NCBI GenBank assembly: GCA_021806645.1
Contig: JAJZQX010000004.1
Coordinates: forward strand, 124,001-188,000
Direction: 5' to 3'
Source of the DNA: Myxococcales bacterium
GTDB lineage: Bacteria; Myxococcota; Myxococcia; Myxococcales; Anaeromyxobacteraceae
Length of the DNA stretch: 64,000 nt
Shown: positions 1-64,000 of the stretch, piece by piece
Layout: each line of letters starts with the position of its first letter
How positions within the stretch are numbered: the first letter of the stretch is position 1
Translations under genes and position numbers: made by a program
The notes under the pieces: model-generated
The model's database searches: none
Told to the model about the DNA's origin: nothing
The model's input: only the letters and a program-made list of their open reading frames with translations

Positions 1-2
1 CC

Positions 3-2345
3 GACGCCGGAACGTCACGCCCGGCCTGGCGGCTGCTGGCGTCGGCGACGGCCGACGTCGCCGGTCTCACCCGCGTCCCCGCCTCGCCGGGGGCCTACCT
101 CGTGGTCGCCCGCGCTACGGCCTTCGCGCCGGGTCAGCTGACGGTGGTCCGCCCGTTTGGCGAGCCGGTCACGCGCGTCGACGTCGCGCTGGAGGCTGCG
201 GTCGCTCTTGCCGGCCGGACCATCGACCGGGCCGGCCAGCCGGTGCCACTCGCCTCGCTCTCGCTGATGCGCCTCGGCGAGCCGGGCGCGCCGCGCGTCG
301 ACCTGCCGGCCGAGGAGCGGTTCTACGCGGCCAGCGACGCGCGCGGCGCCTTCGGGATCGATGGGCTGGCTCCGGGGCGCTGGCAGCTCACCGCCGAGGC
401 GCCCGGGCACGCCCGGACCACCGTCGACCGGCTCACCCTGCCCCACTCCTCGCCGCTCGACGTGCAGCTCGGCTCGGCCGGCGTCATCGAAGGGCTGGTG
501 GTCACCGCCGACGGCAAGCCGGCGCCGGGGGCGGAGGTTCGCTTCGCCGGCGGGACGGAGCTGGTGCAGGTGGAGAGCGGGCCGTCCGGCGGCTTCGCCG
601 CCGAGCTGGCACCGGGGAGCTACCGGGTCTCGGCGGTGCGCGGGGAGGAGGCGGGGTGGGTCGATCGGACCGTGTCGGCCGGCGACCGGGCTGCCGTGAA
701 GGGGCTGGTGATCCGGCTCGGGACCGGAGCGCGGTTTCTGGGTCGGGTGGTCGATTCGAAGGACGCACCGGTTGGCGGGGCGCAGGTGCTGATCACGCCG
801 TTCGGAGCGACGGGTGAGTTCACCCGGCTGGAGAGCGGGGCCGACGGCCGCTTCCTCTCTCCGGCCATGCCGCCAGGCGAGTACGACCTCGACGCGTCGG
901 CCGACGGCAAGGCACCACGTACCGAGCGCGGCCTGGTCCTGCTCGCCGGCCAGCGTTTCGAGCTGACGTTGAAGCTCACCGGCACCGGAGCGATCGCCGG
1001 CACGGTGCGCGGGACCACCGGCGGTCCGCTCGCCGGGGTCCGGATCCGCGGCGGGCTGCGCCGGGGCTCCAGCTTTGGCCAGGTGGATGGCGAGGCGGTG
1101 ACCGACGGCGACGGCCGCTACAGGCTCGACCGGCTCACGCCTGGCGTGGTGGCGGTCACGGCCCGTCGCGGCGAAGAGGCCCTCGGCGCCAACCGGAACG
1201 TCGAGGTGAGGGCCGACGACGCGGCCGCGGCCGACTTCGTGCTCCCCTCGCCGGGCGCGGTCGAGGGGACGGTCACCATGGCTGACGGAACCCCATTGCC
1301 GGAAGAGATCTCGGTCCAGGTCGGGCCCGACCAGGGCGGGTGGTCGTACCGCGAGATGTACCGGGCTGCGATCACCGCGGCAGGTACCTTCCAGCTCCTC
1401 CTCCCAGCCGGCCGCTGGCAAGCCAGCTCATGGAGCTCTGGCCTCACCGCGAAGACCCGGAGGCGGACGCGCTTCACGGTCGAGCCGGGCGCGACGACGC
1501 ACCTGGCGCTGAAGCTCGAGTCCATCACCAAGGACCCGATCTTCCTTCGCGTCCTGGTCCTCGAACCGGGCGGCGCCCCGTCGAGCGGGGCAACCCTCGA
1601 GGTGATGGCGCCCCCGGGCGCCGCCATCTCGACCTACACCAACGTGCAGGGGATCGCCGAGGTCGGCATCGGCACCTCCACGCGCGACACCAGCCCGCTG
1701 CTGGTCACGGCCCGGAACGGCGGCCGGCGCGCGGTCCATGTGCCAGTGGCGCCCGGCGTGAAGGAGGCGACCATCCAGCTGCAGCCCGGTGCCCAGCTGA
1801 GCGGACGGCTCGAGGCCACCGGCGCGCCGTTCACCGGCTTCACGTTGCGCCTGGAGTATGCGCCGTTGCCACCACTCAAGTACGCAGACTCGGAGCAGCG
1901 TCGCTTCACCGGCGACCGCTTCCTGCTGCCCGACGTCCCAGCCGGCGAGGCCACCCTCATCGCCTCGACCGACGATGGCCGCTCCGGTCGCGCCACGGTG
2001 ACCCTCCGCTCCGGCGAGCCGACCGAGGTGAAGCTCCCGGTGGCTTCATCGGGCCGGATCCGCGTCCGCATCCTCGACCAAGACGGACGGCCCGAGCCGG
2101 TGGCCTATCTCATGGTGGGAGGCCGGATGGTCGATGCCTCTCCTGATGGACTGGACTACGACCCGGCCTTGGTCCGGAACGGCGCCCTGATGGCCACCGA
2201 GGTGCCCCCAGGATCGGTCGAGCTGGAGATCGGGGCGCGCTGCTTCGAGCACGTGGAACGAAGGGTCGAGGTCCGCCCCGGCGAGACCCTCGACCTCGGC
2301 GACGTCACGCTGAAGCCCCTCCCCCCGGCATCCTGCGGTCGGTAG
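3..2345 (+). CDS. Carboxypeptidase-regulatory-like repeat protein (5' partial)
   Basis: The frame is open from the first bases of the window, so the true start lies upstream; a GTG at 102 is only an internal candidate. The 781 visible residues are a string of about eight beta-sandwich repeats of the carboxypeptidase regulatory-like type, each opening with a pattern such as V-x-G-x-V-x-D-x-x-G-x-P-x-x-G-A (for example near 480, 740, 990, 1260 and 1790). The family is usually extracellular or outer-membrane associated in myxobacteria. No enzymatic domain or membrane segment is visible in this part. The signal peptide, if any, is outside the window. The function is unknown; adhesion or a structural role is a guess from the fold. 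Confidence 0.75.
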   Translation, partial: DAGTSRPAWRLLASATADVAGLTRVPASPGAYLVVARATAFAPGQLTVVRPFGEPVTRVDVALEAAVALAGRTIDRAGQPVPLASLSLMRLGEPGAPRVDLPAEERFYAASDARGAFGIDGLAPGRWQLTAEAPGHARTTVDRLTLPHSSPLDVQLGSAGVIEGLVVTADGKPAPGAEVRFAGGTELVQVESGPSGGFAAELAPGSYRVSAVRGEEAGWVDRTVSAGDRAAVKGLVIRLGTGARFLGRVVDSKDAPVGGAQVLITPFGATGEFTRLESGADGRFLSPAMPPGEYDLDASADGKAPRTERGLVLLAGQRFELTLKLTGTGAIAGTVRGTTGGPLAGVRIRGGLRRGSSFGQVDGEAVTDGDGRYRLDRLTPGVVAVTARRGEEALGANRNVEVRADDAAAADFVLPSPGAVEGTVTMADGTPLPEEISVQVGPDQGGWSYREMYRAAITAAGTFQLLLPAGRWQASSWSSGLTAKTRRRTRFTVEPGATTHLALKLESITKDPIFLRVLVLEPGGAPSSGATLEVMAPPGAAISTYTNVQGIAEVGIGTSTRDTSPLLVTARNGGRRAVHVPVAPGVKEATIQLQPGAQLSGRLEATGAPFTGFTLRLEYAPLPPLKYADSEQRRFTGDRFLLPDVPAGEATLIASTDDGRSGRATVTLRSGEPTEVKLPVASSGRIRVRILDQDGRPEPVAYLMVGGRMVDASPDGLDYDPALVRNGALMATEVPPGSVELEIGARCFEHVERRVEVRPGETLDLGDVTLKPLPPASCGR

Positions 2346-2447
2346 GGCGCCCACGGCCCGGCTCCCCCTCCGAACCCTCCGTCGCCGGTGGCCGCTCGCC
2401 GGCTCGCGGAGTCTCCCGAGGACGGGGGGCCGCCGGAGGTGGCGCCG

Positions 2448-2762
2448 ATGCAGATCGATCTCGACACGCTCCGTGACGCGGTGAAGCGCGGCGTCCTCAC
2501 CGATCGCGAGGCCCAGACCCTCTGGGCGCACCTCGAGGCGGATCACGCCCAGGCCGGCGACGCTCCCCCCGCCGGCCACGCCGCGGCCCGCGTCGCTCCC
2601 CCCGTGCCGCCCTGGCGCCCGGCGCTGGGCGCCCTGGCGGTCGCCGTGGTCTCGGCCTTCGCCCTCCTGATCGCCTTCGAGCTGTACGGACTGGCCGGCC
2701 TGGCCGTCGCCGCCGCCACCCTCTCCGTCTCGCTCATGGCCGCCGGCCGCCGCCGCGCCTGA
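2448..2762 (+). CDS. Small membrane protein, hypothetical
   Basis: A 104-residue protein. I chose the ATG at 2448 over one at 2388 because a clear GGAGG lies about eight bases before it. The N-terminal part (residues 1-40) is a predicted helix with the pattern DTLRDAVKRGVLTDREAQ, similar to the short N-terminal module that precedes membrane segments in several small bacterial membrane proteins. A Pro/Ala-rich linker follows, then two hydrophobic segments (about residues 55-100) and an Arg-rich tail that would sit in the cytoplasm. It lies 29 bp before glnE on the same strand and may be co-transcribed with it. I do not recognise a function. Confidence 0.55.
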   Translation: MQIDLDTLRDAVKRGVLTDREAQTLWAHLEADHAQAGDAPPAGHAAARVAPPVPPWRPALGALAVAVVSAFALLIAFELYGLAGLAVAAATLSVSLMAAGRRRA

Positions 2763-2791
2763 CCGCCCGGCCCGGGGTAGCATGCGCGTCC

Positions 2792-5700
2792 GTGTTCCCC
2801 TCCCACGCCATCCCCGGCCTCCCCCCCGCCGATCCGGTCGCGCCGGAGAGCGCCGAGCGGGTGGCCCGCCTCCGCAAGCGCTGTGGCCCGCTGGCCGAGG
2901 AGGCGCTGGCCTGCTGCCGGCTCGCCCCCGACCCCGACCTCGCGCTGGTCGGCCTGGAGCGCTACCTCGACGGCGCCGGGTCGCTCCCGGCCGAGCGCGA
3001 CCTGCTCGAGGCGCTCTCGCTCCTCTGCGGCGCCTCCTCGTTCGGCGCCGGCCTGCTGACCCGCTGGCCACACCTGCTCCGGCGCACCGCCCGCTCGCCC
3101 TGGCTGCTCCGCCCGCGCACCGAGGCCTCCCTGCGCAGGCTGCTGGCCCGGGCCGCCCGCCGGCTCGGCCCCGACGACGTGGACGCCTTCCACGCGTTGC
3201 TGCGCCGGGTGCGGGCCCGCGAGGTGCTCCGCATCATGCTGCGCGACCTGCGACGCGCCAGGATGATGGAGGTGGCCGGCGAGCTCTCGGCGCTGGCCAT
3301 GGCCTGCGTGGACGCCGCCATCCGCTTCCACGACGCCCGCCTGCGGGTGAAGCACGGTCCGCCCGCGGGGCTGGAGCAGCGCGAGCCGGGGGCCGGGTTC
3401 TGCGCGCTGGCGATGGGGAAGCTCGGGGCCCGAGAGCTCAACTTCAGCTCCGACGTCGACCTCATCTTCGTCTACGGCCCCGACGGCCAGACCACCGGCG
3501 AGAAGCCGACCACCCACTTCGCCTACTTCACCCGGCTGGCCGAGCTGGTGACCGAGGCCATCTCGCGCTCCACCGAGGACGGCTTCGTCTTCCGCGTCGA
3601 CCTCGACCTCCGGCCGGAGGGGCGCTCCGGGCCGATCGTCAACAGCCTCCGCGCCGCCGAACTCTACTACCAGGCCTTCGGCCGCAGCTGGGAGCGCAAC
3701 GCCATGCTCAAGGCCCGCCCCGGCGCGGGCGACGAGCCGGTGGGCGACGAGCTGCTCGCGGCGCTCGAGTCCTTCATCTGGCGCAAGAGCCTCGACCTCC
3801 AGGTGGTGGGCGAGATCCAGGCCATGAAGGCGCGCATCGACGCCCGCGCCGGGGGCGAGGGAGCGTCGGATCTCAAGCTCGGCAAGGGCGGCATCCGCGA
3901 GGCCGAGTTCTTCGTCTCGGCCCTGCAGCTGCTCCACGGCGGCAAGCCGGGGGGCAAGGCCCTTCGCGAGCGGGGCGTGCTGGCGGCGCTGGATCGGCTC
4001 CTCTACGCCGGCGTGGTCCCTTCACGGGACCGCGACGCTCTCTCCGACGCCTACCTCTACCTGCGCCGCTGCGAGCACCGCGTCCAGATGGTGGAGGGGG
4101 CGCAGACCCACCGGCTCCCCCCGCCCGGCGAGCGGCGCCCGCTGGCCCGCGCCATGGGCGCCGCCACGGTCGCGGAGTTCGAGGCGACGCTCTCGGCCCA
4201 CCGCGAGAGGGTGGCGCTGCTCTTCGCCGGCCTGCTGGGCACCGCGGGCGAGGAGGCGGCGCCGCTCGACCCGGAACTGGCGTTGCTGGCCGACCAGGAG
4301 GTGGAGCCCGGACGGCGGCGCGAGCTGGCCGCCAAGCGCGGCCTGCAGGATCCGGATCGCGCCATCGCCGCCATCGACGCCATGGCGAGGCGCGCCACCC
4401 CCTTCTCGCGCATGGGCGATCCGGCGGTGGCGGTCGGGCTGCTCTCCGACGCGCTGGAGACGCCCGACCCCGACCAGGCGCTGAGCCACCTCTCCGACTT
4501 CGCCGCCGCGCTCCACGCCCCGGCCCCGTACTTCAAGCTGCTGGGCGAGCGGCGCCGGGCCGCCCGGCTCCTGCTCTCGCTCTTCGGCACCTCCGACTTC
4601 CTCTCCAAGCGCTTCCTGCGCCACCCCGAGCTGATCGACACCCTGCTGCGCGCCGACCAGGTGGAGCTGGAGAAGCCGGCCGAGGCCTTCGGGCGGGAGC
4701 TGGAGGAGCGGCTCGACCACGCCGGCGGCGACGGGCTCGACGACCGGCTGGAGCGGCGGCTGGGCGAGCTGCGGCGCTACAAGAACGAGGAGATCCTCCG
4801 CATCGCCCTCCACGACATCGCCGGGTCGATCGATCTCGCCAGCGTGGCGAGCCAGCTCTCCGACCTGGCCGAGGCCCTGCTGGTCCGCTGCCTGGCGCTG
4901 GCCGAGGAGGATGCCGCCGCCAAGGGCTACCAGCCGCCGGGCCGGCTCTGCGTCATCGGCATGGGGAAGCTGGGCGGGCGCGAGCTCGGCTACCACTCCG
5001 ACCTCGACCTCATCTTCCTCTACCCCGGCGGCGCCGGGCCCGGCTACGAGCGCTACCCGCGGCTGGCGCAGCGGTTCATGGCCTTCCTGCAGATGCCGCT
5101 GCGCGAGGGGCGGCTCTACCAGATCGACACGCGACTGCGCCCCAGCGGCAACCAGGGGGCGCTGGTGATCAGCGCCGAGGCCTTCGCCCGCTACCACGTC
5201 GGCGAGGCGCTGCCGCTGGGCGGCGCGGGCGAGGCGGCGCCCGGCCTGGTCCGCTCCCAGCTCTGGGAGCGGCAAGCCCTCCTGCGCGCCCGCTTCGTCG
5301 GTGGCGACGAGCCCCTCTGGAAGAAGGTCGAGGCCGAGGTGATCATCCCGGTCGCCTACGGCGTCCGCGCCGACCGCGCCGCGCTGGCGGGCGACATCCG
5401 CGCCATGCGCGAGCGGATGGAGAGCGAGCTGGGGCGCGAGTCCACGCGCGGCAAGAACCCCAAGACCGGCCACGGCGGCCTGGTGGACGTCGAGTTCGCC
5501 GCCCAGTTCCTCCAGCTGGCGCACGGCCACGGGAACGCCTCGGTCCGCACCAGCAGCACGCCGGTGGCGCTGCGCCGGCTGCTGGCCGCCGGTTTCCTGC
5601 GGCCGGCCGACTACGAGCCGCTGGCCGCCGGGTACGAGTTCCTCCGGCGCGTGGAGCTGCGGCTCCGGATCGTCCACGACTACGGCGTCGATCACCTGCC

Positions 5701-5836
5701 CGAGAGCGGCGCGGCGCTCCACCAGCTGGCGCGCCGGCTCGGCTACTTCGGGGAGGCGCCGGGCGAGCGGTTCATCGCCGAGTACACGCGGATGACTCGC
5801 GGCGTGCGCGAGGCGTTCGACCGGGTGGTCCAGTGA
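2792..5836 (+). CDS. glnE: Bifunctional glutamine synthetase adenylyltransferase/deadenylase
   Basis: A 1014-residue cytoplasmic enzyme that adds AMP to, and removes it from, a tyrosine of glutamine synthetase, tuning nitrogen assimilation in response to PII. Both nucleotidyltransferase domains are visible: the first near residues 205-225 (GKLGARELNFSSDVDLIF) and the second near 722-742 (GKLGGRELGYHSDLDLIF). Each keeps the G-x-x-x-x-x-E-L-x-x-x-S-D-x-D-L metal and nucleotide site. By family precedent the N-terminal domain deadenylylates and the C-terminal one adenylylates. The start is a GTG. The length is close to the usual 950-1000. It overlaps the next gene by four bases (GTGA), so translation is probably coupled. 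Confidence 0.95.
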   Translation: MFPSHAIPGLPPADPVAPESAERVARLRKRCGPLAEEALACCRLAPDPDLALVGLERYLDGAGSLPAERDLLEALSLLCGASSFGAGLLTRWPHLLRRTARSPWLLRPRTEASLRRLLARAARRLGPDDVDAFHALLRRVRAREVLRIMLRDLRRARMMEVAGELSALAMACVDAAIRFHDARLRVKHGPPAGLEQREPGAGFCALAMGKLGARELNFSSDVDLIFVYGPDGQTTGEKPTTHFAYFTRLAELVTEAISRSTEDGFVFRVDLDLRPEGRSGPIVNSLRAAELYYQAFGRSWERNAMLKARPGAGDEPVGDELLAALESFIWRKSLDLQVVGEIQAMKARIDARAGGEGASDLKLGKGGIREAEFFVSALQLLHGGKPGGKALRERGVLAALDRLLYAGVVPSRDRDALSDAYLYLRRCEHRVQMVEGAQTHRLPPPGERRPLARAMGAATVAEFEATLSAHRERVALLFAGLLGTAGEEAAPLDPELALLADQEVEPGRRRELAAKRGLQDPDRAIAAIDAMARRATPFSRMGDPAVAVGLLSDALETPDPDQALSHLSDFAAALHAPAPYFKLLGERRRAARLLLSLFGTSDFLSKRFLRHPELIDTLLRADQVELEKPAEAFGRELEERLDHAGGDGLDDRLERRLGELRRYKNEEILRIALHDIAGSIDLASVASQLSDLAEALLVRCLALAEEDAAAKGYQPPGRLCVIGMGKLGGRELGYHSDLDLIFLYPGGAGPGYERYPRLAQRFMAFLQMPLREGRLYQIDTRLRPSGNQGALVISAEAFARYHVGEALPLGGAGEAAPGLVRSQLWERQALLRARFVGGDEPLWKKVEAEVIIPVAYGVRADRAALAGDIRAMRERMESELGRESTRGKNPKTGHGGLVDVEFAAQFLQLAHGHGNASVRTSSTPVALRRLLAAGFLRPADYEPLAAGYEFLRRVELRLRIVHDYGVDHLPESGAALHQLARRLGYFGEAPGERFIAEYTRMTRGVREAFDRVVQ

Positions 5837-7266
5837 TCGCCCTCCCGCCCGACGACGTGGTGGACGGCTGGAAGGCCCGCTCCAGGCCACTTGAGGAGGC
5901 CGAGCTGGCGCTGGTGCGGGCGGTCGTGCACCGGCCGGCCTGGCTCGCCGAACCGGCCGAGCACGGGCTCCGCTACGCCCTCAACCTGGCGCGCCTCACG
6001 CTCATCCGGCAGCCCGACGGCGGCGATCTCGACGTGGCCGGCTTCCTCGCCCCGTACCGCGACGAGGTGAAGCCGGTGGCGACCTCGCTCCTCGTCGAGC
6101 CGGCCGAGATCGACCCGGCGGCGGTGACCGGGCTGGTGCCGCACCTGGTGTCGCGCGCGCGGGAGTGGCGCGGCAAGCTGCTGGCCGCGTTCGAGGGACG
6201 GCTCGCCGCCGGCACGCTGGATCGCGAGTGCTGCGAGAAGGCGCTGTTGCTGGCCTGCGGCGGCGGCGGCGGCGTGGCCTGGTCCTACCTCGGCGCCTTC
6301 GACCTGCTGGAGCAGTTTGGCCTGGCGCCGCGCCTCATCGGCGGCACCAGCATGGGCGCCGCGCTGGCCCTCTTCCGGGCCCACTCGCTCCGCTGGCACC
6401 CCGAGGAGGTGGCGGCGGTGGTGAAGGGGCTCAGCTTCCGGACGCTCTTCCGCTTCCTCCGGACCGACTCGCGCTACGGCCTGCCGGCGGCGATGCGGCT
6501 CCACCTGCGCCCGGCCGTCATCGACCACCTGCGGGGGCCGGGCGGTGAGCCGCCGACGCTCGGCGAGCTGGCCATCCCCATGGTGGTCGCCTGCGCGGGC
6601 TTGCGCACCGGCGCGCTGCCGCGCGAACCGGAGTACTACGAGCACCTGCTCGATCCGCACGACGGCGAGCCGCTCGGGCCGCTCTCCACGCGGCTGCCGG
6701 CCGACCTGCTCAAGGTGGTGGGCGAGCTGATGGCGCAGCGCGACCGGTTCGCCAGGCTCTACCTCGGCGCCGACGAGGGGACGGCCGACTTCGACGCCAT
6801 CGACGCGGTCGGCTTCTCCTCCGCGCTCCCCGGCGTCGTCCACTACGACGTGCTGCGCGACGACCCGCGCATGCACGCGCTGCTCGACGACCTCTTCCGG
6901 CGGCGCGACCTCTTCCGGCTGGTGGACGGTGGGCTGGTGGACAACCTGCCGGCGCGGCCGGTCTGGGGGCTGGCGCAGGCCGGCGCCATCGGCACGCGCA
7001 ACACCTTCCTCCTGGGGCTGGACGGGTTCGGCCCCAAGCTCTCCCAGCCGCTCTGGTACGGGCTGGAACAGGTCGCGGCGCAGACCGCGGCCCGGAGCCG
7101 GCCGTTCGTCAACTTGCTGCGCAGCTACCAGCGCGTGCTCTCGCCGCTCGAGGTGGTCCCGGGCGAGGCGTCGCTGCGGAAGGCCGTGCAGGCCGGGCGC
7201 GCCGAGCTGCTCCCCGACATGCCGCTGGTGGCGCGAATCTGCCGGCCGTTTCCGGCGCTCACGTGA
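5833..7266 (+). CDS. Patatin-like phospholipase
   Basis: A 477-residue protein of the patatin/RssA-type serine hydrolase fold, expected to act on acyl esters of phospholipids. The Gly-rich oxyanion stretch (near residues 147-152), the nucleophile elbow G-T-S173-M-G and the catalytic Asp365 in V-D-G-G form the usual Ser-Asp dyad. A roughly 130-residue N-terminal region has no recognised domain. The start GTG at 5833 overlaps the glnE stop (GTGA), which sets the start and implies coupling. I see no signal peptide, so it is probably cytoplasmic or membrane-peripheral. The substrate cannot be told from the sequence; the pairing with glnE may be only transcriptional. Confidence 0.85.
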   Translation: MIALPPDDVVDGWKARSRPLEEAELALVRAVVHRPAWLAEPAEHGLRYALNLARLTLIRQPDGGDLDVAGFLAPYRDEVKPVATSLLVEPAEIDPAAVTGLVPHLVSRAREWRGKLLAAFEGRLAAGTLDRECCEKALLLACGGGGGVAWSYLGAFDLLEQFGLAPRLIGGTSMGAALALFRAHSLRWHPEEVAAVVKGLSFRTLFRFLRTDSRYGLPAAMRLHLRPAVIDHLRGPGGEPPTLGELAIPMVVACAGLRTGALPREPEYYEHLLDPHDGEPLGPLSTRLPADLLKVVGELMAQRDRFARLYLGADEGTADFDAIDAVGFSSALPGVVHYDVLRDDPRMHALLDDLFRRRDLFRLVDGGLVDNLPARPVWGLAQAGAIGTRNTFLLGLDGFGPKLSQPLWYGLEQVAAQTAARSRPFVNLLRSYQRVLSPLEVVPGEASLRKAVQAGRAELLPDMPLVARICRPFPALT

Positions 7267-7289
7267 CGGGGTGCGCCATTCGACCCCGT
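7266..7289 (+). terminator. Hairpin after the patatin gene
   Basis: ACGGGGT and ACCCCGT form a perfect 7-bp inverted repeat with a 10-base loop directly at the patatin stop codon. There is no T-run, so it is at best a weak or factor-assisted terminator. Confidence 0.35.
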
Positions 7290-7389
7290 GACCAGCCCCA
7301 AGCGGGTGCCTTCGATCTGCCATCGCGGCAGGATTAGACCCTTCTGGACGAGGGTTGAGCACCTGTGGGGGCACCGTCAGTCAAACCGA

Positions 7390-7418
7390 TTGACCTATCA
7401 TGGCCCTTCGGTTAGATT
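7390..7418 (+). promoter_or_regulatory. Sigma-70-type promoter upstream of the Fic gene
   Basis: TTGACC and TAGATT are separated by exactly 17 bases in an AT-richer stretch of the 264-bp gap before the Fic-fold gene. The predicted start near 7425 would leave a leader of about 105 bases. Nothing else is visible in this gap. Confidence 0.55.
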
Positions 7419-7530
7419 CCCGACCCCTTGCGGCATGACTAGAAAAACTGCAACCATTTCGATAGCTTGCGTTGTGTGGCCGAGACAGGGGATCTCTTCC
7501 GACGGCGCTCAGGCCTGAGGTGATGACAGA

Positions 7531-8295
7531 ATGCGGACTCGCTACGTCGATTTCGATGATCGACACGAAGACCTGGCCGAGCGGATGCGCGCCGCGCCGC
7601 GGATCGCCGAGGACTTCCTGCGCAAGTGGGAGGTCTCATGGCTGTTCCACGAGAACGCCCTGGAGGGGGTCGTCTACACCAGCCAGGAGCTGGAGCTGGG
7701 GCTGGAGAAACAGCCCATCGCCGACGCCACGTTCGTGGGCGCATTGCGCGACATCAAGAACCACAAGACCGCGCTCGACTTCTGCCGCGCCGAGGCCCGG
7801 AACAAGAAGCTCAAGCTGAGCCTGACCACGCTGAAGAAGCTCTACGAACTGCTCACCGCCGGCATGGAGGGGCGCAGCGCCGCGGAGTGGCGCAAGGACA
7901 TGCCGCTGCACCGGAGCTACTTCCACGAGATCGCGCAGCCGGCCAAGATCCTTCCCGGCCTCCAGAAGGTCTTCGAGAACACCGAGACGGCCGAGTTCCG
8001 CAACGCCCACGCCATCCAGCGCGCGGCGCGGCTTCACCACGGCTTGATGCAGGTCTTCCCGTACACCGACAACTCCGGCCGGATCGGGAGGCTCTTCGCC
8101 AACATGATCCTGTTCCAGGCCGGCTACCTGCCGATCATCGTCCACGCCACCGACCGGCAGCGGTACTACGAGTCGCTTCGGCAGCCCGAGGCGGCGCTGC
8201 GCGAGCTGACCATGGACGCCATCGGGAACGGGCTCGAGCACGCGGAGAAGTACTTCGCCGAGGCGGCGGCCGCGGGGCAGTCCCAGGTCCGGTAG
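7531..8295 (+). CDS. Fic-domain protein with degenerate active site
   Basis: A 254-residue single-domain Fic-fold protein. Active Fic enzymes transfer AMP or other nucleotides to protein hydroxyls using H-P-F-x-D-G-N-G-R. Here the corresponding stretch, residues 175-187, reads VFPYTDNSGRIGR: the catalytic His is Phe176, the Gly-Asn pair is Asn181-Ser182, while Asp180, Gly183 and Arg184 are kept. The surrounding helices (residues 160-200) and the later LPIIVHATDRQRYYESL segment fit the family. Without the general-base His it is unlikely to be a conventional AMPylase. It stands alone, with its own promoter and no obvious antitoxin, and I see no inhibitory (S/T)xxxE(G/N) motif. Confidence 0.75.
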   Translation: MRTRYVDFDDRHEDLAERMRAAPRIAEDFLRKWEVSWLFHENALEGVVYTSQELELGLEKQPIADATFVGALRDIKNHKTALDFCRAEARNKKLKLSLTTLKKLYELLTAGMEGRSAAEWRKDMPLHRSYFHEIAQPAKILPGLQKVFENTETAEFRNAHAIQRAARLHHGLMQVFPYTDNSGRIGRLFANMILFQAGYLPIIVHATDRQRYYESLRQPEAALRELTMDAIGNGLEHAEKYFAEAAAAGQSQVR

Positions 8296-8461
8296 ACCGG
8301 TCTTCTCGCCGTTGCGGCCCCGGCAGGTCCTCCTTCAGGGGGGCCTATCGGGGCCATCGGTCGTTCAACACGATGATTTGACGGCCGAATCCAACTACTC
8401 CGGGAAGGCTGGCGGCTGTCATGGCGGCGGCGGCCCGCCTTGTTGTATAGGTCCGCCCCCG

Positions 8462-9286
8462 ATGCTCCTCGGCGCACATGAAGGGATCGCAGGTGGGGTC
8501 TCCACGGCGTTCGCCCGCGCCGAGGAGGACGGCGCCGAGTGCCTGCAGATCTTCACGCGCAACGCCAGGGGCTGGGCCGCCAAGCCGCTCGAGGCCGGCG
8601 AGATCGCCCGCTTCCGGGCCGAGGCCCGGCGGACCGGCCTGCCCGCCGCCGCCCACGCCAGCTACCTCGTCAACGCCGCCGCCGGCGACCCGGAGATCCG
8701 GCGCAAGAGCTGGGCCGGCCTCGCCGACGAGCTGGCGCGGTGCGAGCAGCTCGGCCTGTTCGCCCTCGTCTTCCACCCCGGCTCCAACCCGGACGAGGCC
8801 GAGGGGCTGAAGCTGGCCGCCGAGGGCATGGCCCACGCGCTCGAGGCGGCCCCCGGCCAGGTGAAGCTGCTCATCGAGACCACCGCCGGACAGGGCGCCA
8901 GCCTGGGCCACACCTTCGAGCAGCTGGCCGCCATCCGCGACGCCATCCCGGCCGGCCTGCGCCGCCGCACCGGCGTCTGCGTCGACACCTGCCACCTCTT
9001 CTCCGCCGGCTACGACCTGACCACCGACGAGGGGTACGAAGCCACCATCGCCAGGCTCGACCGGACGCTCGGGCTCGGCCTGGTCCATGCCTTCCACCTC
9101 AACGACTCCAAGAAGGCGCTCGGCTCCCGCGTCGATCGGCACGAGCACATCGGCGAGGGCACCCTCGGTCTCTCGCCGTTCCGGCGGCTGGTGAACGACC
9201 AGCGCTTCGCCCGGACGCCCGGGTTCCTGGAGACCGACCTGCGCTTCCGCGAGAACCTCTCGGTCCTGCGCTCGCTCATCGCATGA
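8462..9286 (+). CDS. nfo: Endonuclease IV (AP endonuclease family 2)
   Basis: A 274-residue TIM-barrel, tri-zinc endonuclease that cleaves DNA 5' to abasic sites in base-excision repair. The expected ligand segments are present: GAHEGIAGG at the N-terminus, HASYLVNAA, VFHPGSN, LLIETTAGQG, CVDTCHLFSAGYD, FHLNDSK and RHEHIGEG. The start is the ATG at 8462; upstream (8296-8461) there is no gene, but a TATAGG-like -10 lies only about 10 bases before the ATG, so the mRNA may be leaderless or nearly so. The stop overlaps the following ATG (ATGA), coupling it to the DHH phosphoesterase. The length matches the family. Confidence 0.93.
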   Translation: MLLGAHEGIAGGVSTAFARAEEDGAECLQIFTRNARGWAAKPLEAGEIARFRAEARRTGLPAAAHASYLVNAAAGDPEIRRKSWAGLADELARCEQLGLFALVFHPGSNPDEAEGLKLAAEGMAHALEAAPGQVKLLIETTAGQGASLGHTFEQLAAIRDAIPAGLRRRTGVCVDTCHLFSAGYDLTTDEGYEATIARLDRTLGLGLVHAFHLNDSKKALGSRVDRHEHIGEGTLGLSPFRRLVNDQRFARTPGFLETDLRFRENLSVLRSLIA

Positions 9287-10446
9287 GGTCGCCCGCCGCC
9301 AAGACCGTGCGCCTCGACGCGCCGCCCCCGCCACGCGCCGGAGCCACCGTCCGCGCTCACCGGATGTCCCTCCACCCCCGCTCCGGTGGGTCGCCGGCCG
9401 ACAAGCTCGACAAGCTCGTCGCCTTCGCCAGGGGGCACCGCCGGGCGCTGGTCCTCACCCACGACAACCCGGACCCCGACTCGCTCGCCTCCGGCGTGGC
9501 CCTGGCCTGGCTGCTCGGCGAGCTGGCCGGCGTGGAGGCCAAGGTGGCCTACGGCGGCATCGTGGGGCGCGCCGAGAACCGCGCCCTCATCCACGAGCTG
9601 AAGCTGCCGGTGGTGCCGGTGTCGCGCGTGGTCTTCGACGACTACGACATGATCTGCATGGTGGACACGCAGCCCGAGCAGGGCAACCACTCGCTCCCCA
9701 GGCGCCACTTCCCCGACGTGGTGATCGACCACCACCCGATCCGGCCCGACTCCAACCTGGCGCCCATCGCCGACGTGGGCGGCCCCATCGGCGCCACCTC
9801 CACGGTGGTGGTCGAGTACCTTCGCGCCAGCAAGCTCGAGGTCCCGCCGTCCATCGCCACCGCCCTCTTCTACGGCATCAAGGCCGACACCCGCGACCTC
9901 GGGCGCCACACCACCCCCCAGGACGTCGAGGCCTACCTCTGGCTCTTCCCGCGCGCCGACAAGGACGCCATGGGCCGGATCGAGCACCCGCCCCTCTCGC
10001 TCGAGTACTTTGCCCTCTCGCGCACCGCCATCGAACTGGCCGAGATCCACGGCCACGCGGTGGTGCTGCCGCTCGGCGAGCTCTACGCGCCGGACATGGT
10101 GGCCGAGGTGGCGGAGCGATTCCTCTACCTGGAGGGGATGCGCTGGTCGCTCGCCTTCGGCACCTTCGAGGGCGACCTCTACTTCTCGGTCCGCACCACC
10201 GACCGGCGCGCCAACGCCGGCAAGCTGATCCGCGACGTGATCGAGCCGCGCGGCGGCTCGGCGGGCGGCCATGGGACCATGGCCGGCGCCCGGCTCCCGG
10301 CGACCGGCCTGAAGGGGGCGGCGCTGCGGAAGCTGGTCGCGGCGGTGGTGCACGACTTCCTCCACGCCTTCGGCGAGAGGGGGCGCGGCGCCAGGCGGAT
10401 CGCCGGCTCGCCGCCGAAGCGGACCCCGCGGCCGGTGGCGGAGTAG
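9283..10446 (+). CDS. DHH-family phosphoesterase (NrnA-like)
   Basis: A 387-residue member of the DHH/DHHA1 superfamily, which includes nanoRNases and cyclic-dinucleotide or pAp phosphodiesterases. The metal-binding motifs are visible: HDNPDPD near residue 58, the MVDTQPEQ segment and V-I-D-H-H (the DHH signature), then a C-terminal DHHA1-like region with the Gly-rich GGSAGGHGTMAGARLP substrate loop. The start at 9283 gives an ATGA overlap with nfo; an in-frame ATG at 9364 just before the conserved region is the alternative. The two genes form a nucleic-acid maintenance operon. The substrate cannot be assigned from the sequence. Confidence 0.85.
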   Translation: MRSPAAKTVRLDAPPPPRAGATVRAHRMSLHPRSGGSPADKLDKLVAFARGHRRALVLTHDNPDPDSLASGVALAWLLGELAGVEAKVAYGGIVGRAENRALIHELKLPVVPVSRVVFDDYDMICMVDTQPEQGNHSLPRRHFPDVVIDHHPIRPDSNLAPIADVGGPIGATSTVVVEYLRASKLEVPPSIATALFYGIKADTRDLGRHTTPQDVEAYLWLFPRADKDAMGRIEHPPLSLEYFALSRTAIELAEIHGHAVVLPLGELYAPDMVAEVAERFLYLEGMRWSLAFGTFEGDLYFSVRTTDRRANAGKLIRDVIEPRGGSAGGHGTMAGARLPATGLKGAALRKLVAAVVHDFLHAFGERGRGARRIAGSPPKRTPRPVAE

Positions 10447-10484
10447 CGGCGCGGCCGATCAGGTGACGGCGGCGGCCGCCGCCC

Positions 10485-11420
10485 TCAGTCGCCGCTCCCC
10501 ACCTTGGGCCGCGTCGCTCCGAACAGGCCGCGCACCACCGAGGCGATGGCCAGCGGCGTCCCGACGGAGGGATCGTAGCGCGCCGCGATGTCGGTGGCGA
10601 AGTCGGCGGCGCTCTCCCAGCGATCCTCCGGCGCCGCGGCCACGCAGTGCAGCGTCAGCGCGTCGAGCTCGAAGGGCACCTCCGGCCGCACGTCCGAGGG
10701 GGCCCGCAGCTGGCCGGAGAGGATGCGCTCGCCCACCTCCTCGACCGTGGTGCCCGGGAAGGCGCGCTGGTTGGTGAGCAGCTCGAAGAGGACGGCGCCG
10801 AGCGCGAAGAGGTCGGTGCGCGGAGTGAGCGGCCCGCCGCGCAGCTGCTCCGGCGCCAGGTAGTGGATCTTGCCGAAGGCCCCCTGCCGCGCTCCCTTGG
10901 TCGCCCCCGGCGTGAGGGCCACGCCGAAGTCGCCCAGCTTCACCTCGCCGAGGCGGGAGATGAAGACGTTGGAGGGCGAGACGTCGCAGTGGACGATGCC
11001 GAGCGGCCGTCCCTCGCGGTCGGTCCCGGCGTGGGCGTGGTCGAGCGCCAGCGCCAGCTGGTGGCCGAGGTAGGCGGCGAAGTCGATGGGCAGCAGGATG
11101 CCGCGCAGCGCGCACTGGGAGAGGATCTGCCGCAGGTTCTGGCCGTCGATCAGGTCCATCACCAGGTAGGGCCGCCCCTCCTCGACGCCGGCGTCGAAGA
11201 CGTCGATGACCGCCGGGTGGTGGAGCCGCCGGGTGACCAGCGCCTCCTGGCGGAAGAGCTCGACGTACTGGGGATCCCTCGACAGCTCGGGCTTCAACTG
11301 CTTGACCGCCACCTCCTGCCCGGCGCGCGGGCCGGTGAGCGCGACCGCCCGGTAGACGTCGGCCATGCCCCCCTTGCCGATGAGGGCGGTCAGCTCGTAG
11401 CCGGCGAAGAGGAGCCCCAC
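10485..11420 (-). CDS. Serine/threonine protein kinase
   Basis: A 311-residue Hanks-type kinase consisting of essentially the catalytic domain alone, with no membrane segment or sensor. Visible are the glycine loop GKGGMADVY (residues 15-23), the ATP lysine Lys40 in AVK, the catalytic loop IVHCDVSPSN (HCD instead of HRD, a frequent variant), LGDFGVA and the APE motif. Myxobacteria carry many such cytoplasmic kinases. It lies 14 bases downstream of the TPR gene on the same strand, so the two are probably one operon and may act together. The substrates are unknown. Confidence 0.9.
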   Translation of the reverse strand: MGLLFAGYELTALIGKGGMADVYRAVALTGPRAGQEVAVKQLKPELSRDPQYVELFRQEALVTRRLHHPAVIDVFDAGVEEGRPYLVMDLIDGQNLRQILSQCALRGILLPIDFAAYLGHQLALALDHAHAGTDREGRPLGIVHCDVSPSNVFISRLGEVKLGDFGVALTPGATKGARQGAFGKIHYLAPEQLRGGPLTPRTDLFALGAVLFELLTNQRAFPGTTVEEVGERILSGQLRAPSDVRPEVPFELDALTLHCVAAAPEDRWESAADFATDIAARYDPSVGTPLAIASVVRGLFGATRPKVGSGD

Positions 11421-11434
11421 TCAGTACCCCATGC

Positions 11435-12295
11435 TCACATCCTGGCGCGGACCAGCGCCTGGTAGGCGGGCAGGTCACGCAGGCTGGCCAGGTCGGGATC
11501 CTCGCCCATCCCCTCGGCGGTGGCGTAGCCGTTCACCGCCGCGATCTGCAGGTAGCGGAGCGCCAGCGCGGGCTGGCCGGAGAGGGCGTAGACGCAGGCC
11601 ATGTTGTAGTAGGCGTCACCGAAGTCGGGATCGACACCCAGCGCCTTCTTGTACCACTCGAGCGCCGACCTGAGATCGTCGCGCATCCGCCAGGTCACGC
11701 CCACGCCGTTGTAGGCCTCCGGCAGCCCGGGGTCGAGCGCCACCGCCTCCTCGAACCGGGCGCGGGCCCGCTCGAAGTTCCCCTCCCCGAGCCAGGCCGC
11801 GCCGTCGCGCAGGGCCGCCCGGGCGCGCTCCGTGGCGCTCCTGGCAGGCGTGGTGGCCGGCGCGGGCCTCACCCTGGGCGGCGGCTTGCCGGCGGCGGGG
11901 CGGATCGGCGGAGGCGCGCGGGTGAAGGCGATGCCGCCGTTGCGGCCGATGGGCGCCCGGCAGCCGGCCGCCACGTGGACGGCGCCGGAGAGCCCCTTCG
12001 TCCCCACCAGCAGCACCCCCCTGGCCCAGGCCTCGGTCGCGGCACAGCCGGTCTGGCAGACCCGCACCTCGCCGGCCAGCGAGTCGTCGAGCAGCGTGGC
12101 CCGCAGCACCTTTTCACCCTTCGTGAACCGGCAGGGGCCCGAGGGGACCAGCAGCGTGGCGCGGAAGGTGGTCCCGTCGCCGGCGACACGGACCCGTCCC
12201 AGCGGGGAGTCGTATTCACCGTTGACGGGCGGGGCCGCCCGGGCCGCGCCGCCCACGAGCAGCGGCACCAGGGCGAGTCGAAGAATGCTCCTCAT
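11435..12295 (-). CDS. Exported TPR-repeat protein
   Basis: A 286-residue protein with an N-terminal signal sequence (about residues 1-20, ending A-R-A-A). The middle part, residues 25-125, contains four cysteines and is not recognised. A Pro/Arg-rich linker follows, and at least two tetratricopeptide repeats occupy residues 155-240 (GNFERARARFEEAVALDPG and RSALEWYKKALGVDPDF). TPRs mediate protein contacts, so an envelope scaffold role is plausible. The gene precedes the kinase gene by 14 bases and probably shares its transcript. Its start is divergent from the 6S RNA region. Confidence 0.75.
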   Translation of the reverse strand: MRSILRLALVPLLVGGAARAAPPVNGEYDSPLGRVRVAGDGTTFRATLLVPSGPCRFTKGEKVLRATLLDDSLAGEVRVCQTGCAATEAWARGVLLVGTKGLSGAVHVAAGCRAPIGRNGGIAFTRAPPPIRPAAGKPPPRVRPAPATTPARSATERARAALRDGAAWLGEGNFERARARFEEAVALDPGLPEAYNGVGVTWRMRDDLRSALEWYKKALGVDPDFGDAYYNMACVYALSGQPALALRYLQIAAVNGYATAEGMGEDPDLASLRDLPAYQALVRARM

Positions 12296-12329
12296 TTCGC
12301 GATTCTACCCTTGCCCGGCGCTGGAGTGC

Positions 12330-12358
12330 TTGACAGGTTCGGAGCGGGAGCCTAGTAT
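12330..12358 (+). promoter_or_regulatory. Strong sigma-70-type promoter before 6S RNA
   Basis: A consensus TTGACA is followed after 17 bases by TAGTAT. It directs transcription rightward into the 6S RNA and fau. A second, weaker candidate (TTTACG, 15 bases, TATCGT) ends just before the predicted 5' end of 6S RNA near 12,423, so the upstream promoter may make a longer precursor. Confidence 0.6.
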
Positions 12359-12422
12359 CGAACATATAGGAAAACCCGCGTGAAAACGAGGGTTTACGCT
12401 CTTTCAACATTCGTATCGTCTT

Positions 12423-12616
12423 GCCCCCTGCCGGGTTCGTGATTGGCCTCGTGTCGTTTGGGCCGACTTGCAATGAAGAGTGGTTCCCGGCCGGTTCCAT
12501 GTGCAAGCTCCCACCGCTGCAGAGGGAGAAGCCTACGGCGCCGGTCCTGTTCACGGGCACCCCACCTATGGAGACATAGGTCCAAGCAACCGATGCACAC
12601 GGCCCAGGCGGGGGGC
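12423..12616 (+). ncRNA. ssrS: 6S RNA
   Basis: A noncoding stretch of about 194 bases has the layout of 6S RNA, which binds RNA polymerase holoenzyme by mimicking an open promoter. A long closing stem joins GCCCCC, GCC and GGG at the 5' end to CCC, GGC and GGGGGC at the 3' end, interrupted by small bulges, around a large internal region. A T-run follows the 3' end (12,618-12,623). The gene immediately downstream is 5-formyltetrahydrofolate cyclo-ligase, the classic ssrS neighbour. The exact ends are inferred from pairing. A covariance-model search for 6S would settle it. Confidence 0.75.
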
Positions 12617-12651
12617 TCTTTTTGTTCTTCTGGCGTAGGATGCGCCGCCCG

Positions 12652-13245
12652 ATGACCCCCGACATCAAGGCCCGCAAGCGGGAACTCCGCTCCGAGCTGA
12701 TCGCCGCCCGCGCCCGCCTCGGCTCGGCGGAGCGCCAGGCCGCCTCCGCCGCCATCGCCGCCCGGCTGGCCGCGCTCGAGCCCTTCCGCTCCGCCGAGAC
12801 GGTCGGGCTCTATGCGCCGCTCGGCACCGAGGTGGACGTCAGCGCGATCGCCATCGCCGTGCTGGCCCGCGGTGGCCGTGTCGCCTTCCCGCGCAGCGTC
12901 GCCGGCGCGCGCCGGCTGGAGTTCTGCGCCTGCAACGTGGGCGAGCTGGTGCGCGGCCCGCTGGGCGCCGGCGAGCCGCCGCCCGGTGCCCGCCAGGTGC
13001 CGCTCTCGGAGATCCAGTGCTTCGTCATCCCGGGCGTCGGCTTCTCCCGCGACGGCCTGCGGCTGGGGCGCGGCGGCGGCTACTACGACGTGACCCTCAA
13101 GCAGGCCACCGGCGCCGTCCGCATCGGCGTGGCCTTCGACCTCCAGCTCCGTCCCGAGCTCCCCCGCGAGCCGCACGACGTGCCGCTCGACGCCATCGTG
13201 ACCGAGCGCGACACGCTCCGCTTCCAGAGACCGGTGACCACGTGA
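12652..13245 (+). CDS. fau: 5-formyltetrahydrofolate cyclo-ligase
   Basis: A 197-residue enzyme converting 5-formyl-THF to 5,10-methenyl-THF with ATP. Diagnostic segments are the basic N-terminus KARKRELRSELIAAR, GLYAPLGTEVD, FVIPGVGFSRDG and LGRGGGYYD, the substrate-binding motif of the family. The ATG at 12,652 is preferred to upstream in-frame starts because conservation begins there. It directly follows 6S RNA and may be read from the same transcript, as in many bacteria. Confidence 0.92.
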   Translation: MTPDIKARKRELRSELIAARARLGSAERQAASAAIAARLAALEPFRSAETVGLYAPLGTEVDVSAIAIAVLARGGRVAFPRSVAGARRLEFCACNVGELVRGPLGAGEPPPGARQVPLSEIQCFVIPGVGFSRDGLRLGRGGGYYDVTLKQATGAVRIGVAFDLQLRPELPREPHDVPLDAIVTERDTLRFQRPVTT

Positions 13246-13276
13246 ACGTTCCCTCCAGGCCTGGGTCGAGGCACTC

Positions 13277-14071
13277 GTGAAGCTGCTCTTCCTCGGTGAC
13301 GTCTTCGGCAAGCCCGGCCGGCAGGCCGTGCAGCGGCTGGTGCCGCGCCTCATCTCCCGCCACGGCCTCGACCTGGTGGTGGCCAACGCCGAGAACGCCG
13401 CCTCCGGCGCCGGCGTCACGCCGGAGCTGGCCGACGAGCTGCTGGCGGCCGAGGTGGACCTGCTCACCAGCGGCAACCACATCTGGTCGAAGCGGGAGAT
13501 CGTCCCCTACCTCGACAAGCCCGGCTGCCGCCTGCTCCGCCCGGCCAACTACCCGCCCGGCGCCCCGGGGCGCGGCCGTGGGATCGCCGTCACGCCCGAC
13601 GGCCGCAAGCTGGGCGTCATAAACATCGAGGGGCGCGTCTTCATGAAGACGCTCGACGACCCCTTCCGCGTCGTGCTCGACGAGCTGGCCGCCCTCCGGA
13701 AGGAGGGCTGCACCTGCATCCTCGTGGACATGCACTGCGAGGCCACCAGCGAGAAGAACGCCATGGGCTGGTTCCTCGACGGAAAGGTCTCGGCGGTGCT
13801 CGGCACCCACACCCACGTGCAGACCGCCGACGAGCGGGTGCTGCCGGGCGGCACCGCCTTCATCACCGACGTGGGCATGTGCGGGCCGTGGGACTCGATC
13901 ATCGGCGTCCGCAAGGAGCTGGTGCTGGAGCGGTTCACAACCCAGCGTCCCATGGCCTTCGAGCCGGCCAGGCGCGAGGTCCACTTGCAGGGGGCCATCG
14001 TCGAGATCGACGACGCCACCGGCAAGGCAAGGTCGATCGTGCGGGTGCAGGAGCGGCTGGAGGAGGGGTAG
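13277..14071 (+). CDS. YmdB-type metallophosphoesterase
   Basis: A 264-residue calcineurin-like phosphoesterase of the TIGR00282/YmdB family, active on 2',3'-cyclic nucleotides in studied members. Metal ligands sit in GDVFGKPGR (residues 7-15), NAENAA, SGNHIW, VDMHCE and GTHTHVQTAD. The start is a GTG at 13,277, about 30 bases after fau on the same strand, suggesting co-transcription. The length is typical. No signal peptide is visible, so it should be cytoplasmic. Confidence 0.88.
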   Translation: MKLLFLGDVFGKPGRQAVQRLVPRLISRHGLDLVVANAENAASGAGVTPELADELLAAEVDLLTSGNHIWSKREIVPYLDKPGCRLLRPANYPPGAPGRGRGIAVTPDGRKLGVINIEGRVFMKTLDDPFRVVLDELAALRKEGCTCILVDMHCEATSEKNAMGWFLDGKVSAVLGTHTHVQTADERVLPGGTAFITDVGMCGPWDSIIGVRKELVLERFTTQRPMAFEPARREVHLQGAIVEIDDATGKARSIVRVQERLEEG

Positions 14072-14087
14072 CCGGGCCGCTTGACGC

Positions 14088-14108
14088 TGTGGCCCTCACA
14101 GGGCCACA
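14088..14108. promoter_or_regulatory. Perfect palindromic operator of the toxin-antitoxin pair
   Basis: TGTGGCCCT and AGGGCCACA are perfect 9-bp arms around CAC. The palindrome begins two bases after a TTGACG (14,081-14,086) and covers the spacer and -10 region. It ends only eight bases before the GTG start at 14,117, so transcription would begin close to that codon and the mRNA could be leaderless. Position and symmetry fit autoregulation by the ribbon-helix-helix antitoxin. Confidence 0.6.
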
Positions 14109-14116
14109 CTGGCTCC

Positions 14117-14380
14117 GTGAAGACCAGGGACCATGTGGTGAAGGTGCGCCTCTCCAGCGACGAACTGGAGACGGCCGAGGCCCATGCCCGCTCGGAGGGT
14201 GTCCCGCTCTCCACCTACTTGCGGCGCCTCGCCGTGACCGCGCGCCCGCGGGCCGGCACGGAGGCAGAGCGGGTCAGGAAGGCGCTCAAGGCCTTCGACG
14301 CCTTCACCGCCGCCGAGGTGGACGAGTTGCGGGCCAGCGTGGCCGAGGTCCGCAAGGGGTGGTCGCGTGGTCGTCGCTGA
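14117..14380 (+). CDS. Antitoxin-like ribbon-helix-helix protein
   Basis: An 87-residue protein. An N-terminal strand V-V-K-V-R-L followed by two helices (SSDELETAEAHARSEG and PLSTYLRRLAVTA) fits a ribbon-helix-helix DNA-binding fold. The charged C-terminal half (residues 48-87) would bind the toxin. The GTG at 14,117 is chosen because it directly follows the promoter/operator; the frame extends upstream through the operator itself. Its 3' end overlaps the PIN toxin gene by 14 bases, the usual arrangement in VapBC modules. Confidence 0.75.
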   Translation: MKTRDHVVKVRLSSDELETAEAHARSEGVPLSTYLRRLAVTARPRAGTEAERVRKALKAFDAFTAAEVDELRASVAEVRKGWSRGRR

Positions 14381-14759
14381 CACCGACGTCCTCATCACCG
14401 GCTTCGACAGGCGGCGCGAGCCGGAGCGGGCCCGGCTCTTCGCGCTCCTGCGGCGCGGGGAGCTGGCCACCACCGTCATCAACGTCTTCGAGCTGACCGC
14501 GGGCCAGAGCACCACCCCCAGCAAGCTGGAGCAGCTCCACGCGGCACTCGGACAGGTGACCGTCCTGCCGGTGACCCAGGGGGCCGCGGAGCTCGCCGCC
14601 GCCGTGAGCCGGCACCTCGGCCGGCGCGGCCTCAACCTCGCGCCGCCCGACCTGCTCATCGCGGGTGTCTGCCTCGCCAACGGCCTGCCGCTGCTCACGC
14701 GAAACGTCGAGCACTTCGGCCGTGTGCCGGGGCTGGTGCTGGAGCAGTTGCCCGGATAG
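14367..14759 (+). CDS. PIN-domain ribonuclease toxin (VapC-like)
   Basis: A 130-residue PIN-domain protein, expected to be a Mg2+-dependent endoribonuclease held inactive by the preceding antitoxin. The acidic cluster is visible: Asp5 (and Asp7) in VVADTDVLI, Glu42 in NVFEL and Asp95 in APPDLLIAG, followed by the typical LPLLTRNVEHF end. The start is a GTG inside the antitoxin gene. It converges on tyrS with 13 bases between the stops. The RNA target, often initiator tRNA or rRNA in this family, cannot be inferred. Confidence 0.85.
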   Translation: MVVADTDVLITGFDRRREPERARLFALLRRGELATTVINVFELTAGQSTTPSKLEQLHAALGQVTVLPVTQGAAELAAAVSRHLGRRGLNLAPPDLLIAGVCLANGLPLLTRNVEHFGRVPGLVLEQLPG

Positions 14760-14772
14760 TCCAGTCCAGCGC

Positions 14773-16038
14773 TCAGCCCTCGAGCACCAGCAGCGCGTAG
14801 TTCCGCTTCCCCTTCTGCAGCAGCAGGTACCGGCCGGCCAGCAGGTCGGCGCCGGAGAGCTTCCGCTCGGCGTCGGCGATCGGCTCGCCGTTGAGCGAGA
14901 AGCCCTTGCCCTGGACGCCGCGCTTGGCGTCGCCGCGGGAGGAGGCCAGCCCCGCCTTGACCAGCGCGTCGGTGGCGGAGAGCGCCGCCAGCTCGGCGCG
15001 CGCCAGCGTGGCGGCCGGGATCTCGCTCCGCAGCACCTCGAAGACCTCGGCGCCGGCGCCCTTCAGGTCGGTGCCGCCGAAGAGCAGCCGGCTGGCCGCC
15101 ACCACGCCCTTCATGGTGGCCTCGCCGTGGACGCGCGCCGTCATCTCCTCGGCCAGCGCCCGCTGCGCCGCCCGCTGGCCCGGGTCGGCGGCGTGGCGCG
15201 CCAGCAGGGCGTCGAGCCCGGCCACCGGCTGGAAGGAGAAGAACTTCAAGACCCGCTCCACGTCGCGGTCGTCGGTGTTGAGCCAGAACTGGAAGAACTT
15301 GTACGGGGTGGTCTTCTGCGGGTCGAGCCAGACCGCCCCCTCCTCGGTCTTGCCGAACTTGGCCCCCGAGGCGGTGGTGAGCAGCGGCACCACGAGGCCG
15401 TGCACGCCCTTGCCCTCCTTGCGCGAGATGAGCTCGGTGCCGGCGGTGATGTTGCCCCACTGGTCGCTGCCGCCCATCTGCAGCTCGCAGCGGTCGGTGC
15501 GCCAGAGGTGCCAGAAGTCGTAGGACTGGACCAGCATGTAGCTGAACTCGGTGAAGGAGATGCCCGCCTCCATCCGGTTCTTCACCGAGTCCTTGCCCAG
15601 CATGTAGTTGACGGTGAAGTGCTTGCCGACGTCGCGCAGGAACTCCATCAGGCCGAGCGGCCGCAGCCAGTCGGCGTTGTTGCGCACCAGCGCGGCGTTG
15701 GCGCCGTCGAAGCGCAGGAACTTCTCGAGCTGGGCGCGGACGCAGGCCACGTTGTGGTCGATCTCCTCGACGGAGAGGACCGGCCGCTCGCTCCGCTTGC
15801 CGGAGGGGTCGCCGACCATGCCGGTGCCGCCCCCCACCAGCATGATGGGCGTCCCGCCGGTCCGCTGCAGCCAGGAGAGCGCCATGACCGGCAGCAGGTG
15901 GCCGACGTGGAGCGAGTCGGCGGTCGGGTCGAAGCCGACGTAGCCGGTGATGGGCCCCTGCGCGAGCCGCTCCCCGAGGCCGGGGGTGAGCTCGGCGATG
16001 AGGCCGCGTGGGGTCAGTTCGTCGATCAGCGTGGGCAT
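14773..16038 (-). CDS. tyrS: Tyrosyl-tRNA synthetase
   Basis: A 421-residue class I aminoacyl-tRNA synthetase that charges tRNA-Tyr. The HIGH motif is HVGHL (residues 44-48), the tyrosine-specificity region is [11 protein letters not shown], and the KMSKS-equivalent loop is KFGKT near residue 232. The C-terminal 60 residues form an S4-like RNA-binding domain. It lies 82 bases downstream of rlmE on the same strand, probably in one translation-related operon. Confidence 0.96.
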
Positions 16039-16120
16039 GGCGGGCGGCAGTGTAGACGACCGGCCACCCCGGGGGGAACCGGCGGCGCGCCCGCGTCCGC
16101 GTCAAGTCCGGCGGATGGGC

Positions 16121-16747
16121 CTATCGCCCCGCGGCCGCCACCACCGGCCCGTGCTTGTAGCCGAGGCCGACCAGGAAGCACTCGTAGCTGTGCTCGCGCG
16201 TGGCCGCCGGCCGCACGATGTGGACCTTGGCGAAGTGGACCTGCAGCTCCTTCTTGAAGACGGGGAAGTCGCCGCCCACGAAGACCTTGGTGACGAAGGC
16301 GCCGCCGTGCCTGAGCGTCTTCTCGGCCACGCCCAGCGCCATGCGGCAGAGCTCCAGCGAGCGGGCCTCGTCGGTCACCTTGACGCCGATGGTCTTGGGC
16401 GCCATGTCGCTGGTGACGAGATCGTAGGGGCCCGGGTAGAGCAGCTTGATCTGCTCGAGGGCGGCCGGCTGGAGCAGATCGACCACCGCGGTCTTCACCC
16501 ACGGCTTCCCGATGCGCCGGATCTCCTCGATGTCCACGCCCACCGCGATCCCCTTCTCGCCCACCACGTCGGCCAGGATCTGGAGGAAGCCCCCCGGCGC
16601 GGCGCCGAGGTCGAGCACCGCCTGCCCCTTCTTGAGCACCGGGTGGCGCTTCAGGATCTCGTCGATCTTGAAGGCCGAGCGGGCCCGGTAGCCGGCCTTC
16701 TTGGCCTGCCGGAAATAGAAGTCCTTCGGATCGTAAGGTTTTGACAT
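16121..16747 (-). CDS. rlmE: 23S rRNA (uridine-2'-O) methyltransferase
   Basis: A 208-residue FtsJ/RrmJ-family enzyme that 2'-O-methylates a uridine of the 23S rRNA A-loop using SAM. Motif I is VLDLGAAPGGFLQ; the catalytic K-D-K-E tetrad lies in YRARSAFK, SDMAPK, VTKVF and HSYECF. I took the ATG at 16,747 (MSKPYDPKDFYFRQAKK), where conservation begins, over one 33 bases upstream. It is divergent from the ferredoxin gene. Confidence 0.93.
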   Translation of the reverse strand: MSKPYDPKDFYFRQAKKAGYRARSAFKIDEILKRHPVLKKGQAVLDLGAAPGGFLQILADVVGEKGIAVGVDIEEIRRIGKPWVKTAVVDLLQPAALEQIKLLYPGPYDLVTSDMAPKTIGVKVTDEARSLELCRMALGVAEKTLRHGGAFVTKVFVGGDFPVFKKELQVHFAKVHIVRPAATREHSYECFLVGLGYKHGPVVAAAGR

Positions 16748-16781
16748 GGGTGTGCCGGAGACAAGTCGCACGGTTCGCATC

Positions 16782-17182
<401 letters not shown>

Positions 17183-17275
17183 ACCCCCTCCCCATCCTTC
17201 GGGGCCTCGACGCCTCGCGTGCCATGCGGCGCGCGGGGCGTTGGTGTCTTAAGTACCTGGGCTGGAGGGGCACCC

Positions 17276-18928
17276 TTGTCCGACACCCTGAGCGGCGGCC
17301 GCCTGGTCGCCCGCATGTTGAAGAAGGAAGGCGTCACCACCGCCTTCACCCTCTCCGGGCTGCACATCGCCCCCATCTACGCCGGCTGCGTCGAGGAGGG
17401 GATCCGGCTCATCGACACCCGCCACGAGCAGGCCGCGGCGCACGCCGCCGACGCCTGGGCGCGGCTGACCCGCGGCGTCGGGGTGGCCATCGTCACCGCC
17501 GGTCCGGGCGTCACCGACGCGGTCACCGGCGTGGCCAACGCCTTCAGCGCCGCGGTGCCGCTGGTGCTGCTGGGCGGCGCCGCCCCCACCTTCAACCAGG
17601 GGCGCGGCGCGCTGCAGGAGATGCCGCAGACGCAGCTCTTCGCCGGCATCACCAAGTGGTCGGATCGGGTGCCGTCGCCCGAGCTGATCCCCACCTACCT
17701 GGCCAAGGCCTTCCGCGTGGCCCGCGCCGGGCGGACCGGTCCGGTCTTCCTCGAGCTGCCCTGGGACGTCCTCTCCAACGGCGCCGACGAGGCGCTGGCC
17801 GACGCGCAGACCCGCTACCGGACGCCAGCGCGCTGCCCAGGCGACCCGGCCATGGTGGAGGCGGCCCTGGCCCTGCTGGCTCGCGCCGAGCGGCCGGTGG
17901 TGCTGGCCGGCTCCTCGATCTGGTGGGACGGCGCCTGGGACGCGCTGCGGGCGCTGGCCGACCTGACCGGCGTGCCGGTCTACCTGAACGGCATGGGGCG
18001 CGGCTGCCTGCCGAGCGACCACCCGGGCTTCCTGCAGCTCTCGCGCAAGGAGGCGCTCTCCCGCGCCGACGTGGTGCTGGTGGTCGGGACGCCGCTCGAC
18101 TTCCGCGTCGGCTACGGCGCGCCGCCCACCATCGCCGAGGAGGCCCGCGTCATCCAGGTGGACATCGACGCCGCGGACATCGGCCGCAACCGGCCGGTCG
18201 AGGTGGGCATCATCGGCGACTCGCGCTCGGTGCTCGACCAGCTGCGCGCGGGAGCGGTGCACTGGGGCGGTGCGGGCTGGCTCGGCGAGCTGCGCGCCGC
18301 CGAGGCGAAGCGGCGCGAGCAGCAGGCCGTCTTCGAGGCGAGCGACCAGCGCCCCATCCACCACTTCCGGCTGGCCCGGGCGCTCGACGAGGTGGCCGCG
18401 CGCGCCGGCGACGTCACCTTCGTGGGCGACGGCGGCAACGTGGTGGCGGTGGCGGCCAAGGTGCTGCGCGTCGGCGGTCCGGGGCGCTGGCTCGACCCGG
18501 GCCCGCTCGGCTGCCTCGGCGTGGGCGCGCCCTTCGCCATCGCCGCCAAGCTGCTCCACCCCGAGCGGCACGTCTGCGTGATCCAGGGGGACGGCGCCTT
18601 CGGCCTGAACGGCATGGACTTCGAGACCGCGGTCCGCTTCAAGCTGCCGATGGTGGTGGTGGTCGGCAACGACGCGGCCTGGGGACAGATCCAGGTGCCG
18701 CAGCGGGCCATGTACGGCGAGGAGAAGTCGCCGGCCACGACGCTGGCGCCGACCCGCTACGACCAGGTGGTGAAGGCGCTCGGCGGCGACGGGGAGCACG
18801 TGGACGATCCGGCGCAGCTGGTCCCCGCGCTCACCAGGGCCTTCGCGAGCGGGAAGGTCTACTGCGTCGACGTGGCCATTGACCCGGAGGCGGCAGCCTC
18901 GAGTGGCGCAGCCGGGTACGCCGTCTAG
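17276..18928 (+). CDS. TPP-dependent acetolactate synthase-like enzyme
   Basis: A 550-residue three-domain thiamine-diphosphate enzyme of the acetolactate synthase / 2-hydroxyacyl-CoA lyase superfamily. Residues 1-165 are the PYR domain with the catalytic Glu in IDTRHEQAA, the middle is the central domain, and the C-terminal PP domain has the Mg-TPP motif GDGAFG...N (near residues 439-467). The TTG at 17,276 is preferred because a strong GGAGGGG lies eight bases upstream and conservation begins there. No regulatory subunit gene is adjacent, and the ilvB-type FAD region is not obvious, so a lyase or decarboxylase is as likely as acetolactate synthesis. Confidence 0.82.
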   Translation: MSDTLSGGRLVARMLKKEGVTTAFTLSGLHIAPIYAGCVEEGIRLIDTRHEQAAAHAADAWARLTRGVGVAIVTAGPGVTDAVTGVANAFSAAVPLVLLGGAAPTFNQGRGALQEMPQTQLFAGITKWSDRVPSPELIPTYLAKAFRVARAGRTGPVFLELPWDVLSNGADEALADAQTRYRTPARCPGDPAMVEAALALLARAERPVVLAGSSIWWDGAWDALRALADLTGVPVYLNGMGRGCLPSDHPGFLQLSRKEALSRADVVLVVGTPLDFRVGYGAPPTIAEEARVIQVDIDAADIGRNRPVEVGIIGDSRSVLDQLRAGAVHWGGAGWLGELRAAEAKRREQQAVFEASDQRPIHHFRLARALDEVAARAGDVTFVGDGGNVVAVAAKVLRVGGPGRWLDPGPLGCLGVGAPFAIAAKLLHPERHVCVIQGDGAFGLNGMDFETAVRFKLPMVVVVGNDAAWGQIQVPQRAMYGEEKSPATTLAPTRYDQVVKALGGDGEHVDDPAQLVPALTRAFASGKVYCVDVAIDPEAAASSGAAGYAV

Positions 18929-19036
18929 TCTCTCCCCCCGACTTGTGAAAACATCCCGCTGCCCGTGGGGCCGGCTCCGGTTCCGGGCGGGCGACATTTC
19001 AACGTGAGGCCCGTCCTCGGGCCGGAAGGGGTACGA

Positions 19037-19768
19037 ATGCGCACCACCATGATGGCCGTGCTGGCCCTGACGCTGTCAGCCTGCGGCATCAGCCGCGAGC
19101 AGTACGCCGCCAAGGAGGCCGAGCTGGTCAAGTACCAGAAGATGTACAGCGACGAGTCGAGCCGGACCGAGGGGCTGCAGACCAAGGTGAGCGAGCTCGA
19201 CGTCCAGCTGACCGCTGCGCAGGCCAAGCTGAAGGCGGTGGAGGACGAGAAGGCCCAGGCCGAGGAGCGGGCCTCGTCGCTGGCGGTCAGCAACGCCCAG
19301 CGCGAGCGGCTGGCCCAGGCGCTGGAGCGGCAGATCAAGGCCGGGCAGGTGGAGATCACCGAGCTGCGCGGCAAGATGACCGTGAAGCTGAAGGACAAGA
19401 TCCTCTTCGCCTCCGGCTCGGCGGCGCTGGGCCGGGACGGCCGCAAGGCGCTCGACGCCGTGGCCGATGCCTTCAAGGACCTGCGCGACCGGAACGTGAT
19501 CGTGTCCGGCTACACCGACACCATGCCGGTGGCCAAGACGGGCGCCTTCAAGGACAACTGGGAGCTCTCCACCGCGCGCGCCGTCGCCGTGGTCCGCTAC
19601 CTGGCGCGGAAGGGGGTCGGTCCGACCATGCTGGGCGCCGCCGGCTTCTCGCAGTACCGGCCGGTCGCGCCCAACGACTCGGTGGCCAACCGGAGCCTCA
19701 ACCGGCGGATCGAGATCGCCCTCACCGCGGCCGACACCATCGCCCCCGCGGCCGAGGCGCCGAAGTAG
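19037..19768 (+). CDS. OmpA-family outer-membrane lipoprotein
   Basis: A 243-residue lipoprotein. A short signal ends in the lipobox L-S-A-C (Cys about residue 16). A coiled coil occupies about residues 25-115. An OmpA-like peptidoglycan-binding domain follows, with a start-of-domain ILFASGSAALGRDG and the signature NWELSTARAVAVVRYL...NRSLNRRIEI. It would tie the outer membrane to peptidoglycan. The ATG at 19,037 is chosen for its GGAAGGGG site and for placing the signal peptide at the N-terminus. It is followed by tRNA-Pro. Confidence 0.88.
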   Translation: MRTTMMAVLALTLSACGISREQYAAKEAELVKYQKMYSDESSRTEGLQTKVSELDVQLTAAQAKLKAVEDEKAQAEERASSLAVSNAQRERLAQALERQIKAGQVEITELRGKMTVKLKDKILFASGSAALGRDGRKALDAVADAFKDLRDRNVIVSGYTDTMPVAKTGAFKDNWELSTARAVAVVRYLARKGVGPTMLGAAGFSQYRPVAPNDSVANRSLNRRIEIALTAADTIAPAAEAPK

Positions 19769-19799
19769 GCGGCGGGCCGGCCGGCGCACCGGGATCTGG

Positions 19800-19828
19800 T
19801 TGACCCGATTTTCACCCGGTGCTACGTA
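19800..19828 (+). promoter_or_regulatory. tRNA-Pro promoter
   Basis: TTGACC, 17 bases, TACGTA, ending 19 bases before the tRNA 5' end. Confidence 0.6.
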
Positions 19829-19846
19829 CGCCGTCCCTGCAGCACC

Positions 19847-21304
<1,458 letters not shown>

Positions 21305-21307
21305 GGC

Positions 21308-21634
21308 TCACCTCCCCGTCCGGTTCGACCCGGGGTGAGGAGGGAACCTAGCGAGAGACGCTCGACCGCGCTCACCCTCCGCCGGCCGCCACCCGTCGCG
21401 GAAGGCCCGGACCACCTTCGGGTCGAAGATGATCCTCGTCCCGATGCGCGGGAGCGCGGGAAGCTCGCCGTCGCGCTCGAGGTTGCGGACCGTGGACTCG
21501 CTCACGTTCAGGAAGTACGCGACGTCCTGCACGCTCCAGCTCCGGTCGTCCGTCAACGCTGGGCGCGGCTTCTGCCTGCGCTGGGGCAGATGGGGAACCG
21601 AGATGCGGCGCTCGGCCGAGAGTTCTTCGTGCAT
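21308..21634 (-). CDS. Excisionase-like HTH protein
   Basis: A 108-residue protein with a MerR/excisionase-type winged helix (residues 33-82: WSVQDVAYFLNVSESTV, then LPALPRIGTRIIFDPKVVRAF). Such proteins bend the attachment site and favour excision. It ends four bases before the integrase start on the same strand, so the two are one transcript. The Arg/Pro-rich flanks are not conserved in the family. It could also be a transcriptional regulator of int. Confidence 0.75.
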   Translation of the reverse strand: MHEELSAERRISVPHLPQRRQKPRPALTDDRSWSVQDVAYFLNVSESTVRNLERDGELPALPRIGTRIIFDPKVVRAFRDGWRPAEGERGRASLARFPPHPGSNRTGR

Positions 21635-21785
21635 GGGCCACCGCCCTGAGTCGCGGAGCGCTCCCTCACCTGACGTCCGCGCTGTATCTGTTTATTGTAT
21701 CCCTCTTAACTGTCGTTCGCTTGCTGGACTCAAGAGAGGGCCCATGCGGGGATGTTGCTCGAGGTCGCGGTGGGTTCCAGTCAAC

Positions 21786-23084
21786 ACATCGCTGACAGTT
21801 GACTGTGTAGTGCGGTGAGTGCGGCTACCCGGTTCCGGCTCGCGCGTTCAGGTCAATCTCCAGGGTGACACCCGGGTTGACAGTGTGAACCGTGGGCATC
21901 GCGATGCGCTCCGGTTCGAGGGCGACGGCCAGCGGGGCGATCTCGAGCGTGCCGAGATCCAGGTCGAAGTAGCGGGCCCGCCAGCGCAGCACCCCTTCCT
22001 TCTTGAGCCCGATGACCTGGCCGCTCAGCGCGGCGCTCACGAACACCACGTCGTCGTCGACCGAGATGCTGCCGCCCTTGGCCACGCGCCGGGTCATCCA
22101 GTCTGGCGGGTAGCTCGGTGTCAGCGGCACGAGCGAGCGCCGCTCCGACGGCCGGTAGACCTCCGCGGGCGTTTTGTCGCCGAGCGCGTCGTGCGGCCGG
22201 ACCTCGTTGAAGTCGACCATCCAGCGGTCGCAGGCGCTGCTGGGCGCGGCGGGTCTTGGCCGGCGAGAGTTGCAGCTCTGCCAGGTCGCGGTGCATCCGC
22301 TCGTGGCCGCCGTTGTCCTGCGGGCAGCCCGGACGGGAGCGCACCACCCGGATGCCCAGTGAGAGCAGCCAGGCCGACAGGCGGCCCAGCCCGCCGCGCC
22401 CGCGGGTGCACACCAAGGGCGCGCCGTTGTCGCTCTGGATGGCCGCGGGAAGGCCGTAGCGCTGGAAGAGCAGCGTGAGCACCTCTCGGACCTCCTCGCC
22501 CCTCGTCGACTCGACGAGCGTCACGGCCAGGACCTTCCGGCTGTAGGCGTCGCGGACCGTCAGCGGCTCGCAGCGCTCCCCGTTCTGGGCCCTCCACCAC
22601 CCCTTGAAGTCGATGGTCCAGAGGTCGTTGGGCCCGTGCACCTCGACGCGGGGCTTCCCGTCGATGCTCCAGATCCGCACCTTCGGCCGGCGCCGCCTCA
22701 TCCTCCCCAGCCGAGCCAGCACCCGCGCCACCGTGTTCTTGCTGGGCGCCTCGTCCCCGAGCTCGCGCCGGAGCGCCTTGGAGATCTTGTCGACGCCCCA
22801 GGTCGAGTGCTGCTCGCGCCACTCCAGGATGCGGACGACCACCTCCTCGCCGGTCGTGAGCGGGCTCGACTGCGGCCGCCGGCTCTGCTCGCTCAGGCCG
22901 GTGTAGCCGGCCTCACGGAACCGCCGCAGCCACTTGTGGCCGGTCTGGCGGGAGATGCCGTACTCCAGGCAGAGCGCCGACACGTTGGCGCCCGGCGCGC
23001 TCGCCTTCTCGATGAACTGCAGCTTCTGGCTCATGACTCGCTGCTCTCTCCAGGGCACGCCACAGGTGAACCTGTCAGCGATGT
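21786..23084 (-). mobile_element. IS481-family insertion sequence
   Basis: Terminal inverted repeats flank the transposase gene: ACATCGCTGACAG at 21,786-21,798 and its complement CTGTCAGCGATGT at 23,072-23,084. Similarity continues inward (TTGACTGTG versus TTCACCTGTG). A second copy of the right-end motif lies at 23,099-23,110, so the right end may be there instead. I could not identify a target-site duplication. Confidence 0.7.
21825..23058 (-). pseudogene. IS481-type transposase, frameshifted
   Basis: The N-terminus (MPWREQRVMSQKLQFIEKA), helix-turn-helix region and integrase core (TIDFKGWW, SDNGAPL, GHERMHRDL) are those of IS481 transposases of the DDE superfamily. The frame breaks near 22,231-22,240. 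After AQQR the expected DRWMVDFNEVRPHDAL continues in another frame to a stop at 21,825; a loss of two bases at a GC repeat would explain it. The copy is therefore probably inactive. A sequencing error at this GC-rich spot is the alternative. Confidence 0.8.
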
Positions 23085-23323
23085 CCTGGGTCGAAAAGTG
23101 TCAGCGATGTCCTGGTACAGCACCTCCAACGGGGGCGTCGGGTGGTACAGGGTCCAGGGGCGCGACCGCGAGAGGGCAGTCGTTCAGAGCACACGGCCAC
23201 GCACGCACGGCCGCCTGCAGGGGCGGCGCCGCAGACGCCGCCCTCCGGTCATGCCACTGCCAGTGGTGAACCGCCTCGGGCGCCTGCCTGCGGGCCCGCC
23301 CAGGCGATCCGGAGGCGGGAGCG

Positions 23324-23668
23324 CTACTTGCGCTTCTTCTCGGGCTCCGAGCCGGGGGCGTCGAACCCCGCGCCCTTCTCACGCAGCTCCATGCTGCGCT
23401 GGAAGAGCACGTGCAGGAGGTACTCGTAGCGCCCCATCTTCAAGGCCAGTCGATCCGCCTCGAGGAGGTGCGAGGCGGCGTCCGGGAGGCCGAACCAGGT
23501 GCGCAGCCCGTCCAGCATTCGGTTCACGTAGGCCGTGAGGTCGAGCCCCTTCGAGGCGGCCTCGCCCTTCAAGAACGTGATGAGCTCCCGGGTCATGCGG
23601 AACGTCTGCATGATCTTCTCGGTGCTTTGGAAAGCGGACTCCTCGCGAGAGACCTTCTCCCTGGCCAT
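23324..23668 (-). CDS. Hypothetical protein, possible RHH DNA-binding
   Basis: A 114-residue protein from the ATG at 23,668; in-frame GTG starts lie further upstream. A segment near residues 20-60 (FRMTRELITFLKGEAASKGLDLTAYVNRML) has the strand-helix-helix pattern of ribbon-helix-helix proteins found on plasmids. The C-terminal half is helical and ends in a charged, Lys-rich tail. It lies alone on the minus strand right of the IS element. The 212 bp between it and the IS contain GC-rich inverted repeats but no gene. Function unknown. Confidence 0.5.
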   Translation of the reverse strand: MAREKVSREESAFQSTEKIMQTFRMTRELITFLKGEAASKGLDLTAYVNRMLDGLRTWFGLPDAASHLLEADRLALKMGRYEYLLHVLFQRSMELREKGAGFDAPGSEPEKKRK

Positions 23669-23856
23669 CGTTCGCCTCGACTTGCGCGCTAGGTGGGCCG
23701 GCCCAAAGGGCCGACAGATGTTTCGATGCCGTCCGACTGCACTATGCCAGACGCGCACATCGCGTGCCACGAGGGCTGAGAGTCCCGGGCGGGCCTCGGG
23801 CGGCCGCCGGGGCTCTTGACCACCGCCGGATACTGTACTTATGTTCAGCCACCGTC

Positions 23857-24087
23857 ATGAGCGCCCCAGCCTCCTCCCCTCCTGGCCAGAACCCCGAGAC
23901 ACTCCTCAAGGTCGCCTCGCTCATCGAGCGCCGCATTGCCGAACTCGACCGGCTCGGCCCGCCGAACGCGCCCGGCTACGCCTGCAACGCCTGCCGGGAC
24001 GGCGAGTTGCACCGTCTGGTCGGCGTCGTCCGCGGCATGGCCGGTCAGGCTCACCTACGCCAGCGGCCTGCCTCGACGAACGAGTAG
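23857..24087 (+). CDS. Small hypothetical protein with CxxC
   Basis: A 76-residue protein. Residues 13-33 form an amphipathic helix (ETLLKVASLIERRIAELDRL) followed by a C-x2-C (ACNACRDGELHRLVGVVRG). It is the only rightward gene in this part of the island and overlaps the 3' end of radC tail-to-tail by 37 bases. A TTGACC at about 23,816 and an AT-rich TACTTATG stretch could be its promoter. I do not recognise it. Confidence 0.45.
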   Translation: MSAPASSPPGQNPETLLKVASLIERRIAELDRLGPPNAPGYACNACRDGELHRLVGVVRGMAGQAHLRQRPASTNE

Positions 24088-24665
24088 TAGCCGCCGGAGG
24101 CCACGATCACGTGGTCGCGGGCCACCACCCCGACCAGCTCGGACGCCGCCCGCAGTCGCTCGGTCAAATCTGCGTCCTCCGGCGAAGGGTCCTGCGAACC
24201 GGACGGATGATTGTGCACGAACACCAGTCCGTGGGCGCCCTCCCGCACCGCCGCCCGCAGCGCTTCACGCGGGCTCACCGGGCACTGCGAGACGGACCCC
24301 TGGGCGACCCTCTCGGTCCGCATGAGCTTGCCGCGCACGTCGAGCAGGACGACGTGGAACTCTTCGACCTGGGCGTGCGCGAGGGGCCGCATGAGCTCGT
24401 AGACGCGGCCTGGATCGAGGCAGCGCTCGCCACGCCTGGGCGGTGCCCAGGCGCCGCGGCGGCCCAGCTCGAACGCCGCCACGATCGCGGCCGCCCGGGC
24501 CTCGCCCACGCCGATCCGCCTCAGCTCGGCAACCGTGAGCCACGCCAGTTCGCCCACTGGCCGCGAGGCGGCATCGCCGGCGCCCAGCATCGACAGCAGG
24601 TCGGCGTCCGACAGCGCCCGCGGCCCCTCCATGAGGAGCCGCTCGCGAACGAGGTCCCTCGCCAT
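24051..24665 (-). CDS. radC: RadC-family JAB1/MPN protein
   Basis: A 204-residue protein of the RadC/YicR type, common on plasmids and islands. Residues 15-80 contain two helix-hairpin-helix-like segments (ALSDADLLSMLGAG and TVAELRRIGVGEARAAAIVAAFELG). The JAB1/MPN metallo-domain has the HNHPSGSQDPSPED zinc motif near residue 152. Despite its name the family has no proven role in DNA repair. I chose the ATG at 24,665; the frame continues 54 codons upstream without conservation. It follows the next gene by 11 bases and is the last of the leftward operon. Confidence 0.88.
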   Translation of the reverse strand: MARDLVRERLLMEGPRALSDADLLSMLGAGDAASRPVGELAWLTVAELRRIGVGEARAAAIVAAFELGRRGAWAPPRRGERCLDPGRVYELMRPLAHAQVEEFHVVLLDVRGKLMRTERVAQGSVSQCPVSPREALRAAVREGAHGLVFVHNHPSGSQDPSPEDADLTERLRAASELVGVVARDHVIVASGGYYSFVEAGRWRR

Positions 24666-24676
24666 GGTCGCCTCCC

Positions 24677-25159
24677 TCACGCCCGGGCCTGCGCCGCGGG
24701 GCGGCGGAGGGTTGGAGGCCGCGCCGTGACCTTCGCCGGCGGCGGCGGGAGCCCCAGGGCGGCGGGCACCGGCACCGGGGCGCCCTTCGGCCACCACCAG
24801 AGCTGGGCGGCCGGATCCCACCGCCACCCCGACCGCTTGAGCTCCTCCCGGATCTCCTCCGGCGGTTTCCGGTCAAACCGGAGAGCCGGCTGCCTGCCGT
24901 TGTGGCGGGTCCTCTCGACCTGGAAGGATGGCTCGGACTTCGACCGCTCGAGCTCCGCAGTGGTCCTGAGCTCGAGCAGCGACGCCCCGCAGTAGGTGCA
25001 GCACTCCTCCTGCACCGTCGAGTCGGCCGCGTAGAGGGGGATGATCGGCCGGCCGTTGTAGTCGGTGTCCCAGGGACCGAGGCCGGTGGTGGACCGCAGG
25101 CACGCGGGGCAGAAGACCTCGTCGTTGGCGCTGTAACCGAGGACCGTGAAGGGCTTCAT
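24677..25159 (-). CDS. Zn-ribbon-like island protein
   Basis: A 160-residue protein with two CxxC pairs (CPACLR near residue 17 and CCTYCG near residue 52), likely one zinc site. A short motif near residues 92-125, LRFDRKPPEEIREELKRSGWRWDP with the following W-W-W, is a module I know from many plasmid and phage proteins of unknown role. The C-terminus is Pro-rich. The start ATG is preceded by AAAGGAGC and, just upstream of that, a copy of the recurring hairpin. Confidence 0.55.
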   Translation of the reverse strand: MKPFTVLGYSANDEVFCPACLRSTTGLGPWDTDYNGRPIIPLYAADSTVQEECCTYCGASLLELRTTAELERSKSEPSFQVERTRHNGRQPALRFDRKPPEEIREELKRSGWRWDPAAQLWWWPKGAPVPVPAALGLPPPPAKVTARPPTLRRPAAQARA

Positions 25160-25184
25160 CGTGGCAGCTCCTTTGAGTGGGGGC

Positions 25185-25224
25185 GGCACCGCGCCGCCTC
25201 GCCCGACACGGGCGGGGCGGTGCC
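25185..25224 (-). repeat. Recurring leader hairpin, copy 1
   Basis: On the minus strand GGCACCGCCCCGCC and GGCGGCGCGGTGCC form a 14-bp stem with one mismatch. It ends 25 bases before the start codon at 25,159, with the ribosome-binding site between. Confidence 0.7.
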
Positions 25225-25428
25225 GGCCCCGCGGCGGCGGACGGCGGCGTTGCCGAGGCGTCGGGCGTGTCGCCGGGCGTGACGGCGCGCGCGCCGTTTG
25301 CGCGCGCTGGCGCGACCGGCGCTCCCGACGCGCGAGGCGTCTCTAGCCGCCGTCCGCCGCCGCTCCCGGGGAGCTGCCGCGGTGAAGCCCGGCGGCCCGG
25401 CACGCCACCCGAGGGCACTGCCGCGCAC

Positions 25429-25650
25429 TCACGATTCCCGGGCGACCTCGCCCGGCGCCCGCAGCGTCCCGCCCAGCCAGACGGAGGGGAACGGGGTCCC
25501 GGTAGACAGGCGCCTGTGCAGCTCGATGGTCACCCTCGCCAGGCGAACCACCTCGTCGACCTGGACCTCGCGACCGCCGGGTTGCGGGGTGAGGATGCGC
25601 CTCGCGAGCGTGAGCTGCTCCTGCAGGAGGTTCGTCGCGATCCGGTTCAT
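25429..25650 (-). CDS. Small hypothetical protein
   Basis: A 73-residue protein, MNRIATNLLQEQLTLARRIL at the start, with a helical N-terminal half (residues 5-50) and a compact Pro/Gly C-terminus. An AAGGAG site lies before the ATG, with a copy of the recurring leader hairpin just upstream. Base use and the ribosome-binding site support it as real. The 269 bp to the next start at 25,159 hold the first copy of the hairpin and otherwise only a very GC-rich stretch. No function recognised. Confidence 0.5.
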   Translation of the reverse strand: MNRIATNLLQEQLTLARRILTPQPGGREVQVDEVVRLARVTIELHRRLSTGTPFPSVWLGGTLRAPGEVARES

Positions 25651-25674
25651 CTGTCGGCTCCTTGTGCTGGACGC

Positions 25675-25712
25675 GGCACCGCGCCGCTCACCGTGGGCGG
25701 CGGCGCGGTGCC
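25675..25712 (-). repeat. Recurring leader hairpin, copy 2
   Basis: GGCACCGCGCCGC paired with GCGGCGCGGTGCC around a 12-base loop; it ends 24 bases before the ATG at 25,650, with AAGGAG between. Confidence 0.75.
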
Positions 25713-25762
25713 GGCGTCGAGGACGGGTGGAGCCGCCCGTCACCGGGCGGCTCCCTTCCCGG

Positions 25763-25933
25763 TCACGCCTCCGCCGGCTCCTCGTCGTCGAAGAAGGCCG
25801 TGCGGGTGAGGTGCAGCTCCGGCGGGTGGTAGTCGCCGCAGAGCTCGCAGTGGACGATCTCGAGCTGGAGGTCGGTGAACTCCTCCTGGATCTCGAGGTG
25901 CAGCGCCGGGTCGGTCGGGATGAGGCTGGCCAT
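25763..25933 (-). CDS. Small acidic protein with CxxC
   Basis: A 56-residue acidic protein, with CELCGDYHPPELH near residue 32 that could hold a metal together with the His residues. It has a copy of the recurring hairpin and a GGGAG site upstream. Function unknown. Confidence 0.5.
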   Translation of the reverse strand: MASLIPTDPALHLEIQEEFTDLQLEIVHCELCGDYHPPELHLTRTAFFDDEEPAEA

Positions 25934-25958
25934 GTGTTCGCGTCTCCCTGTGGTGGGC

Positions 25959-25998
25959 GGCACCGCGCCGCCTCGCCCGGGACGGGCGGCGCGGTGCT
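25959..25998 (-). repeat. Recurring leader hairpin, copy 3
   Basis: GGCGGCGCGGTGCC pairs with AGCACCGCGCCGCC (one mismatch at the base) around a 12-base loop; it ends 25 bases before the ATG at 25,933. Confidence 0.75.
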
Positions 25999-26169
25999 GC
26001 CCACGAGCGCGCGGGGGGCCGCCGTGGCCGGCGCTCCGCCCTGCCGGCCCGTGACGGCGAGGCTGTATGGGAGCTGGCGCGGGCCGTGCCCGGCGGAGCG
26101 ACGGCGGCCGTAAGGCGGCCCCCCGCGCGCGCCCCGGAGACGCGCTGGCCAGCCGGCGCCGGCCCGTCG

Positions 26170-27468
26170 CTACGCCGCGAACAGGGCGGTGGCGCTCGCG
26201 TCGTCGATCGTCGAGAGGTTCGTGACCACGTGGACCTCATCGCACCAGGGGGCGAGCCACTCCCGCTCGACCCCGATCCCCAGCCCGAAGATCGTGATGC
26301 CGAGCGCCGCGGCGCCCTCGCGGAGCACGCCCGCCGCGCTCGCATCCGAGCCGCCATCGGTCACGAGCACGATGTCGGCCTTGCACAATGCGCCGGGGTG
26401 CGTCCGGATGATCTCGATTCCGCGCGCGACCGCCGCGGCGATGTCCGTCCCTCCGCAGCACGAGACGAACAGCCCCTCCTCCGGAAGGGCGTCCCGGGGC
26501 TGCACGACGGCCTCGAACTTCACCCGGGCGTCGAACCCGAGGAGCGCGAACGCCCGGCGCTCCGCCTGCGCCTGGTCGAGCAGGGCCAGCCCGACCGCTG
26601 TGGCCCAGACGTCGCGCGGCCCGTCCATCGACCCGCTCTTGTCGAGCAGCACCACGAGCGGCCCCTTCCCCAGGGGGGCCGCCCCCTCCAGCCGGTACTG
26701 GAGGGCCCGCCGCTCGAAGAGCGCACGCAGGAAGTCGAGGCGCAGCAGCCGGTGGGTGAGCTTCCCGAGCTCCACCGGCAGGGCGCGGCCCAGGTCCCCG
26801 CCCTGCTCGATGTCCGTCACCTCGTCCGCGCCGTGCCGGACGCGCTGGCGGCGCTTCGCGGCCGCGATCCGCTTGAGACGCCCGGCGAGGGCCGCAATGC
26901 GCCGAAGGCGCTGGTCGAGCTTGAGCCGGACGGCGAGTGGCCGGACGGCCAGGTGCTCGAGTGCGACCCCGTCGGCTGTCCCGGTCCCGGGGAGCTGCCT
27001 ACCCACAAGGGTGACGTGCTCGAGCCCGTCCAGCGCCTCATGCAGCCCTTCCACGGCCCGGGCCGCGGCCGCGCAGGCGACCGCCAGCGGCCGCCGGAGC
27101 GGGTCCCTTCCGAAGCCGCCGGGCGCCACCGGCGACGGCTCCTCCGGCGCCGGAAGCTTCAGGTCCTGGACGAGCGCCTCGACCGCGGCCGCCGACGCCG
27201 CGGCGTCACCGCGGCATGCGGAGACGAGCCGCGCGAAGGATGGGAGCTCGTCACAGGCGGCGTGCACGCGCTCCGCCCAGACGCGAAGCGGCGCCGTGCT
27301 CTCCAGGCCGGGCTGCACCCACTCGCCCTCGCAGGTGTAGAGCCGCTCGAAGAGCTCGTCCTCGAGCCGTGCCTGCGCGGTGTCGCCGTCGCTCGCACGT
27401 GGCAACTGGCGGTTCTCACGGTGCAGCATCAGGTGCCACCGTGAGACGTCGAACAAGAGTCGCTTCAT
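26170..27468 (-). CDS. VWA-domain protein
   Basis: A 432-residue protein. Residues 1-260 are a helical region without a recognised domain; the C-terminal 165 residues form a von Willebrand A domain with the metal-ion-dependent adhesion site DKSGSM (near residue 275), a conserved Thr in GGTDIAAAV and Asp in VTDGGSD. Such proteins partner MoxR-type AAA ATPases, and the MoxR gene lies directly upstream with 72 bases between them. No signal peptide is visible, so the pair is probably cytoplasmic. A chaperone or metal-insertion role is known for some relatives; here the target is unknown. Confidence 0.85.
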   Translation of the reverse strand: MKRLLFDVSRWHLMLHRENRQLPRASDGDTAQARLEDELFERLYTCEGEWVQPGLESTAPLRVWAERVHAACDELPSFARLVSACRGDAAASAAAVEALVQDLKLPAPEEPSPVAPGGFGRDPLRRPLAVACAAAARAVEGLHEALDGLEHVTLVGRQLPGTGTADGVALEHLAVRPLAVRLKLDQRLRRIAALAGRLKRIAAAKRRQRVRHGADEVTDIEQGGDLGRALPVELGKLTHRLLRLDFLRALFERRALQYRLEGAAPLGKGPLVVLLDKSGSMDGPRDVWATAVGLALLDQAQAERRAFALLGFDARVKFEAVVQPRDALPEEGLFVSCCGGTDIAAAVARGIEIIRTHPGALCKADIVLVTDGGSDASAAGVLREGAAALGITIFGLGIGVEREWLAPWCDEVHVVTNLSTIDDASATALFAA

Positions 27469-27488
27469 GTGTGCCTCCGGGTCCGTGC

Positions 27489-27537
27489 GGCCCGTCCGCG
27501 GCCGCCCGAGAGGGCGGCGGCCGCGGCGGGCCGCGCC
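27489..27537 (-). repeat. GC-rich leader hairpin before the VWA gene
   Basis: A long imperfect stem (GCGGCCCGCCGCGGCCGCC on the minus strand with its partner GGGCGGCCGCGG...GGGCCGC) fills the gap between the MoxR stop and the VWA ribosome-binding site. The sequence differs from the recurring hairpin but the placement is the same. Confidence 0.5.
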
Positions 27538-27540
27538 GAG

Positions 27541-28695
27541 TCAGCGGGCGCCCCCGAGCCCAAGCCCAGCGCTCACCGACCGCGCCAGCTCGTAGTGGAG
27601 CTGCGCGATCTCCTGGTCGGCGTCTCCGAGGGTCTGCTTGGCGCGCGGTCCAGCCCCGCTCGCGAGGTCCTTGAGCTTCTGTTGCTGCGCCTTGAACTCC
27701 TCGAGCGCCTGCGCCGCCTGGGTGAGGTAGCCCTTCCGGTCGGAGAGCCGGAGGGCTGCGACCCGCGCCGCGGTCTCCCGGGCCGCGTCCAGCACCTCCG
27801 CGGCCTTGGCGCTCACCGGATCGGCGAGCTGGCCGACGACCTGCGCGACCTTGGCCCGCTCCTTCGGCTCTCGCCAGAGTGCGTGCGTGAGGACGAGGAG
27901 GTCCTCGGGCGTCGTCGAGGTCTCGCCCGAGAGATACGCGGTCGCCTGCACGACCTTGAGCGTCTTCTTCCAGCGCCGGTCGGAGGCGACGATGCCCTCG
28001 GCCCGGCAGCCGTCCCGGATGGCGATGAGCGCCTCGATGGTCTTCTCCGTCACCTTCACGCCCGCCACGTCCCCTTGCGCCTGGCGCAACTCGTCCATCG
28101 CCAGCGTGCTGGAGATTGCCGGCTCCGGCGCGACGAGCACGGACCGGAAGCTGCTCGGCCGCAGGAGGTACTGGACGTCGAACCGGAGGAGGAACCGGTC
28201 GAAGAGCGCCTCCAGCTCCTTCCCCTCGGGCAGCTCGTTCGACGCGCCGAAGAGCGCGACGAGCGGCATCTGCGTTGGCGTCCCGTCGTTGTGGAAGAGC
28301 CGCTCGTTCATCGCGGCGAGGAGCGAGTTGAGGATGGCCGAGTTCGCCTTGAAGACCTCGTCGACGAACGCGAACTCCGCCTCCGGCAGCTTGCCCGCGG
28401 TGACCCGCTGGTACCGGTCCTGCTCGAGCGCCTTCAGGCTGATGGGGCCGAAGAGCTCCTCCGGCGTGGAGAACTTGGTGAGCAGCCGCTCGAAGTAGCT
28501 CCCTCCGAACGCTTGCGCGATGGCGCGCACGAGCGCGCTCTTCGCCGTGCCCGGCGGCCCGAGCAGGAGCACGTGCTCGCCTGCGAGCACGGCGGCGACG
28601 GCGCCGTCGATGACCTCCCGGCGCTCGGGGAACCGCGCCTGGAGGTCCGAGCGGAGCTGCTGGAGCTTCCCGTGGACGGTCGTGGTGGTGGTCAT
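27541..28695 (-). CDS. MoxR-family AAA+ ATPase
   Basis: A 384-residue AAA+ ATPase. Walker A is GPPGTAKSA (residues 45-53), Walker B VDEVFKAN, sensor 1 GASNELPEG, and the arginine-finger region FDRFLLRFDV. The C-terminal 110 residues are a coiled-coil-like extension (AAEVLDAARETAARVAAL onward) that most MoxR proteins lack. It works with the VWA protein encoded next, by family precedent as an ATP-driven maturation or remodelling pair. The start follows the preceding gene by 14 bases. In the RavA group a similar ATPase-VWA pair exists; the closer class cannot be fixed here. Confidence 0.88.
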   Translation of the reverse strand: MTTTTTVHGKLQQLRSDLQARFPERREVIDGAVAAVLAGEHVLLLGPPGTAKSALVRAIAQAFGGSYFERLLTKFSTPEELFGPISLKALEQDRYQRVTAGKLPEAEFAFVDEVFKANSAILNSLLAAMNERLFHNDGTPTQMPLVALFGASNELPEGKELEALFDRFLLRFDVQYLLRPSSFRSVLVAPEPAISSTLAMDELRQAQGDVAGVKVTEKTIEALIAIRDGCRAEGIVASDRRWKKTLKVVQATAYLSGETSTTPEDLLVLTHALWREPKERAKVAQVVGQLADPVSAKAAEVLDAARETAARVAALRLSDRKGYLTQAAQALEEFKAQQQKLKDLASGAGPRAKQTLGDADQEIAQLHYELARSVSAGLGLGGAR

Positions 28696-28709
28696 GGTCG
28701 TCCTCCCGC

Positions 28710-29585
28710 TCACGCGGCCCTCGTCTGGAGCAGGGCCTCCACCTGGAGGGTGAGCTTGTTGAGCGCCGTCTCGAGGTCCTGCACCTGGACCTGCAGGACC
28801 GTGTGGTAGAGCCGGGCCTTCGCGCGGAGCCCCTCGAAGGTCTCCAGCCGGCGCGCCAGGGTGGACGTGCGCTCCGGCGGGTCCGCGAGGAACCCCTCCA
28901 TCTCGGCGCGGAGCGCCGTGACCTCCTCCTCGATGGAGGCGCGCGCGGCGTCGCCCAGGGCGGTGGTCGCCTCGGGCGTGGCGTGAATGGGGACGACGTC
29001 GAGGCGGGAGGCGCCGATGTTCGACACCGCGTCCCGCAGGCGCCGGAGCGTCTCTGCATAGGGCGCCGGGACCCAGTAGACCCCGCCGTGGTCCCGCAGC
29101 GTGACCGCGGCGCAGGAGGCCAGCGTCTTCACGAGCGCCCGTCGGACGTCGTCCGGCGTGTGGGTGTTGAGGAGCCGGTCGTAGGCGGCCGACACGGCCA
29201 TGACCAGGTCGTGGCTGGGCCGGTCGGAGTCGAGCTTGGCCGGCTGCGACCGGTCGAGCCGGATCCGGGCGGCCTGCGCCAGGGACACGTTCCCGGAGCC
29301 GTCGCGGGTCTCGGCGACCACGGCGAAGACAATCTCGCCGTCGTCCTCCTTGCCGAGGCGGAGGAGGTGGTCGTGCTGGCCGACCTGCGCCTCGCGGATG
29401 GCCGTCCGCAGAGACCGCTCGGGCGTCGGCGGCTCGGGCAAGAGCCCCTCGGCGAGCCCGGCGTTCGCCCAGACCCTCTCCAGGGTGCTGCGCGTGACCC
29501 TCGCGTCCGCAAGGGTCCACCAAACGAGATCCCCGACGTGCTCGCCGTCGGTGTGCGTGTAGGAACGGATGAGCTCTACGGACAT
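28710..29585 (-). CDS. Hypothetical protein upstream of MoxR
   Basis: A 291-residue protein that I do not recognise with confidence. The N-terminal 60 residues have a conserved-looking HVGDLVWWTLADARVTRSTL stretch; the middle is mixed alpha/beta; residues 205-285 are strongly coiled-coil (EEEVTALRAEMEGF and LETALNKLTLQVEALL). It probably co-assembles with the MoxR-VWA pair, since it lies 14 bases upstream of the MoxR gene. The ATG at 29,585 has GGGAGG and a copy of the recurring hairpin upstream. Confidence 0.65.
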   Translation of the reverse strand: MSVELIRSYTHTDGEHVGDLVWWTLADARVTRSTLERVWANAGLAEGLLPEPPTPERSLRTAIREAQVGQHDHLLRLGKEDDGEIVFAVVAETRDGSGNVSLAQAARIRLDRSQPAKLDSDRPSHDLVMAVSAAYDRLLNTHTPDDVRRALVKTLASCAAVTLRDHGGVYWVPAPYAETLRRLRDAVSNIGASRLDVVPIHATPEATTALGDAARASIEEEVTALRAEMEGFLADPPERTSTLARRLETFEGLRAKARLYHTVLQVQVQDLETALNKLTLQVEALLQTRAA

Positions 29586-29614
29586 GCTGACCTCCCTGTT
29601 CGGAGTGACGAGGC

Positions 29615-29653
29615 GGCACCGCGCCGCCCCGCACTGGCGGGCGGCGCGGTGGC
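29615..29653 (-). repeat. Recurring leader hairpin, copy 4
   Basis: CACCGCGCCGCC paired with GGCGGCGCGGTG, placed about 30 bases before the ATG at 29,585, with GGGAGG between. Confidence 0.75.
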
Positions 29654-29781
29654 GGCTCGCGAGCGGCGGAACCCGAGCAGGGTGAAACCCCCGGGGCCGG
29701 AGCCCCGGGGGGCGGTGCACCCGCTGCCACAGCGAGAGGCAACGGGCTTCCTTCCGGACCGGCCCGGTGGGCGGACCGTCC

Positions 29782-31482
29782 TCAGGTCGCGGACGCTGCC
29801 TTCCTCGGCTTGCGCGCAATGCGCTCGGCGCGCCGCCGCTCCAGCTCCTCTTCGGTCGCCTTCTCCACGGCCGAGACGTCGATCCCGAATGCGACCGCCG
29901 CGGCGGTTAGGCGGTCGGAGTACCTCGAAGCCCAGGCGAAGTAGGCGCCACGCCCGACCGCGAGCTCGAGCACCAGGGCCCGGATACCGGGGCCGTCCAG
30001 CTCGGCTGCGTGGGCCTTCAGCACGGCCTCGGGCGCGAGACCCTTGTCGCGCTCCAGTCCGCGGCGCCTCACGGCGTCGACGACGGCGTCGTGGTAGCCG
30101 CCGTGGGTCATCCCGTCCAGCACCTGGCGCGCGAACGTGGAGTCCTCGAGCGGCCGGGCCTGCGCAGCCGCCACGACGGCGGAGAGCAGGCTCGTGGTCG
30201 TCGCTCGCCGGAGCTCCGCGGCGGCCTTGGCCGCCGCCGGGTCCGCGGGCGCCTGGCTCGGTTTGGCCCGGGCGCCGGGCGTGGCCGGCGAGGCGCTCAC
30301 CTCCTCGCCTTTCGCGGTCGGCTCCTGCCGGCGCACGAAGTCCACGCCCGCCTCGGCGAGGGCCATCGCGGCCGCGACCTTGCCGACGAGCGCGTGAGGC
30401 CGACCTCCTGCGTCCGACGCGAGCGTCTGGGCGGGGCACAGATCGCCGAGGAGGCGGCGCCAGGTCCGACGCTCCGGATCCTCGAAGCAGGTCGCGTCGA
30501 GGTCCACATAGCTGCTGTTCCACGGGAGCTGGCGGCCGCCCTGGAACACGGTGCTCGACTGGTGCTCGGTGAGCACCGCACCGCCGCTCGCCCGGACTTC
30601 GCTCGCGAGCCGCTCCTGGTGGGCGGCGAGCTTCTTCCGGAAGCAGAGGAGGTCGGTGCAGGTGTCCACCGCGGTCTCGTCCGCGAACAGCCGGGGCTGG
30701 TTGCCGCTGCGCTTCGGGCACTTGGTGCACGCTCCGGCCTCGGGGACGAGCTTCGCGTCGCCCGTCGAGAACGGGGCGCGGTCCAGCCGGGTCAGGTAGC
30801 GCTGCTCGACGAGGTCGGCGACGTCCTCCGCAGGGAACGGCTCGCCCTCACCCGGGTCGTCGAGCTCGTCCCGCAGCACCGCGAGGGCCTCGTCCTGCAG
30901 CGCGGGAGGGACCGCGCGCGCGACCAGGAGGGCGGTGGTGGCCGTGAGCTGGCCCCTCCAGAACGCCTCCCGCATCCCGGGCCCGAGCGCCGTGAGCTTG
31001 AGGCGCGTGTAGACGTAGGTGGGTGACCGCCCCACGAGCTTGGCCAGCGTGTCGGCAGTGTGCAGCCGGCGCCCTCGACCGTCCTTCATCGCGAGCAGGG
31101 CCTCATAGGCCTCGGCCTCCTCGAGTGGGTGCGGATCCTCCCGGCACGCGTTCTCCACGATGCGCAGCTCGTGCGCCTCCTCGTCGGAGAGAACCTCGAC
31201 CGTGGCAGGAACCTCCTTCAGGCCGACCGCCTTCGCGGCCCGGCACCTGCGCTCGCCGTAGACGATCTCGAACCGCTCCCCCTTCGGCCTGAGCTTCACT
31301 GGCTGCTGGATGCCGTGCTCGCGCACGGACTCGACCAGGTCCTCGACGTTCCGCGCCGTCCGGTTCCGGGGCGACGGGTCGATCTGGTCGATCGGCACGA
31401 GCCGGACCGGAAGCGGGTCTGACGTGGCCGGGCGCGGTCCGCGCACGACCTTGGGCTTCTTCGCTGTGGCGGTTGCCTTCAC
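29782..31482 (-). CDS. ParB/RepB-like nuclease-fold DNA-binding protein
   Basis: A 566-residue protein. Residues 20-115 are the ParB N-terminal domain (YGERRCRAAKAVGL and ENACREDPHPLEEAEAY). A helix-turn-helix follows (TLAKLVGRSPTYVYTRLKL). A Cys-rich centre, CTKC with a later CTDLLC near residues 275-310, is typical of the long ParB-like proteins of plasmids and phages. The C-terminal 250 residues are helical. It differs from the classical ParB at 32,566, so the island has two ParB-type proteins. The start is GTG, set by AGGAGGT and a hairpin copy upstream. It may be a regulator rather than the centromere-binding protein. Confidence 0.85.
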   Translation of the reverse strand: MKATATAKKPKVVRGPRPATSDPLPVRLVPIDQIDPSPRNRTARNVEDLVESVREHGIQQPVKLRPKGERFEIVYGERRCRAAKAVGLKEVPATVEVLSDEEAHELRIVENACREDPHPLEEAEAYEALLAMKDGRGRRLHTADTLAKLVGRSPTYVYTRLKLTALGPGMREAFWRGQLTATTALLVARAVPPALQDEALAVLRDELDDPGEGEPFPAEDVADLVEQRYLTRLDRAPFSTGDAKLVPEAGACTKCPKRSGNQPRLFADETAVDTCTDLLCFRKKLAAHQERLASEVRASGGAVLTEHQSSTVFQGGRQLPWNSSYVDLDATCFEDPERRTWRRLLGDLCPAQTLASDAGGRPHALVGKVAAAMALAEAGVDFVRRQEPTAKGEEVSASPATPGARAKPSQAPADPAAAKAAAELRRATTTSLLSAVVAAAQARPLEDSTFARQVLDGMTHGGYHDAVVDAVRRRGLERDKGLAPEAVLKAHAAELDGPGIRALVLELAVGRGAYFAWASRYSDRLTAAAVAFGIDVSAVEKATEEELERRRAERIARKPRKAASAT

Positions 31483-31503
31483 GGGTGACCTCCTGTGCTG
31501 GGC

Positions 31504-31541
31504 GGCACCGCGCCGCCTCGCCCGGAGGGCGGCGCGGTGCC
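31504..31541 (-). repeat. Recurring leader hairpin, copy 5
   Basis: A perfect 14-bp stem, GGCACCGCGCCGCC with GGCGGCGCGGTGCC, loop of 10 bases, ending 21 bases before the GTG start at 31,482 with AGGAGGT between. Confidence 0.8.
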
Positions 31542-31552
31542 GGCCCCAGCCG

Positions 31553-31843
31553 TCACGCCGCGACCGAGGCAGCGGGGACCTCCCCCTCCTGCGCCCAGTC
31601 CTCGAGAGGGTCCGGGAGGGCGAGCGACATGGTGACGGACATCTCCAGCGCCTCCTGCTCCCGGTCCCACCGGATGAAGCAAGCACGGTGAACCCGGCCA
31701 ATGTCCCCGCGGGCATTCACGACGTCTCCGGCGAGTTCATCGTCGCAGAGGCGGCAGTGCCTCGCCGAGCGCGCGCGAGGCCTGGGGGTGACCTGCTGCT
31801 CAGGGGCGAGTAGTTCGCAACCTGCAAGGCTGGAATCGGACAT
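31553..31843 (-). CDS. Small zinc-finger-like protein
   Basis: A 96-residue protein whose centre, residues 30-56, reads CRLCDDELAGDVVNARGDIG followed by VHRACF: a C-x2-C...H-x2-C pattern that would bind one zinc. The C-terminus is acidic. It is the first gene of the leftward operon that continues with the long ParB-like gene; a different hairpin (31,853-31,906) and GAGGAG precede its ATG. No function recognised. Confidence 0.6.
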   Translation of the reverse strand: MSDSSLAGCELLAPEQQVTPRPRARSARHCRLCDDELAGDVVNARGDIGRVHRACFIRWDREQEALEMSVTMSLALPDPLEDWAQEGEVPAASVAA

Positions 31844-31935
31844 GGCGGGCTCCTCGGCGGCGGCAACCGGCCGCTCTCACCGAGGTGAGCGGCTGGGTGC
31901 TGCCGGACGGGGGCGCTCGGGACCGACCCTCAGGC

Positions 31936-31984
31936 GGACCGTGCGCTGCGCCGACGGCCTTTCGTCGGCGCGCTTGCACGGTCC
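31936..31984. repeat. 49-nt hairpin repeat, copy 1
   Basis: GGACCGTGC pairs with GCACGGTCC, and an inner GCGCCGACG with CGTCGGCGC, around a 6-base loop. A near-identical copy lies 104 bp away; the two differ by a compensating C-G to T-A pair in the inner stem. Confidence 0.75.
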
Positions 31985-32039
31985 AGCCTCGTTGCCGCTC
32001 GCCTTCGACTTGTCCGCAGGTCCTCCCCGGTCCTCAGGC

Positions 32040-32088
32040 GGACCGTGCGCTGCGCTGACGGCCTCTCGTCAGCGCGCTTGCACGGTCC
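32040..32088. repeat. 49-nt hairpin repeat, copy 2
   Basis: Same outer stem as copy 1; the inner stem is GCGCTGACG with CGTCAGCGC. Similarity continues outside the hairpin (CAGGC before it, CAGCCTCG and CGCTCGCCTTCGACT after it), so the whole unit of about 100 bp was duplicated. Confidence 0.75.
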
Positions 32089-32170
32089 AGCCTCGATTCC
32101 GCTCGCCTTCGACTCTCTTTCTGTTTCAGTTTCTCCAATCTTCCTTCTACCCAGTACCCTTTTGGTCATT

Positions 32171-32188
32171 TTGGACCACGTGGTCCAA
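32171..32188. promoter_or_regulatory. parS-like palindrome, copy 1
   Basis: TTGGACCACGTGGTCCAA is a perfect 18-bp palindrome with the CACGTG centre of canonical parS. It lies in the noncoding region downstream of parAB, which are transcribed leftward toward it. Confidence 0.65.
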
Positions 32189-32233
32189 GACCGGCCCCGC
32201 CGCCCCTTCAACATCAGAAACTCAGGGTGCCAT

Positions 32234-32279
32234 CAGACCGACCCCCCGATCCCGTGGTTGGGAGCGGGGGGTCGGTCTG
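32234..32279. terminator. Strong GC hairpin between parB and the ParB-like operon
   Basis: CAGACCGACCCCCC and GGGGGGTCGGTCTG are perfect 14-bp arms, and the loop can extend the stem further (TCCC with GGGA). It may end parAB transcription; a T-run is missing on both sides. Confidence 0.45.
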
Positions 32280-32360
32280 CTGGCGCCCCGTGCGCCACGC
32301 TGAACGCCACCCGAGGGCGGCGGGGCAGGGGCTCCGAAGATTCGCGTGCTTACGCGCGCC

Positions 32361-32408
32361 AATCCTGATCCCATTCCCGATCCCAATCCTGACCCCAATC
32401 CTGCTGAC
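32361..32408. repeat. Four tandem 12-bp repeats (iteron-like)
   Basis: AATCCTGATCCC, ATTCCCGATCCC, AATCCTGACCCC and AATCCTGCTGAC follow one another with an exact 12-bp period between the two palindromes. The layout resembles iterons or partition-site repeats, but no replication initiator gene is visible in the window. Confidence 0.55.
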
Positions 32409-32447
32409 TCCAGGGCACAGGGGTCGGGAACACCCCTTGTGAGCATT

Positions 32448-32465
32448 TTGGACCACGTGGTCCAA
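32448..32465. promoter_or_regulatory. parS-like palindrome, copy 2
   Basis: Identical to copy 1; with flanks, 23 bp (CATTT before and G after the palindrome) are the same in both. It is 101 bp from the parB stop codon. Confidence 0.65.
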
Positions 32466-32565
32466 GGGCGGCTTCGCCACGAGGCCTAGCCAAGGCCGTT
32501 GGCGGATAGACGAGGGCCGCTGCGGTCGACACGCAGCGGCCCCGAACTGCCCGTTCCCTCGCATG

Positions 32566-33663
32566 TCAGGCGCGGCGGACCCGCATCAGCAGGTCTTCCA
32601 GCAACGCGATGAGTTCCTCGCGCTCCTCCGGCGAGAGGCCGCCCTTCTGGATGCGGTGCTCCGCGATGCTGACCCGCCCGTCGCCACGCACGATGAGAGC
32701 CACCGTTGGCCCGTCGCCCAGCGCGGCCGCAAGCGGTGGTGCCTCCGCGGTGGCGTGCTCGCTCGAAGGCCGCGCCGGCTTCGACCTCGGCTTGCTCCCT
32801 GCTGGCGCAGGCGACTCATGACCCGCTTCGTCGCCTTGGTCCTCACTCACACCGGCACCCAGCTTCGTCGCGTACTGCTCGATGCGGCGGGCGCTCCACT
32901 TCTCGTGGATGATGCGCTCGAGCAGCTTCGAGATTTTGGCAACGGTGTCCCTCAACTCCACGGACAGGTCCGCCTGCGCGAGCGTGTTGTAGATGCGAAC
33001 GACCTCGACCGCGGCACGGGCATCGAGGTCCCCGCTGGCCACGGCCTTCTTGATGGGATCCACCGCGTGGTGAAGCCGGAAGAGCCGCCGCGCCTGGATG
33101 TAGCTCCGGCCCATCAGCTCGCCGGCCTCGCGCACGTCGATGCCGCGGGTCTCCATGAGCTGGGCAAGCACGGCTGCCTCCTCGACGGGATTCAGGTCCT
33201 CCCGGTGCAAGTTCTCCTCGGCCTGGGCGAGGAGCTTCGCGCGGCGGTCCTCGAGCGTGGGATCGACGATGCACGGGATCTCGGCGAGACCGGCCAGCTG
33301 GGCGGCACGCCAGCGGCGCTCACCGGCCACGATCTGGAAGCGCCCTGGCTCGGCACCGTGCGGAGTCACGATGATGGGCTCCCTCACGCCGGAGCGCTTG
33401 AGGCTGTCGGCCAGGGTCCTGAGCCGGTCTTCATCGAAGCGTTGCCTCACTTGCCCTTCCGGAGCGGGAGAGATGTGCTCGACCCGGATTGTTCGAAGCT
33501 GCTGTCCGGGCAGGATGCTGGCGAGCACCGCGTCCTCCGTCGCATCGGCGGCGTAGGCTGCGACATCGTCCGCCTCGCCCGGGGCCGCCGTCCTCGCCTG
33601 TTCCGCCCGCGTCACGCGGGAGGCCAGCCGCTCCACGATGGAGGTTTGCCGTGTCTCAGCCAT
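32566..33663 (-). CDS. parB: Chromosome/plasmid partition protein ParB
   Basis: A 365-residue ParB/Spo0J-type CTPase and centromere-binding protein. The N-terminal domain has the conserved boxes VREPIIVTP, VAGERRWRAAQLAGL and ENLHREDLNPVEEA (about residues 90-165); the helix-turn-helix is near residues 180-205 (REAGELMGRSYIQARRLFRL). A long linker and a short C-terminal helical region (SPEEREELIALLEDLL) for dimerisation follow. The start overlaps the parA stop by eight bases. Two parS-like palindromes lie just beyond its 3' end. Together with ParA it should stabilise the element when it is excised and circular, or a former plasmid form. Confidence 0.9.
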   Translation of the reverse strand: MAETRQTSIVERLASRVTRAEQARTAAPGEADDVAAYAADATEDAVLASILPGQQLRTIRVEHISPAPEGQVRQRFDEDRLRTLADSLKRSGVREPIIVTPHGAEPGRFQIVAGERRWRAAQLAGLAEIPCIVDPTLEDRRAKLLAQAEENLHREDLNPVEEAAVLAQLMETRGIDVREAGELMGRSYIQARRLFRLHHAVDPIKKAVASGDLDARAAVEVVRIYNTLAQADLSVELRDTVAKISKLLERIIHEKWSARRIEQYATKLGAGVSEDQGDEAGHESPAPAGSKPRSKPARPSSEHATAEAPPLAAALGDGPTVALIVRGDGRVSIAEHRIQKGGLSPEEREELIALLEDLLMRVRRA

Positions 33664-34435
33664 GGCGAGCCTCCAGGAGCGGCAGGAGCTCATCGAGCGC
33701 GGCCAGGTATGCCGGCGGTCCCTTCGACGGGCGGTAGCGGGGGTCGTAGAGCGGGACTCCCTCGGCGAGGGACCTGGCGATGGCGGTCGCGAGTGGGATG
33801 CGGGTGCGAAGGACGCGGTCGCCCGCGAGCCCCTCCAGCGTTCGCAACGCCTCGCGGGACTCCGTCTGCTCCTCCACGAACCTGGTCGGGAGGTAGGCGA
33901 GGACGGTCGCGTCGGGCGCCACCCCGCGGCGGAGCTGCTGTACGACGCGGCCGAGCTCCGGGATGACGGAGACCGCGAGGCGGGTCGTCTCGACCGGCGC
34001 AAGGATTGGCCCCGCGGCGAGGGCGTTGTAGGTGACCGGCCCGAGGCTCGGGGCACAGTCGCAGATGATGAAGTCGTAGGCGCCCTCGACCCGAGCCAGC
34101 GCCTCGCGCACGGCGACCGGCCCGGTGAGCTGGTTCGCCCGCTGGACCTCCATATCGACGCCCACCGCCCACGGGCAGGCCGGGACCACGTCCAGCGTGT
34201 CCGCCACTCGCCGCGGTTCGAACGGCAGCTCCGGCCGGAGCAACAGCTCGAGCACGCCGTAGGCGCCCGGCGCCGCTTCGACCCCCAGCGCCGCGGTCGC
34301 GTTCCCCTGTGGGTCCAGGTCCACGAGCAGGACGCGCCGCCCCGCTCGCTGCAACCCCCAGGCGACGGCGACGGATGTCGCCGTCTTCCCCGAGCCGCCC
34401 TTCGGCATCGCCACCACCAGTCTTCGTGCCGCCAT
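33656..34435 (-). CDS. parA: Partition ATPase ParA
   Basis: A 259-residue deviant Walker ATPase of the ParA/MinD group. The Walker A is KGGSGKTATS (residues 12-21) with the signature first Lys; Walker A' is LLVDLDPQGNAT and Walker B FIICDCAPSLGP. There is no N-terminal DNA-binding extension, so it is of the short (type Ib or chromosomal) kind and does not itself repress the operon. It is the first gene of parAB; its promoter should lie in the AT-richer gap 34,436-34,583. Confidence 0.93.
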   Translation of the reverse strand: MAARRLVVAMPKGGSGKTATSVAVAWGLQRAGRRVLLVDLDPQGNATAALGVEAAPGAYGVLELLLRPELPFEPRRVADTLDVVPACPWAVGVDMEVQRANQLTGPVAVREALARVEGAYDFIICDCAPSLGPVTYNALAAGPILAPVETTRLAVSVIPELGRVVQQLRRGVAPDATVLAYLPTRFVEEQTESREALRTLEGLAGDRVLRTRIPLATAIARSLAEGVPLYDPRYRPSKGPPAYLAALDELLPLLEARHG

Positions 34436-34583
34436 GTTCGTGCTCCCCGCCGGTGACCGGAGGACCGGCTTGCCTCTTGCTGAATGGCTGTTATTTGTCT
34501 TCTCATACTGATCCGACTACCTGATGGGTTGCTTCTTGCTGACTGTCAGAGCCGACGGGCACGATCCGGAGCCAGGAGGCCTC

Positions 34584-35084
34584 ATGCCCGACCTGAACGG
34601 CTTCGCCATCTGGATTGGAACGAGCCTCGTCACCGGCCTCGGCGCTCACGCGACCGTCGTCGCGTGGAGGCGGCGCAGCTACTCCAGGCTGCGCCACGAC
34701 TACACGCTCGCCGTCGCCGAGGCCCAGGGCACCGTTTCGGCCGACGCGATCGTCTATGCCGAAGAACTCCAGCGAGCCTTTGCGCGGGCGGCCGTTCCTG
34801 GTTGGTGGGCCGGCCTCACCTCCCACCTGAAGACCGCATTCATCGTCACCGGGCTTCTGGGCGGCGCTCTGCTCGCCCTGGCCGGACGCCTACCACTGGC
34901 GTTCGTCGGGCTCGCGCTGCTGCTCCTGCTCGGCCTGCGACGCCTATTGGTGGCGTCGGCCCTGCTGCTGCTGGTCTTCGTCGTCTCGAGCCTTCTCTCG
35001 ACACCTCGGATGTCGGGCCGCACGCCGACGCCTGTGGCCTCCTCCGCGGCCAACTCGAACAGGGGCCCGGCGCGCTCGCCATGA
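34584..35084 (+). CDS. Island membrane protein
   Basis: A 166-residue protein starting at the ATG at 34,584 behind AGGAGG. A hydrophobic segment lies near residues 6-25, a charged helical part at 30-85, and two or three tightly spaced membrane segments at about 88-145. It overlaps the transglycosylase gene by four bases (ATGA), so both are probably parts of one cell-envelope or transfer function. No family recognised. It is divergent from parA. Confidence 0.6.
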   Translation: MPDLNGFAIWIGTSLVTGLGAHATVVAWRRRSYSRLRHDYTLAVAEAQGTVSADAIVYAEELQRAFARAAVPGWWAGLTSHLKTAFIVTGLLGGALLALAGRLPLAFVGLALLLLLGLRRLLVASALLLLVFVVSSLLSTPRMSGRTPTPVASSAANSNRGPARSP

Positions 35085-35812
35085 TCCTTCCAGCGGTGTC
35101 CATCGCGGCGGTGCTCGCGGCGAGCCCAACCGTGCCCTACGAGGCGGAGATCGGTTCGGCACTGGCCGAGACCGCGGCCATCTATCCGGTCCCTCGGACG
35201 CTGGTCATCGCGGTGATCTCGGTAGAGAGCGGATTCCGGCCCCGTGTGGTGTCGCCCGCAGGAGCCAAGGGGCTCATGCAACTGATGCCGTACACGGCGA
35301 GACGCCTAGGCATCGCCGAGCGAGACCTCTGGAATCCGGCAAAGAACGTCCTCGGCGGAACTAGGCTGCTCGCAGTTCTCCTTCGCCACTACGACGGGGA
35401 CGTCGTTTCGGCGCTCGTGGCGTACAACGCACGGCCTCGACGCCTCCTCGCACCGCTCCCCCAGAATGGCGAGACACCGACTTGCGTCTGGCGGGTCCTC
35501 GCTCGAGCGCGTGCGTTCAGCGCAGCGGAGTCACGCCTTGGCAGAGCGCGCGGAACCGCACACTGGGCACGAGACCCTTCCAGAGCATCCACAGTCCGGG
35601 CAATCACGCCCTCCTGGACCGCCGCAGCTCGGGCAGATCCAATCGGACTCGTTGTCGCGCTGTCCGCCACCACCGCACTGCGAGCAAGTCTCCCAGCCAG
35701 TGCCGTCGCACGTCCTGCATGCAACACTGGAAGTGCCTCCGCAGGAAGGGCAACCAGCGGTAGTCGGGGCGGGCATGGTGTTCACCGAGTGCAGCAAGGA
35801 AGTGCGCGTTGA
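35081..35812 (+). CDS. Lytic transglycosylase (SLT domain)
   Basis: A 243-residue exported protein: signal peptide in residues 1-15, then a soluble lytic transglycosylase domain that cleaves peptidoglycan. The catalytic Glu is in SVESGF (near residue 48), followed by SPAGAKGLMQLMP and the AYNA motif (near residue 118). After about residue 150 the sequence is low-complexity and runs antisense to the zinc-ribbon gene, so the original C-terminus is probably lost or frameshifted. Proteins of this kind open the wall for conjugation machinery (VirB1-like), but no other secretion genes are in the window. Confidence 0.75.
   Translation: MILPAVSIAAVLAASPTVPYEAEIGSALAETAAIYPVPRTLVIAVISVESGFRPRVVSPAGAKGLMQLMPYTARRLGIAERDLWNPAKNVLGGTRLLAVLLRHYDGDVVSALVAYNARPRRLLAPLPQNGETPTCVWRVLARARAFSAAESRLGRARGTAHWARDPSRASTVRAITPSWTAAARADPIGLVVALSATTALRASLPASAVARPACNTGSASAGRATSGSRGGHGVHRVQQGSAR
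35531..35776 (-). CDS. DnaJ-type zinc-ribbon protein
   Basis: An 81-residue protein made almost entirely of CxxC units of the DnaJ central-domain kind: CPSCGG, CRTCDGTG, CSQCGGGG, CPSCGG, CPDCGC and CPVCG, twelve cysteines in six pairs, enough for three zinc ions. It lies on the strand opposite the 3' part of the transglycosylase frame; the dense, ordered Cys pattern argues that this strand is the real one here. The ATG at 35,776 is chosen; a GTG at 35,818 is possible. Confidence 0.6.
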   Translation of the reverse strand: MPAPTTAGCPSCGGTSSVACRTCDGTGWETCSQCGGGGQRDNESDWICPSCGGPGGRDCPDCGCSGRVSCPVCGSARSAKA

Positions 35813-36144
35813 TAGCACGAACGCGGAATCAAGGACTTAGGTTGCCCTGCCTCGCAGCCGAGTGCTGTCTGGTGGCCGAGGGACAGCGACCCTGATCCTG
35901 CGCAAGGAACCTGAGCAGTCGCGGCGAAAACCGGCGCTTACGCGGGCACAACGCATTGTCCGTGCGTGCGACATGATACAGTTCGCACGCGCAGAGCAGA
36001 CGTTGGCCTCAAGCAAGACCGAATTCGCGCGGGGGATTCGCTCCGTCACCAGGTGAACAAGAGTTCACGCTGCCGAACCAGCGTGCTGGTGCATTGGGCG
36101 CGTCGCCTCCAGCAATCACGAGACCCAGGCGCCCCGTCCTCATC
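35813..36144. other. Gap before the radical SAM cluster
   Basis: About 330 bases without a supported gene. It should hold the promoter of the radical SAM operon, but I see no convincing -35/-10 pair or operator. Confidence 0.4.
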
Positions 36145-38106
36145 ATGACAGGTAGTTCGACCCCGCCCCCAAGTCAGCTGTCATCACCCCAGCGATCCTG
36201 CACTCGCGCTCGGCGGGTCGCCTTGGTCTCCATGCCGTTCGGGCCCGTTGATAGGCCGTCGATTCAGTGCGGCGTGCTGGCGGGCGCGTTAATGCGACAC
36301 GGCCATGCGGTCGATGTTTACCAGTTCGACTTGGAGCTTGCAGCGCAACTCGGACCTCGCGTCTACAACGAGATTGCTGCCCAGCGATCGCAAGGCCACA
36401 TCGGAGACTGGCTTTTCTCTCGCGCCGCATTCGGAGTGTCTTCAGATCCGGAGGCGTATCGCATCGCGTGCCCAGACATCGACACCTCCTGCTCTGGCCT
36501 CGGACTCGCATTTGCTGATCTCTGCTCCCTGCGCGACTCGGTCATGCCTGCGTTCGTGCAGTCTCTCGCCAAGTCAGTCGACTGGGGGGACTACGACGTC
36601 GTCGGGTTCACAACGACGTTCGAGCAGCAGGTCGCATCCCTCGCGATGGCCCGGGCGATACGAGAAGGCCTGGCCGAAAGCCTAATCGTTTTCGGCGGCG
36701 CGAGCGTCGCGGGAGATATGGGCCCCGAGTATCTACGGGCATTCCCGTGGGTAGACGCCGTGGTCCTTGGAGAAGGCGAGGAGGTCTTTCTCTCGATGAT
36801 CGACACACTCGAGACCAATTCGCCGAAAGGCTCCGGGAGCGGCTCGAGCGTGTGGCCGCTACCGGGAATGGCCTGCCGCCTGAACGGCAAGGTTGAGGTC
36901 GGCCCGCCCTCACGCCCTGTCCCTCTCGCCGACATAGCCGACCCTGAGTATGGCGCATACTTCGATACCCTGAAGCGCCTCGGTGCGGCGCGGGTACTCG
37001 GCGAAAGGCGAACTCAGATCCCGTTCGAGGGGTCCCGTGGGTGCTGGTGGGGTGAGCGCCAGACCTGCCGCTTCTGCGGCCTGAATGGAACTTCTGTCTC
37101 GTTTAGGCGCAAGCCCCCTGAACGTCTAAGAGCAGAGATCATCCGCCTCGCCCAGCGACATCGCATGCTGGACTTCGAAGCGGTCGATCGAATCCTCGAC
37201 CTAGACGCCATCGAGACAGTCTTCGAGCCGTTATCGCGCGAGCAGGCCGACTTCTCCTTCTTCCATCAGGTCAAGGCCAGCATCACCCCCTCAGATCTGA
37301 TTAGGCTATCGGCGGCCGGCGTTACCGAGGTGCAGCCTGGCATTGAGAGCCTGTCTACGCGACTGCTCCGCCTCATGCACAAGGGGACATGCTTGCTGGA
37401 GAACCTCCGGTGCCTCGGGTGGGCCAGACACCTCGGAATCCAGGTCGGCTGGAACTTGCTCAGCGGCTTCCCAGGTGAAGCGGCCACCGACTATAGCGAC
37501 CAGGCCAGCCTGGTTCCGCTCCTCCACCACCTTCAGCCTCCGACAGCGTGCGGGCGACTCTGGCTCGAGCGGTTCAGCCCCTACGGGGCGAAGACCACTG
37601 GGTCTTCATTCCAGAATCGGCGCCCACGGGCGGCATACCGCTTCATCTACCCAGAGCACTCCGTAGACCTGGAGCAGATCGCCTACTTTTGGGATTTCGA
37701 ACTTGAGGGCGCCGTTCCCGATCCGGACCTTTCGATGCTGCACCAGCGGGTCGGTGAGTGGCAGCGCCTGTGGCAGGGTCCAGCACAGCCTTGGCTTGAA
37801 ACCAAGCGCGGGCCGGGCTGGACCCAAATTGTCGACGGCCGCCGCCCCAGTTCGCCACGAGAGTACGTGCTGGAGGGCAAGGAGGCTGCCTTCTACTCTG
37901 TCTGCGCTGAGGACTTTGGATCTCCTCGCCGACTTGCTGCGAGGGGCTCGGCCGCCGGGGTCGCCATTGACCCCCAGGCGGCCGAAGAACACCTGCGCCA
38001 CTGGTGCGAGCTCGGGATTGCCGTCGAAGACGGTGGGCGGTTCCTGGCCCTGGCTCTGCCCGCTGCACGCGCTCTTCGCCCCGTCGTTCGGGACGGGAAA
38101 GGATAG
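36145..38106 (+). CDS. Cobalamin-binding-type radical SAM protein (RiPP maturation type 1)
   Basis: A 653-residue protein. Residues 25-210 have the Rossmann-like layout of a B12-binding domain (VALVSMPFGPVDRPSIQCG, then VVGFTTTFEQQ and IVFGGASVAGDMG). The radical SAM cluster motif is C300-x7-C308-x2-C311 inside GCWWGERQTCRFCGLNG, the hallmark of the family called RiPP maturation radical SAM protein 1, thought to be peptide C-methyltransferases. A C-terminal domain of about 150 residues follows. It opens the operon and ends six bases before the HxsD-like gene. Usual partners of that family (nitrile-hydratase-type leader peptides) are absent, so its substrate may be the His-Xaa-Ser peptide. Confidence 0.85.
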   Translation: MTGSSTPPPSQLSSPQRSCTRARRVALVSMPFGPVDRPSIQCGVLAGALMRHGHAVDVYQFDLELAAQLGPRVYNEIAAQRSQGHIGDWLFSRAAFGVSSDPEAYRIACPDIDTSCSGLGLAFADLCSLRDSVMPAFVQSLAKSVDWGDYDVVGFTTTFEQQVASLAMARAIREGLAESLIVFGGASVAGDMGPEYLRAFPWVDAVVLGEGEEVFLSMIDTLETNSPKGSGSGSSVWPLPGMACRLNGKVEVGPPSRPVPLADIADPEYGAYFDTLKRLGAARVLGERRTQIPFEGSRGCWWGERQTCRFCGLNGTSVSFRRKPPERLRAEIIRLAQRHRMLDFEAVDRILDLDAIETVFEPLSREQADFSFFHQVKASITPSDLIRLSAAGVTEVQPGIESLSTRLLRLMHKGTCLLENLRCLGWARHLGIQVGWNLLSGFPGEAATDYSDQASLVPLLHHLQPPTACGRLWLERFSPYGAKTTGSSFQNRRPRAAYRFIYPEHSVDLEQIAYFWDFELEGAVPDPDLSMLHQRVGEWQRLWQGPAQPWLETKRGPGWTQIVDGRRPSSPREYVLEGKEAAFYSVCAEDFGSPRRLAARGSAAGVAIDPQAAEEHLRHWCELGIAVEDGGRFLALALPAARALRPVVRDGKG

Positions 38107-38112
38107 GCCACT

Positions 38113-38412
38113 GTGGAGTTCTCAGTTTCCTGCGATGTATACAATCGTGCGGCCGTACTGCTGTCAGTCCAACGGTATCTTGCGGCTTGTTGGGTCACCA
38201 TCGCGGCGTCCAGCACGGGATGGACCGTGACGATCCGCCCGAAGCAACCAGGCATCACCGCGCCCACCAACGAGCAGTACTCGAACGCGCTGGTGGAGGC
38301 CGCCTTCCTCGAGCAACGCGCCCGCGAAACTCTGCCACTGAGGCATGCGATGCTCGCCCACGCGCTCAAGTCGGCCAGTGCGGCGCGAGCCGCGCCAGAC
38401 CAAGAGCACTGA
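38113..38412 (+). CDS. HxsD-like partner protein
   Basis: A 99-residue protein starting with GTG, directly between two radical SAM genes (gaps of six and three bases). Its layout, an N-terminal strand then VQRYLAACWVTI, a strand pair, and a helix EAAFLEQRARETLPLRHAML, resembles HxsD of the His-Xaa-Ser maturation system, a small partner always found beside HxsB-type enzymes. Similarity is by pattern, not measured. A role in peptide binding or presenting the substrate is an inference. Confidence 0.55.
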   Translation: MEFSVSCDVYNRAAVLLSVQRYLAACWVTIAASSTGWTVTIRPKQPGITAPTNEQYSNALVEAAFLEQRARETLPLRHAMLAHALKSASAARAAPDQEH

Positions 38413-38415
38413 TCA

Positions 38416-40068
38416 ATGCTCCTTGATCGCACTATCTATCCCCGCTCCATGCTGGAGCGTCACCTGGGGGTGGGTTCCATCCACACAGAAGGCGACAACT
38501 GGAACGTACCCGAGCACCTTGAAGCAACCGTGCTCGACGCACTCACGCGCTGGCTCGCTGAGGCCGCCGACTGCTCGATGGATCTCACGCCCGACCCAGA
38601 TGGCCTCCGAACCGGCGAATCAGAGCCGCACTCCGTCGGCATCCCATTGAGCGGCATCCAACTGCCCGCCTTCAACCACTACCGCACCACCGAGCTCAGC
38701 GCCGGCATACATTTCACATCGGTCGACACGGGCAGTTGGACCCTCCTGACGGATGCCGAACTGGCACTACTCAAGCACTCTCGGCCGAACGAGTTGCCCC
38801 TTCCGCTAGCGGACAAGCTTGACCGATCCTTTATTCGCCTGACCTCCGAGAATCTCACCGCCTTTTCGGATCGGCTTTCTAGGCACTATTCGTTTCTGTC
38901 GTGGGGGCCCACGCTGCACATCATCGTGGTCACGCGACAGTGCAACCTGCGGTGCGTGTATTGCCAAGCCGCGAGCGGTCCGGACCGTAACGAGCACATG
39001 AGCGTCGCGACGGCGCTCACCGCGGTGGATCGAGCCTTCGAGACTCCAGCACGTTCTCTCACCTTGGAGTTCCAAGGCGGCGAGCCGCTGCTGGCGTTTC
39101 CCGTCGTCGAGGCCGCCGCAAAACACGCAGTGGCCCTCGCCTCAAAGACCTCGAGGCACCTCCGACTCTGTATTGTATCGAACTTCACCGAGCCCGCCCA
39201 AGAAGAGCGGCTAAGAGCCCTGATCCGCCTCGGCTTCAGCTTTTCCGTATCTGTCGATGGCCCGGCTTCGGTTCATGACACGAACCGCGGTGTCGGACGG
39301 CACGGCTGCTTCTCCGCTGTGGAAGCCAACATCCAAGCATTCCGGCGCGTCTGGGCCGAGGAACATCCGGGCCCACCTGAAATAGGCGCCCTGCTGACCA
39401 CCACCCGCGCGTCACTCACACTAGCGCGCGACATCGTCGATACGTACCTCGACCTCGGATTCGGTTCCGTCACCATCCGCCCACTCTCGCCGTTCGGGCG
39501 CGCGCCTGGGATAGCGCCGCAACTCGACTACGAGGTTTCCGAGTTCCTGGACTTCTGGAAGGACATCTTGGCGTACGTCTTCGAGCTCAGGAATAGCGGG
39601 AGGGACGTACGAGAGGGCGCCCTCGACCTCATCCTCCGGAAGCTCTTTGGCCGGGATGCTCACTTCATGGATCTGCGCTCGCCGTGTGGCGCTGCGTTCG
39701 GTCAAGTCGCGTACGACGTCAACGGGGACGTGTACACGTGCGATGAAGCGAGGATGGTTGGAGGCGATCGCTTCCGCATGGGCCCGCTGGCGATGCCTTT
39801 GATGACTCTGCTGAGCTCGCCAGCTGCCACGCGGACCGCTGCCGCATCGATGGCCGAAGCATCTTGGTGTGACCACTGCGCCTTCGAGCCGTTCTGCGGC
39901 GTGTGCCCCGTGGTCAACCACGCCGAGGCGGGGGCGCTAGTACACAACGTGCTTGCGCAACGGCGCTGCGCCATCCAAGCAGGCATGACCCGGCACGTCC
40001 TCGAGCTATTTGCACATGATGCTGACGCACGAAGACATTTCGCAGCGATGGCTGAATCTGCCTTCTGA
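38416..40068 (+). CDS. HxsB-like radical SAM/SPASM maturase
   Basis: A 550-residue enzyme. Residues 1-165 form an N-terminal, possibly peptide-recognising region. The radical SAM motif is C176-N-L-R-C180-V-Y-C183 inside LHIIVVTRQCNLRCVYC, followed by EFQGGEPLLAF. The C-terminal SPASM-type region has CGAAFG, YTCDEA, CDHCAFEPFCGVCP and a last CAIQAG, for auxiliary Fe-S clusters. The LHiivvT...CnlrCvYCq and EFQGGEPLL wording is that of HxsB, the His-Xaa-Ser peptide maturase. It is followed after 108 bases by the peptide gene with His-Xaa-Ser motifs, which makes that peptide the likely substrate. Confidence 0.8.
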   Translation: MLLDRTIYPRSMLERHLGVGSIHTEGDNWNVPEHLEATVLDALTRWLAEAADCSMDLTPDPDGLRTGESEPHSVGIPLSGIQLPAFNHYRTTELSAGIHFTSVDTGSWTLLTDAELALLKHSRPNELPLPLADKLDRSFIRLTSENLTAFSDRLSRHYSFLSWGPTLHIIVVTRQCNLRCVYCQAASGPDRNEHMSVATALTAVDRAFETPARSLTLEFQGGEPLLAFPVVEAAAKHAVALASKTSRHLRLCIVSNFTEPAQEERLRALIRLGFSFSVSVDGPASVHDTNRGVGRHGCFSAVEANIQAFRRVWAEEHPGPPEIGALLTTTRASLTLARDIVDTYLDLGFGSVTIRPLSPFGRAPGIAPQLDYEVSEFLDFWKDILAYVFELRNSGRDVREGALDLILRKLFGRDAHFMDLRSPCGAAFGQVAYDVNGDVYTCDEARMVGGDRFRMGPLAMPLMTLLSSPAATRTAAASMAEASWCDHCAFEPFCGVCPVVNHAEAGALVHNVLAQRRCAIQAGMTRHVLELFAHDADARRHFAAMAESAF

Positions 40069-40126
40069 TAGAAATTGGTCCGAATGAGGTAGAGTCGGCC
40101 TGTGGTGGTTCGAGTCCTTGAGGTGT

Positions 40127-40149
40127 GAGGATGGGAAGGGCCCATCCTC
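40127..40149 (+). promoter_or_regulatory. Hairpin upstream of the precursor peptide gene
   Basis: GAGGATGGG and CCCATCCTC are perfect 9-bp arms around AAGGG. It ends 27 bases before the peptide ATG and could protect the 5' end of a processed peptide mRNA. Confidence 0.55.
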
Positions 40150-40176
40150 CGTAACGCAGGCAACCAAGGAGGGAAG

Positions 40177-40359
40177 ATGTCCGACCAGAAGAAGAAGCAG
40201 GACGTCGCCAAGGACCTTGCTGAGGTCGAGCTCGCCAAGGATGAGATCCTGGCGAAGATCGCAGCGAAGATCGGCGCTAACGGGAAGTCGGAGGGGTCGG
40301 CGGTTTCCGCCCACGCCTCCCATGCCTCCGGGTCTAAGCACAACTCGATCACGCATTAG
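40177..40359 (+). CDS. His-Xaa-Ser precursor peptide
   Basis: A 60-residue peptide with a strong AAGGAGGG site. Residues 1-37 look like a leader: Lys-rich start, then an amphipathic helix (DLAEVELAKDEILAKIAAKI) and GANGK. Residues 38-60 look like the core, Ser/His-rich with His46-Ala-Ser48, His49-Ala-Ser51 and His55-Asn-Ser57, ending in His60. There is no Cys. His-Xaa-Ser repeats are the defining substrate feature of Hxs radical SAM systems, and the HxsB-like gene lies directly upstream. The gene is set apart by 108 and 263 bases of noncoding DNA with hairpins on both sides, which fits higher expression than the enzymes. Confidence 0.8.
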   Translation: MSDQKKKQDVAKDLAEVELAKDEILAKIAAKIGANGKSEGSAVSAHASHASGSKHNSITH

Positions 40360-40374
40360 GCCTGTCAAGGTGCT

Positions 40375-40432
40375 GCGGTCCGGGCCGGAGGTCTCGGATC
40401 CTCTTTAGGCTCCGGATGGCCGCCCGGGCCGC
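40375..40432 (+). terminator. Attenuator-like hairpin after the peptide gene
   Basis: GCGGTCCGGGC pairs with GCCCGGGCCGC (one G-U), with an inner CGGAG-CTCCG stem. It sits 15 bases after the peptide stop and lacks a T-run, so partial termination between peptide and downstream enzymes is likely rather than a full stop. The remaining gap to 40,622 shows no gene. Confidence 0.5.
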
Positions 40433-40622
40433 ACACCACCGAAGCTAGTAGCAGCGGTACGGGCATCGCCCCTGATCGACTCACGTCATCCACCGGCACT
40501 TGCCTGCAAGCCTTCTGGGGTTCCGCTTAGCGCGTCCTGCATGAGTGACTGGGACGTTAGGTGCCTATTGCACCACGTGCTTTTTGCAGGTTGGGGGTCT
40601 CGGCTCGAGCGGAGGTGCGCTG

Positions 40623-42656
40623 ATGGAGGTCGCCGATTTGAGAACCGTCAACCCGTTCCCGACCTTGCCTCAGACAGTGGCGCTCGAGCTATCCTCGGCG
40701 TGTCGCCTGGCGTGCAGATACTGTGATCGAAGGAACTGGACCCGGCTTGGGATAGAGCGCCGCCGTCCCTTTCTAGATGTTGACCTCTACCACGCCCTGG
40801 TCGAGGAGCTCTCCGCGGCTTGGCCCCGTCCCGCCTTGACGCTGTCCTTTGAAGGTGAGTCGGCACTACACCCAGACTTCTCCGCCATGCTCGCCTTTGC
40901 CGCCGAGCATGGCTTTCGTCCCTGGATCTCCACCTCGCTCGTGGGAGTAGACGAGACGGCGCTGGCCGCAATGGCCGAGCACTCAGGAACCATCTCAGTT
41001 TCACTGGACGGCCTTGAAGGTGACTTCCTCCGCCAGCGCGGCAAGGCGTACTCGCAGGTCACGGCCTCACTTGAGCGGCTCATCGAGCTTAGCGCAGCTC
41101 GCCCGGCTCGGCCCAGGCTCAGCGTGACCATGGTTACGGAGGGAGCCCATCATGTTGGCCCCAACTCATACGCGTTTCTTGAGCGGTGGCTTCCACTCGT
41201 CGACGAAGCCCATTTGTTTGAAGAGCTGCGCTGCGCGGAAGGCATCCGAGTTCCGCCGAGCGCAGGGCTTCATCGCCACCTCGCCAGGCGCCGGCGCTGC
41301 CATCAGCCGTTCGCGTTCTTGGCGGTGCTGTCCGACGGCCGCCTATGCCCATGTTGTACCACGAGCCGCGTGCGGTTCCCCGACCTCCATGCCGGAGTTG
41401 GCCTGCAGGCCGCCATCAACAGCGTCGAGTACCAAGAGTTCCTTGCCCGCCACCGGCACATGAACCTTGACGGCACAGCCTGCGCCACCTGTGAGGGATG
41501 GATCGAAGGCTGGCTTGCTGGAAACGAAGGGACAGTTGCAATCAACGAGCGGGCGGCCAAGACCCAGGGCGACGGTCTCGGCCTCCACATCACTGGCCTG
41601 CGCGGGCCTACAGCCCATAGACACAGTCGTGGGTCCCTTCCGTCACTAGGAATTGGCACGCGTGCAGGTTGGGGCCAAGGTGGCCTCACCGGTGCGGCAA
41701 CTGCGATGGAGGAGGGAACGGCGAACGATGCGGCCTGCCTCGTGGAGATGGCCTTGTGCTCCGGCCTTACCCTGTTCGACACCTCACCTGAGTTCGGAGA
41801 CGGCACCACACAGGCAGCACTCGGCGCGGCCCTTGCCGACGCATTGAGCCGTGGGCTTGCCCACCCAGATGATTTGTTTCTAGTTGGCCGAGTCGGACGC
41901 CTACCACCGCCTGCTGGTCGCGGGTCATACCTTTCTGATTCGTTTGCCTGGCCGGAACTCTGCTCGCCCGATGAAGTTCTGCCGGGCCAGAGGTGCTTTG
42001 GATCTCGATGGGTTCAGGAATCGATCAGACGCAGCCTTGCTGACCTGCGCGTCGCTCGAATCGACCTGATGCTCCTGCAAGCCCCCGAGTGGCTCCTGAT
42101 GAAGTCTGGGCCAGCCCGGGGTCGAGAACTGCGCCGACTGATCTCCACGATGGAGGAAGAGCGCTCCCGCGGGCGCGTTGGAGCGTACGGCATCTCAAGC
42201 CACATCGGACTCCTTTCCACTCGCAACCATCGACTTCACGTTGAGATCGAGGAATTTGTTCAGGCAGCACGCGAGGTCGCAGGTAGTTCCCACGGCTTGC
42301 GCGCCGCGGCCGTTCCCTTGAACCTCGAGACGGTAGCGGCCGCGGTCGAGCCGAGGCAAGAATGGGCTGGCCGCCCAGTCTCGCTACTGGACGCCATACG
42401 CGAAGCGGAGTTGGATCTCATCGCCGCTGCCCCGCTAGGGCGCGGGCGGCTGGTTCGCAGCCTTCCCGCTGGCACGATCGAGGAGACTGGGCGCACCTAT
42501 ACCCCTGCCCAGTGGCTGATTCAGTTCGTGCGCTCCCTCCCCGGCGTGAGTTGCACGGTATTCGGGACATCTCGCTGCTCCCACGTGATCGAAGCCACGG
42601 CTGTGCTCGCGGATCCCCCGTGGAGTGCCGACACTATCAAGAGGATTGCCCTGTGA
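40623..42656 (+). CDS. Radical SAM / aldo-keto reductase-fold fusion
   Basis: A 677-residue two-domain protein. Residues 15-260 are a radical SAM domain with C27-x3-C31-x2-C34 (CRLACRYC) and later Cys-rich segments (CHQPF, CPCC, CATC) resembling a SPASM-type end. Residues 335-677 have an aldo-keto reductase barrel: GIGTRAGWGQGGL, LFDTSPEFGDG, IDLMLLQAPEW, GAYGISSH and TVFGTS. Of the reductase tetrad only Asp386 is kept; the expected Tyr is Phe391, Lys is Arg423 and His is Gln486. The barrel is therefore unlikely to be an active oxidoreductase and may bind substrate or nucleotide. The start is set by GGAGGTG before the ATG. Its stop overlaps the next start (GTGA). Confidence 0.82.
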   Translation: MEVADLRTVNPFPTLPQTVALELSSACRLACRYCDRRNWTRLGIERRRPFLDVDLYHALVEELSAAWPRPALTLSFEGESALHPDFSAMLAFAAEHGFRPWISTSLVGVDETALAAMAEHSGTISVSLDGLEGDFLRQRGKAYSQVTASLERLIELSAARPARPRLSVTMVTEGAHHVGPNSYAFLERWLPLVDEAHLFEELRCAEGIRVPPSAGLHRHLARRRRCHQPFAFLAVLSDGRLCPCCTTSRVRFPDLHAGVGLQAAINSVEYQEFLARHRHMNLDGTACATCEGWIEGWLAGNEGTVAINERAAKTQGDGLGLHITGLRGPTAHRHSRGSLPSLGIGTRAGWGQGGLTGAATAMEEGTANDAACLVEMALCSGLTLFDTSPEFGDGTTQAALGAALADALSRGLAHPDDLFLVGRVGRLPPPAGRGSYLSDSFAWPELCSPDEVLPGQRCFGSRWVQESIRRSLADLRVARIDLMLLQAPEWLLMKSGPARGRELRRLISTMEEERSRGRVGAYGISSHIGLLSTRNHRLHVEIEEFVQAAREVAGSSHGLRAAAVPLNLETVAAAVEPRQEWAGRPVSLLDAIREAELDLIAAAPLGRGRLVRSLPAGTIEETGRTYTPAQWLIQFVRSLPGVSCTVFGTSRCSHVIEATAVLADPPWSADTIKRIAL

Positions 42657-43687
42657 CAGCGCCCGCCGATGGTTCTCGCGGCGATTCGCCGCACAACAAG
42701 GCTTTGCCCGGTGTCGAAGAACTGAAGATTGAACTCACCGACGCATGTCAGGCCAACTGTTCCTTCTGCCACCAGCGCGGCGAGCGTTCGGCCCGCGGCG
42801 GTCACCTTGGCGAAGCCATCGCGCGCGAGTGGATCGACTGGGCATCCTCGCAAGGCATCGGGACAGTGCGCTTCACGGGTGGAGAGCCCACGCTCCACCC
42901 GGCTCTTCGGGACCTCTGCGCACATGCCAAGTCGCTCGGCATGGAGACCATCGTCAACAGCAACGGCATTTACGGCTACTCGGTGGTTCACGCGATAGCA
43001 AGTACGGTGGATACGCTCAAGATCAGCCTACCCACGCTCGATTCGTCCGCTTGCGATACCTTGACGGGGGTGAGTAACAGCCTGGGCCGCAAGATGGAGA
43101 CCATTGCGCACGCGCTTGAGCTGGGCATGGAAGTCGAGATGCTGACCGCCATGGTAAGAGAGAATGTTGGTCACGTTGAGGCCTTCCTTGACGTACAGGA
43201 GGACCTCGTCGGAGCTCGATGGGTCCCACTTCGCCTGGAGTCGTCGCCGGATTGCCCTCGGCCGGTAGAGCGGGGCTGGCTTCAGCAACTGGCTGAGGAG
43301 ATCGAGAGGGCCATGCTCGCTCGGCCAGGGCGTGTCCCGCGGCTTCACTTGGCCACCCCGTTCTGCGCCGTACGCCCAATCGAGCTCGGCGCACGCGTCT
43401 TCAGTGGGAGGGCCGATGACTGTGGCCCCTTCCACAGCCTGACCGTGACGTCGAACGGCAGCCTCGCGGCGTGTTACTCCTGCCGCCAGCCCATCCCACG
43501 GCGTGCCGGACTTGTCGAGTTGCAGGATGAGGCTGAGGTGGCCGGCCTCGTGAACCTAGATCGCCTACCCGCTCCCTGCCGCGCGTGCCAATGGGTCCAG
43601 CGCTGCATGGGGGGCTGCGCAAGCCCCTACAGCACCGTGGAGTTCCCGGGCGGGGGACGCCTCGACTACCTCGCGGAGCCAGAGTGA
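42653..43687 (+). CDS. Radical SAM protein with C-terminal Cys cluster
   Basis: A 344-residue enzyme. The core motif is C32-x3-C36-x2-C39 (CQANCSFC), with FTGGEPTLHP and a typical radical SAM half-barrel to about residue 220. The C-terminal part has CGPFHS, CYSCRQP and C-x2-C-x5-C-x3-C (CRACQWVQRCMGGC), consistent with auxiliary Fe-S clusters as in peptide-modifying SPASM or twitch enzymes. It starts at a GTG overlapping the fusion gene and overlaps the protease gene at its end, so all three are translationally coupled. The reaction is unknown; it is not clearly HxsC. Confidence 0.85.
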   Translation: MTAPADGSRGDSPHNKALPGVEELKIELTDACQANCSFCHQRGERSARGGHLGEAIAREWIDWASSQGIGTVRFTGGEPTLHPALRDLCAHAKSLGMETIVNSNGIYGYSVVHAIASTVDTLKISLPTLDSSACDTLTGVSNSLGRKMETIAHALELGMEVEMLTAMVRENVGHVEAFLDVQEDLVGARWVPLRLESSPDCPRPVERGWLQQLAEEIERAMLARPGRVPRLHLATPFCAVRPIELGARVFSGRADDCGPFHSLTVTSNGSLAACYSCRQPIPRRAGLVELQDEAEVAGLVNLDRLPAPCRACQWVQRCMGGCASPYSTVEFPGGGRLDYLAEPE

Positions 43688-44319
43688 ACTGCAACGCCGA
43701 CCGGCCGAACAGCAACGCGCCTGGAGGTCTCTTCGGCAGCCTCATCGAGCCGGGGGATACGCCGACTCTGTTCGTGGGGGCGCGTAGTGGCGTAACAGCA
43801 TCGGCCCGCTGCTTTCGGTGGCGCTGGGGAGTGGACGGGGGATTCGATCCCGAAGTTCGAGCCCTGCTAGGTGACACCGAGCCTGAGGAGGCCTTCCACG
43901 ACACCGCCGACATCGTGGAGGAGGTCCTTGGGCTTCGCCCGGCTGGGATTAGGATGTTTTCGGAGGATCTTCAGTTCGCGAGAGCGCAAGGAGCCAGGTT
44001 CGAGGGTGGCTCGCTGGGTGTCGCGTTTCTTCTGGGCGCACTTTGCTGGGCTGATCGGAGACAGTGGCCTGGCCGAGTCGTTGCCTGGGGGGCCATCCAG
44101 CCCGATCGCAACGGCACGTGGAAGCTCGTGCCAACATCGAATACGGCCCCGAAGGTAATGCTCGCCCGTCACCTGGGCGCGGACGCGATTGTTCGCATCG
44201 CTCGAGATCCGGTGCCCGGAAGTCGGCCCTTCCCACGACCGATCTCGATCCAAGCAACTGACGGCATCGACGCAGCACTTGAGCTGCTCGAGTACCTCCG
44301 GGATGGGACGCTGGCGTGA
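43684..44319 (+). CDS. Stand-alone Lon-type (S16) protease domain
   Basis: A 211-residue protein with the fold pattern of the proteolytic domain of Lon. The nucleophile lies in FEGGS110LGVAFLLGAL, matching D-G-P-S-A-G-V-A of Lon; the general base is Lys157 in APKVMLARHLGADAIVRI, 47 residues later (43 in E. coli Lon). The strand between them (VVAWGAIQPDRNGTWKLVP) matches the Gly-rich G-x-I-x-x-x-G-x-x-x-P-V of the family. There is no ATPase domain. Within an operon of peptide-modifying enzymes it is the best candidate for leader removal. It is coupled to both neighbours by four-base overlaps. Recognition is from motifs alone. Confidence 0.7.
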   Translation: MNCNADRPNSNAPGGLFGSLIEPGDTPTLFVGARSGVTASARCFRWRWGVDGGFDPEVRALLGDTEPEEAFHDTADIVEEVLGLRPAGIRMFSEDLQFARAQGARFEGGSLGVAFLLGALCWADRRQWPGRVVAWGAIQPDRNGTWKLVPTSNTAPKVMLARHLGADAIVRIARDPVPGSRPFPRPISIQATDGIDAALELLEYLRDGTLA

Positions 44320-46034
44320 CCTTGGCACACCAGTCCTCATCTTCGCCGTGCCTGGTGGAGGCGTGGCGTCCACTAGAGCGCCATGGTCGCCTGACAGTAG
44401 ATGTCGGGCCTGACTTCTGCGCCGCCGACCGGAGTGCCGTCACTTCCGTTCGCTTCGCGGCGCGCGGCTTGCTGCAGGCTCCAGTCTCAGGCCTTGAGCC
44501 CCAACCTCCCTCCCTATTGGATCTCCTTCGACGCTCAAGAGTGGCCTGGTTGGATCTGGGTTGCCAACCGGTGAACGATTGGCTGCTGTTCAGGAGGCAC
44601 TGGGAGGCGTTCCTAGAATTCGTGGAGCGATTCAGCCCCAATGCCGAGGGCGTTGGCCTGACGGGATTGGCCCTGTTGATCCCTGGAGATGTTCCCGGCC
44701 ACATTTCCGCTGAGTTCGTAGGGCAGCTCGTCCCCACACGGTTCAGTGAGCGATGGATAGGTGTGCCCATCGCTGTCGAGCATGCCGCGTGGTACACGTT
44801 GGCCGGCCACGTTGCGAGAGGCGTCCGCTTCCGGCCATACGACGCCTATAGAGACTTGGGCTTCAGGATCCAGGGCGAGCTATCTCGCCGTAGCCTCCGG
44901 CGAGCCGACGAGTTGGACTCCTCCCTGCTTCCGGGGCTCAGTGCTTCCGAGCGGCTCGGTGAGTTCCTATCGCTGTTGCCCCAGATGGATCGACTGCGCT
45001 TCGCGCGAAGAGTTCCTTCTCGCGGGATCGTCAGTTCCTTGATCATGAAGCGCCGGAGACGAATTGCTTCATCTCCTTCCGCGCAACCGGCGAACGCGCC
45101 CCGGGCGCCTCGATCCAGGGCCACAACCTCCTCCCAGAGGGATATGTGGCGGGAAGCAGTGAGCAGTGGCCTCCTGAGCGAGTTCGAGCGTGTCGAGCTC
45201 TTGCTCGTTGCGAGCGGGCTTCGGACCGCCATGCGTACTCAAGCAGACGATGCCCGGCTACCACATCTACGGCGCCTACTGAACCGCCTGGGTCTCGCGC
45301 ATGCTTGGCGTGTCCGAATGGTGCAGGCAGCGCGGGACAAGGGGAAGGGCGGGTTTTCGAGTGTTTACTCCTCCTCGGAAGACCCCTCTGTCCTCCGCCC
45401 TCAGCGGTTCGGGTACATCGCCCCCACGAAGGACCTGGCACGTCGGGCTATGGAGCTTGAGGACGCTGGAGACGACGATCGGTTCGGCGAGATCCTTGGC
45501 TACCCCGCCTGCTGCCGAAGCGCCTTTCGAAGGAACTTCCAACTTGCGCTCAAGAGAGGGCAAGGTGACGTTGCGCCCCTCGTCGTCGACCAAACCGTTA
45601 GCAAACGCGGTTGGCCCTGTTCCCTGAACATCGGCGCATGGTACTTCCACGCGGGGCTCGTCAACTTCTTCCCATGCTCGTTCGACTGCGCCGCCGCACG
45701 CTCTATAGGCACAGCAGCCTACGCGGCCCTATCTAGGCTTCTTCCGAGAGAGGCGGAGGCATTGAGAGGACTGCTGCGGTCTCCCGTTCTCTACTCTGAG
45801 TTCCGGGGCGTGTTTCTTCTATCAGGCGCTTGTACCCGCTCCGACGGTGTCGTCACTTATCGTCAAGATCGGATATTGGCCACGACTACTTCTAGCCTTA
45901 CTCGGCTACTCGCTATGGGGGACACGATTGTCGCCCACGATATCGACAACTTCGAGGTGCTTCGCGGTGATGCTCGCGTCGGTTCGGTAAGTGGCCGACG
46001 GGTGCGCCTCCTTCGCTTCTCCGATGACCCATGA
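44316..46034 (+). CDS. Large GYPxCC-module protein
   Basis: A 572-residue protein of unknown function starting with GTG. The N-terminal 370 residues have no recognised domain, with a basic linker near residues 248-275. The C-terminal region carries G395-Y-P-A-C-C400 and, 54 residues later, P-C454-S-F-D-C458; the next protein has the same pair of motifs. Four ordered cysteines suggest a metal or Fe-S site. It overlaps the protease gene upstream and the paralogous module downstream by four bases each, so equal production of the set is likely. I recall similar GYPxCC motifs in uncharacterised DUF proteins but cannot assign a family. Confidence 0.65.
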   Translation: MTLAHQSSSSPCLVEAWRPLERHGRLTVDVGPDFCAADRSAVTSVRFAARGLLQAPVSGLEPQPPSLLDLLRRSRVAWLDLGCQPVNDWLLFRRHWEAFLEFVERFSPNAEGVGLTGLALLIPGDVPGHISAEFVGQLVPTRFSERWIGVPIAVEHAAWYTLAGHVARGVRFRPYDAYRDLGFRIQGELSRRSLRRADELDSSLLPGLSASERLGEFLSLLPQMDRLRFARRVPSRGIVSSLIMKRRRRIASSPSAQPANAPRAPRSRATTSSQRDMWREAVSSGLLSEFERVELLLVASGLRTAMRTQADDARLPHLRRLLNRLGLAHAWRVRMVQAARDKGKGGFSSVYSSSEDPSVLRPQRFGYIAPTKDLARRAMELEDAGDDDRFGEILGYPACCRSAFRRNFQLALKRGQGDVAPLVVDQTVSKRGWPCSLNIGAWYFHAGLVNFFPCSFDCAAARSIGTAAYAALSRLLPREAEALRGLLRSPVLYSEFRGVFLLSGACTRSDGVVTYRQDRILATTTSSLTRLLAMGDTIVAHDIDNFEVLRGDARVGSVSGRRVRLLRFSDDP

Positions 46035-46933
46035 CCAGCCATCTGGCGGACCTGCTGCTGAATCTCCACGACCGAGTGCCCGCTGTCTCGTTGGCCAACG
46101 TCGTCGAGATTCTCGCTCTCGTCGACGGAGTAAAGCCTTGCGTTCGCCTCCTCCTGGACTCCAGAGATGAAGGCTTCGTTCGTTCCACCTTGGAGGCCAG
46201 AGGTTTGTATTGCGCGGCCTCACCCAAGCGCCTTCGAGTTCACGCCAGTACGGCTCTCGGCGACGGCTACCTCGAGCCCGCTCCAGAAGGCGACCCGGAT
46301 GCGCGGGTCGAACTTATGGTCGCTCGGGAACAGATCGCCGCCGAGAGAGCTGCCTCGACACAGAGCGGGCTGGTTTCCCCTTCCCTCGGCCTCTTGCTCG
46401 GATATCCCCATTGCTGTGTTGCCGCACAAGAGCGCCAAACGGGCGTGCCGGACTGGGTCCGAGACCTACTCGTTGCGACACCTCGTGCCCACATCTACCC
46501 GTTCGGCGCGAACCGCTTCGCCTACCTGTTCAGCGAACATGCGCTGGGCTTCGACTACTACCCGTGCACATTGAATTGCTCAAGGACTGTCGACATCGCC
46601 CTTTCGACGCGGAAGGTGCTTGTCGACCATGGCCTTGCTGCGTTCGCGGATCGGGCGGAAGCGGGGATGCGTGCTCCAATACTCGTCCTGCGCGGGGTTT
46701 TGGTACGCCCAGCCCGATGGTGGCGCACCGCCGACGCAGGCACCGCCTGTCAACTTGCAGGCGCGGACATGCGTGGGTGGAAAGTCGGGCGGGGAGCCGA
46801 GGATGATCCTGTCTGGAGTTCTTCGACGGTAGAGCGCCTTCCAGATGGCACCATCCGATTTCACAGGCCGGACATCGGCGTGCTCGAGGTTGCCGAGGGC
46901 GACGTAGACAATCGCTTTCTCGTGTTCGGGTAG
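46031..46933 (+). CDS. Small GYPxCC-module protein
   Basis: A 300-residue paralogue of the C-terminal half of the preceding protein. It has G124-Y-P-H-C-C129 and P-C179-T-L-N-C183, 50 residues apart, with a shared segment of mixed hydrophobic and aromatic residues between them. The last 60 residues (residues 235-300, ending IGVLEVAEGDVDNRFLVFG) resemble the end of the larger protein (DTIVAHDIDNFEVLRG), supporting a common origin. The start at 46,031 overlaps the upstream stop (ATGA). No function is known; a metal-dependent or cluster-carrying role in the pathway is an inference. Confidence 0.65.
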   Translation: MTSHLADLLLNLHDRVPAVSLANVVEILALVDGVKPCVRLLLDSRDEGFVRSTLEARGLYCAASPKRLRVHASTALGDGYLEPAPEGDPDARVELMVAREQIAAERAASTQSGLVSPSLGLLLGYPHCCVAAQERQTGVPDWVRDLLVATPRAHIYPFGANRFAYLFSEHALGFDYYPCTLNCSRTVDIALSTRKVLVDHGLAAFADRAEAGMRAPILVLRGVLVRPARWWRTADAGTACQLAGADMRGWKVGRGAEDDPVWSSSTVERLPDGTIRFHRPDIGVLEVAEGDVDNRFLVFG

Positions 46934-46970
46934 GGCGCCCAGCCAAGGGTCGGCTAGGTACGGAGGGAGC

Positions 46971-48785
46971 ATGCCGGCGAAGATCTCGGGCCAAAACGAA
47001 GTAGTGGTGGTCGAACCTCCGTTCTTGGAGCCTTCACTCCTCCGACCTGAAGCCCACCGGATCGCGCGCATGATCGGCGCCTCGGGTATCGAGTCCCGAG
47101 TGCTGGACATCAATCTCGCCCTGTACCTCGCGATACTGAGCGAAGCCGGCAGTAGACCGCTTGTCGGTGGACGCGACGTTGGGCGTACTGGGCTCTTGGC
47201 GGATGCGATTGCGCGAGCCTTCTTCGTGGATCCGGAGCAGCTCCGACTGGCGGTTGATCGCAGGAGTAGCCTGCCAGGCGACGTGCCGCAGGCGGTCATC
47301 CCGGCCATGCGCGACGATGATGGCGAACCGCTGCGCTTAGCGGTCGCCTCCGCGCTGCACCGGGTCGCTGGGCGCGCTGCGTGGCAGGGACATGCCCAGT
47401 ACGTGCAGGATGTCGAACTGCTGAATGCAGCAGTTCACTTTCACGGTCGTATGGTGGCCAGGGAGCTCACGTTAAGTCTGCACGGCTGCGAAATGGGCGA
47501 GGACATCACGTCTTCGGCAGAGGTACTTTCGCTCCTCCGTAACCCTTCGAACCCGCTCCTTCGTCTATTTGATCGGTACCTCGGTCTGGACACGCTCGCC
47601 TCCAAGTTTGGGCAAGCGAGGGTAGTATTGGTCATTTCGGAGGAGCCACAGCTTGTCCCTGGTCTCGCGCTGGCTGCTTGGTTGAAGAGTCGGCTTGGCC
47701 TTCGCGTTGCGATCACTGGAAGCCACGTTGACTTGGTGATGTCGCTGAGTTTCCCGAACCTTGCCGGGCTCGTCGATGAGGTCATCGCACACCGTTTCGA
47801 GTACGGCGGGCCCTCCTGGCTATTTGGGGAAAGCCATCCGCTTGTAGTAACGATAGACGGGCTGACACGAAGACCATACCCAGCTTTTTTGAGCGCGAGT
47901 CGGCTTCGGCCTCAGCCTTCATTGCCAGGAATCGTCCCAGTGGTATTTCCCGGCGACTACTTGTCCCCTCTGCCCTTGGTAGGAGCCACCGTCACATCGC
48001 GTTGTTACTGGGCGAAGTGCAGCTTCTGCAGCATCTCAACTGGCCGTGACTACCCGTTCGCTCACCTCGCACCAGATGCCCTCTTGAAGTCGCTGAGGCA
48101 GCTGTCGGATGTGGGCGTCGAGCACCTCCAGTTCATGGACTACGCCTTGCCACCTCGCCTGTTGCGCGCCATCGCCGAGGGTGGACCTACGGGGGTTCGG
48201 TGGGCTGCGCAGGTACGCTTCGAGCGAGCGTTCGAAGATCCCCAACTGTTTTCGAGGCTCGCCGTCGCCGGCTGCGTGGCGTTGTGCTGGGGTTTTGAGA
48301 GCGCAAGCGAACGCGTCCTGGCGCTTAGCACCAAGGGTGGCCTAACCGACCCTCACTCCCGCGCGCGAGTCCTCAAGGCCTCTGCCGATGCTGGCATTCT
48401 GAACGGTCTCTTCGTCATCGCCGGCCTCCCAGGCGAGAGTCGTGATGACTTCGAGCGGACCGCTGACTGGCTGGCCAGCAACGCCAGCGCCATCTCCTTC
48501 ATCGAAGCGTACCCGTTCCAGTTGAGGCCCCAGTTCGGTCGCGGCGCGAATGACGAACACGAAGTCCGCATGCATGGACCGCTAGCCTCGAATGGGAGGC
48601 CACCATCCATCGGTGATTGGGCGCTCGAGCTTCCCAGCGATGGCGTCCAAGGCGTTCCGAGTGCCACTGACCGCCTTAGTCGGGCAGACATCCTTGGGCG
48701 TGCCTTTGCCTCACTGCCAAGCCGGTCAAGGACCAACGATTGGTTGGAAGGGCACTTGTCGCTGGCTAGGACGCTCGTGGCATGA
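46971..48785 (+). CDS. Second cobalamin-binding-type radical SAM protein
   Basis: A 604-residue protein. Residues 10-300 include a B12-binding-like Rossmann region (VVVVEPPFLEPSLLRPEA, VVLVISEEPQLVPG, VAITGSHVDLV). The Fe-S motif is unusual, C345-x4-C350-x2-C353 (CYWAKCSFC), in a position equivalent to the CWWG...C-x2-C of the first radical SAM protein. GLPGES and a typical barrel end follow. It closes the cluster; 37 bases separate it from the preceding gene. Enzymes of this layout often methylate unactivated carbons or rearrange rings. Which step it takes here is unknown. Confidence 0.8.
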   Translation: MPAKISGQNEVVVVEPPFLEPSLLRPEAHRIARMIGASGIESRVLDINLALYLAILSEAGSRPLVGGRDVGRTGLLADAIARAFFVDPEQLRLAVDRRSSLPGDVPQAVIPAMRDDDGEPLRLAVASALHRVAGRAAWQGHAQYVQDVELLNAAVHFHGRMVARELTLSLHGCEMGEDITSSAEVLSLLRNPSNPLLRLFDRYLGLDTLASKFGQARVVLVISEEPQLVPGLALAAWLKSRLGLRVAITGSHVDLVMSLSFPNLAGLVDEVIAHRFEYGGPSWLFGESHPLVVTIDGLTRRPYPAFLSASRLRPQPSLPGIVPVVFPGDYLSPLPLVGATVTSRCYWAKCSFCSISTGRDYPFAHLAPDALLKSLRQLSDVGVEHLQFMDYALPPRLLRAIAEGGPTGVRWAAQVRFERAFEDPQLFSRLAVAGCVALCWGFESASERVLALSTKGGLTDPHSRARVLKASADAGILNGLFVIAGLPGESRDDFERTADWLASNASAISFIEAYPFQLRPQFGRGANDEHEVRMHGPLASNGRPPSIGDWALELPSDGVQGVPSATDRLSRADILGRAFASLPSRSRTNDWLEGHLSLARTLVA

Positions 48786-48976
48786 CCGGACCGGAGCCGA
48801 CCACCCCCTCGCGGCATCGAAATCTCGTAGCGGTGTGTGCCTCTTCGGTCAGCGGCGTGGCGATGCTGGCGCGGCTGGATTGGACCGACCGGCTAAGGGC
48901 CCGGGGCGTTCGGCGGCGGCGCGGAGAGGCGCCCAGGGTCCGCACCATCGCTGGGCATGGGTATCTGGCGGCGAGG

Positions 48977-49123
48977 TCAACTGCCGATTCGGGCGACGAT
49001 GACCCCCAGCGCCTGCTCGAGCAGATGCTTAGCTCCCTCGAAGTCGCCGGTCCGAGCAGTCTGGATGGCGAGCGTCACGCTGGTCTCGACGAGCCGCACG
49101 ACGGAGTCCGCGACCGGCGGCAC
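48977..49123 (-). CDS. Short open frame at the island edge
   Basis: A 48-residue frame from a GTG at 49,123, which could start further upstream. The ending LVETSVTLAIQTARTGDFEG and the following ALGVIVARIGS look protein-like (amphipathic helices). It may be the 3' remnant of a gene cut by recombination at the tRNA fragment next to it. No family recognised. Confidence 0.3.
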   Translation of the reverse strand: MPPVADSVVRLVETSVTLAIQTARTGDFEGAKHLLEQALGVIVARIGS

Positions 49124-49195
49124 AGTACTGGCCGCAGCCTCCGCACCGGGCGTCGTCGATTTTGGTGCGCCGGTGGTGCGCAGCGCACCATCCGG

Positions 49196-49247
49196 AAAAG
49201 AAGAAGGCCGCGTTCCGTCGGTTTCCCGAGTGGAATCGCGGCCTTCT
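49196..49247 (-). terminator. Terminator of the truncated tRNA-Pro(CGG)
   Basis: AGAAGGCCGCG and CGCGGCCTTCT are perfect 11-bp arms. On the minus strand a T-rich tail (TCTTTTCC) follows. The loop shares CGGGAAACCG with the terminator after tRNA-Pro(GGG), suggesting that the two tRNA loci are related. Confidence 0.7.
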
Positions 49248-49250
49248 GAG

Positions 49251-49293
49251 TCGGGGAGACAGGATTTGAACCTGCGACCCCTTGGTCCCGAAG
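49251..49293 (-). pseudogene. 3' half of tRNA-Pro(CGG)
   Basis: Read on the minus strand it contains the anticodon loop TTCGGGA (anticodon CGG), the 3' anticodon strand CCAAG, the T-arm GCAGG-TTCAAAT-CCTGT, the acceptor strand CTCCCCG and discriminator A. The 5' half is missing: the next bases rightward do not provide CTTGG or the D-arm. This is the usual trace of an element that integrated into a tRNA gene; the intact copy would lie to the right, beyond this window. Confidence 0.75.
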
Positions 49294-49430
49294 CGCCGCC
49301 GAGCGTACCGCACGTCGTGGCCTCGGGTCATCTGGAGTCGCATCCCCTCGACAAGATTGGGATCGAGGGTGAGGCCGGATCGCATCCCGTAGTACCGGTC
49401 CCACCGGATGCGACGCCGTTTGGTGCATTA

Positions 49431-49604
49431 GTGGTGCAAGCGGAGCCGGACGACCTTCTGACCGTTCTGGAAGTCGCCGCCCGGCTCCGCGTCTCCCGTG
49501 CAACAGTCTACCGACTCGTCCGCGCCGACGTCCTGCGTGCTGTCCGGATCTCCAACTCCGTCAGGATTCCCGTTCAGGCGCTCGAAAGGGTTCTCGCGCG
49601 CTGA
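49431..49604 (+). CDS. Excisionase-like HTH protein (second element)
   Basis: A 57-residue protein from a GTG at 49,431 (another at 49,434), consisting of one helix-turn-helix with a wing: LTVLEVAARLRVSRATVYRL then RADVLRAVRISNSVRIPVQALERVL. It is the classic excisionase domain. The frame remains open upstream into the tRNA fragment, so an earlier start cannot be excluded. It lies 138 bases from the tRNA break, as expected for a gene at the end of an integrative element; no integrase is near it. Confidence 0.65.
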   Translation: MVQAEPDDLLTVLEVAARLRVSRATVYRLVRADVLRAVRISNSVRIPVQALERVLAR

Positions 49605-49889
49605 ACTCACGGCCGGCCGTCGGAGGCCGCATGCGCGAGTAGCAAGCGGCGGCCGGTGACGCAGCCGACGTGGGCGCACGCTGCTCTTGTGCAGGGCGCT
49701 CATGGCGGATAGATCGGTGGCGCTTAGTGCGGCGGCGCGCTCCAGTTCGCTCGCAGCCACGGCGACGGCCTATCCATCCTGGTCCTCTGCACCGCTGCTG
49801 GCTTCTTGGTGCAGTCTCGACCGGACGGGGTGCCTGGACGGCCAAATGCCTAAATAGGGGCGCCGCGGACTCCGCTGGCCGTCGAGCGC
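49605..49889. other. Gap between the second excisionase and the metal region
   Basis: 285 bases with no supported gene, RNA or repeat. Confidence 0.4.
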
Positions 49890-50312
49890 CTACGGTGTGA
49901 CTTCGACGACCTTCACCCCAAGGTCAGCCGGAGCCTTGGTGACGTAGCCGATGGCGTTCGGGAACTTGGCGACGGCCGCGGCCACCGAGGCGTCGTCCTT
50001 CTTCTCGCTGGGAGCGGACCCCCGGCTCGAGAAGACGAGCTGCTGGTAGTGGTGCTGCACTTCCTTCCAGCTCTTCTGGTGGACCTGCTTCGCGAACGCC
50101 TCCTGTGCGGCCCGGGACGCTGGCTGGATGATCATGGCCTCCTTGCCGTCCGCCCAGCGGGTCTCCTTCCGCAGGTAGAGCTTCGACAGGGCCTCCCGAT
50201 CGAGCTTGGTCACCGGGTTGGCCACGTTCACGATGACCACCAAGTTGGCCTCGGCGAGGGCCAGCGGGGAGGCGAGCAGCAGCAGGGCGGCAGCGAGGGA
50301 CCTGGCGAACAT
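49890..50312 (-). CDS. PBP-like periplasmic protein
   Basis: A 140-residue exported protein; the signal peptide is residues 1-20 (MFARSLAAALLLLASPLALA). The rest is a short single-lobe version of the phosphate-binding-protein-like fold: VVIVNVANPVTKLDREALSKLY, then RWADGKEAMII, KSWKEVQHHY and the closing FPNAIGYVTKAP. Such short PBP-like proteins accompany phosphate or unknown regulators in proteobacteria and often lack transport partners. The ATG at 50,312 is chosen because it places the signal peptide first. No phosphate transporter genes are nearby. Confidence 0.8.
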   Translation of the reverse strand: MFARSLAAALLLLASPLALAEANLVVIVNVANPVTKLDREALSKLYLRKETRWADGKEAMIIQPASRAAQEAFAKQVHQKSWKEVQHHYQQLVFSSRGSAPSEKKDDASVAAAVAKFPNAIGYVTKAPADLGVKVVEVTP

Positions 50313-50385
50313 AGGGCGGCGGATATTACCGGAAAGGCGTGGCGCTTGGCGATGGGATGACCTGCCTACCCCCCTCCCCCGGGCC

Positions 50386-51126
50386 TCAGACCGCCGGCCG
50401 CTCGGCGCCGCTGGAGCACTTCCCCGAGGAGCACGCGCACGACGCCGCAGGCTGGGCGGCCGGGGCCTCGAACGCCTCACCGGCGCACCCGCAGTCCTCG
50501 CCGCGCCACGCCTCGCGCCCCTCCTTGGCGATGAACCAGGTCATGCCCAGAGCGGCGGCGGGGTCGGCCCACCACCACCCGAGGAACATGTTGAGCCCGA
50601 TGCCGCCGAGGGTGATGACGGAGAGCCAGAAGCAGGCGGTGGTCTGGAAGGCGTCGGCCGCGAGGGCGCGGCTCTGCAACACGGCGGCGGCGCGCCGCTT
50701 GGCGCGGGCGAGCCAGAGCATCGTGGCGATGGACACCGCGGTGAGCACCATCCCGACCACGCTCGGCTCGGGCCGCTCCTGGGTCCAGAGGGCGTGCGCC
50801 GCGTCCACCGCGACATAGGCCGCCAGCAGGAACAGGGACGCCCCGACGAGCTTGTGGGCGCGCTCGTCAAGCCGCTCAATGGCCGCCTCCTCCATCCCGC
50901 GCCGCTCGGCCCCGAGCCGCCAGAGGAGCACCAGGCCGGAGGCGCACTCCACGAAGGAGTCGATGCCGAAGCCTAGGAGCGCCACGCTCCCGGCGGCCAC
51001 GGCGGCCCCCACGGCGACCATACCCTCGACGACGTTCCAGCCGACCGTCAGGTACTCCAGGCGGCGGGCGTGGACGAGCGAGGCTTCGCGGTTGGCGTCC
51101 TGGGCGGTGGGCATCGTAGCGATCAT
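50386..51126 (-). CDS. Cation-diffusion-facilitator-type metal transporter
   Basis: A 246-residue inner-membrane protein with five to six membrane segments. The metal sites of the cation-diffusion-facilitator family are suggested by GFGIDSFVE in the second segment and ALAADAFQT in the fifth. It is short: the usual cytoplasmic C-terminal domain is replaced by a Cys-rich tail with CGC, CAC and KC motifs (residues 208-240). It may export or sense a soft metal. It lies 36 bases after the CusA-like stop codon on the same strand, probably in the same operon. Confidence 0.75.
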   Translation of the reverse strand: MIATMPTAQDANREASLVHARRLEYLTVGWNVVEGMVAVGAAVAAGSVALLGFGIDSFVECASGLVLLWRLGAERRGMEEAAIERLDERAHKLVGASLFLLAAYVAVDAAHALWTQERPEPSVVGMVLTAVSIATMLWLARAKRRAAAVLQSRALAADAFQTTACFWLSVITLGGIGLNMFLGWWWADPAAALGMTWFIAKEGREAWRGEDCGCAGEAFEAPAAQPAASCACSSGKCSSGAERPAV

Positions 51127-51162
51127 TCTAGTCCCTCCGGGCCGGGGATCAGCGGATCGCCC

Positions 51163-54100
51163 TCAAGAGGTCGTCGTGGTGCCCGTTTCACGACCGCCAG
51201 GTGGCACCGGGATGGCCAGGTCGCCACGTCTCAGCTGCCACAAGCGCCAGTAGGTGTACACCACCGGGATGATCTCGAGGGTGAGGAAGGAGGAGGTGAT
51301 GAGCCCGCCGACCATCGGCGCGGCGATCCGCTTCATGACGTCGGCGCCGGCTCCCTGGCTCCAGAGAAGCGGCACCAGGCCGAAGAGCATCGTCGACACG
51401 GTCATCAGCTTCGGCCGCACCCGCTGGACGGTCCCCTCCATGTGGGCCCAGACGATGTCGTTGAGGTCGCGGATCTTGCCGGCGCGGAGCCGACGCTCGA
51501 AGGCGGCGTCGAGGTACACGATCATCACGATGCCGGTCTCGGCCGCGAGCCCCACCAGCGCGATGATGCCGACCCAGCTCGCGGTGGAGAGGTGGTAGCC
51601 GAGCAGCCACATGAGCCAGACGCTCCCCACCAGCGCGAACGGCACCGAGAGGAGCACGATGAGCGACTCGGTGAGGTTCCGGAAGTTGAGGAACAGGAGC
51701 AGGACGACCAGCAGCAGGGTCAAGGGCACCACCCAGCGCATGCGGGCCTCCATCTGCTCCAGGAACTCGTACTGGCCTGTCCACTTGAGGTACCCGCCAG
51801 CAGGCAGGTGCAGGCGCCCAGCGCGCAGGGCGGAGTCGACGGCCTGCTTCGCGTCGGTGACGTAGCCGCCGACGTCGCGGCTGCTCGCGTCCAGGTCGAC
51901 GTAGACGTACCCGACGAGGAGCCCCGCCTCGTCGCGGACCATCGGGGGGCCGTTCGTGACCCTGACCTCGGCCAGCTCACCGAGCGGCAGGTAGAGGGGC
52001 GCGGCGGCCGAGGCACCGGACCCCGGCGCCATCCGGCCCGGGACCATCTGGAGGCCCATGGGCAGCCCTGCCATGCCGCCTGACATGCGGGACATCTCCC
52101 CCTGGGGTGCCCATGGCCGATCTGGGAGGCGGAGCCCGCCACCTGCCGAGGGGGACGACATCGCTCCCTCCCGCATCCCGCCCATGTCGGCCTGGGCCAG
52201 CGCAAAGCGGCCCTGCAAGATCCGGCGGAGGTCGAAGCCGGTCCGGCCCATGCCACCCATCTCGGCGCTCGCCTGGTTGACCGGCACCAGCAGGCGCCGG
52301 AGCTTCTCCACGTCGTCCCGCACGTCCCGCGGGTACCGGACGTTCACGCCGTAGCGGTTGCGCCCCTCGACGGTGATGGTGAGGGGCTCGCCGCCCACCG
52401 CCTGCTCGACGATCTCGTTGAGGTCGGCGACCGACACGCCGTACCGGGCCATGGCCTCCCGCTTCGGGAGGATGTCGATGTAGGCGCCGCCGAGCGACCG
52501 CTCGTAGTAGGCGCTGCGGGTGCCCGGTACGGCCGAGAGGGCCCGCTCCAGCTCGGCGCCGGCCCGTTCGATCTGGTGCAGGTCGGTCCCGTACACCTTC
52601 ACGCCGACCGGGGTGCGGATTCCGGTCGTGAGCATGTCGAGCCGGTTCTTGATGGGCATGGTGAAGGCGTTGGTCCAGCCCGGGAAGGTCATCCGCTCGT
52701 TCATCTCCGCGAACAACTCCTCCGTCGTGCGCGGCCGCTCGTCCGGGAAGAGCGGACGGAAGGCCGCCTGCAGCAAGCCGGGCCAGCGGGAGTAGAAGCG
52801 GTCCACGTGGATGGTGCGCCACTCCGTGCGCGGCTTCAGCCGCACGACCGTCTCGACCATGGAGAGCGGCGCCGGGTCGGTTGCGGTTTCGCTGCGGCCG
52901 ATCTTGCCGAAGACCGAGAGCACCTCGGGGTACTGGCGCAGGAGCCGGTCCTGGAACTGGAGCGCCCGCTTCGCCTCCTCGACCGAGATGTTGGGGAAGG
53001 TGATCGGCATGAAGAGCAGATCGCCCTCGTCGAGGGCCGGCATGAACTCGCTGCCGAGCCTGGGGAGGAGGGGGATGGCGGAGAGCACGGCCGCGACGCC
53101 GATGGCGACGGTGGTCCTCGGCTTGCGGAGGGCCACGTAGACGAACGGCTTGTAGAGGCCGATGAGGAACCGGGAGACCGGATGGCGGTGCTCCGGGAAG
53201 ATCCGGCCGCGGACCAGGAAGGCCATGAGCGCGGGGGCCAGGGTCACCGAGAGCATCGCCGCGAAAGCCATGGCGAAGCTCTTGGTGTAGGCGAGCGGTT
53301 TGAAGAGCCGCCCGGCCTGCCCCGTGAGCGCGAAGACCGGCACGAAGGCCACCGTGATGATGAGGAGCGAGAAGAAGATGGGCGGACCGACCTCCCGGCA
53401 GGCTTGAACGATGACCTCGATCCGGCTCATGCCCGGCGGCGGGTGCTCGAGGTGCTTGTGGGCGTTCTCGACGAGGACGATGGCGGCGTCGACCATGGCG
53501 CCGATGGCGATGGCGATGCCGCCGAGCGACATGATGTTGGAGGAGAGGCCGAGCGCCCGCATGGGCACGAAGGCCAGCAGCACCGCGATGGGCAGGACGA
53601 CGATGGCGACCAGGGCCGAGCGGACGTGCAGCAGGAACAGGATGATGACGAGCGAGACCACCAGCCCCTCCTCGAGCAGCGTCCGCTTCAGGGTGCCCAG
53701 GGCCCGCCCGATGAGGTGGGAGCGGTCGTAGACCGGCACGAGCTCGACCCCCTCCGGGAAGGAGGGCTTCACCTGCTCGATCTTCTGCTCCACGCGGGCG
53801 ATGAGCGCCTGGGCGTTCTCGCCATACCGGGCGACCACCGTGCCACCGACCGTCTCGCCTTCGCCGTCGAGCTCGGAGAGCCCTCGCCGGATGTCGCCGC
53901 CGAACCGGATGGTGGCGACGTCGCCGAGCCGCACCGGCACACCGCCATCGCCGACCTTGACGGCGATGGCCGCCAGGTCCCCGAGGTCCTGAACGTAGCC
54001 CCGGGCGCGGAGGTAGTACTCGCGGCCGCTCATCTCGATCACCCGGCCGCCCACGTCGGCGTTCGAGGCGCGCACCGCGGAGGCGACCTGCCGGAAGGTC

Positions 54101-54711
54101 ACGCCGGTCGCGCGCAGGCGGTTCGGATCGACCGTCACCTGGTACTGCTTCTCGTAGCCGCCCACGCTCGCCACCTCGGCGACGCCGGGGACGCTCTCGA
54201 GCGCGTAGCGGAGGGAGAAATCCTGGAACGACCGGAGCGCGGCGAGGTCGCGCTTCCCGCTCCGGTCGACCAGGGCGTACTGGTAGACCCAGCCCACGCC
54301 GGTGGCCTCGGGGCCGAGCGCCGGGGTGACGCCCTGTGGGAGGCGCTTCTGGATCGTCTGGAGGTGCTCGATGACCCGGGAGCGCGCCCAGTAGACGTCG
54401 GTGCCCTCCTCGAAGAGCACGTAGATGAAGCTCATCCCGAACATCGACTGCCCGCGGACGTCGACGACGTTGGGCGCGGCGAGGAGCGACGCCGCGATGG
54501 GGTACGTGACCTGGTCCTCGACGAGCGTGGGAGAGCGCCCCATCCACTCGGTGAAGACGATGACCTGCGGGTCCGAGAGGTCGGGGATGGCGTCGACCGG
54601 CACCGTGCGCAGCGCTGCGTAGCCGCCGAGCGCGGCCAGCAGGCTCGCCAGGACGACGGTGTAGCGGTGATGGGCGCACCAGCCGATGACCGCGCCGAGA
54701 AGGCTGTTCAT
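51163..54711 (-). CDS. cusA: Heavy-metal RND efflux pump, CusA-type
   Basis: A 1182-residue inner-membrane proton antiporter of the HME-RND family, which expels metal ions through a CusCBA-type tripartite channel. Twelve membrane segments in two blocks, large periplasmic loops, the N-terminal DAIPDLSDPQVIVFTEW and the TM4 region AIAIGAMVDAAIVLVENAHK (proton relay Asp and Glu) are visible. The size is larger than the usual 1040-1060 because of an insertion at about residues 813-905 with eleven Met residues in a Gly/Pro/Ser-rich context, in the second periplasmic loop. The start overlaps cusB by four bases. Met content and the HMBD of CusB favour Cu(I)/Ag(I). Confidence 0.9.
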   Translation of the reverse strand: MNSLLGAVIGWCAHHRYTVVLASLLAALGGYAALRTVPVDAIPDLSDPQVIVFTEWMGRSPTLVEDQVTYPIAASLLAAPNVVDVRGQSMFGMSFIYVLFEEGTDVYWARSRVIEHLQTIQKRLPQGVTPALGPEATGVGWVYQYALVDRSGKRDLAALRSFQDFSLRYALESVPGVAEVASVGGYEKQYQVTVDPNRLRATGVTFRQVASAVRASNADVGGRVIEMSGREYYLRARGYVQDLGDLAAIAVKVGDGGVPVRLGDVATIRFGGDIRRGLSELDGEGETVGGTVVARYGENAQALIARVEQKIEQVKPSFPEGVELVPVYDRSHLIGRALGTLKRTLLEEGLVVSLVIILFLLHVRSALVAIVVLPIAVLLAFVPMRALGLSSNIMSLGGIAIAIGAMVDAAIVLVENAHKHLEHPPPGMSRIEVIVQACREVGPPIFFSLLIITVAFVPVFALTGQAGRLFKPLAYTKSFAMAFAAMLSVTLAPALMAFLVRGRIFPEHRHPVSRFLIGLYKPFVYVALRKPRTTVAIGVAAVLSAIPLLPRLGSEFMPALDEGDLLFMPITFPNISVEEAKRALQFQDRLLRQYPEVLSVFGKIGRSETATDPAPLSMVETVVRLKPRTEWRTIHVDRFYSRWPGLLQAAFRPLFPDERPRTTEELFAEMNERMTFPGWTNAFTMPIKNRLDMLTTGIRTPVGVKVYGTDLHQIERAGAELERALSAVPGTRSAYYERSLGGAYIDILPKREAMARYGVSVADLNEIVEQAVGGEPLTITVEGRNRYGVNVRYPRDVRDDVEKLRRLLVPVNQASAEMGGMGRTGFDLRRILQGRFALAQADMGGMREGAMSSPSAGGGLRLPDRPWAPQGEMSRMSGGMAGLPMGLQMVPGRMAPGSGASAAAPLYLPLGELAEVRVTNGPPMVRDEAGLLVGYVYVDLDASSRDVGGYVTDAKQAVDSALRAGRLHLPAGGYLKWTGQYEFLEQMEARMRWVVPLTLLLVVLLLFLNFRNLTESLIVLLSVPFALVGSVWLMWLLGYHLSTASWVGIIALVGLAAETGIVMIVYLDAAFERRLRAGKIRDLNDIVWAHMEGTVQRVRPKLMTVSTMLFGLVPLLWSQGAGADVMKRIAAPMVGGLITSSFLTLEIIPVVYTYWRLWQLRRGDLAIPVPPGGRETGTTTTS

Positions 54712-56027
54712 GGCTTCCCTCCCGGTGCCAGCGGCGGGGAGGCCGGTCCGGCCAGCGAGGCGCGCAAGCGGCTCTCGGAGTCGATGAAGAAGTTCCCGGC
54801 CGTGGCGACCCGGTCGCCCTCCTCGAGCCCCGAGAGCACCTGGAGGCGATCTCCGGACCGCTCCCCGGTCACCACCTGGCGCGGCTCGAAGCGGCCCGGC
54901 GAGGACTCCAGGAAGACGTAGCGGGCCTCGCCGGTGTCGATGACCGCCTCGGACGACACGGTGAGCCCCTCGCTCCGCGGGAGCTGGATCTCGACTGCGC
55001 CGAAGAGGCCCGGCTTCAGCAGGTGCTCCGAGTTCTCGAGCCGGATGCGCGCCTGCAGTGTTCGCGTCTGCGGGTCGAGCCGTGACGAGACGTACTCGAT
55101 GCGGCCGGTGAAGCTCTTCCCGGGATAGGCATCCAGGGTGAGCCTGGCCGTGAGCCCGACCTTCACGCGAGAGAGCTCGCGCTCGTAGACGTCGGCCACC
55201 ACCCAGACCCGGGAGAGGTCGGCCACCTCGAAGAGCACCTGGCCCGGCTCCACACGGTCGCCGGCGATGGCGTCGAGCCCGACCACGTCCCCCGACACCG
55301 GACTCCGGAGGGTGACGATGCCGTCGGCCTTCCCGCGGGCCTCGATGCGAGCGACCTCCTCCGAGGCGACCCCGAGCAGGCGGAGCCGCTGCCGCGCCCG
55401 CTCCGCCAGATCGCCGCTCCAGCCGAGGGCCTGCACCAGGTCGCCCTCCAGACGCACGATCTCGTCACTCTGCACCATTGCGAGGGGAGCTCCCTGGGAG
55501 ACCCTGGTTCCCGGCTGTGTGACCAGGAGCCGCTCGACGTACCCGGAGAAGCGCACCTGGACCCGGGCCAGCCTTCCCTCGTCCGCGACGATGCGGCCCA
55601 CGGTGCTCAAGGTGTCACCCAGGCGGCCCCGCGCCACCGCCTCGACCCTCACGCCCATCGACTGGAGCCGGTCGACCGGGGCCTCCACGGCGGCCAGTCC
55701 CGTCGTGGTCGAGGACGCGGGCGCCAGGGCCGCCGGCGCCACCAGCGGCACGAGGCTCATCTGGCAGATGGGGCACTGCCCGGGCTGGTCCGAGACGATC
55801 TGCGGGTGCATCGGGCAGTGGTACCTGGTGTGAGGCTCCTCCGAGTTGGCGGCTGCGGCGGCGGGCCCGGAGCGGCCTTTGCGGGCCAGGAGCCAGCTGC
55901 CGCCCGTGAAGGTGGCGGCGGTGACCACCGCGGCCAGGATCACCCAGCGGACGAGGGCCATGGCGCGCACGCCGCGGGGCGGCGCCTCCTCGCCTTCGGG
56001 CATGGGGGGCTGAGCGTGATCCGTCAT
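54708..56027 (-). CDS. cusB: RND periplasmic adaptor, CusB-type
   Basis: A 439-residue membrane-fusion protein. One N-terminal membrane anchor (residues 22-46), then a heavy-metal-binding domain Y69-H-C71-P-M73-H-P with C85-P-I-C88-Q-M90. The alpha-hairpin, lipoyl and beta-barrel domains follow (SGYVERLLVTQPGTRVSQGA through VSGDVVGLDAIAGDRVEPGQ). It links the pump to the outer-membrane channel and hands metal to CusA. It overlaps both neighbours by four bases. Confidence 0.92.
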   Translation of the reverse strand: MTDHAQPPMPEGEEAPPRGVRAMALVRWVILAAVVTAATFTGGSWLLARKGRSGPAAAAANSEEPHTRYHCPMHPQIVSDQPGQCPICQMSLVPLVAPAALAPASSTTTGLAAVEAPVDRLQSMGVRVEAVARGRLGDTLSTVGRIVADEGRLARVQVRFSGYVERLLVTQPGTRVSQGAPLAMVQSDEIVRLEGDLVQALGWSGDLAERARQRLRLLGVASEEVARIEARGKADGIVTLRSPVSGDVVGLDAIAGDRVEPGQVLFEVADLSRVWVVADVYERELSRVKVGLTARLTLDAYPGKSFTGRIEYVSSRLDPQTRTLQARIRLENSEHLLKPGLFGAVEIQLPRSEGLTVSSEAVIDTGEARYVFLESSPGRFEPRQVVTGERSGDRLQVLSGLEEGDRVATAGNFFIDSESRLRASLAGPASPPLAPGGKP

Positions 56028-57250
56028 GGTGCGGCTCCTTCGAGCAGATCGACTCCCTGGGCGCGGCGGAGGTCGGCGATGGCCTCCGCGAGCGCGGCGC
56101 GTTGCCTGACGGCGGAGAGGCTGGCGTCGAGGAGGGCGTGCTCGGCTTCGAGCAGTGAGGTGAGATCAGCCTGGCCTGCCAGGTAGGCGTTCCGCAGCGA
56201 GGCCACGGTCTGCTCGGCCCGGGGAACCACCTCCGCTGCGAGCATGTCCGCCTGCGCCTTCGCCGAGCGGGCCCTCGCGCGCGCCTCGGTCGCCTCGAAG
56301 CTGGCGGCACTCCGGGTGGCCTCGACGAGGTGGCGAGCAGACGCGGCTTCCTCCCCGGCCCGGGCCGCCTCGGCCGACCGCCGCCTCGAGAACCAGGGCA
56401 CTCCCACCTGGATCATCAGCGAATAGGCGTCAGGCATGTGGGGCGTGAGCATGTAGTCGAAGCCGACCATCAGGTCGGGAGCGCGACGGGCGCGCTCGCC
56501 CAGCTCCAGCAGCGCCTCGGCCCGGCTGGCGCGCTCCTGCGCGGCTACGAGCTCGGGTCGGTCACGGGAGGGACCATCTGGGATGGTCGACTCGATGGGC
56601 CCCGCGGTGGGGAGCGCCTCCTCCACCGGCCTCCCCATGGCCGCGTTGAGGAGGGCCCGCGCCGTCGCCGACGCCTCCCGCAGCCCGGCGACGTCGGCGT
56701 GGAGCCGGTGGAGTTCGGTCTCGGCCCGCAGGATGTCGGCCTGCACGGCGCCGCCGGCCGAGTAGCGGGTCCTGGCCGCCTCGACGACCTTCTCGGCGAG
56801 CCCCATCTGGCCGAGGTGGACCTCGACCTCTCTCGAGGATCGCCACCAGGCCACGAAGGCGTGCGCGACCTGTGCCTGGGTCGCCAGACGCAGGGCGCGG
56901 GCGTCCTCCACGCGTGCAGACGCGGCCTCCTCGGCCGCGCGGCCAGCGAGGGCGAGCTGGCCGGGAAAGGGTACCGACCAGCGGATACCGAGCATGTGCA
57001 TGCTGGTCGCTCCCGGGTCGACGGGTCGGGAGAGCGGCTGCTGCCAAGCCTGGTATGAGAGCATCGGCTCGGGCAGCGCCCTGGCGGCGCGTGCTTCGTG
57101 AGCTGCCGCCCGAACGCCTGAGGCGGCTGCCACGAGCTCCGGGTTGCCCTGCATGGCCAGCCGCGTCGCGGCGGCGAGGGTGAGGGGATCGTCGAGGTCG
57201 CTCCCTGCGGCGAGCGCGGCCGCGAGGAGTACTGCGAGGGGGGGGTGCAT
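56024..57250 (-). CDS. cusC: Outer-membrane efflux channel, CusC/TolC-type
   Basis: A 408-residue TolC-family protein. The ATG at 57,250 puts a signal peptide first (MHPPLAVLLAAALAAGS); an upstream in-frame ATG at 57,283 would not. Two repeats of long helical segments are visible (ARALPEPMLSY, then LRAETELHRLHADVAGLREA, and a second set near residues 290-400). It is somewhat short for the family (usual 420-460). It is the first gene of the efflux operon, overlapping cusB. Confidence 0.88.
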   Translation of the reverse strand: MHPPLAVLLAAALAAGSDLDDPLTLAAATRLAMQGNPELVAAASGVRAAAHEARAARALPEPMLSYQAWQQPLSRPVDPGATSMHMLGIRWSVPFPGQLALAGRAAEEAASARVEDARALRLATQAQVAHAFVAWWRSSREVEVHLGQMGLAEKVVEAARTRYSAGGAVQADILRAETELHRLHADVAGLREASATARALLNAAMGRPVEEALPTAGPIESTIPDGPSRDRPELVAAQERASRAEALLELGERARRAPDLMVGFDYMLTPHMPDAYSLMIQVGVPWFSRRRSAEAARAGEEAASARHLVEATRSAASFEATEARARARSAKAQADMLAAEVVPRAEQTVASLRNAYLAGQADLTSLLEAEHALLDASLSAVRQRAALAEAIADLRRAQGVDLLEGAAP

Positions 57251-57359
57251 CTGGATGCTCCGCGCTTGGCGCGGGCCAGGCATGCCCGCGCACTTCGGAC
57301 GGGGGCCGAAGCGGGCGCACCTCGCCCACCACGGCCCAAGAGGAGCCGAAGCGCGAGGT

Positions 57360-57740
57360 CTAGATGCGGAGCGGAGCGGGTTGGCTCTGGGCCACGAGCG
57401 GTGGCGGTGCGCCTCGGCGTGCTGCCACGGGGGTGGCTGCCCAGGCTCGACTCAGAATGGAGGCCGGGGGCTCCGTGACCATCGCCGACCGAGCACCTTC
57501 CTCGGTGACCGTGGCGGCCGCGACGACGTCATCATGGCCCAACGACGTGCAGCACAGGAGCCGCGGAGACCCGGGCATGGTGGGCGGCGGGCAGCAGGAA
57601 TGCCTCATCACCACGCGCGCGTGGGTGCAGAACTGGCCTGCCTGGGGTGCCCGGGGAAGGGCGACCAGTGCAACGATGACCAGGAGGGCGGCTGCGCGGC
57701 TCACGCAGACCCCATTGCTCGGACGAGGAGACGGCCGCAC
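57360..57740 (-). CDS. Exported Cys-rich small protein
   Basis: A 126-residue protein with a hydrophobic N-terminal segment (residues 15-30) and, after processing, a metal-binding-like stretch with FCTHARVVMRHSCCPPP and LLCC, five cysteines and two histidines. It lies 109 bases upstream of cusC on the same strand. A periplasmic copper or silver buffer is plausible from position and composition, but there is no recognised family. The exact start is uncertain. Confidence 0.5.
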   Translation of the reverse strand: MRPSPRPSNGVCVSRAAALLVIVALVALPRAPQAGQFCTHARVVMRHSCCPPPTMPGSPRLLCCTSLGHDDVVAAATVTEEGARSAMVTEPPASILSRAWAATPVAARRGAPPPLVAQSQPAPLRI

Positions 57741-57844
57741 GGAAAATCGGATGTCAGCCCGTCAGGGTGCCTTGATGATCGATGCTGCGCACCACCTGGT
57801 CTTGCACCGCGATGCGCCCATCTCGAGCCCACCGGGTGCGCGAC

Positions 57845-59902
57845 TCAGAGCGTCGCCCTCATGAGCAGGTTCACCGTCCCGCCGACCGCTACCGCGAAGG
57901 GCAGGATGAAGGCCGCGATGGCGACCCCGGTCTTCCAGCCGCGCTCCTTCAGCAGCATGAAGAAGTTGGCGATGCACGGGACGAAGAGCGTCATGGTCAC
58001 GAGCGCCACCGTGGCCTGGATCTCCATCTCGGCGGTCATCGTCCCGGCGCGCATGAACGGCTCGAACTGCTTGAAGAGGCCGGCAGCCGCGTAGTCCCGC
58101 CGCAGGAAGCCCAGGATGAAGGCCAGGGCGGACTCCTTCGGCAGGTGGAGGACGCCCACGATCACCGGCGACGCAATGCGCTCCAGCACCTCGATGCCGT
58201 GGACGCGGTCGAGCACGTAGAGGATGAGGGTGCCGACCAGGAAGAGCGGCAGCGCCTCGCGCAGGTACCACTCGATGCGCGCCATGGTCTTGACCGCCAC
58301 GTTCCCGGCCTGCGGCACCCGCATCGGCGGCAGCTCGAGGACGAAGTCCGAGCCGCGCCCGGGGATCACTCGCGCCGCCAGGAACCCCACCAGGAGCAGC
58401 GTGAAGACGATGCTGCCGACGAACCAGAGCATGGAGGCACGGCTCAGGCCGGTCGACATCGCCAGGATGACGCCCATCTGCGCGCTGCAGGGTACCGCCA
58501 GGGCCAGGAGCAGCGTGACGATGACGCGCTCCTTGCGGGTCTCCATGATCCGCGCAGTCATGGTGGCCATGGTGTCGCAGCCGAGGCCGAGCACCATCGG
58601 GATCACGGCCTTGCCGTTCAGCCCCATGGCCTTGAACGCCTTGTTGAGCATCACCGCCAGGCGCGGGAGGTAGCCCGAGTCCTCCAGCACGCTGAAGGCG
58701 ATGAAGAAGGTGGTGACGATGGGGAGCACGATGGCAACGCCGTAGGAGAGCCCCATCGAGATGAGGCCGTACTTCCCGACGATGAAGCCACCATGCTCGC
58801 GGAAGGGCACCCCCGCCGGTCCCACGAGGAACTCGGTGACGGCCCCGACCGGGGCGAGGAACCGGATGGCCTGCTCCGTCCAGGGCACCACCCGGCCGTA
58901 GAAGACGTCGTTCTCCAGCCAGTTCACCAGGAACCCTGCGCCGAAGACCCCGACGAACTCGTAGGCCGAGAAGAGGACGGCCGCGAGGAGCGGGATCCCG
59001 TAGATGGGGTGGACCGCCCAGAGGCCGAGCTTGCGGGCGATGCCGCTCCCGACGCTCTTCCCGGAGCGCGTCACCACCTGGTCGTGGAGCCCGTCCGCGG
59101 CCTGTAGGCGCTGGCGTGAGATGACGAACCGGAGCGACTCGGGGTGGCGCGAGGCGGCCTGGCGGCGGATGGCGTCCACCCGCTCCAGCTCGGCCACGGA
59201 GAGCCGGCCCCGGAGGCGCGCCTGCAGGGACTCATCCCCGGCGAGGACCATGAGCGCGACGGCCCGGGTGGCGATGCCGAGGTCCTTCGGGAGGACCGGC
59301 TCGAGCTCGGCGATGGCGGCCTCGATGCCCGCGTCGTAGGTCGGCCGGAAGGTCGACGGCCGCGCCACCTTCAGGTTGGCGGTGAGCGCGGGGATGCCGG
59401 TCCGCTCCACGGCCACCGTCTGGACCACGGGCACGCCCAGGGCCTTCGAGAGGCGGGCGTCGTCGATGTTGAACCCTCGCGAGCGGGCCTCGTCGGCCAT
59501 GTTGAGGGCCAGCACGAAGGGAACCTGCGCCTCCGCGAGCTGCGTCGACAGGAGGAGCCCACGGCGCAGGTTCTTGGCGTCACAGACCTGGATGCAGGTG
59601 TAGCCGTCCTCGTCGAGCAGGATGTCGCGCGTGACCTGCTCGTCCTCCGACATGGGCGTCAGGTTGTTGGTCCCGGGCGTGTCCATCACGAGCCAGGGCT
59701 CGCCGGCGATGCGCGCCGTGCCGCGCGTCACCTCGACGGTCGTCCCCGGGTAGTTGGAGACGGTCACGTACTTGCCGGTGAGGGCGCCGAACACGACGCT
59801 CTTCCCGACATTGGGGTTCCCGACCAGGATCACCGACTTGGAGACCTTCACCAGGTCCTTGCCGTCGAAGGTCTCCGCCGCACCACAGCCGCAGTCGCTC
59901 AT
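57845..59902 (-). CDS. feoB: Ferrous iron transporter FeoB
   Basis: A 685-residue Fe2+ transporter. The N-terminal G-domain has G1 GNPNVGKS (about residues 28-35), the G2-region YPGTTVEVTRG, G3 DTPGTNNL and a G4-like NMAD; the membrane part carries the conserved Cys in VLGLGCDTMATM and LALAVPCSAQMG. It starts with MSDCGCG, a short Cys motif, and there is no FeoA domain or gene nearby. I chose the ATG at 59,902; the frame continues upstream without conservation. A Fur-like box lies before the small gene upstream. Confidence 0.92.
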   Translation of the reverse strand: MSDCGCGAAETFDGKDLVKVSKSVILVGNPNVGKSVVFGALTGKYVTVSNYPGTTVEVTRGTARIAGEPWLVMDTPGTNNLTPMSEDEQVTRDILLDEDGYTCIQVCDAKNLRRGLLLSTQLAEAQVPFVLALNMADEARSRGFNIDDARLSKALGVPVVQTVAVERTGIPALTANLKVARPSTFRPTYDAGIEAAIAELEPVLPKDLGIATRAVALMVLAGDESLQARLRGRLSVAELERVDAIRRQAASRHPESLRFVISRQRLQAADGLHDQVVTRSGKSVGSGIARKLGLWAVHPIYGIPLLAAVLFSAYEFVGVFGAGFLVNWLENDVFYGRVVPWTEQAIRFLAPVGAVTEFLVGPAGVPFREHGGFIVGKYGLISMGLSYGVAIVLPIVTTFFIAFSVLEDSGYLPRLAVMLNKAFKAMGLNGKAVIPMVLGLGCDTMATMTARIMETRKERVIVTLLLALAVPCSAQMGVILAMSTGLSRASMLWFVGSIVFTLLLVGFLAARVIPGRGSDFVLELPPMRVPQAGNVAVKTMARIEWYLREALPLFLVGTLILYVLDRVHGIEVLERIASPVIVGVLHLPKESALAFILGFLRRDYAAAGLFKQFEPFMRAGTMTAEMEIQATVALVTMTLFVPCIANFFMLLKERGWKTGVAIAAFILPFAVAVGGTVNLLMRATL

Positions 59903-59963
59903 GAACTCGCTCCACCGCTTGAAGGTCCCGCTTGCCGACGGCCCTGGGCCGCCGTCGTCCCGA

Positions 59964-60314
59964 TCACGCGAAGGTGGGGCGAGCGATGGGCGGGGGCGTG
60001 GGCGGCGCGGCGGGCTCGGCGCTGAAGAGGGGCCGGACCGGGACCGGGCGGTGGGCCGAGACGGCGCCTCCCAGCGCCAGGGGCGTCCAGTCAGGGCTGG
60101 CGAGGCGAAGAGGCGTCCGGCATGGCCTGCCCGCGCAGTCCTGTACTGGCGCTCGCTGCTCGGAGCGGTCGTCCTCGGAGCGAGGTTGGTAGCACTCGGC
60201 CACGCCCGGGCAAGCTGCCTCGCTGTCGGCCGCGGCGGCGAAGGCGGCCAAGGCCACGCCCAGCGCGGCGGTGAGGCGAATGACCCGAAGGGAGCAAAGG
60301 AGACACGCAAACAT
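59964..60314 (-). CDS. Small exported protein upstream of feoB
   Basis: A 116-residue protein with a signal peptide (residues 10-27, VIRLTAALGVALAAFAAAA), four cysteines and a Pro-rich C-terminus. The ATG at 60,314 directly abuts the Fur-like box, so the message may be leaderless. It ends 61 bases before feoB on the same strand, probably in one iron-regulated operon. No family recognised. Confidence 0.5.
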   Translation of the reverse strand: MFACLLCSLRVIRLTAALGVALAAFAAAADSEAACPGVAECYQPRSEDDRSEQRAPVQDCAGRPCRTPLRLASPDWTPLALGGAVSAHRPVPVRPLFSAEPAAPPTPPPIARPTFA

Positions 60315-60335
60315 TGATAGTGAGTCTCAGTATCA
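60315..60335 (-). promoter_or_regulatory. Fur-box-like operator of the feoB operon
   Basis: TGATAGTGAG and CTCAGTATCA flank a central T. Compared with the 21-base Fur consensus dyad, 16 positions match. The site covers the expected -10 region (TATCAA on the minus strand). Confidence 0.55.
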
Positions 60336-60415
60336 TCTGAATCCGAATGGAGCAAGACAGGCTTGCTTCCGGCGCTCCGGGACCGTCCTGTCGACGCGAG
60401 GCAGGCGCCGGGCAC

Positions 60416-61357
60416 TCAGGATCTTGGCCTTGAGGGAGCGCCAGTCCGACGCCCACCGTGTCGAGAGGCAGTTCCGACATGACCTCGCCAATTCAGGTGG
60501 CCGCGTCCAATCCAACGGAAGACCCGGAACAGGACATCTCCGACCAGAAGCCCACCGAGGCCTCCCAGGAAGAGCCCCCGGACTGCCGCGCCCATCGAGT
60601 GGACCGGTGTCGCCGCCGCCCCCGTCGCCAGGCCAATCAGGATCGCGGCCGACGCAGCCGTGACGGCCTCGCGGCCAGCTCCCAGCGGGGCGACCCTCCA
60701 GGCGCAGGCGAGGAGGGCGCAGAGCGCGGCCAGCGCTGGGAGCCAGCCAGGGAACCGCTCCCGGTACACGATCAGGTTGAGCGCGAGGCCGGGCACGCTC
60801 GTTCGCTCGAGCGTGACCTGAACCTCGCCTGCCGGCAGGTCGGACCCCATGACGAGGGATTCCCGGTCCAGGTGCGTGTGCCCGCGCTCGTCGCCAACAC
60901 TCCACTTGCGCGCCCCACGGAGGAGCTCGCCGGTGACCCTCTCCCCTCCAACTTCCAGCTCGAAGGAGACCTGGCCAGGCTCGGGAACAGCCGCTGAAAC
61001 GAGCAGGAGGTGGCGCCCGGGGTGGTTCCTCCCGAGCCGGAGGACGTCACCGGGTGCAGCGACCGGTCCCGTGGCGACCTCCTCTCCAGGCCAGGCCGCG
61101 GTGAGGACGGGCCCGGCCGCCGCGACCGCCAGGCCGAGGGCCCAGGCGGCCGCCTCCCGAGCAGTGAGCCTCGCGCTGCGGACGGTGGCTGCGGCGAGCC
61201 ATGAGAGCACTGCGGCGACCGAGACGGCCAAGAAGGCGCCGCAGAGCGGGTCGGTGAGACCGGCCCGCCTGGCGGCCACCGCCGTGGCGAGGAGGCAGGC
61301 CGCGCCGATGGCTGCGGCGCGACGCTGCAACCTCCGCTGTTCGTGGCTCAGCGCCAT
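60416..61357 (-). CDS. Membrane protein of the second RND operon
   Basis: A 313-residue protein with three membrane segments near the N-terminus (about residues 15-30, 38-57 and 70-88), a periplasmic beta-rich domain (residues 95-200) and two more segments near residues 207-260, ending in a basic tail. It lies 18 bases after the lipoprotein stop and probably belongs to the RND operon. I do not recognise a family. Confidence 0.6.
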   Translation of the reverse strand: MALSHEQRRLQRRAAAIGAACLLATAVAARRAGLTDPLCGAFLAVSVAAVLSWLAAATVRSARLTAREAAAWALGLAVAAAGPVLTAAWPGEEVATGPVAAPGDVLRLGRNHPGRHLLLVSAAVPEPGQVSFELEVGGERVTGELLRGARKWSVGDERGHTHLDRESLVMGSDLPAGEVQVTLERTSVPGLALNLIVYRERFPGWLPALAALCALLACAWRVAPLGAGREAVTAASAAILIGLATGAAATPVHSMGAAVRGLFLGGLGGLLVGDVLFRVFRWIGRGHLNWRGHVGTASRHGGRRTGAPSRPRS

Positions 61358-61375
61358 TCCGCGGTCGCCGGGAGC

Positions 61376-62023
61376 TCAGTGAGCCGCGAGCGCCATGGCT
61401 CGGCGCAGCACCTCCCGCGCCAGCGCCTCGTCGTCCGAGTGCAGCTCGATCCGGATGACTCCTGGGGTCGACGGGCCGACGCGACGCAGCACGCCGGGCA
61501 CCGCCACGGGGTCCGCCGCGCCTCCGCCGTGGACCCTGGCCCTCGCGACTTGGCACTCGAGCCCTGCCGCGACGTCCTCCAGGGAGAGCCTGGTCGAGAC
61601 GCGGATGACGGCGCCAGCCACGTGGGGCGGCGGCCCCGATCGATTGGGTCGGGGAGGGCCAGCAGTCGTCGGTTCCTCCAGGGGCTGCACGTCGAGGATG
61701 ACCGCGGTGACGAGCGAGAAGATGCCTTCGGACTCCAGCGCCGGAGCGGGGCAAGCCTCCACTGCCACCCGGCGCTGCGCCTCGGCCGCCTGCCGGTGGC
61801 GGGCCGCCTCCGCAGCCAGGGCGCCGCCCTCCGGTGCCGAGACCTGGCGAGCCTGGACCGCCCGCTGCTCCTCAGCCTCCGCTGCCTGCTCGTGTGCGAC
61901 CGCCGTCATGGTCGGGAGCGGCGGGTCCCGGCGGGCGCCGGCGCACCCGGCAGCCGCCGACAACGCGAGGAGCGTCAGCACCCGCGAGCGCCGCCCACCC
62001 CTCGGCCCGAGCGGGGACCTCAC
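61376..62023 (-). CDS. Lipoprotein of the second RND operon
   Basis: A 215-residue lipoprotein: signal with lipobox S-A-A-A-G-C (Cys about residue 27), a coiled coil at residues 40-90 (EQAAEAEEQRAVQARQV and AAEAARHRQAAEAQRRVAV), and a C-terminal domain of about 110 residues. The start overlaps the stop of the RND gene by four bases. Its place suggests a metal-related envelope role. No family recognised. Confidence 0.6.
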   Translation of the reverse strand: MRSPLGPRGGRRSRVLTLLALSAAAGCAGARRDPPLPTMTAVAHEQAAEAEEQRAVQARQVSAPEGGALAAEAARHRQAAEAQRRVAVEACPAPALESEGIFSLVTAVILDVQPLEEPTTAGPPRPNRSGPPPHVAGAVIRVSTRLSLEDVAAGLECQVARARVHGGGAADPVAVPGVLRRVGPSTPGVIRIELHSDDEALAREVLRRAMALAAH

Positions 62024-64000
62024 GTCGCCACCTCCGCGGCGGTCCGTGCCTCCGGAGCCCCGTTGCCGTTCGCACCCCGCCTCCTGGCCAGCGCCAGGTA
62101 GATGACCGGCAGCACCAGCAGGGTGAGCGCCGTCGAGGTGACGAGGCCGCCCATGACCACGACGGCGAGCGGCTTCTGGATGTCGGCACCGGAGCCTTGC
62201 GCGTAGAGCATGGGCAGGTGGCCGATGAAGCTGGTGAGGGCGGTCATGATGAGCGGCCTGAACCGCAGGTCACAGCCCTCCCGGACCGCCTCGGCCGCCG
62301 TCCGGCCCTGGTCGCGGAGCTGGCGCAGGAAGGCCACCAGGACCACGCCGTTCTGGACGGCGATGCCGAGCAGGACGATGAAGGCGACGGCCGCCGACAC
62401 CGAGACCGGCATCCGGAAGGCCACCACCGCCACCACGCCGCCCACCAGCGCGAAGGGCAGGTTGAGGAGCACCAGGAGCGCGTCGCCGAAGGAGCCGAGC
62501 GCGAGGAAGAGCAGGAGCAGGATGAGCCCGAGCGCGATGGGGACGACCACCGCCAGGGTGCGCATGGCGCGCTGCTGGTTCTCGAACTGGCCGCCCAGCT
62601 CGATGAAGCTCCCCGGGGGCAGTTCCTTCTCGAAGGGGGCCAGCTTCTCCTTCACCTCGGCCACGAAGCCGCCCAGGTCGCGGCCGCGAATGTTGGCCTC
62701 CACCACCACCCGCCGGATCCCGTTCTCGCGGGAGACCTGCGCCGGCGCCTCGACGAGCTGGATGTGGGCGAGCTGGGCCAGCGGCACCCGCTCCCCGCCC
62801 GGCGCCGCCACCAGGAGCCGGCCCACCTGCTCGATGTCGGCGCGGGACTCGGACGGGAACCGGACCACCACCGCGAAGCGGCGCTGGTCCTCGATGAGGG
62901 TGGTGGCCTTCTTGCCGGCGATGGCCGACTCGATGGTGTCGTTGATGTCGCCCACGGCGATGCCGTGGCGCGCCGCCGCCTCCCGGTCGATGACCACGTC
63001 GTACTGGGAGAGGCCGGAGACCTGCTCCACCTTGACGTCGCTGGCGCCATGGACGCTCCCCACGGCCACGGCGATCCGGTCGGCGACCCCCTTCAGCATG
63101 GCGAGGTCGGCGCCGAACACCTTGACCGCCAGGTCGCTCTTCACCCCCGAGATGAGCTCGTTCACGCGGAGCGCGATGGGCTGCGAGAAGGAGAAGCGGA
63201 GGCCCGGGATGGACGAGAGATCCTGCTGCATGGCCACGGCCAGCTCGGCCCGGGGACGTCCCCCGCCGAAGGCCTTGCGGGGCTTCAGCATGATGAAGAC
63301 GTCGGTCTGCTCCGGGCCCATGGGATCCTCGGAGATCTCGGCGCGGCCCGTCTTGGAGACCACCGCCTCGACCTCCGGGAAGGCCGCGAGCCGCTTCTCG
63401 AGGTACCGGGCCACCTCCACCGAGCCCTGCAGCGAGGCGTTGGGGAGGCGGACCACGTTGACGGCGATGGCCCCCTCGTCGAGCGCCGGCATGAACTCCG
63501 TGCCCACGAAGGGGACCAGCGCGCCGGCGGCCAGCAGCACCGCCACCGAGATGCCGATGGTGCGCCTCGGGCTGGCAACCGCCCGATCCAGCAGCGAGAG
63601 GTACCCGGCGTGGATCCGCTTCACGAAGCGGAACTCCTTCTCCGGCGCCTGCTTCAGCACCAGCTCGGAGAGGACCGGGATCACCAGCAGCGCCACCGCC
63701 AGCGAGACCAGGAGCGCGATGAGCATGGTCGAGGCGAGCGGGGCGAACATCTTCCCCTCGATCCCCTGGAGCGCGTAGAGCGGCACCAGGATCACCGCGA
63801 TGACCAGCACCGAGAAGGCCACCGGCCGGGCCACCTCCTGGACCGCCTCGGCCACGATGCGCCGCTTGGGCGCGTCGATCCGGTGAGCCAGGTGGCGCCG
63901 GACGTTCTCCACCACCACGATGGAGGCGTCCACCACCATGCCCACCGAGAAGGCCAGGCCTCCGAGCGACATGAGGTTGGAGGTGAGCCCCGCCCGCCCC
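62020..64000 (-). CDS. Heavy-metal RND pump, CzcA/CusA-type (5' partial)
   Basis: The C-terminal 659 residues of a second HME-RND pump; the start lies beyond the right edge, where the frame is still open. Visible are the TM4 relay region SLGGLAFSVGMVVDASIVVVENVRRH, FVGTEFMPALDEGAIAVNVVRLP, the second porter half and the last six membrane segments (through LVTSTALTLLVLPVIYLALA). It lacks the Met-rich insertion of the first pump. The metal cannot be stated; Co/Zn/Cd or Cu/Ag are the family choices. Confidence 0.9.
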   Translation of the reverse strand, partial: GRAGLTSNLMSLGGLAFSVGMVVDASIVVVENVRRHLAHRIDAPKRRIVAEAVQEVARPVAFSVLVIAVILVPLYALQGIEGKMFAPLASTMLIALLVSLAVALLVIPVLSELVLKQAPEKEFRFVKRIHAGYLSLLDRAVASPRRTIGISVAVLLAAGALVPFVGTEFMPALDEGAIAVNVVRLPNASLQGSVEVARYLEKRLAAFPEVEAVVSKTGRAEISEDPMGPEQTDVFIMLKPRKAFGGGRPRAELAVAMQQDLSSIPGLRFSFSQPIALRVNELISGVKSDLAVKVFGADLAMLKGVADRIAVAVGSVHGASDVKVEQVSGLSQYDVVIDREAAARHGIAVGDINDTIESAIAGKKATTLIEDQRRFAVVVRFPSESRADIEQVGRLLVAAPGGERVPLAQLAHIQLVEAPAQVSRENGIRRVVVEANIRGRDLGGFVAEVKEKLAPFEKELPPGSFIELGGQFENQQRAMRTLAVVVPIALGLILLLLFLALGSFGDALLVLLNLPFALVGGVVAVVAFRMPVSVSAAVAFIVLLGIAVQNGVVLVAFLRQLRDQGRTAAEAVREGCDLRFRPLIMTALTSFIGHLPMLYAQGSGADIQKPLAVVVMGGLVTSTALTLLVLPVIYLALARRRGANGNGAPEARTAAEVAT

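Follow-up and report, generated by a model that had tools for sequence, protein, structure and literature searches.

The canonical His-Xaa-Ser (Hxs) system, HxsA-D (TIGR03976-TIGR03979), combines an HxsB-like maturase, an HxsD-like partner and a peptide with HxS motifs. Hxs systems are widely annotated, yet we found no account of the product chemistry of any HxsB in the open-access literature. The triceptide maturases HaaB, ScaB and MscB are radical SAM/SPASM enzymes that join an aromatic residue i to the Cbeta of residue i+2 (PMC11002830). Known enzymes form C2(His)-Cbeta(Ala i+2) and C4(Phe)-Cbeta(Ser i+2) bonds, and His and Ser are both documented as triceptide crosslink partners (PMC11002830).

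The window analysed here, a stretch of 64,000 nucleotides from a Myxococcales bacterium, carries at 36145-48785 ten genes on the + strand, with every reading frame open. Their products are five radical SAM proteins, a peptide of 60 aa, one HxsD-like and one Lon-like protein, and two proteins with the GYPxCC module; the single-direction ten-gene cluster proposed in an earlier sequence-only reading of this DNA was thus recovered. Its count of five radical SAM enzymes was also borne out, as Radical_SAM (PF04055) exceeded the gathering score of 29.5 bits in exactly five genes (g1, g3, g5, g6 and g10), and the four-base overlaps it had described were found at g5/g6, g6/g7, g7/g8 and g8/g9, coupling g5-g9. 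The frame at 48782-49249, which matched no Pfam family, was left out of the cluster. The features are as follows.

36145..38106, + strand: g1, RiPP-maturation radical SAM C-methyltransferase of the TIGR03975 family (TIGR03975, PF04055, motif)
38113..38412, + strand: g2, HxsD-like small protein, probable HxsB partner (TIGR03976)
38416..40068, + strand: g3, divergent HxsB-like radical SAM/SPASM maturase (TIGR03978, tree, Cys positions)
40177..40359, + strand: g4, precursor peptide, 60 aa, MSDQKKKQDVAKDLAEVELAKDEILAKIAAKIGANGKSEGSAVSAHASHASGSKHNSITH (ORF, ribosome-binding site, motif positions)
40360..40544, + strand: gap with a strong stem-loop at about 40367-40440 (fold of 40345-40560)
40623..42656 (alternative start 40545), + strand: g5, radical SAM/SPASM-type domain fused to an aldo/keto-reductase (AKR) domain (PF04055, PF13186, PF00248)
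42653..43687, + strand: g6, radical SAM/SPASM-like protein, not HxsC (PF04055, NCBIfam)
43684..44319, + strand: g7, Lon-like serine protease candidate, Ser110 in GGSLG and Lys157 (pairwise alignment)
44316..46034, + strand: g8, 572-aa protein with a C-terminal GYPxCC (DUF483-like) module (PF04467, Cys positions)
46031..46933, + strand: g9, 300-aa GYPxCC (DUF483-like) protein (PF04467, alignments)
46971..48785, + strand: g10, second B12-type-like radical SAM protein, CX4CX2C motif CYWAKCSFC (PF04055)

The HxsB-like and HxsD-like proteins of the sequence-only reading were identified as g3 and g2, both below the curated cut-offs. The g3 protein scored 352.0 bits (E 5e-105) against HxsB TIGR03978, where the cut-off is 370 and the next family reached 111 bits, and g2 scored 27.8 bits (E 2.5e-6) against HxsD TIGR03976, where it is 50. 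A PF04055 score of 51.4 bits, the motif CNLRCVYC and seven SPASM-type cysteines were found in g3, which forms a lone long branch in the HxsB tree with a best identity of 37%. Since both proteins fall under their cut-offs and g3 is so isolated, the chemistry of g3 may have diverged. The cluster has no HxsC, and nothing in it matched the HxsA family. HxsB-like matches were also present in 442 plasmid records.

The peptide with His-Xaa-Ser motifs had likewise been correctly recognised. It ends in HASHASGSKHNSITH, carries HAS at 46, HAS at 49 and HNS at 55, all in its final 15 residues, and contains neither Cys nor a signal peptide; three such motifs arose in 0.6% of composition shuffles. Its start is preceded by a strong ribosome-binding site (AAGGAGGGAAG-ATG). 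No Pfam or NCBIfam profile matched at E<1, and as an HxsA the peptide would be unlike the HGS-repeat peptides. Because it lacks Cys, the thioethers of sacti- and ranthipeptides are excluded. Its leader weakly resembles those of HSS-containing peptides elsewhere (with three sequences 27 of 3000 shuffles equalled or exceeded it, and with five 64 of 3000 did). Behind g4, the fold of 40345-40560 reached -96.9 kcal/mol (z -2.58), and none of 200 shuffles was as stable; this stem-loop possibly lowers read-through from the peptide to the enzymes. No Rfam family was matched within the cluster.

By its score, g1 is clearly a member of the RiPP C-methyltransferase family (542.3 bits against TIGR03975, cut-off 281.85, profile positions 1-606 of 606), and it has a PF04055 score of 39.3 bits and a CX7CX2C cluster motif (CWWGERQTCRFC). 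Two B12-type radical SAM proteins had been proposed. For g1 there is weak support in B12-binding PF02310 (25.5 bits, below the cut-off of 32.1), but in g10 Pfam and NCBIfam recognised no B12 domain, and its B12-type likeness is confined to the radical SAM domain (PF04055 33.8 bits). The g10 scores of 44.1 bits against TIGR04479 and 28.0 bits against TIGR03975 are both far under the cut-offs, and its candidacy as a second TIGR03975 member was rejected. In g6 (PF04055 59.0 bits, motif CQANCSFC) the top NCBIfam match was MoaA at 73 bits; an assignment to HxsC was also rejected, as HxsC was outside the best 25 families and HxsC4 scored 34.4 bits against a cut-off of 500.

The proposed radical SAM-reductase fusion stands as a fusion with an AKR domain, but the reductase reading found no support. 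The scores of g5 were 34.0 bits for PF04055 (motif CRLACRYC), 23.2 for PF13186 and 47.2 for PF00248, and its start is more likely the ATG at 40623 behind GGAGG than the GTG at 40545. In the alignment, the AKR tetrad D/Y/K/H reads D/F/R/Q, with Asp kept, Tyr replaced by Phe, Lys by Arg and His by Gln, whereas full-length stand-alone AKR homologues in relatives retain all four residues. The similarity and neighbourhood search with the fusion protein that the earlier reading had recommended gave no second fusion among 195 genomes at E<=1e-8, and plasmids carried neither a relative of P0009 nor a full-length g5. A viperin or defence role suggested for g5 by PADLOC was dismissed, the weak match being general radical SAM resemblance.

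The Lon-type protease is less secure. Aligned with the genome's own Lon, g7 scored 46 (shuffle mean 29.5, 0 of 500 shuffles as high) with Ser and Lys matched, but there was no Pfam match at E<=10, PF05362 included. Comparison with a second Lon was not significant (119 of 500 shuffles as high), nor was profile-profile comparison with Lon. PDB sequence searches with g7 and the GYPxCC profile returned nothing, and AlphaFold models of g7 (alone, pLDDT 35.5) and g9 (five sequences, 42.5) were too low for structure comparison.

The shared Cys module noticed in two proteins is the GYPxCC module of g8 and g9, which match each other at BLASTP 1e-6 and have CC...C-x3-C in common (399-400/454-458 in g8, 128-129/179-183 in g9). 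Their PF04467 scores, 20.0 and 20.7 bits, are below the gathering score of 25, and no family was assigned to the N-terminal part of g8. When GYPxCC proteins were used as search queries, as had been recommended, they recurred with HxsB in 14 of the 15 genomes that carry them, while HxsB is present in 45 of 195 Myxococcota genomes (Fisher p 2.6e-9, uncorrected for relatedness). A proteobacterial genome carrying GYPxCC also has HxsB, and no GYPxCC relatives were found on viral contigs. In three other genomes HxsB, a g5-like radical SAM protein (8e-9 to the g5 radical SAM domain) and GYPxCC are consecutive, with a nearby 58-63-aa peptide that contains HSS and ends in VHSSYGDGDGWI or similar. The sequence-only reading had asked whether the genes occur separately in other genomes. 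Some do: TIGR03975-type enzymes occur in 48 of the 195 genomes, stand-alone AKRs are common, and an archaeon has GYPxCC proteins without HxsB; but HxsB, GYPxCC, a g5-type radical SAM protein and a short HxS peptide do occur together elsewhere.

The lower G+C of the cluster was also confirmed (61-65% per gene compared with about 69-75% in the flanks), a foreign base composition that is even over all ten genes. Mobile-element genes are frequent in the region, and two remnants lie downstream.

49190..49292, - strand: displaced 3' part of tRNA-Pro(CGG) with downstream sequence (match to intact tRNA)
49431..49604, + strand: excisionase-like helix-turn-helix (HTH_17), mobile-element remnant (PF12728, 43.8 bits)

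The tRNA fragment, a remnant of site-specific integration, matches the intact tRNA-Pro(CGG) of contig C27 with 87% identity in 103 bp, and the cluster was probably acquired horizontally. No empty integration site was demonstrable among genomes of the family, since the genes on either side have a patchy distribution there.

The cluster is a RiPP-type locus, non-canonical as an Hxs system. We consider it fairly probable that it encodes a divergent, horizontally acquired His-Xaa-Ser-group RiPP pathway in which g4 is crosslinked and C-methylated and its leader removed, a reading supported by the family assignments, by an in-operon HxS peptide gene preceded by a strong ribosome-binding site and by the co-occurrence of HxsB and GYPxCC. 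The leader would span residues 1 to about 36 and the core the remainder. Judging from known three-residue cyclophane enzymes, g2 and g3 would most likely crosslink His(i) with Ser(i+2) within HAS, HAS and HNS, at about -2 Da each, and g1, possibly with g10, may add methyl groups to unactivated core carbons (+14 Da each). Both g5 and g6 may be further radical SAM modifiers, and the AKR-fold domain of g5 probably serves for binding or as a scaffold instead of acting as a reductase. The CC/C-x3-C cysteines of g8 and g9 might hold a metal or Fe-S centre, both proteins helping the radical SAM enzymes, and g7 could remove the leader. A bolder version, which we put forward tentatively and with some doubt, is that GYPxCC proteins supply a metal or Fe-S component which HxS peptide maturation needs and which had gone unrecognised, the product having three His-Ser crosslinks and C-methyl groups and the non-reducing AKR domain of g5 binding substrate. 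As one short precursor has only three HxS motifs, each step should give a countable mass shift, in contrast to long HGS-repeat precursors, and the tie to HxsB makes the role of the uncharacterised GYPxCC/DUF483-like family testable.

The absence of an exporter or immunity gene from the cluster, whereas HSS-peptide relatives have MacB/FtsX permeases, together with a short precursor without signal peptide and SPASM-type enzymes, would also suit a small intracellular redox cofactor such as PQQ or mycofactocin, a few core residues being trimmed and rearranged by the radical SAM/SPASM enzymes and released by the protease. No candidate dehydrogenase or other client enzyme adjoins the cluster, however, and three copies of the HxS motif point to a longer core that is modified repeatedly, making a cofactor unlikely; a RiPP C-methyltransferase is not known to belong to such pathways. 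It seems rather improbable that unrelated modules were gathered on a mobile island, with only g1-g4 (or g2-g4) acting on the peptide and g5-g10 serving another pathway. The 185-bp gap and hairpin behind g4 could make g5-g10 a separate unit, mobile-element genes abound, and TIGR03975-type enzymes and AKRs are found alone, but GYPxCC and g5-type radical SAM proteins recur beside HxsB and HxS peptides, a g10-like protein accompanies GYPxCC in the HxsA locus of genome G064, and G+C is even throughout.

A decaying, inactive remnant is suggested by the nearby mobile-element remnants and tRNA fragment, and is very unlikely given ten open frames, intact 4-bp overlaps, the strong ribosome-binding site of g4 and the intact radical SAM motifs and GYPxCC cysteines. 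An ordinary HxsABCD system, to which the closest curated families of g2 and g3 point, is contradicted by the missing HxsC, the lack of an HxsA-family match, the sub-cut-off HxsB and HxsD, six further genes and a g4 unlike the phylum's Tat-like HCSHGSHGS...W peptides, and deserves almost no credence. For the divergent pathway that we prefer, there is no conserved precursor family in which core residues could be tested, since the 195-genome Myxococcota set and plasmid records yielded nothing related to the cluster in its entirety.

No description of the cluster was found in the open-access literature, in keeping with its having been called undescribed. Like the canonical HxsA-D system it has a maturase, partner and HxS peptide, but its g4 precursor is short, without repeat tail or Tat-like leader. 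The likeness of g3 to the triceptide maturases is one of predicted chemistry only; by family g3 is nearest HxsB, and a cyclophane is here a prediction. The best phylum relative of g1 (L107, 39% identical) adjoins a DarW-like radical SAM protein and a YcaO protein, not HxsB, and was set aside as a different cluster. Closer are myxobacterial short HxS-peptide clusters (L061, L063 and L106), for which we found no name; they share HxsB, a spiroSPASM-like, g5-similar radical SAM protein and GYPxCC, and their peptides, like g4, are about 60 aa, carrying HSS or HTS close to the C terminus. A further one, L062, is without GYPxCC and the second radical SAM protein. These clusters add a metallo-beta-lactamase-fold protein, an aKG-HExxH hydroxylase (TIGR04267) and the permeases, lack TIGR03975, Lon-like and AKR parts, and have an HxsB in a different clade from g3.

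The modification scheme had been read as far more elaborate than that of known Hxs systems, which have HxsA-D. An Hxs locus with many more enzymes is not without parallel, however. HxsB loci dense in radical SAM genes recur in Myxococcota, some of them with GYPxCC; examples with about 8-11 ORFs for radical SAM proteins exist, one of them in this same genome. Like our cluster, the dense loci L036, L053, L058 and L057+L134 combine HxsB with many further radical SAM proteins, and three of the four have GYPxCC and one a g10-like protein; unlike it they have HxsC/HxsC4-like enzymes and an HGS-repeat HxsA, except that no HxsA was seen in the stretch of L053 that was read. In G064 an apparently split locus has GYPxCC, a g10-like radical SAM protein (4e-21), HxsC-like radical SAM proteins, HxsA, HxsB and HxsD. 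The cluster is thus an unusual variant on a theme met repeatedly in other myxobacteria, and not an entirely new type of system.

The ten genes of the His-Xaa-Ser (Hxs) cluster, found in a window (C8:124001-188000) of a 4.14-Mb genome and compared with 195 genomes of one phylum, taken as Myxococcota on genome size, base composition and gene content, form a real and coherent unit:

36145-38106, +, g1, radical SAM C-methyltransferase
38113-38412, +, g2, HxsD-like protein
38416-40068, +, g3, HxsB-like protein
40177-40359, +, g4, precursor peptide gene
40623 (or 40545)-42656, +, g5, radical SAM-aldo/keto reductase (AKR) fusion
42653-43687, +, g6, radical SAM/SPASM-like protein
43684-44319, +, g7, plausibly Lon-like protein
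44316-46034, +, g8, GYPxCC protein
46031-46933, +, g9, GYPxCC protein
46971-48785, +, g10, radical SAM protein

As the sequence-only reading had it, five cluster proteins reach the Pfam radical SAM gathering score, and five consecutive genes, g5 to g9, are connected by four 4-bp overlaps; g1 and g2 are separated by 6 bp and g2 and g3 by 3 bp. The peptide gene has gaps of 108 bp before and 185 bp after it, with a strong ribosome-binding site upstream and a stable hairpin downstream, a layout that would favour the peptide over the enzymes.

A horizontal origin, previously argued from low G+C, gains support from sequences past the cluster end. Cluster G+C is 61-65%, versus about 69-75% in the surroundings; third-codon G+C is mostly 67-75% (0.85 in the short peptide gene) and reaches 0.92-0.96 in efflux-type genes downstream. 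An excisionase-like HTH lies downstream, and within ~400 bp of the cluster end a displaced tRNA-Pro(CGG) 3' part plus downstream sequence (49190-49292, -) matches the intact gene on contig C27 at 87% over 103 bp. Upstream, a tyrosine integrase domain (frame 19076-21304, -, residues 362-406) adjoins tRNA-Pro(GGG) (19847-19921, +), and between integrase and cluster lie:

21853-23034, -, IS481-type transposase
29782-31716, -, ParB-like protein
32566-34506, -, ParB-like protein
34484-35812, +, SLT transglycosylase

The tRNA-Pro(CGG) fragment is oriented opposite to tRNA-Pro(GGG) and is at odds with one simple integration event. Another tRNA-Pro 3' fragment, at C8:316212 on the same contig (L045), has the orientation of tRNA-Pro(GGG) and may be where a large (~172 kb) integrated element ends on its distal side. 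No empty integration site was demonstrable, because neither of the two flanking genes tested was found in the three other genomes of the genus.

HxsB and HxsD are indeed the nearest known families of g3 (352 bits against a cut-off of 370, with the next family at 111 bits) and g2 (27.8 bits, cut-off 50). Membership of a canonical Hxs system nevertheless fails, as both proteins fall under the curated cut-offs, g6 is not HxsC but a radical SAM/SPASM-like protein of generic type, and g3 is a lone long branch within the phylum (best identity 37%). Of the two proteins read as B12-type, g1 belongs to the C-methyltransferase family TIGR03975 (542 bits, cut-off 282), whereas the PhpK-/TIGR03975-type resemblance of g10, whose cluster motif is CX4CX2C, is confined to its radical SAM part. 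The Cys module proposed for g8 and g9 is present in each as GYPxCC followed by C-x3-C, and resembles DUF483 with a score under that family's cut-off; C-x3-C also follows GYPxCC in 22 further phylum sequences (some loci overlap).

The reading of g7 as a Lon-type protease is plausible. Local alignment of g7 with one Lon of its own genome scored 46 (shuffle mean 29.5, 0/500 as high), setting GGSLG opposite GPSAG and matching the APKVMLA lysine to the one in KEKVLAA, but the second Lon scored unremarkably (119/500 shuffles as high) and no Pfam family matched even at E<=10. In the "reductase" half of g5, the AKR catalytic tetrad aligns as Asp-Phe-Arg-Gln, against Asp-Tyr-Lys-His in stand-alone AKRs (same order, 30-35% identity), and an active reductase is therefore unlikely. 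All four tetrad residues are also kept in two further relatives. No other radical SAM-AKR fusion was found among the 195 genomes (full g5 as query, E<=1e-8).

By analogy, the His(i)-Xaa-Ser(i+2) geometry is that of three-residue cyclophanes. Among reviewed enzymes of this type, HaaB and ScaB link His C2 with Ala(i+2) Cbeta, and MscB links Phe C4 with Ser Cbeta (PMC11002830). Thioether chemistry is excluded, since g4 has no Cys. From this geometry, these documented partners and the lack of Cys, we propose that g3 with g2 would introduce three His-Ser crosslinks in g4 and that g1 would C-methylate the peptide. Roles can be proposed for g10, g6 and g5 with less certainty; a metal or Fe-S centre is probably contributed by g8 and g9, and g7 is the likely candidate for leader removal. 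The mainly open-access literature searched contained no Hxs product structure.

A profile search found GYPxCC in 15 phylum genomes, 14 of them with HxsB, which occurs in 45/195 overall (Fisher p 2.6e-9, related genomes not being independent). Scanning genome contigs with the GYPxCC pair matched only a Woesearchaeota contig, from a genome with no HxsB, and an uncultured proteobacterial MAG (L040) with HxsB (528 bits), where GYPxCC adjoins a radical SAM gene in a radical-SAM-dense region. Five or more radical SAM ORFs, of which several are HxsC4-like, surround the GYPxCC protein there; its gene follows, with a 4-bp overlap, that of a radical SAM-looking 497-aa protein with no NCBIfam match, and a 161-aa protein with a Tat-like start is nearby.

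G086, G088 and the source genome each have an HxsB locus with some 8-11 radical SAM ORFs; the counts, made on stop-to-stop frames with a home-made profile, are approximate. In G088 (L053, ~11) and G086 (L058, ~8) these ORFs lie within 20 kb around HxsB, and GYPxCC is present. The second Hxs locus of the source genome G000 (L036, C9:203000-222000), with several other radical SAM ORFs, encodes HxsB (500.9 bits), an HxsC4-like protein (438.6 bits, cut-off 500) and an HGS-repeat peptide (HCSHGSHGS...W). Contigs C127 (L134) and C38 (L057) of G064 each break inside a repeat of this kind and probably adjoin as one locus; joined, they hold GYPxCC, a g10-like radical SAM protein, HxsC-like radical SAM proteins, HxsA, HxsB (493.3) and HxsD (56.8).

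One conserved cluster in G112, G124 and G126 (L061, L063, L106) combines HxsB (309.6 bits in G126) and GYPxCC with a 58-63-aa peptide carrying HSS near its end (...HSSYGDGDGWI), a spiroSPASM-like radical SAM protein similar to the radical SAM part of g5 (8e-9), an aKG-HExxH hydroxylase (TIGR04267, 82.8 bits, cut-off 40), a metallo-beta-lactamase-fold protein and MacB/FtsX permeases. Its sister in G145 (L062) lacks GYPxCC and the spiroSPASM-like protein and has two peptides, both ending HTSHTSDGWF; these short-peptide clusters are possibly an unnamed RiPP class with an exporter. The contrast with simple HxsA-D systems was thus right against the curated families, but these loci make elaborate Hxs systems a recurrent theme of the phylum. 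What makes our cluster interesting is its short, countable precursor, the GYPxCC-HxsB pairing and the probably repurposed AKR domain; it adds a new version to the His-Xaa-Ser systems rather than something categorically new.
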